Positions 1-17,940 of a stretch of 17,940 nt of DNA are shown here, piece by piece. Origin of the DNA: Treponema sp. (GTDB lineage Bacteria; Spirochaetota; Spirochaetia; Treponematales; Breznakiellaceae). The position numbers and the translations under genes are program-made. The notes beneath the pieces were generated by a model that ran no database searches, was not told where the DNA came from, and saw nothing but the letters and a program-made list of their open reading frames with translations. Location of the stretch: assembly GCA_020216655.1 (NCBI GenBank), contig JAIWNU010000125.1, positions 1 through 17,940 of the forward strand, written 5' to 3'. Every line of letters starts with the position of its first letter. Position 1 is the first letter of the stretch.

Positions 1-1
1 A

Positions 2-619
2 ACATATTTAGTAGAGGCGGATCCCCATTTTACTGGAGAAAGCAAAGCTGGCATTACCGCATTTTGCGGTCTTGCTTTCATTTCCATTATTCCAGACCAA
101 GCACAGGAAATGGACTTTGCCATGGATCATATTGTTCAGAGTGCATTGCAGTTGTTTCATTGTCCGCTGCAGGATGGAGCCGCCCTCGAACAGGTATGCC
201 GGCTTGCAAAGGAACATAAAAAAAACATCAATGTGGATCTGCTTGCAGAAAGTCTCAAAGCTAGGACAAAAAACTACATTGCACCGGAACAAATTGTTGC
301 TGTTCTTCGTGAATTGGTAAATCTTTATGGCAATAACGATTTTGATAAGCTCAATTCTATTGCACAGATATTGTGCCCGGGAATAAAACCGGGGGGTCAC
401 CATTCGCCCTGGGGTATTTTGGGATTAAAACCCGATTCGTCTATTCAACAAATTAAAAAGGCCTTCCGCAAACTGGCGCTCCAATTCCATCCCGACCGGC
501 TTTCCGCCCTCTCTGAGGAGCGAAAACGCGCTGCACAAGAACGCTTTATCCAGATTCGCCGGGCTTACCGGCAGGCCCTGGCAGAAAAACAGGAGCAAAA
601 ACGGGATCATTGCTCCTGA
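2..619 (+). CDS. J-domain (DnaJ-like) co-chaperone, 5' part missing
   Basis: The reading frame is open from base 2 with no stop, so the gene probably begins outside the window. The ATG codons at 110 and 125 lie inside it and have only a weak purine run before them. The last 70 residues form a J domain. Its HPD motif, which stimulates the ATPase of DnaK/Hsp70, is encoded at 488-496, preceded by a helix with the pattern IKKAFRKLALQF and followed by a second helix ending in EKQEQ. The region before it is helical and unnamed. Its first residues (YLVEAD, then FTGES) loosely resemble the TerB-like part of DjlA-type proteins, which also carry a C-terminal J domain; this is a weak inference. The protein is likely a membrane-associated or cytoplasmic co-chaperone. 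It converges on murA with 19 bp between the stops. The J domain is certain; the full architecture is not visible. Confidence 0.8.
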   Translation, partial: TYLVEADPHFTGESKAGITAFCGLAFISIIPDQAQEMDFAMDHIVQSALQLFHCPLQDGAALEQVCRLAKEHKKNINVDLLAESLKARTKNYIAPEQIVAVLRELVNLYGNNDFDKLNSIAQILCPGIKPGGHHSPWGILGLKPDSSIQQIKKAFRKLALQFHPDRLSALSEERKRAAQERFIQIRRAYRQALAEKQEQKRDHCS

Positions 620-638
620 GTTCTACCCTAATAGGTGC

Positions 639-1922
639 TTAGCATCCGTCGCTGCGTCTGATGTTGGCTCCCAAAACGGAAAGCCGGTCCACCAGATTCT
701 CGTAACCCCGTTCGATCTGATATACATTGCGGATCAGGCTTTTACCTTCCGCAGCCAAGGCTGCGATGACCATAGCCATTCCAGCCCGGACATCCGGGGA
801 TGTTAGTTCAGAACCGGTAAGCGGCGAAGGTCCGGTCACTACCGCCCGGTGGGGATCGCAGAGGACAATCCGGGCTCCCATACCGATGAGTTTATCCACA
901 AAGAACATCCGGGATTCGAACATTTTTTCATGGATGAGCACAGTTCCTTCCACTTGAGTCGCTACAACGGTAATAATACTGGTTAAGTCCGGCGGAAAAC
1001 CTGGCCAGGGGGCATCATCAATCTTGGGGATCATACCGCCGAGATCGGTATTTACTTTAAGAGACTGGTTTTTAGACACATGCAGGGTAGTTCCATCAAC
1101 TTCCCATTGGATACCAAGTTTTCCAAAGGCGATTTTTGCGGGCCGCAAATCTTCTGGACGGGTATTGGTAATGGTAAGTTCGCTTTTGGTAGCCGCAGCA
1201 AGACCTATAAAGGATCCAACCTCCATAAAATCCGCACCGATGGCGAACTCTGTCCCCTTAAGTTTATCTACCCCGTCAATTACGAGCACATTCGATCCTA
1301 TGCCAGATATTTTGGCCCCCATGGACACCAGCATTTTGCAGAGATCCTGCACATGGGGTTCACTGGCCGCATTTGTCAGGATGGTTCTGCCTGAAGCAAG
1401 GACCGCTGCCATAATGGCATTTTCAGTGGCCGTTACCGAAGCTTCATCGAGGAAAATATCGGCTCCCTTAAGGCGGGGAGCGGAAAATACAAAAATACCG
1501 TTAACTTCAACCTGGGCGCCTAGTTCGGTCAGTGCAAGAAAGTGGGTATCGAGCCTGCGGCGTCCGATTACATCCCCGCCGGGAGGAGGAAGAACCACCC
1601 TGCCGTTCCTGGCAAGCATGGGACCTGCAAACAGAATAGAAGCCCTGATTTTTTTAGCCTGGGCGATGGGGATTTCATCGCTTGTGATATTCGTCATATG
1701 GAGCCGGTAGGTATTTTTTCCGGTAGCCTGGACCGTACCGCCCAGGGCTTTGAAAACCTCCAACATGACCTGAACATCTTCGATAGCTGGTATATTTTTA
1801 AGAACCACCGGTTCATCAGTCAGAAGGGCTGCGGCAATACAGGGAAGGGCCGCGTTTTTGTTTCCGCTGGCGGTAATGGTTCCCGAAAGGGTTTTTCCGC
1901 CTTCAATTAAGTATTCGTGCAT
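639..1922 (-). CDS. murA: UDP-N-acetylglucosamine 1-carboxyvinyltransferase (MurA), Asp-type active site
   Basis: MurA transfers enolpyruvate from PEP to UDP-GlcNAc, the first committed step of peptidoglycan synthesis in the cytoplasm. The N-terminus shows IEGGKTLSG and then SGNKNAALP, whose Lys falls at residue 22 as in the E. coli enzyme. The C-terminal domain has PWPGFPPDLTS and DVRAGMAMVIAALAAEG, which carries the conserved Arg. The 427-residue length is usual. The active-site loop reads GGDVIGRRRLD, so Asp117 stands where most MurA proteins have the nucleophilic Cys (E. coli Cys115), the residue alkylated by fosfomycin. I chose the start at 1922 because homologues begin just before the IEGG motif. 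An in-frame ATG at 1964 has a better Shine-Dalgarno (AGGA, 5 nt spacing) and would add 14 atypical residues, so it cannot be excluded. The gene is divergent from the outer-membrane protein gene. Confidence 0.95.
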   Translation of the reverse strand: MHEYLIEGGKTLSGTITASGNKNAALPCIAAALLTDEPVVLKNIPAIEDVQVMLEVFKALGGTVQATGKNTYRLHMTNITSDEIPIAQAKKIRASILFAGPMLARNGRVVLPPPGGDVIGRRRLDTHFLALTELGAQVEVNGIFVFSAPRLKGADIFLDEASVTATENAIMAAVLASGRTILTNAASEPHVQDLCKMLVSMGAKISGIGSNVLVIDGVDKLKGTEFAIGADFMEVGSFIGLAAATKSELTITNTRPEDLRPAKIAFGKLGIQWEVDGTTLHVSKNQSLKVNTDLGGMIPKIDDAPWPGFPPDLTSIITVVATQVEGTVLIHEKMFESRMFFVDKLIGMGARIVLCDPHRAVVTGPSPLTGSELTSPDVRAGMAMVIAALAAEGKSLIRNVYQIERGYENLVDRLSVLGANIRRSDGC

Positions 1923-2007
1923 AAAAGTACCATATCCTGCAAAACTAAACTGGTCAACCGCCATGTAAGTCCTAAGTTGCTAGAACTTCAGGGCCGTCGA
2001 TGTAAGC

Positions 2008-2036
2008 TTGATAAACCGCACTATTTGCGATATTTT
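2008..2036 (+). promoter_or_regulatory. Candidate sigma70 promoter for the outer-membrane protein gene
   Basis: TTGATA (2008-2013) and TATTTT (2031-2036) are separated by exactly 17 bp and match the consensus boxes at 5/6 and 4/6. Transcription would start around 2043, only about 6 nt before the ATG at 2049, and no Shine-Dalgarno lies there. The message would have a very short leader. Confidence 0.45.
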
Positions 2037-2048
2037 CTAACAACCGAT

Positions 2049-4970
2049 ATGAAAACACCTATTTTACTGACCCGTTTTGGCAGAGCAGGACTCGGGCTTT
2101 TATTCTTTTTTTTGGTGACCCTGGGGCCTATCCATGCCCAGACATTTAAGCCCTTTACATCCCTTGCGGTGCTTAAAACGGATCATTTTGATATTATCTT
2201 CGCTGAAAAATCCCGCCCTACGGCCTTAAGGCTCGCGGGTTTTGCCGATGAAGTCTACAAGGAAGTAACAGATCTTTTAGGTATTCAGCTGAGCGGCCCT
2301 ATCCCCGTAACCATAACAGCCGATACGGACCAGTTTAATGGGTACATGAATCCCCTGCCCTACCCGCATATCGTACTATTCGATACCCCCATGGATATCG
2401 AATGGACCGCATTCCAAGATCCGCTTCGTTCTCTTTTTTTGCATGAACTCACCCATGCGGTTTCTTTGAACAGCCGCGGCGGTATTGCCTCATTTTTACA
2501 CAGTCTATTTGGGTCCTGGGTTAATCCGACCTTTTTGACGGCCCCGCTTTTTATGGTCGAGGGGGTCACCGTTAGTTTTGAAAGCCTCGACGGCACAGGC
2601 CGGGCTTCTGATCCCCTTGTGGAGCAGACCATACGGCAGGCGGTGAATGAAAACCGGTCCCTCACGCCCTTCCAGGCAAGCGGTGTATATGACTATCCGC
2701 CCCTGCGACGGAGCTACTATGAATATGGGGGACTTTTTTCTTCCTGGCTCCAAAGAACATACGGCATGGATCGCTATGGCCAATTATGGCAGGCCATGGG
2801 ATCAGATGTTCCCCTATCCCTGTTTTATTACAATCACGGCTTTTATCGCCTTTTTAAAGACACCTACGGTGTCCCGCTCAAAGATGCCTGGCAGCAGTTT
2901 CTCGATTCCTATGCCACCACAAAGCCGGAGCCGCTAAAAGAGAGGGACATACTAATCCGGGAACTCCAAATAACCGGCCTAGCAGCCGCAGATTCGGTGG
3001 TGTACGGCATAGATGCAAAAGAAAATGTGCTCTTTGCCGTAGATTTAAGAAAAGAGGCGAATCAAGGGAAAAAACAGCGGATCCGTACAGTACCATCCTC
3101 TGCCTACGATCTTTCTCTTAACCAGGCGCAGAACAGGCTGCTTATTTCCTATTACCGGTACGCCGGCGACCTGGCCAGTGCGGTGGTAGGGGAGTACACC
3201 ACCGCGGGAAAAGCGACCGGCCGGGAATGGACTGGCATTTACAAGGCAAGCTATTTCCGGGATGGCATAGTCGGCATTGGATCCCGGCTCCATTATACGG
3301 ACCTGGTGTATGTGGACGGCCTAGGTCGCCGGCATGTTCTTGCCCAGGGAAACGATCGCCTTCTTTTTTCCAAACCAGTCCCCATAGACGACAGGCGGAT
3401 TGCCATCATTTTAAGCATCAAAGGACAGCGGCGGCTCGGCATCTTTAATGTCGAAGATGGTACTTTTTCCATCGTAAAGACCGGCCTCCCCGACGACGCT
3501 GAACGGTGGCGCTTTGTACGCAACCTGTCAGCCCGAGGTACAACCCTTTTCTTTTCCTACAACGACGATCATAGCTTTTACAGATGGGGAAAACTTGACC
3601 TGGATAATACTCATGCTGAGGAAGCCCTCTATTTTTCTGAAAGTAAGCGCTCTGGCGGCGTGCTGTTGCCGGTTCAAACGGCCGACAGTCTTGTGTACCG
3701 CGCTGCAGAAAGCACCTGGGACCAGCTCGTCCGCTATCCCCTTAACAAACTCGATAGGGCGAGCGGAATCTATTCGGCCTACCGGCTTGAACCCTTTAAT
3801 ATACAAGAAGGAGCAGAGCAGGTGGGAACAGCGGTACTCCCCTCCGCAGCCCAGAATAAACCGAAAGAAACAGCCTACAATCCTATCCGCTACCTGAACC
3901 CCCTCAAGTTCTGGCTCCCTGTGCCCCTTATCAATAATGTGGATAACAGCATCCGCATCGACGGCATGGGCATTATCACCTACCTCATGGATCCTACCGA
4001 CACCAATACGGTGCTCATTAACGCTGGGGGAGATCTGGTCGGAAAGCTCGGCTATTTTGATATTTCCTGGACCTCGCTGAACCTTGGGTTTCCGGTCTTT
4101 AGTTCCGTTTCGGATCAAATGGAAGCCATAGAGTCCCTATCTGGTTACACTGTGTACCGGGCAAGCAGAGCGCAGTTTTCTAGCCCCCTGGTCTTTAATC
4201 TGGGGGATAAAAACTTTAACCTCCATCTCATGCCTTCGCTTTCCCTGCTGCTTGCGGCCTTTGACCCCGGGGATGGAAGCAGCGCTTACCTGTGGACCTA
4301 TGAAAAACCCCTGTGGGCCTACGGCCTTAGTCTGGGGCTTTCCAATTTTTACCGGAAACCCTGGCAGCTTTTCGGAAACGGCGCAGGCCTTGACCTGTTT
4401 GCCCGCTCGGTGTGGAAAGGAAGCTCAAACCGTCTCGACGCAACACTTAAGGCGAGCCGGGAACCTTTGGCTTCCTGGTTTGCCCTGCGGGGAACAATCT
4501 ATGGAGCCTGGGACGAACGGGGGATGAGCCTGGACGGAAAAAACGTTTCCTACGGTAATGCCCCCTTTGCGGATGTGGCAGCTTCCGAATATGCTTCTCA
4601 GGCGCCTGCGAACCTCCCCTGGCTGGCAGGCGGAGAAGCGGAGTTAAAACTCTTTGCGATAGAAACCCAATCAAATATTTCCCACCTCTATGTAAACCGC
4701 CTTTTCGGCACCCTGGCCTACCGCGGGGTAATCTATGAGGCTACTGAAAAAAGCAATCTGGAAGATGCCGGCGAAGCCCTTGCCAATAGGCTGTACGGTT
4801 ACCATTCTATCATTGTAAAACTGGGAACCGTCGTATCGGCCACACCTATTACGTTAGCACCACTCCGTTATTCGCCCTTCTTCTGGGCTGCCATAAAGCT
4901 TTCTAACCTAAAGGACCAGGATGCAAGCAACGATTTCCAGCTAGGCTTTGCCCTTTCGTTTGAATGGTAG
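2049..4970 (+). CDS. Exported zinc-peptidase-like protein with probable beta-propeller and outer-membrane barrel
   Basis: This 973-residue protein starts at 2049 because a typical signal peptide follows: Met-Lys, a Phe/Leu-rich core (LLFFFLVTLG) and an AQ cleavage site near residue 31. Starting at the earlier ATG (1917) would bury that signal. An HELTH zinc motif spans residues 132-136, and VEG with Glu171 comes 35 residues later. This is the ligand spacing of gluzincin peptidases, closest to the peptidase MA-like family. The middle (about 300-620) has repeated short beta strands with Tyr/Asp/Gly turns, suggesting a propeller. The last 300 residues are rich in alternating aromatic and hydrophobic strands and end in FALSFEW, as outer-membrane barrels do. 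I infer a surface or outer-membrane protease, or a protein using a dead protease fold. Substrate unknown. Its 3' end overlaps the convergent exporter gene by 30 bp. Confidence 0.8.
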   Translation: MKTPILLTRFGRAGLGLLFFFLVTLGPIHAQTFKPFTSLAVLKTDHFDIIFAEKSRPTALRLAGFADEVYKEVTDLLGIQLSGPIPVTITADTDQFNGYMNPLPYPHIVLFDTPMDIEWTAFQDPLRSLFLHELTHAVSLNSRGGIASFLHSLFGSWVNPTFLTAPLFMVEGVTVSFESLDGTGRASDPLVEQTIRQAVNENRSLTPFQASGVYDYPPLRRSYYEYGGLFSSWLQRTYGMDRYGQLWQAMGSDVPLSLFYYNHGFYRLFKDTYGVPLKDAWQQFLDSYATTKPEPLKERDILIRELQITGLAAADSVVYGIDAKENVLFAVDLRKEANQGKKQRIRTVPSSAYDLSLNQAQNRLLISYYRYAGDLASAVVGEYTTAGKATGREWTGIYKASYFRDGIVGIGSRLHYTDLVYVDGLGRRHVLAQGNDRLLFSKPVPIDDRRIAIILSIKGQRRLGIFNVEDGTFSIVKTGLPDDAERWRFVRNLSARGTTLFFSYNDDHSFYRWGKLDLDNTHAEEALYFSESKRSGGVLLPVQTADSLVYRAAESTWDQLVRYPLNKLDRASGIYSAYRLEPFNIQEGAEQVGTAVLPSAAQNKPKETAYNPIRYLNPLKFWLPVPLINNVDNSIRIDGMGIITYLMDPTDTNTVLINAGGDLVGKLGYFDISWTSLNLGFPVFSSVSDQMEAIESLSGYTVYRASRAQFSSPLVFNLGDKNFNLHLMPSLSLLLAAFDPGDGSSAYLWTYEKPLWAYGLSLGLSNFYRKPWQLFGNGAGLDLFARSVWKGSSNRLDATLKASREPLASWFALRGTIYGAWDERGMSLDGKNVSYGNAPFADVAASEYASQAPANLPWLAGGEAELKLFAIETQSNISHLYVNRLFGTLAYRGVIYEATEKSNLEDAGEALANRLYGYHSIIVKLGTVVSATPITLAPLRYSPFFWAAIKLSNLKDQDASNDFQLGFALSFEW

Positions 4971-5852
4971 CCCCTGCAGGGTCGCCAAATAAACACCTAA
5001 AATGACGGCCAGGGCGCCCCACCACTGGAGGGCTGCAAGCCGTTCATTGAGGGCGAAAAAGCCTGCTATAACGGTCACCACCGGGATGAGGTTGATGAAC
5101 ACCGAAGAGGTACCGACACCGAGGTGCTGGAGGGCATACACATAAAACCAATAGCCCAGGGCTGAGCAAAAAACACCTAAATATGCTACATGGGCAAGTA
5201 CCGTCCAGGAGAGGCTCCCCCAGAGGGGCTGTTCAAAGAACGCAAAGGGAATAAAGCCAAGAAAGCCAAACACCGATTGCCAATAGACGATATAGATACG
5301 GGAACGTTTTGCCGAAAGACCTTGGGTAAGGAGGGCATAACCTACCCAGCTTAAAGCGGCGCCAAGCATAAAAAGGTAACCCACCGGATCGGAAGCAGAA
5401 CCAGAAAAACCTGTGGCAGGGAGAGAAGGCAGCACCACAAGATAAACCCCGAACACAGAGAGGGCGGCACCGGCCCAGCGGCGAATGCGCAGGGGCTGCC
5501 GGGGCGGCAGGAAGCGTTCCATGACCATGGCAAGAACCGGTATTGCAGCAATAATGATGGAGGCTTCGGAGGCGCTTACCCGGGCAACACCATTGTTTTC
5601 AAAGTAAAAGTAGGCCGTTACTCCGATAAGCCCCGCGCCTGCAAGTGCGGGGACATCCTCCCTTTTAAGCCGGTCCTCCGGCGCAAGGCGCTTTTTTATA
5701 AAAAAAAGCACTATGGTGCCCAGCAAAAAACGAAAGGCCCCGAGCGTCATAGGGGGCAGCACCGCTATGGAAATTTTTATGGAAATGAAAGAAAGACCCC
5801 AAAAAAGGACAGCCCCAATAATGGCCAAGAGCGCTCTACTTCGTGACTGCAT
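4941..5852 (-). CDS. DMT-superfamily (EamA) membrane transporter
   Basis: This 303-residue protein has about ten hydrophobic segments arranged as two EamA repeats, the architecture of drug/metabolite transporters that export amino acids, metabolites or drugs across the inner membrane. The first repeat begins with [20 protein letters not shown], and the region [16 protein letters not shown] is typical of its second helix. The second repeat starts near [17 protein letters not shown] and ends with [20 protein letters not shown], the usual E-R-L signature near the end of the family. The start at 5852 has AAGGTG 4 nt upstream. An upstream ATG at 5900 would add 16 polar residues with no good ribosome site. 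The substrate cannot be told from sequence. The gene is divergent from ychJ and overlaps the outer-membrane protein gene tail to tail. Confidence 0.9.
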
Positions 5853-5939
5853 GATACACCTTGCGGAGAAAGTAAGTTCTGTATACTGTACTTGTACCAC
5901 AGCGGTTATGCAAAAGTCTATTGTGAGGAGGAAATAAGT

Positions 5940-6431
5940 ATGAAAACCTGCCCCTGCGGTTCAGGAAAAGCCTACAGCGATTGCTGCGAAGCATATATTA
6001 CGGGGAAGAAAAAGGCCCCTACGGCGGAAGCTCTCATGAGGAGCCGCTACACCGCCTATGCGGAACATGCCATCAACTATATTGTGGATACCTGCGTTCC
6101 CGAAGGTCGGGACGATATTGATATGGAACAGACCCGCAGCTGGAGCGAGAAATCCCAATGGTTGGGGCTAAAAATTATTGGCACCGAAAAGGGCGGCCCC
6201 TCCGACACCGAAGGGGTGGTCGAGTTCGAAGCATCCTATGCTTTAGACGGCCTTAAGGACGTTCACCATGAACGGGCCTATTTTAAGAAAATTGATGGCG
6301 CCTGGCTCTATGACAAGGGAGAAATTGTCCCCACCACCATAGTCCGCGCTGCCCCCAAGGTAGGCCGGAACGATCCCTGCCCCTGCGGAAGCGGCAAAAA
6401 ATACAAGCACTGCTGCGGCAAAAACGCATAA
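5940..6431 (+). CDS. ychJ: YchJ-family protein with two SEC-C zinc motifs
   Basis: This 163-residue protein has the complete YchJ architecture. An N-terminal SEC-C motif has Cys4, Cys6, Cys15 and Cys16. A central NTF2-like domain includes [19 protein letters not shown] and ends at YDKGEI. A C-terminal SEC-C motif, [13 protein letters not shown], has Cys147, Cys149, Cys158 and Cys159. SEC-C motifs bind one zinc each and occur at the SecA C-terminus, where they contact SecB and ribosomes. For YchJ itself the role is not established; a part in protein handling is inferred from the motif only. The start at 5940 follows AGGAGG with 8 nt spacing, one of the best ribosome sites here. An earlier in-frame ATG at 5892 has none. 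The gene stands alone, with a hairpin after it. Confidence 0.93.
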
Positions 6432-6444
6432 AAGACATTCGCCT

Positions 6445-6479
6445 GCAGCCCCTCCACGAGGGGGCTGCCAGGGGGCTGC
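6445..6479. terminator. GC-rich hairpin between convergent ychJ and hydrogenase genes
   Basis: GCAGCCCC (6445-6452) is perfectly complementary to GGGGCTGC at 6461-6468 and again at 6472-6479, so the left arm can pair with either of two right arms. It lies in the 64-bp gap where two transcripts meet. No run of T follows on either strand, so it may stop or protect both messages but is not a classical intrinsic terminator. Confidence 0.45.
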
Positions 6480-6495
6480 TGCGTTATATTAACTT

Positions 6496-7971
6496 TTAAT
6501 GAGCGGGAGCCACCGCTTCATGAGCAGCTACTTGAGCGGTCTTGCTCGATTCTGCGATTTTTTTAAGCTGCATGGTGGCGACCTTAGGATTGGTGATCAC
6601 CGAGGGACCAGCCACACAGCCCCCCTGGCAGGCCATAACTTCCAAAAGGTTACCCGTATGCTTTCCCTCTGCCCATGCTTTAAGCACCTTAAAGCTATCT
6701 TTGGTAAGGCCGTCGATTGCCTCGCCCTTAAAGGGAATATGCGCGGGAAGATAGGCCTGTACGGCGCTGCTCACCCCTCCTGACCAGGCAAAACTGCGGC
6801 CCCCGGCTAATGCTTCTTCCGGAAGGGGCTGTTCTTCCATTTCCGCCACATCGATCCCCATGGCCACAAAGAGGGCGCCTATTTCTTCCACCGAAAGCAC
6901 ATAGTCCACCAGGGGGTCATCCATCCCCTCTTTCCGCTTCGCAAGACAGGGGCCGATAAAGACCCGCAGATGATCCGGTTTTTCCCGGGCCGCAAGTTCT
7001 GCCGTATAGTGCATGGGGGTCCTGGTATCCGAAACTCGCTCTTTTAGAGCTGGCAGGTGCTTACGGACCGCCTCCACATAGGCAGGACAGCAGCTCGTGG
7101 TCATAAAGGGCTCTCCCTTTTCCATCCGTTCGGCAAACTCGTGGGCTTCTTTTTCTGCGGTGATATCCGCCCCCCGGGCAACCTCGTAGACCGCATCAAA
7201 TCCAGAGCGCTCTAGGGCGGCAACGAGCTTACCCAGGGAGGCCTTAAACTGGCCTGCCACCGCCGGTGCAAAAAGGGCCGCCAGCTTTTCTCCCCGTTTT
7301 TTAGCCGCCAGCACATCGATAATCTGGGACTTATCCATCATGGCGCCGAAGGGGCATTCCCGCATACAATTGCCGCAAAAAATACACTTATCGTAATCGA
7401 TCCGTTCCTTACCGTTAGAATCCTTGGTAATCGCACCAACCGGACAGGCCTCCTCGCAGGGAACAGGAATTTTGATGATCGCATGGTAAGGACAGACCTG
7501 CTGGCAAATGCCACAGTTTACGCATTTTTCCTTATCAATAACCGCGTGCCCATCCACCATGCTGACCGCTTTTTTAGGACAGTTCATTACACAGGGCCGG
7601 GCAAGACAGCCCTGGCCCGCGTTGGTCACAAGGAATTGGGTTTTAACACAGGCGTTACAGGCCTCATCCAGAACCGTCAGAATGGGCGCCGTAATACGGT
7701 CCCGTGCAAGGGCTTCCCGTGCATAGGTCGCGAGCGGTGTCCCATCATCAACATACTGCTCTACAGAAAAGCCCAGCCGGGCGAGGATCCGGCTTTTTAA
7801 GATTTCCCGGTCATGGTACACACAGCACCGGATGGACTGGTACGACGGATCGCTGGTCATTTCGTAGGGGATCCGGTCAATATCCTTTTCCAGCCGGTCT
7901 TCCAGCATGAGCTTGATAATGGAAATCAAGAGCTCCCGTTTAACAAGGGCAGCATTGTTATTATAGTGCAT
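6496..7971 (-). CDS. [FeFe] hydrogenase, group B type, catalytic
   Basis: This 491-residue cytoplasmic protein should interconvert protons and H2 using ferredoxin-like electrons. The N-terminus has RCCVYHDRE (residues 48-56), seen in group B1/B3 enzymes, then a Cys-rich stretch (Cys105, 108, 122, 127, 131). Two 4Fe-4S ferredoxin motifs follow: Cys150/153/156/160 and Cys196/199/202/206. The H domain has TSCCPAY (Cys294, Cys295), GPCLAKRKE (Cys342) and ACQGGC (Cys448, Cys452). Cys295, 342, 448 and 452 would hold the cubane of the H-cluster and Cys294 is the proton-relay position, so all key residues are present. It is the last gene of the operon; its ATG overlaps the preceding stop by 1 nt, with AGGAG 7 nt upstream. 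No maturation genes (hydE, hydF, hydG) are in the window. The group B assignment is by motif recognition. Confidence 0.92.
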   Translation of the reverse strand: MHYNNNAALVKRELLISIIKLMLEDRLEKDIDRIPYEMTSDPSYQSIRCCVYHDREILKSRILARLGFSVEQYVDDGTPLATYAREALARDRITAPILTVLDEACNACVKTQFLVTNAGQGCLARPCVMNCPKKAVSMVDGHAVIDKEKCVNCGICQQVCPYHAIIKIPVPCEEACPVGAITKDSNGKERIDYDKCIFCGNCMRECPFGAMMDKSQIIDVLAAKKRGEKLAALFAPAVAGQFKASLGKLVAALERSGFDAVYEVARGADITAEKEAHEFAERMEKGEPFMTTSCCPAYVEAVRKHLPALKERVSDTRTPMHYTAELAAREKPDHLRVFIGPCLAKRKEGMDDPLVDYVLSVEEIGALFVAMGIDVAEMEEQPLPEEALAGGRSFAWSGGVSSAVQAYLPAHIPFKGEAIDGLTKDSFKVLKAWAEGKHTGNLLEVMACQGGCVAGPSVITNPKVATMQLKKIAESSKTAQVAAHEAVAPAH

Positions 7972-8234
7972 CAGCGTTCTCCTAATTTTTCTCCAATTTT
8001 TCGCAGTATGTCGGGTATGGTGGCCTGGGAAATCAGTTCCCCATCCACCAGGGCGAAGGGAGCCTTGCCATTACTTTTGTCCTTGCAGTACCCAAGGCAG
8101 GGAGATCCCTCCAATTCCACATTGCCTTTCCATTTGGCGGGGATATGATCGCCCAAAAGCAGCAGTTCCGAGCCGCCCATGACATAACAGGCGGTACCTG
8201 AACAGACAACAACCTTAATAACCTTCTCATTCAT
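7971..8234 (-). CDS. Thioredoxin-like [2Fe-2S] ferredoxin (NuoE C-terminal type), second copy
   Basis: An 87-residue protein with the four cysteines of thioredoxin-fold [2Fe-2S] ferredoxins: Cys11 and Cys16 in CSGTAC, and Cys46 and Cys50 in CLGYC. The fold matches the C-terminal domain of NuoE/HndA subunits, but the usual N-terminal helical domain is absent. It probably passes electrons to or from the hydrogenase encoded directly downstream, with which it is translationally coupled (stop and start overlap by 1 nt). GAGGAG lies 7 nt before the start, which is 11 nt after the phosphatase stop. It differs from the first copy in the operon by a longer, Gly-rich loop after the first Cys pair and by KDKSNGKAPFALVDG in place of KDGPIVIIDG, so the two are likely specialised for different partners. 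Confidence 0.87.
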   Translation of the reverse strand: MNEKVIKVVVCSGTACYVMGGSELLLLGDHIPAKWKGNVELEGSPCLGYCKDKSNGKAPFALVDGELISQATIPDILRKIGEKLGER

Positions 8235-8245
8235 AGAATGCTCCT

Positions 8246-9487
8246 CTATATAAAACGGATGTGTATTTCCTTAAGATACTTTTCTTCCAGCAATCCCGCT
8301 ATACGTTTGATGATATTCCTGCGTATTTCCAGTTCTACCGGCATGGACGGATCCTGGTGGGCTTCGTTAATCTTGGTCCCCACCACAAATTCGATACAGT
8401 CCGAGTTTAATAAGAGTTCCACAAGCTGGGTCGCCGGGTTGGACCTAAGCCGGTCAGGGCTCGCCGGATTTTCCAGAAGTTCCGCTGCGCGGCCCAGGGT
8501 GATGATTCCCTCGGTAACCAGATCTGCTCCCTCCATAAGGGAAGCGGGCGGAATGACCGGGTCTATATTTTTTAAGTTCACTTTGATGGATAGTCCTAGC
8601 TCACGGGCAACAATGCTTGCCGTGGTTCCGCCGCAAAGGATCTTGGAACCCTGAAAATCCCGGAACATCCGGGCCATTTCCGCATCCCGCCCCGGATCGA
8701 TGGAAGGCCCCGACATGAGAAGCAGCCGCCGGGGCTTACGGAAATAAATAACCGCGCAGGTAATGTCATCCTTAGGCTGATACGCATCGTGGGATTCCGC
8801 TTCTTGTACGACCGCCTGGGCAAGCCTGCGGGCAGAAATATCCGGCGTTTCTTTGAGGAGCTTCATAATATAGGACTGGACCCGGGGCACGCCCCAGCCT
8901 AAAGGATAGACTTTACTACCCATACCAGACTGGGAGACCCCATCGGAAAAAAACACAAGCCGGTCTCCGCTTTTAGCTTCAAATTCGCTGTAGTGCATAA
9001 CTGCCCGGGATAGGAGCGACACCGATCCGCTTCTTAAAGGGGCTTGCGCACGCTGCCTCCGTGAACCAGGCCGGTCGACCGCAATATCGTGCTTGAGCGG
9101 TTCAAGTAGGACCGGCTCAGCGGCCTGACGGAAAAGAAGATAGGCCGGATTGTCATATTCAATGATTTTTACTCTGCTCTGGCTGTCTATATCCGCCAGG
9201 GTAAAGGTTGCGTAACTAATGCCCCGCTCCTTGCAAACCGGCAGGGTCTTCATAATTATCCGGGCAGCCTTGCGGAGCGGAATGTCCTCCGCCACAAAGC
9301 GGGCGGCCATGGTGGCAGTCAGGGTTGCCAGGACTCCGGCCTTAATGCCCGACCCGAGTCCATCGGAAAGGACTGAAATAATGCGGCCATCGTCGGTTTT
9401 CCGAGAGAGAAATACGTCTCCCTCGGCGCCCTGGCCCTGTTTTTTTCGGGCAAAATGGGCAACCTCGATAAAAATGGATCCATTCAT
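8246..9487 (-). CDS. PP2C/SpoIIE-type serine phosphatase with extra C-terminal domain
   Basis: A 413-residue protein with a PPM (SpoIIE) phosphatase domain at residues 1 to about 250. Metal-binding motifs are intact: GDVFLS (Asp24), SDGLGSGIKA (Asp42), FSDGVSQSG (Asp182) and KDDITCAVIYF (Asp240/241). Such enzymes remove phosphate from Ser/Thr of partner proteins, classically anti-anti-sigma factors, under control of a sensor. Residues 253-413 are a separate domain (SGPSIDPGRD, then LCGGTTASIVARELG and TEGIITLGRAAELL), which I associate with phosphatases located beside sensory hydrogenases but cannot name. Its start overlaps the sensory hydrogenase stop (ATGA), with GAGAGG 7 nt upstream, so the two are translationally coupled. 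I infer it is the output of that sensor. No anti-sigma or STAS gene lies in the window, so the target is unknown. Confidence 0.9.
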   Translation of the reverse strand: MNGSIFIEVAHFARKKQGQGAEGDVFLSRKTDDGRIISVLSDGLGSGIKAGVLATLTATMAARFVAEDIPLRKAARIIMKTLPVCKERGISYATFTLADIDSQSRVKIIEYDNPAYLLFRQAAEPVLLEPLKHDIAVDRPGSRRQRAQAPLRSGSVSLLSRAVMHYSEFEAKSGDRLVFFSDGVSQSGMGSKVYPLGWGVPRVQSYIMKLLKETPDISARRLAQAVVQEAESHDAYQPKDDITCAVIYFRKPRRLLLMSGPSIDPGRDAEMARMFRDFQGSKILCGGTTASIVARELGLSIKVNLKNIDPVIPPASLMEGADLVTEGIITLGRAAELLENPASPDRLRSNPATQLVELLLNSDCIEFVVGTKINEAHQDPSMPVELEIRRNIIKRIAGLLEEKYLKEIHIRFI

Positions 9488-11247
9488 GGCTGGGCCTCTC
9501 CGCCGCTGCGGGATGAGCCAGTATGCTCAAAGGATTCGATAATTGAGTTAAGGGTTGCCTCGGTTTCTGCCGCATTCTCACCGAGCAGAAAGGCGATTTT
9601 TTGTACCACCGCCAGGTTTCGGGTTATTACTTTACGGGCCTGGGAAACAATACGGTCCTTTTGTACCCAGGGATCGGTAACATCCTGGAAGACGCCCCCG
9701 GCATAGGCCCCCCGTTCAATCCCAAAAATGGTCCCATGGAGGATCCGGTTGTTAAACCGTATGTCCCGGTCAATTGCCTCTGCCCCGTCGAGCACATCAA
9801 GAAAGTACCGGGAAAAGGGGAGGAGTTTTTCCAGGGCCGCACCTTCCAGTCCCGGCTTAGCCTCCCAGAGCTGCAGGGCCTCTTCGCCCAGGAGGCGGGC
9901 AAAGTTGTAATTGCATTCCACAATGGAAAGCCGGGCATCCACGATAACAACTCCGCTTGGAATTGCCCGGATAAGGCCGTTAGCCTTTTTCTGCGCCAGT
10001 TTACGCATATAGGACACGCACATATCCGATTCCGCCCTGCCAGCCAGCATGGCCCGGGCAAAGTCCCGGCAGGTATCGTAGCCGCAGCCGCCGCAGTTAA
10101 GCTCATCTTCCCGGTTGTACTTACCAGTCCGCCGCAGGGCCTCCGCCAATTCCTGTTCGCTGCAGCTTTCCGCCGCTACGGCCCTGCCCGTCCACCGCTG
10201 CGCCAGAACCGGTCCATGGCCCTCCAAAGTTTTCACCAGATCCCCCGCCGACCGGTTCTGGCCGTAGTCCAGCACAGAGAGCCGTTTATTTATAGTGCCG
10301 GTACGGTTTTTTGACCGGGGCCCGTTAATGCAGCCCCCGGGACAGGCAAGCAGCTCTAAAAAAAGCGGTTCCTTGAGCCTTCCCTTACTTAATGCGTCCT
10401 CTACATCATCCAGAGCGCGGGCAATTTCCTCTATGCCGGAAAAGGACATAAACCGGACCCCTTCGGGAACCTGCCAGCTTTTTATAGCCGCAATCATACC
10501 TCCATCCACGGGGTACAAGGCACCTTTGCCGGCCCGTTCGGGGATAATGCGAACATCAGGAGCCGCTTTTACCAGGGGGAGGTGAATATTTGCTTCCGAG
10601 AGCCAGGTCCGCAGGTCTTCAAAATCGATGGCCACAGCCACATCTTGGCCCTGTTCGTCGGCCTCCTGTTTTTTGGAAATACAGGGACCAATAAATACAA
10701 CCGCGCAATCATCGCCATACAGACGGCGAAGCATCCTGGCCTGGGATAAAAGGGGGCTTGCAAGGCTCGTTATCCTGTCAGCAAAGGCAGGCCGGTATTT
10801 GGCGATAAAATCCACCACCGTAGGACAGGCGGAGCTCATCAATATGGATCCCCCCTGGGCTTGACTTAATTGAAGCGCCACTTCCTTTGCGACCAGGTCC
10901 GCCCCCCAGGCCGTTTCGGAAACCGCCCAGAATCCGAGGTGCACCAATGCCGAGGCCATGCGATCCAGGTCTATGCCGGGAAATTCGGATGCGAAAGAGG
11001 GCGCCAGGGACGCGATAACCCGTTTTCCCGATTCAAGGAGTTTCCGGGCCCGGCCCAGATCGTTTCGAACCTTTTTGGCCCCCGCTGGGCAAACTTCCAC
11101 ACAGTGGCCGCAGAGAATACAGAGATCCCTCAATACCGCGGCTCTTCCGTTTTCCACCCGTATGGCTTTAACCGTGCAGTGCCGGACACATTTGTAGCAG
11201 TCCTGGCAAACGGTTTTTTCTGTATAAATGGGATTAAGGACATCCAT
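9484..11247 (-). CDS. Sensory-type [FeFe] hydrogenase homologue (HydS-like) with Fe-S and PAS domains
   Basis: A 587-residue soluble protein. Two ferredoxin 4Fe-4S motifs (Cys14/17/20/24, Cys43/46/49/53) precede an H domain with SSACPTVV (Cys141), GPCISKKQE (Cys189) and ACPGGC (Cys302, Cys306). All four H-cluster ligands are kept, but Ala140 replaces the proton-relay Cys, a change reported in putative sensory hydrogenases such as HydS of Thermotoga maritima. Next comes a 4Fe-4S domain (Cys385, 388, 393, 410), a PAS domain (about 422-525) and a C-terminal helix (530-575) likely used to contact a partner. It likely senses H2 or redox state and signals to the phosphatase encoded directly downstream (4-nt overlap). 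The start at 11247 lies 6 nt after the preceding stop with a poor ribosome site, so coupling to the upstream gene is likely. The order resembles hfs-type clusters of thermophilic clostridia. Confidence 0.9.
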   Translation of the reverse strand: MDVLNPIYTEKTVCQDCYKCVRHCTVKAIRVENGRAAVLRDLCILCGHCVEVCPAGAKKVRNDLGRARKLLESGKRVIASLAPSFASEFPGIDLDRMASALVHLGFWAVSETAWGADLVAKEVALQLSQAQGGSILMSSACPTVVDFIAKYRPAFADRITSLASPLLSQARMLRRLYGDDCAVVFIGPCISKKQEADEQGQDVAVAIDFEDLRTWLSEANIHLPLVKAAPDVRIIPERAGKGALYPVDGGMIAAIKSWQVPEGVRFMSFSGIEEIARALDDVEDALSKGRLKEPLFLELLACPGGCINGPRSKNRTGTINKRLSVLDYGQNRSAGDLVKTLEGHGPVLAQRWTGRAVAAESCSEQELAEALRRTGKYNREDELNCGGCGYDTCRDFARAMLAGRAESDMCVSYMRKLAQKKANGLIRAIPSGVVIVDARLSIVECNYNFARLLGEEALQLWEAKPGLEGAALEKLLPFSRYFLDVLDGAEAIDRDIRFNNRILHGTIFGIERGAYAGGVFQDVTDPWVQKDRIVSQARKVITRNLAVVQKIAFLLGENAAETEATLNSIIESFEHTGSSRSGGEAQP

Positions 11248-11253
11248 AACAAT

Positions 11254-11514
11254 CTACCAATCCATAGCAGCCAGGAGATCCTGCAGTACCATAGGGCTCA
11301 CATGCCGATGAATTTCTCCGTCTATAATTACAATGGGCCCATCTTTGCAGAAGCCTTCGCAGAGGGTACCCGTCACTTCCGCGTCCGCAAGCTCCGCCCG
11401 AATTTTCTTTTCCTGAATCAGGCGCTGAACCAGTTCGGCATTCACGCTGTTCCCCCGGGAAAAACAGGAGCTTCCCATGCAAATAACAATCCGATGCGGC
11501 TGTGCTGCAGTCAT
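11254..11514 (-). CDS. Thioredoxin-like [2Fe-2S] ferredoxin (NuoE C-terminal type), first copy
   Basis: An 86-residue protein with the [2Fe-2S] cysteines Cys12 and Cys17 (CMGSSC) and Cys52 and Cys56 (CEGFC), spaced as in the thioredoxin-fold domain of NuoE and the clostridial 2Fe-2S ferredoxin. No NuoE N-terminal helical bundle is present. It is the first gene of the hydrogenase operon and likely exchanges electrons with the sensory hydrogenase that follows 6 nt later. The start at 11514 has AGAGGA 4 nt upstream and lies just behind a good promoter (11533-11561). A longer reading from 11592 would place that promoter inside the gene and add a Lys-rich stretch unlike the family, so I reject it. 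Confidence 0.87.
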   Translation of the reverse strand: MTAAQPHRIVICMGSSCFSRGNSVNAELVQRLIQEKKIRAELADAEVTGTLCEGFCKDGPIVIIDGEIHRHVSPMVLQDLLAAMDW

Positions 11515-11532
11515 ATCATCCTCTCGTGCTTT

Positions 11533-11561
11533 TATATATAATTTTTTATCGATAAAGTCAA
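11533..11561 (-). promoter_or_regulatory. Sigma70-like promoter of the hydrogenase operon
   Basis: On the minus strand TTGACT (11561-11556, 5/6) and TATATA (11538-11533, 4/6) are 17 bp apart. Transcription would begin near 11526, giving a leader of about 12 nt that contains the AGAGGA ribosome site of the first gene. The 83 bp between the two divergent starts holds no obvious repressor palindrome and none of the GGTACT half-sites found at 13508. Confidence 0.6.
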
Positions 11562-11597
11562 GACGATATGTTTTAATTTGTTGACCTTTCATAGGCC

Positions 11598-12842
11598 ATG
11601 GCCTACTATTACCACATGTATCGCTGGGACATCGTAAAGCAAATAAAACCGCTCTGCCTGTTCATCAATATAAGCCTTTTTTATATTGCATTTTTTCAAT
11701 ATATCATCGATGGACGTCCAGAGGGGATTCCCGATTTATGGGATGCCCAGTTTTATTTTCTCATTGCGCTGGCCTTTATATTTTCCCTACTTGCCGTAGT
11801 TCTTGCAGGGCGGCCTGTTGCTGCGATTCCCGGCTTGTTACTTTTAGTTACCATTGTAATCGCGGTCACCCCCGAAGGAAGCCGAATTGGTATCCGGCTT
11901 TCCCTGTTTGCCGCCGCAGCAGCTACCTCCGGCTTTTGTATTCCCTTTCCCTTTAATGCGATAATGATTCCTGCAACCATTTTTGCAACCCTTGCATCGA
12001 TTCGTACCGAAATTGCCTGGGATTTCTGGCTTATTAAACCTGATTATTCTGAACGGTTGGGAAGCATTTTTGTAATCGGTGCAGTCGGTATTATTTCCAC
12101 AACCCTTTCTGCCGCCATCAGGACGATCAAAGAACAGCAAACCGAAATCGGGAACCTGGAAAATACAATTGCCCAGCTTACTACCGCAAATATTGGGTTT
12201 CAGGAATACGCAAAATATATAGAAGAACAATCCCGAGAAGTGGAGCGAAAACGGATTACCAAGGAGATTCACGACATTATCGGTTATACCCTCACAACCG
12301 TAATCATGCTGTTGCGGGAAGCAAAACTCTATATAACTGAAAATTCGCATATCAAAGAAGTTCTCGATCAAGCAGATCAACATTGCCAAAGCGGACTCGA
12401 AGAAACACGGCAGTTTTTAAGAATCCTAAGGTCGATTGAAACAACCAAAATCACTTTAGTGGATGCGATTCGTAAATTAGCAAGTTCTTTCCAGAATGCT
12501 ACTGGTGTACAAGTTCAAATTGATTTTGGAAATGCTATTTATCCCGTAAATGAAAATATACAAAATACGGTCATCAGACTATTGCAGGAGGGGATGACCA
12601 ACGCCCTGCGGCACGGAAAGGCAAGCCGCATAACGATCTCGCTTTGGATACATGAAGGGATGTTAATTATAGATATGATGGATAATGGCCGCGGTACTAC
12701 TCAATTCAACGAAGGTATCGGATTAGCGGGTATGAGAGAAAGCATCTCTGCTCTGGGCGGACAATTTACCGCCGGTCCCATATCCGGCGGTTTTAAACTG
12801 ACGGCCCATATTCCCATGCAAGGGGGTAATAATGAATCATAA
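11598..12842 (+). CDS. Sensor histidine kinase, HisKA_3 (DesK/NarL) type
   Basis: A 414-residue inner-membrane kinase. The first 175 residues hold about six hydrophobic segments (near 17-37, 51-70, 73-90, 97-115, 118-135, 155-173) with short loops and no large periplasmic domain, so the signal may be sensed within the membrane. A coiled coil runs from 175 to 217. The dimerisation box RKRITKEIHDIIGYTL carries the phospho-accepting His225 next to Asp226, as in the DesK family. The ATP-binding domain shows EGMTNALRHG (Asn335), DNGRG (362-366) and GIGLAGMRE (373-381). It would phosphorylate the response regulator encoded next, whose start overlaps its end by 11 nt. The ribosome site before 11598 is weak (TAGG, 2 nt spacing); the in-frame ATG at 11616 has none. 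The gene is divergent from the hydrogenase operon. Confidence 0.93.
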   Translation: MAYYYHMYRWDIVKQIKPLCLFINISLFYIAFFQYIIDGRPEGIPDLWDAQFYFLIALAFIFSLLAVVLAGRPVAAIPGLLLLVTIVIAVTPEGSRIGIRLSLFAAAAATSGFCIPFPFNAIMIPATIFATLASIRTEIAWDFWLIKPDYSERLGSIFVIGAVGIISTTLSAAIRTIKEQQTEIGNLENTIAQLTTANIGFQEYAKYIEEQSREVERKRITKEIHDIIGYTLTTVIMLLREAKLYITENSHIKEVLDQADQHCQSGLEETRQFLRILRSIETTKITLVDAIRKLASSFQNATGVQVQIDFGNAIYPVNENIQNTVIRLLQEGMTNALRHGKASRITISLWIHEGMLIIDMMDNGRGTTQFNEGIGLAGMRESISALGGQFTAGPISGGFKLTAHIPMQGGNNES

Positions 12843-13503
12843 CACCATCAGAATAATGCTTGCAGACGATCAGGTGCTCTTTATCCAAAGCCTCAAACGG
12901 GTAATTGAAAGTCTGGATCAAGATATAGAAGTGGTCGGTATTGCCTATGACGGGGAAGAGGCAATTCGAATGGCCCGGGAGCTCCAACCCGATATAACCA
13001 TTCTGGATGTGCGCATGCCTAAAATTGATGGTGTCCACGCGGTTGAACATATCCGGAATCTTCACCCTCAGAGCAAAATCATCATGCTTACCACCTTTGA
13101 TAATGACGATTATGTTCATGAAGCTTTGGCTAAAGGGGCCTGCGGTTATCTCCTAAAAGATATTGAACCCCAAAAACTGGTAAACGCCATACGGGCAGTC
13201 GCGGCCGGAACGGTTCTCATGTCAGAAACTATTGCAAATAAAATTATTGCCCAAATGATTTCACAAACACAGGCAAAACCAAGGTTGATGAAAAGTTATC
13301 CGGACTGGTACCACGAATTAAGTTATAGAGAACGAGAAGTGGCGGTATTGCTTGCAAAAGGACTAGATAACCATGAAATATCCAACACCATGTTTCTCGC
13401 AGAACAAACAGTAAAAAATCATATTTCATCTTTGTATAAAAAACTAAATGTAAAAGATCGTACTTTGCTCATACAAAAACTAAAGCCCCTTTTGGAACAA
13501 TGA
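12832..13503 (+). CDS. NarL/FixJ-family response regulator
   Basis: A 223-residue DNA-binding regulator. The receiver domain (1-125) has Asp12 and Asp13, the phosphorylation site Asp59 in ILDVRMP, Thr87 and Lys109, all the conserved switch residues. A LuxR-type helix-turn-helix (163-220) contains LSYREREVAVLLAKG and TVKNHISSLYKKLNV, the recognition helix region. GGGGG sits about 6 nt before the start, and the 11-nt overlap with the kinase gene ensures paired production. Partner kinase and regulator are both complete, so a working two-component system is expected. The three-half-site array that starts 5 bp after its stop is the obvious candidate operator, which would make the downstream sugar transporter its target; the divergent hydrogenase operon is the other neighbour. 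The signal is not known. Confidence 0.94.
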   Translation: MNHNTIRIMLADDQVLFIQSLKRVIESLDQDIEVVGIAYDGEEAIRMARELQPDITILDVRMPKIDGVHAVEHIRNLHPQSKIIMLTTFDNDDYVHEALAKGACGYLLKDIEPQKLVNAIRAVAAGTVLMSETIANKIIAQMISQTQAKPRLMKSYPDWYHELSYREREVAVLLAKGLDNHEISNTMFLAEQTVKNHISSLYKKLNVKDRTLLIQKLKPLLEQ

Positions 13504-13507
13504 CACC

Positions 13508-13537
13508 GGTACTAAAATCAGTACCAAAATCGGTACT
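13508..13537 (+). promoter_or_regulatory. Three alternating GGTACT half-sites, likely operator
   Basis: GGTACT (13508-13513), its reverse complement AGTACC (13520-13525) and GGTACT again (13532-13537) are separated by two identical 6-bp spacers, AAAATC. Each neighbouring pair is a perfect inverted repeat, and the half-sites repeat every 12 bp, slightly more than one helical turn. A TAAAAT box (13555-13560) lies 17 bp beyond the third site, so that site occupies the -35 position, where the match to TTGACA is poor (2/6). This is the layout of an activator-dependent promoter. A regulator dimer array, most simply the response regulator encoded just upstream, could bind here. The downstream pair could also fold into a weak 6-bp hairpin followed by TTT. 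Confidence 0.55.
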
Positions 13538-13640
13538 TTTAAGCATTCCCAACTTAAAATACCAATCTTAACATGTAAAACAGAAACACGGCTTTTGGCC
13601 GCAGCTTACCGACTACCTATTAAGATGGAGGAACCCTTTT

Positions 13641-14972
13641 ATGAAGAAATTACTAGGCCTTGCACTTGTCTTTTTAAGCCTTTCCGGGCAGCTCTTTGCA
13701 GCAGGCTCACAGGATACCGCCTCGACCGCACAGAAGAAACCAGTAACATTAACCCTTTGGACCCACGAAGATCCAAACCGGCAAAAAATGGAAGAACAGT
13801 TTGCTGCGGAATACATGGCTCAAAATCCCCATGTTACCATTAAATACAGTGTATTTCCTTCCACAAAAATTCAGGATCTCATTTCATCTGCCTATGCCGC
13901 GGGGAATGCCCCCAGTATTTGGAACCTTGAACTCCAGAAAGCCTATCCTCTCTTTATGCAAGGACTGGTAGCGCCTATCCCAGTACAGGCTCTGGGCTTT
14001 AAAAATGAACAGGCCCTTATCGATTCCTACCTTCCAGGGATGCTCGACCCGGTTACCGATAAGGACGGAAAATGGTTCGGGAAAAAGGGTAAAATTTATG
14101 GCCTCCCCCTCGAAATGGTTAACTACTGCATTTATCTGAACAAGAAAATCTTCCGGGATGCAGGGCTGGATCCAGAAAAGGACTATCCCAAGACGTGGGA
14201 AGATGTGATGAAAGTTTCTGAAAAAATCGTAAAACGGAACGGTGACATTATTATCCGCCGGGGCTTTGATTTCCGATACGGAGATTACCTTATTTCCTGG
14301 GTACCCATGGTTGAACAGCTGGGCGGAAAGGTAGTCAGCGATGACGGAAAAGAAGCAATTGTAAACACCGAAGCATGGATTAAGGCATTGAAGTTTATGC
14401 AGGAATGGGGTCCCAACGGTAAAAATCTTGGCGGACCCACATACCCTGTGGCCCGGAAAATCTTTGACAACGACCGGGACGAAATTGCCATGCACCTTTC
14501 CGGGCTCTATCAAGAAGCCCGCATGAAAACCGCCAATCCAGATTTCTACAACAGCAAGGACTGGATGGTCATTCCTTATCCGGTTTTTAAGGGAGGAAAG
14601 GATATCAGCAACACCTACTATTTCCAGTACTATATGGTCAATTCCAAGATTCCTGAAAATGAACAGATTGAAGCCTGGAAATTCGTTGGTTATATGCTGA
14701 GCCATGGGGATATGTACCTGGAAAAGGTAGCCCTCACCCAGCCGACCAAGAAAGTATTTGAAGGAGAGGTATTCAAGAGCATGCCCTACAGCAATGTTTT
14801 TGCAAACGATCTAAAACGGGCCAAGGTAGTGTACCATTCTTCTTTCAGCTGGCGGGTCAACGAACTTATTAAAGAGGCAATCGAAAATGTTATGATGAAC
14901 AAGGTAGATCCTGCTGTTGCGGTTGCCAAACTTAAAAAGGACACACAGGCTTTGGTAGATGAAAATCGCTAA
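13641..14972 (+). CDS. ABC transporter sugar-binding protein, family 1
   Basis: A 443-residue extracytoplasmic solute-binding protein. The signal peptide is MKKLLGLALVFLSLSGQLFA, with a likely signal peptidase I cut after Ala20 or Ala21. No Cys is present, so it is not a lipoprotein and should be free in the periplasm. The mature protein begins with TLTLWTHEDPNRQ, and IYGLPLEMVNYCIYLNKKIFRDAGL is the hinge-region pattern of the oligosaccharide/glycerol-phosphate (MalE/UgpB) class. GGAGG precedes the ATG by about 9 nt. The sugar cannot be predicted from sequence. It heads a three-gene operon with two permeases; the promoter region is the 137 bp upstream, which contains the GGTACT array. A stable hairpin follows the stop, which may allow more binding protein than permease to be made. 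Confidence 0.93.
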   Translation: MKKLLGLALVFLSLSGQLFAAGSQDTASTAQKKPVTLTLWTHEDPNRQKMEEQFAAEYMAQNPHVTIKYSVFPSTKIQDLISSAYAAGNAPSIWNLELQKAYPLFMQGLVAPIPVQALGFKNEQALIDSYLPGMLDPVTDKDGKWFGKKGKIYGLPLEMVNYCIYLNKKIFRDAGLDPEKDYPKTWEDVMKVSEKIVKRNGDIIIRRGFDFRYGDYLISWVPMVEQLGGKVVSDDGKEAIVNTEAWIKALKFMQEWGPNGKNLGGPTYPVARKIFDNDRDEIAMHLSGLYQEARMKTANPDFYNSKDWMVIPYPVFKGGKDISNTYYFQYYMVNSKIPENEQIEAWKFVGYMLSHGDMYLEKVALTQPTKKVFEGEVFKSMPYSNVFANDLKRAKVVYHSSFSWRVNELIKEAIENVMMNKVDPAVAVAKLKKDTQALVDENR

Positions 14973-15004
14973 GTAAAAACCTTTAAACAGAAACCTTTTA
15001 GTAA

Positions 15005-15027
15005 GCCGGCAGAGTAAGTCTGCCGGC
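15005..15027 (+). other. Strong intercistronic hairpin after the binding-protein gene
   Basis: GCCGGCAGA (15005-15013) and TCTGCCGGC (15019-15027) form a perfect 9-bp stem with a 5-nt loop. No T-run follows (CCTATTCG), so full termination is unlikely. The hairpin is best read as a 3' stabiliser or partial stop that raises binding-protein mRNA over permease mRNA. A short direct repeat, AAACCTTT, lies just before it (14977-14984 and 14991-14998). Confidence 0.7.
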
Positions 15028-15057
15028 CCTATTCGCTGCTAATCGGAGGAACAATTC

Positions 15058-15978
15058 ATGAACATAGAAAAGCAAGTTAAAAAACGGAAAGGGGTGGAAC
15101 AAGTTCAAGCTCGATGGGGCTGGTATTTTGTTATTCCAGCGCTTATCTTTTTTTCTGTTTTTTCATTTTATCCGATCATCAATGCATTTACCCTTAGCTT
15201 TTTTAAAAAGAATTTGATATCTCCCCTGCCGCCCCGTTTTACGGGTTTAAACAATTATATATTTGTGCTCCAGTCGCCCGATTTCTGGAATTCGGTAAGG
15301 GCCACTATAACCTTTACCCTGGGGACCTTTATACCCTTGGTACTGATGAGTCTTCTCATAGCCATACTTATTACCATACAGGGAAAACATTTCAGAATCT
15401 GGCAGCTTTTATATTATTCACCCGCAGTCCTTTCCTCCGCGGTCGCAGCCCTGATTTGGATGCTTATTTTTACGCCCACTGGGATTGCTAATCAATTTAT
15501 AAATGCTATGAAACAAACAAGCGGTGTAGATATGCGCTGGCTTTCCAGCGGTGAAATGGTTCAGCTATCCACCATGATTGTTTATTTTTGGAAATACATA
15601 GGATACTTTACCGTACTTTATGTGACTGGCATTACCAAAATTCCTGCAGTGATCTATGAAGCCGCTACTATTGATGGAGCAAGCAGATCCCAGGCTTTCT
15701 TTAAAATCACGCTTCCCCTGCTCAAACCAACTACAGCCTTAGTTTCTATTATGGCAATGCTCCAGTGTCTTAAAACATTTTCGACCCAGTTTCTATTTAC
15801 TCAGAGCGGTGCACCAAAAGCCCCTATTAATGTCATCACTTTAAATATTTACAACACGGCCCTCAAGGAATACAACGTGGGCAGAGCGAGTGTGATGAGC
15901 ATACTCTTATTTGTAGCCATGCTGATTCTCACCATTATCCAGCTCAAAATATCACGCAGCGATGAAGTCACCTATTAA
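15058..15978 (+). CDS. ABC sugar transporter permease, MalF/UgpA type
   Basis: A 306-residue inner-membrane protein with six predicted membrane segments (about 21-43, 81-107, 116-139, 170-190, 226-245, 278-297). The cytoplasmic EAA loop at 201-220 reads EAATIDGASRSQAFFKITLP, the full consensus that docks the ATPase. With the second permease it forms the channel through which sugar delivered by the binding protein passes. GGAGG lies 8 nt before the start. The stop is 10 nt from the next gene's start. No ATP-binding subunit is encoded nearby, so a shared MsmK/MalK-like ATPase from elsewhere is probably used, as is common for this transporter class. Confidence 0.94.
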   Translation: MNIEKQVKKRKGVEQVQARWGWYFVIPALIFFSVFSFYPIINAFTLSFFKKNLISPLPPRFTGLNNYIFVLQSPDFWNSVRATITFTLGTFIPLVLMSLLIAILITIQGKHFRIWQLLYYSPAVLSSAVAALIWMLIFTPTGIANQFINAMKQTSGVDMRWLSSGEMVQLSTMIVYFWKYIGYFTVLYVTGITKIPAVIYEAATIDGASRSQAFFKITLPLLKPTTALVSIMAMLQCLKTFSTQFLFTQSGAPKAPINVITLNIYNTALKEYNVGRASVMSILLFVAMLILTIIQLKISRSDEVTY

Positions 15979-15988
15979 GGAGCCCAAC

Positions 15989-16864
15989 ATGCCAAGCAAA
16001 ACTATCGCCGGCGTTTTTGCTAAACATCGTATTCAAAATAGTATAGATATTATAATACGCATCTTCCTACTTCTATTTGCCCTTGTAATTTTGGTACCCC
16101 TGGTATTTATGATTACCGCATCATTTATGCCTTCCGCTGAAATAACCAGAATGCCTTATCGCTGGATTCCTTCCCGTATTGCATGGAACAATTTTTATAG
16201 GGCTTTGGCGGGAAATGACGGAAATTTTACCTATATCAGAAACATTTTAAATTCTCTTTTTGTATCGCTAACCGTCGCATTTACCACGGTGATTTTGTCC
16301 TCTGTTACCGGATACAGCCTCGCAAAGTTTAATTTTAAGGGTAAGAATATTGTATTCATGTCGATTATGATGACTATGATGATCCCCTTTGAAACGATCA
16401 TGGTCCCTATGTATATGGTTGCACTTAAACTGGGTCTGCAAAACAGCTACCAGGGTCTGATTGTTCCCTTTATGATGAATGCCTTTGGGGTGTTTTTAAT
16501 GAAGCAGTACCTCCAAACCTTCCCCAAAGACATTATAGATGCGGCTCGTATCGATGGCTGTTCAGAACCAAAAATTTTCCGCAGTATTGTCCTGGTAAAC
16601 TCTGGCCCTGCGGTGGCAAGTCTCGCTATTTTAACGTTCAGACAGCAATGGGATAATCTTCTATGGCCCCTTATGATCGCCCAGGATAAGAAATTTAAAA
16701 CTATTCCAACCTATATAGTGAGTTTTGCTGAGGAGAAACTTTCCGATGAAGGGGCAATGATGGCTGCTGCTCTTATTGCCAGTATCCCAGTAATCATTAT
16801 GTTTTTAACCTTGTCCAAATATTTTGTCGGCGGTTCTTCGGTATATTCTTCAGGAAAAGAATAA
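15989..16864 (+). CDS. ABC sugar transporter permease, MalG/UgpE type
   Basis: A 291-residue inner-membrane protein with six hydrophobic segments; the first reads IRIFLLLFALVILVPLVFMI. The EAA loop is DAARIDGCSEPKIFRSIVL, somewhat divergent at its end, where the usual Leu-Pro is Leu-Val. The motif sits about 100 residues from the C-terminus as expected. I chose the ATG at 15989 because AAGGAG precedes it by 6 nt. An earlier ATG at 15962 overlaps the first permease, has no ribosome site and adds nine residues. The stop is separated by one base from the stop of the convergent PHP gene, so no terminator fits between them and the two transcripts must overlap or end within each other. Confidence 0.93.
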   Translation: MPSKTIAGVFAKHRIQNSIDIIIRIFLLLFALVILVPLVFMITASFMPSAEITRMPYRWIPSRIAWNNFYRALAGNDGNFTYIRNILNSLFVSLTVAFTTVILSSVTGYSLAKFNFKGKNIVFMSIMMTMMIPFETIMVPMYMVALKLGLQNSYQGLIVPFMMNAFGVFLMKQYLQTFPKDIIDAARIDGCSEPKIFRSIVLVNSGPAVASLAILTFRQQWDNLLWPLMIAQDKKFKTIPTYIVSFAEEKLSDEGAMMAAALIASIPVIIMFLTLSKYFVGGSSVYSSGKE

Positions 16865-16865
16865 C

Positions 16866-17747
16866 CTACAGCCCCTTCATCTCCCCCCAAAAGAGGCCCA
16901 AGGTTTCCTTACCGGAACCTGGGCCATGGCAGTCGGACCCATAACTGAGACGGAGGCTTCTTTTTTTAGCCTCCGCTGTCACTATTTTGTTAATATCCGC
17001 TGTGTCTCCGTTCCGGTACCAATATAGTTCAAGGCCATCGACTCCTAAGCTGCTAAAGTAATCTAAAATTTCTTTAAGCCGCTTCTGTTCCTGCCTCATT
17101 TGTTCTGCCGAGTCATCAAACTCATGGCCGATATGAGGCAGCACCACGATGCCCCCATCCGCATGTACTGTCCGTATAACATCTGCACAAGAAGGCTTTT
17201 GGTAAGGTGTTCCCGAAAGAAGCCCTGTCTCCAAATAGGCTTTCTTAAAAGAACGGTAGGAAATATCCTGGGGTAAGATGTTGTGGTTTTTAAAATACAG
17301 GAAAAGATCAACCTTGTTAAAAGAAAAAGCCTCTGCATCCAGTTCAGGCCGCCCCTGCCGCTTATGGTTTAAGAGGTCATCAAAAGAAAGATGGGCCTTT
17401 ACAAAATGACGCTGGGCCTTTTTGATCGCGGAACGTACATACTCGAGCCGGCATTTGGTAAGAGAAGCGAGCAAGTCCTGCGTATGAGCATACTGCCCCT
17501 CGGGGAAATAGGCCAATAGTTCACTCCGGTAGCCAATTTCAGGAGCGCTGCAATCAATTTCAACAGCGGCTATGCTTTTAAGCCCCAACGCTTGGGCAGC
17601 CCGCTTAAGTTCATCAATCCCTCCGAGGGTATCATGGTCAGTGAGGGCTATCCACTGGAGACCCGCCCGGTACGCCCGTTCTGCTACTTCGGCAGGCCAA
17701 TCGGTCCCATCGGAAAATCGGGAATGGAGATGCAGGTTAGCTTTCAT
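16866..17747 (-). CDS. PHP-domain phosphoesterase (RNase AM/YciV-like)
   Basis: A 293-residue cytoplasmic hydrolase of the polymerase-and-histidinol-phosphatase fold. The metal ligands are all visible: His6 and His8 in HLHSRFSDGT with Asp13, Asp37 and His38 in LTDHDT, Glu63 in AAVEID, His205 in VVLPHIG, and Asp272 and His274 in SDCHG. This set and the length match the YciV/TrpH group, some members of which act as 5'-3' exoribonucleases or 3',5'-nucleoside bisphosphate phosphatases. The central insert (about 100-190) is larger than a minimal PHP fold, as in that group. The exact substrate is inferred only. The start at 17747 has no Shine-Dalgarno; a promoter 7 nt upstream suggests a leaderless message. 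It is convergent with the permease gene. Confidence 0.88.
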   Translation of the reverse strand: MKANLHLHSRFSDGTDWPAEVAERAYRAGLQWIALTDHDTLGGIDELKRAAQALGLKSIAAVEIDCSAPEIGYRSELLAYFPEGQYAHTQDLLASLTKCRLEYVRSAIKKAQRHFVKAHLSFDDLLNHKRQGRPELDAEAFSFNKVDLFLYFKNHNILPQDISYRSFKKAYLETGLLSGTPYQKPSCADVIRTVHADGGIVVLPHIGHEFDDSAEQMRQEQKRLKEILDYFSSLGVDGLELYWYRNGDTADINKIVTAEAKKRSLRLSYGSDCHGPGSGKETLGLFWGEMKGL

Positions 17748-17754
17748 CCACTAC

Positions 17755-17783
17755 AGCATAAACGAGGATGCGGAAATTGTCAC
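17755..17783 (-). promoter_or_regulatory. Candidate promoter for the PHP gene, leaderless layout
   Basis: On the minus strand GTGACA (17783-17778, 5/6) and TATGCT (17760-17755, 4/6) are 17 bp apart. Only 7 nt separate the -10 box from the ATG at 17747, so transcription would start at or within a base or two of the start codon. This fits the lack of a ribosome site. Confidence 0.45.
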
Positions 17784-17812
17784 TTGTGCCAATTTCGAGC
17801 CTTTGGCTGCCC

Positions 17813-17842
17813 TTGACAGAGCCTCCCGTTTTACGATATTGT
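17813..17842 (+). promoter_or_regulatory. Promoter of tRNA-Ser
   Basis: A perfect TTGACA (17813-17818) is followed after 18 bp by TATTGT (17837-17842, 4/6). The predicted start near 17849 is about 7 nt before the mature tRNA end at 17856. Confidence 0.6.
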
Positions 17843-17855
17843 TAATCACCTTTCT

Positions 17856-17940
17856 GGAGCGGTGTCCGAGCGGTTGAAGGAGGCGGTCTTGAAAACCGTT
17901 GAGCCTGCGAAGGTTCCGGGGGTTCGAATCCCCCCTGCTC
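17856..17940 (+). tRNA. tRNA-Ser, anticodon UGA, 3' end cut by window
   Basis: The acceptor arm GGAGCGG (17856-17862) pairs with CTGCTC at the window edge plus one base beyond it, with one G-U pair. A 3-bp D stem (TCC/GGA) follows. The anticodon stem GCGGT/ACCGT encloses the loop CTTGAAA with anticodon TGA at 17890-17892. The long variable arm (about 17900-17917) marks a class II tRNA, and the T arm GGGGG-TTCGAAT-CCCCC is perfect. It would read UCA and related serine codons. The last acceptor base, the discriminator and any encoded CCA lie outside the window. Confidence 0.95.

Follow-up and report, generated by a model that had tools for sequence, protein, structure and literature searches.

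The locus examined here raises the question of how a putative sensory [FeFe]-hydrogenase could pass a signal to the protein phosphatase that is encoded directly after it, and on what that phosphatase would act. The window, as the whole stretch of DNA that was analysed is called here, comprises 17,940 nucleotides from Treponema sp. (contig JAIWNU010000125.1), and the genome is close to that of Gracilinema caldarium. The following features were assigned:

11254..11514, minus strand: fs1, which pairs with the HydS gene and encodes a thioredoxin-like [2Fe-2S] protein of 86 aa (PF01257, 33.8 bits; CxxxxC...CxxxC in the translation)
9484..11247, minus strand: HydS-like protein of 587 aa in the HfsB position, a putative sensory [FeFe]-hydrogenase (PF02906, 141 bits; PF04060, 41.5 bits; PAS_8, 19.7 bits)
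9514..9648, minus strand: residues 534-578 of HydS, the C-terminal tail, proposed as a helix that couples to the phosphatase (held-out HMM test, phylum-wide search, second phylum)
8246..9487, minus strand: Ser/Thr phosphatase of the PP2C/SpoIIE type in the HfsC position, 413 aa (PF07228, 62.5 bits; cut-off 25)
8249..8737, minus strand: residues 251-413 of the phosphatase, an unannotated C-terminal domain with a predicted Rossmann-like fold
7971..8234, minus strand: fs2, which pairs with the group B hydrogenase gene and encodes a [2Fe-2S] protein of 87 aa (PF01257, 24.1 bits, just short of the cut-off of 24.8)
6496..7971, minus strand: catalytic [FeFe]-hydrogenase of group B in the HfsD position, 491 aa (TIGR04105, group B1, 546.6 bits against a cut-off of 450, which places it in group B; PF02906, 185.3 bits; own-genome search)

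A sequence-only reading of this DNA had described five tightly packed genes; all of them were found on the minus strand and had been read correctly, and the gaps in transcribed order (fs1, HydS, phosphatase, fs2, group B hydrogenase) are 6, -4, 11 and -1 nt, as given before. The hydS and phosphatase genes thus share a 4-nt overlap. For fs1 an alternative start lies further upstream (ATG at 11592); a stretch resembling a ribosome site was recognised by eye at the start at 11514. Scans of positions 6300-11800 returned five promoter-like sites (3.9 +/- 2.2 expected) and eight terminator-like sites (6.9 +/- 2.4 expected). Both counts are at chance level, so that nothing in the sequence would argue for separate transcripts, and a division into separate operons was left with no support either way. 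The histidine kinase and regulator genes that neighbour the operon are present in a congener too. Judged by sequence, the locus is a phosphatase-linked, putatively sensory [FeFe]-hydrogenase locus of a known kind (HydDB group C3).

HydS consists of two [4Fe-4S] clusters, the H-domain, a Cx2Cx4Cx16C FeS motif, a putative PAS domain and a C-terminal tail, in that order. The Pfam matches are Fe_hyd_lg_C, ferredoxin-type clusters, the PF04060 FeS domain and, weakly, PAS_8 (19.7 bits, below the cut-off of 21.8); the PAS domain of a homologue (L140) exceeds the cut-off of PF00989 (28.4 bits; cut-off 22.6). In an alignment of 93 sequences, the H-cluster cysteines 141, 189, 302 and 306 are kept in 93, 92, 92 and 93, respectively, and Cys 385, 388, 393 and 410 of the Cx2Cx4Cx16C motif in all 93. 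The proton-path cysteine and two diiron-site methionines of group A enzymes, taken from the available part of PMC8163306 and matched to HydS of the window by motif, are replaced by A140, G187 and L300. Position 140 is Ala in 73 of the aligned sequences (Cys in seven), position 187 is Gly in 85 and position 300 is Leu in 67 (Met in six). The earlier assignment as a HydS-type sensor was borne out by this pattern of kept H-cluster cysteines and a replaced catalytic proton-path cysteine; together with published work, these residues suggest H2 as the signal.

The phosphatase was likewise recognised correctly as a PP2C/SpoIIE-type enzyme: besides the PF07228 match, D24, D42, D182 and D240, which we take to be the PP2C metal aspartates, are kept in 103/103 phosphatase sequences, including that of the window. 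In the AF2 model the nearest solved folds include the phosphatases SpoIIE, RsbU and RsbX, and the PP2C fold sets in with its first strand at residue 6; no N-terminal regulatory linker is found in the same chain. The conserved C-terminal domain is Rossmann-like by prediction. Foldseek returned no PDB match to it at E below 1e-3, and VIA matches were used as a second look at the fold only. A search for stand-alone versions of this domain gave 363 short proteins; most look truncated, since 106 of the 120 listed come without a contig longer than 10 kb and several carry "partial" in their names, but a stand-alone form is possible. One phosphatase gene (G380) is split by a frame change, and around one orphan phosphatase (L138) no HydS is encoded on the same strand.

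Sensor and phosphatase were found together over large phylogenetic distances. HydS lies directly upstream of the phosphatase in 79/80 loci (78 counted by script and L095 by reading) from about a dozen phyla, as labelled in the record titles. By a crude score rule, a group B enzyme follows downstream in 32 of the 80 loci, and 18 of the 80 have a group-A-like hydrogenase. By gene order, sensor and phosphatase are a near-invariant unit, whereas the adjoining catalytic hydrogenase varies. The sequence-only reading had joined the sensor and the catalytic hydrogenase as one unit, which did not hold; its link between sensor and phosphatase proved far stronger than could be seen from one locus. Its two [2Fe-2S]/hydrogenase pairs also recur: fs2-type genes precede 33/35 group B genes, and fs1-type genes precede 61/77 HydS genes (58/78 with other filters). 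In the gene-order comparison proposed with that reading, the core order was kept over such distances as chance would not give. Eleven neighbour clusters occur in at least five of the 80 loci, among them HydF-, HydE-, Rex-, hydrogenase-subunit-, ABC-transporter- and response-regulator-like proteins (named after inspection of a single representative per cluster). These clusters were searched for a conserved partner beside the pair, and neither a kinase nor a STAS gene was found.

The tail of HydS, 43 residues that follow the PAS domain, is more conserved (0.63; n=93) than the PAS domain (0.51) and the H-domain (0.52), and about as conserved as the N-terminal cluster region (0.62). An HMM built from 46 of 92 HydS tails, the rest being held out, found 50/52 other paired HydS pieces, the two misses being pieces of frame-split genes, and matched none of three unpaired HydS-like proteins. 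Among 392 Spirochaetota genomes, 84/87 tail matches have a same-strand phosphatase no more than 2 kb downstream (83/87 within 250 nt; median 31 nt), and every genome with the phosphatase has a tail match (83/83). One tail (G008) is directly followed by a divergent phosphatase; two weak matches (G129 and G156; E about 1e-4), in proteins that we take to be ScpB-like, look false and were dropped. In a second phylum (39 genomes) the tail is present in 13/13 genomes with the phosphatase, and 15/18 tails have a listed phosphatase piece. The three others are the tail of G432, which ends 112 nt short of a contig end, a second tail in G399, which has a divergent phosphatase (L099), and a second tail in G438. 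The one phosphatase piece listed without a tail, that of G340, is a fragment, the other part of which, on another contig, has one; in G349 a locus with a decayed N-terminal part has no tail beside it, and the same contig carries a true pair at another place.

The tail also occurs apart from the hydrogenase. The reduced genome of G326, a 90-contig draft, provides the one case of a tail-only gene, of 67 aa, upstream of the phosphatase with the sensor absent, and three CO-dehydrogenase (CODH) loci encode proteins of 173-186 aa that have PAS and tail but lack a hydrogenase domain (Pfam was run on one). No description of the tail was seen in the open-licence papers searched, with queries that were not built on its sequence.

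These observations were combined into the following model, to which we assign a probability of about 0.6 as a whole: the tail of HydS docks on the phosphatase in trans and sets its activity, and electron disposal is governed in this way. HydS would be a catalytically weakened [FeFe]-hydrogenase that senses H2 or redox state; the signal of the H-domain would pass through the C-terminal [4Fe-4S] motif and the PAS domain to the conserved tail, which would bind the downstream-encoded phosphatase. Since the latter starts at its catalytic fold without a linker of its own, the two proteins would work as an RsbU/SpoIIE phosphatase cut in two at the linker. According to the available part of PMC12143880, RsbT activates RsbU through linkers that are made into a coiled coil; by analogy, the tail would be a helix for coupling, equivalent to the cis linker that drives RsbU but split off onto another protein. 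It is probably helical; its invariant glycine may break a helix and counts against this reading. The phosphatase would then change a phosphorylated target, with expression or activity of the neighbouring hydrogenase as the output, and perhaps AdhE where present. The basis is gene order, conserved residues, the strict association of tail and phosphatase, the tail without sensor and the PAS-tail proteins without hydrogenase domain; physical docking, H2 as the ligand, the sign of the effect and the substrate are what we infer.

As for the sign, published genetics suggests that the sensor restrains the output: in Thermoanaerobacterium saccharolyticum, deletions of hfsA or hfsB are described as raising ethanol only with hfsC and hfsD present (PMC5707799, as far as available). 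Overexpression of hfsD alone is reported to give an ethanol phenotype in a strain without hfsABCD (available part of PMC11837493); the phosphatase is thus not strictly needed, which counts against the model.

Among the alternatives, partner switching stands best and is possible, if less probable than docking with an output on electron disposal as set out above. The phosphatase would dephosphorylate a STAS-type anti-anti-sigma protein and thereby change transcription. This agrees with the SpoIIE, RsbU and RsbX folds nearest to the model and with transcript data, as given in the available parts of the sources: the adhE transcript rises two- to threefold upon hfsA/hfsB deletion (PMC5707799), and the Ruminococcus albus cluster falls 111-fold in co-culture (PMC6776011). 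However, the 11 neighbour clusters, as represented by the one protein read from each, include no STAS- or RsbW-like protein. With 13 SpoIIE and 30 HATPase_c_2 matches in the genome of the window, a distant partner is possible.

That AdhE is the direct substrate of the phosphatase, with a dedicated APH-fold kinase from a gene beside adhE as its opponent, is unlikely. In some treponemes the HydS-phosphatase pair adjoins adhE and a kinase-like gene; adhE was seen in 6/40 wide Spirochaetota loci, a hand-chosen sample (20 odd matches and 20 for spread) that gives no rate. In 12/12 Spirochaetota genomes where this is visible, adhE is immediately followed by the kinase-like gene, and in 5/13 genomes that gene stands directly before fs1-HydS, with the phosphatase next. 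In G212 the adhE-kinase and HydS-phosphatase units are about 14 kb apart, a contig of a MAG labelled Syntrophobacterales has the order Rex-AdhE-kinase-fs1-HydS, and in G203 and G185 adhE without the kinase precedes the HydS-phosphatase unit. The R. albus adhE, sensor and hydrogenase genes are described as part of a putative eight-gene cluster (available part of PMC6776011). Deletion of hfsB in T. saccharolyticum raised NADH-ADH and not NADH-ALDH activity, in which the authors saw a hint of post-transcriptional control; adhE transcript changes occur there too, however (both in the available part of PMC5707799).

Further points weigh against a direct action on AdhE. Among the 13 genomes that carry the kinase-like gene, seven (G341, G355, G331, G046, G304, G060 and G038) have no phosphatase match, so this gene is not a strict partner, and APH-fold proteins are often small-molecule kinases. 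AdhE was not found in 7/15 searched genomes with the pair, namely that of the window, the congener G194, G392 and four others (drafts may miss genes; G194 is a single contig), and as a universal target it was rejected for this reason. The kinase-like gene was not found in the genome of the window either. Control of fermentation genes by the phosphatase, as proposed earlier, is accordingly plausible where adhE adjoins and unlikely to run through AdhE here, because neither this genome nor the congener was found to hold AdhE.

It is equally improbable that HydS and the phosphatase make no contact and are co-inherited through shared expression with the hydrogenase, with HydS working in redox catalysis or electron transfer and the phosphatase under other control, for example by a ligand of its C-terminal domain. 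The H-cluster cysteines, kept in at least 92/93 sequences, a Rossmann-like domain that might bind a metabolite, and a 2026 paper suggesting that HfsABC may be a functional hydrogenase even when HfsD is absent (PMC13277313, as far as available) are in its favour, but the tail stands alone beside the phosphatase in G326, PAS-tail proteins occur without hydrogenase in the three CODH loci, and the adjoining hydrogenase varies where the HydS-phosphatase pair does not. The tail-phosphatase association could also reflect common descent of a two-gene unit instead of docking.

A widespread class of split PAS-linker-phosphatase switches can tentatively be proposed, at somewhat less than even odds: a portable sensor tail would be read by a separate PP2C with a Rossmann-like ligand domain, inputs would be exchangeable (H2 through HydS, CODH-linked PAS, the tail alone), and one helix acting in trans would give a gas- or redox-controlled phosphatase family in many phyla. 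The new pieces are the nearly fixed sensor-phosphatase pair, the tail that tracks the phosphatase, the C-terminal domain of the latter and the adhE/kinase neighbourhood in some treponemes. A tail that follows the phosphatase across genomes is a small, defined and testable element for an old question, and its natural tail-only and PAS-tail versions are ready constructs. In some treponemes the adhE-kinase pair is a concrete candidate for the opposing reaction.

Comparison with known systems was made with the available parts of the cited sources. With HydDB group C3 the window shares domains of the group C type and a Ser/Thr phosphatase next to them, and HydDB lists the role of C3 as undetermined; the part available includes neither the tail, nor the CODH-linked PAS-tail relatives, nor the C-terminal domain of the phosphatase (PMC5037454). 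The likeness to hfsABCD of T. saccharolyticum, noted before and upheld, rests on gene order by published description: HfsB (PAS hydrogenase), HfsC (phosphatase) and HfsD (catalytic) follow each other as in the window (PMC5707799, PMC11837493). HfsA is described as unlike known proteins except for a part that resembles hydrogenase large subunits (PMC11837493), and fs1 of the window may correspond to it; the window also has a second small [2Fe-2S] gene, and AdhE, the proposed hfs output, was not found in its genome. The HydS/adhE cluster of R. albus unites sensor, phosphatase, hydrogenase and AdhE and shows a strong response when H2 is removed (PMC6776011); a Ser/Thr kinase in its vicinity is reported second-hand (PMC5707799). 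In the genome of the window neither AdhE nor a kinase-like gene was found, and the catalytic enzyme of R. albus is assigned to group A1 (PMC6776011), that of the window to group B. TamHydS (Thermoanaerobacter mathranii, group D) and TmHydS (Thermotoga maritima, group C) have the Cx2Cx4Cx16C motif and have lost the group A proton-path cysteine, as in the window, but TamHydS is described without a PAS domain (PMC8163306). With RsbU/RsbT and SpoIIE the PP2C fold is common, and there the sensor signal passes through helices (PMC12143880); the linker of RsbU lies in the same chain, whereas that of the window phosphatase, which carries an extra C-terminal domain compared with RsbU and SpoIIE, would come from another protein.

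Gene calls on the window placed the five genes of the minus-strand operon, and the gaps between them, where the sequence-only reading had put them, and family searches bore out the functions it had assigned: fs1 ([2Fe-2S] protein), a HydS-like sensor, a PP2C/SpoIIE phosphatase, fs2 ([2Fe-2S] protein) and a group B hydrogenase (hydB). The PAS domain was matched weakly in the window HydS and clearly in a homologue. Contig C137, which carries the window, belongs to a draft genome of 2.66 Mb (completeness 89.6 percent). The window phosphatase shares 98 percent identity with that of the related locus L060, from a MAG named Gracilinema caldarium. Five Fe_hyd_lg_C matches were found in the window genome: two fall in the window itself, and two more in frames 593 and 595 aa long (group A by eye). 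The fifth (L005:325-2469, contig C152) lies in a 719-aa frame, a third sensory-type [FeFe]-hydrogenase, in which H-domain and FeS motif are followed by a chemotaxis-receptor-like region, assigned by eye; it resembles HydDB C2.

One further feature adjoins the operon:

window 11598-13503, divergent from the operon, start 83 nt from it: histidine kinase and NarL-type response regulator

L060 and the congener G194 have both genes beside the operon too, the kinase scoring 894 bits in L060 and 659 in G194, the regulator 465 and 395; no kinase homologue was found at E 1e-5 in the other related loci compared. The two genes are candidate regulators of the operon in this genus. Window GC is 0.48-0.57 across the first 12 kb and 0.42-0.45 beyond (12000-17000); the low-GC stretch takes in a solute-binding/permease set as well as the larger part of the kinase/regulator pair. 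Positions 1917-4970 contain an ORF of 1017 aa with no Pfam match at E 0.01, and a tRNA-Ser(tga) at 17856-17942 reaches the window end.

For comparison, one genome per species was scanned and the best 80 of 574 confirmed matches were taken as loci. In these the sensor-phosphatase pair is almost fixed and the accompanying hydrogenase variable: a script placed the phosphatase immediately downstream of HydS in 78 loci, and reading of L095 added one more, that of L138 being an orphan; group B genes come after the pair in 32 loci, group-A-like hydrogenases (by a crude score rule) occur in 18, one locus being in both counts, and neither type was seen in 31, five of which are cut shortly after the phosphatase. 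The proposed division into two [2Fe-2S]/hydrogenase pairs holds, since 33 of the 35 group B genes follow an fs2-type gene and 61 of the 77 HydS genes an fs1-type gene. Recurrent neighbour clusters in these 80 loci included HydF-, HydE- and Rex-like ones (named by reading); no kinase or STAS gene was found among them. A Rex-like redox repressor gene stands immediately before the fs1-HydS-phosphatase set in L211-L215 and L224. Two pairs occur in tandem in the Marinifilum-type loci L126, L128 and L132, and a very divergent second pair lies behind the group B hydrogenase in L099 and L102. L141:6715-7410 (genome G349) encodes a phosphatase C-terminal domain with a decayed catalytic part, located before fs2-hydB.

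C-terminal to PAS, HydS ends in a conserved tail (consensus VIxKNLxTVQxIAxLLGENAAETExxLNSIIES). Its mean consensus fraction, 0.63, is close to that of the N-terminal clusters (0.62), above those of PAS (0.51) and the H-domain (0.52) and below that of the FeS motif (0.69). An HMM trained on 46 of 92 tails, the window's included, was searched against 5039 ORFs from 100 loci. It matched 95 paired pieces among 102 HydS-like pieces (45 training, 50 not), a result that shows consistency, as the held-out tails are homologous to the training tails. Two paired pieces escaped it owing to frame-split genes; two unpaired by script were matched (L095, gene wrongly called; L140, hydB in between), and three unpaired pieces (L118, L136, L139) were without a match. 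The only other matches at E < 0.01 were two CODH-linked PAS proteins.

The association was followed through 392 Spirochaetota genomes (phosphatase alignment at E <= 1e-40, tail alignment at E <= 1e-3); as the alignment contains Spirochaetota rows, this search tests association, not detection. It gave 87 phosphatase pieces in 83 genomes and 87 tails in 86 genomes. A same-strand phosphatase lies within 2000 nt downstream of 84/87 tails and within 250 nt of 83/87 (median gap 31 nt), the more distant case being G310, where hydB intervenes; all 83 phosphatase-bearing genomes have a paired tail. The G008 tail is followed immediately by a divergent, sub-cut-off phosphatase. Matches in G129 and G156 were weak, lay in unrelated proteins and were rejected. 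In the phylum of the L102 genome (39 genomes, one of which supplied two alignment rows), the tail occurs in 13/13 phosphatase genomes, and 15 of 18 tails have a listed phosphatase piece.

Natural part-swaps were also found. In genome G326 (94 percent complete, with 1.2 Mb in 90 contigs) the gene upstream of the phosphatase encodes 67 aa and amounts to little more than the tail, whereas HydS is full-length (598 aa) in the congener G318. The G326 genome also contains two further [FeFe]-hydrogenase matches. In G003, G039 and G061 a PAS-tail protein of 173-186 aa without hydrogenase domain is encoded before the phosphatase, at loci containing a CO-dehydrogenase family gene (Pfam search on the G003 proteins, of which the others are near copies). 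The phosphatases of these loci form one clade (support 100/99), and those beside an adhE-kinase pair another (100/98).

Across 93 HydS sequences, among them that of the window, the H-cluster cysteines are conserved in 92 or 93 and the Cx2Cx4Cx16C motif in all; at the position where catalytic enzymes have the first cysteine of the proton path, 73 have alanine and seven keep cysteine. This pattern is that reported for putative sensory hydrogenases (PMC8163306), and from these residues HydS should bind the cofactor but turn over slowly.

That the phosphatase acts directly on AdhE, opposed by an APH-fold kinase encoded beside adhE, is unlikely. A distinct APH-fold protein (PF01636, E < 1e-60) occurs in 13/392 Spirochaetota genomes, Leadbettera azotonutricia being one of these organisms. 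Its gene stands immediately behind adhE in all 12 genomes with a visible upstream side and immediately before fs1-HydS, then phosphatase and hydB, in 5/13; a Syntrophobacterales-labelled MAG contig has the same order Rex-AdhE-kinase-fs1-HydS, and for Ruminococcus albus a comparable cluster containing adhE is reported (PMC6776011), with, at second hand, an adjacent kinase (PMC5707799). In G310 hydB lies ahead of the phosphatase in this arrangement; in 6/13 the gene is not adjacent to fs1-HydS (about 14 kb off in G212), and the contigs of G304 and G038 stop at it. However, 7/13 of these genomes are without a phosphatase match at E 1e-40, which speaks against a strict kinase-phosphatase couple, and among 15 genomes searched, seven that carry the pair, the window genome included, gave no AdhE at E 1e-100. 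AdhE therefore cannot be the general target; it may be the target in some lineages.

The sign of the sensor's effect on output may, by analogy, be negative, because in Thermoanaerobacterium saccharolyticum, which has the hfsABCD operon, deletion of hfsA or hfsB gave more ethanol and deletion of hfsB higher hydrogenase activity; deletion of the whole operon, hfsC or hfsD gave no ethanol rise (PMC5707799). Overexpression of hfsD alone, in a strain without hfsABCD, gave the ethanol phenotype (PMC11837493), which speaks against the phosphatase being strictly required.

The operon is a member of an already known kind; new, as far as the literature was read, are the association of tail and phosphatase, the natural part-swaps of the tail and the phosphatase C-terminal domain. 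Taken together, these open the signalling question to direct test. RsbU becomes active when its linkers assemble into a coiled coil, by which the phosphatase is dimerised (PMC12143880). The predicted model of the window phosphatase begins its fold at residue 6, without an RsbU-like linker, and the gene upstream, overlapping or almost touching the phosphatase gene, ends in a conserved stretch; for these reasons the HydS tail is proposed as a linker that would be given in trans. Whereas RsbU forms the coiled coil from its own linkers, here the linker would come from a separate upstream protein.
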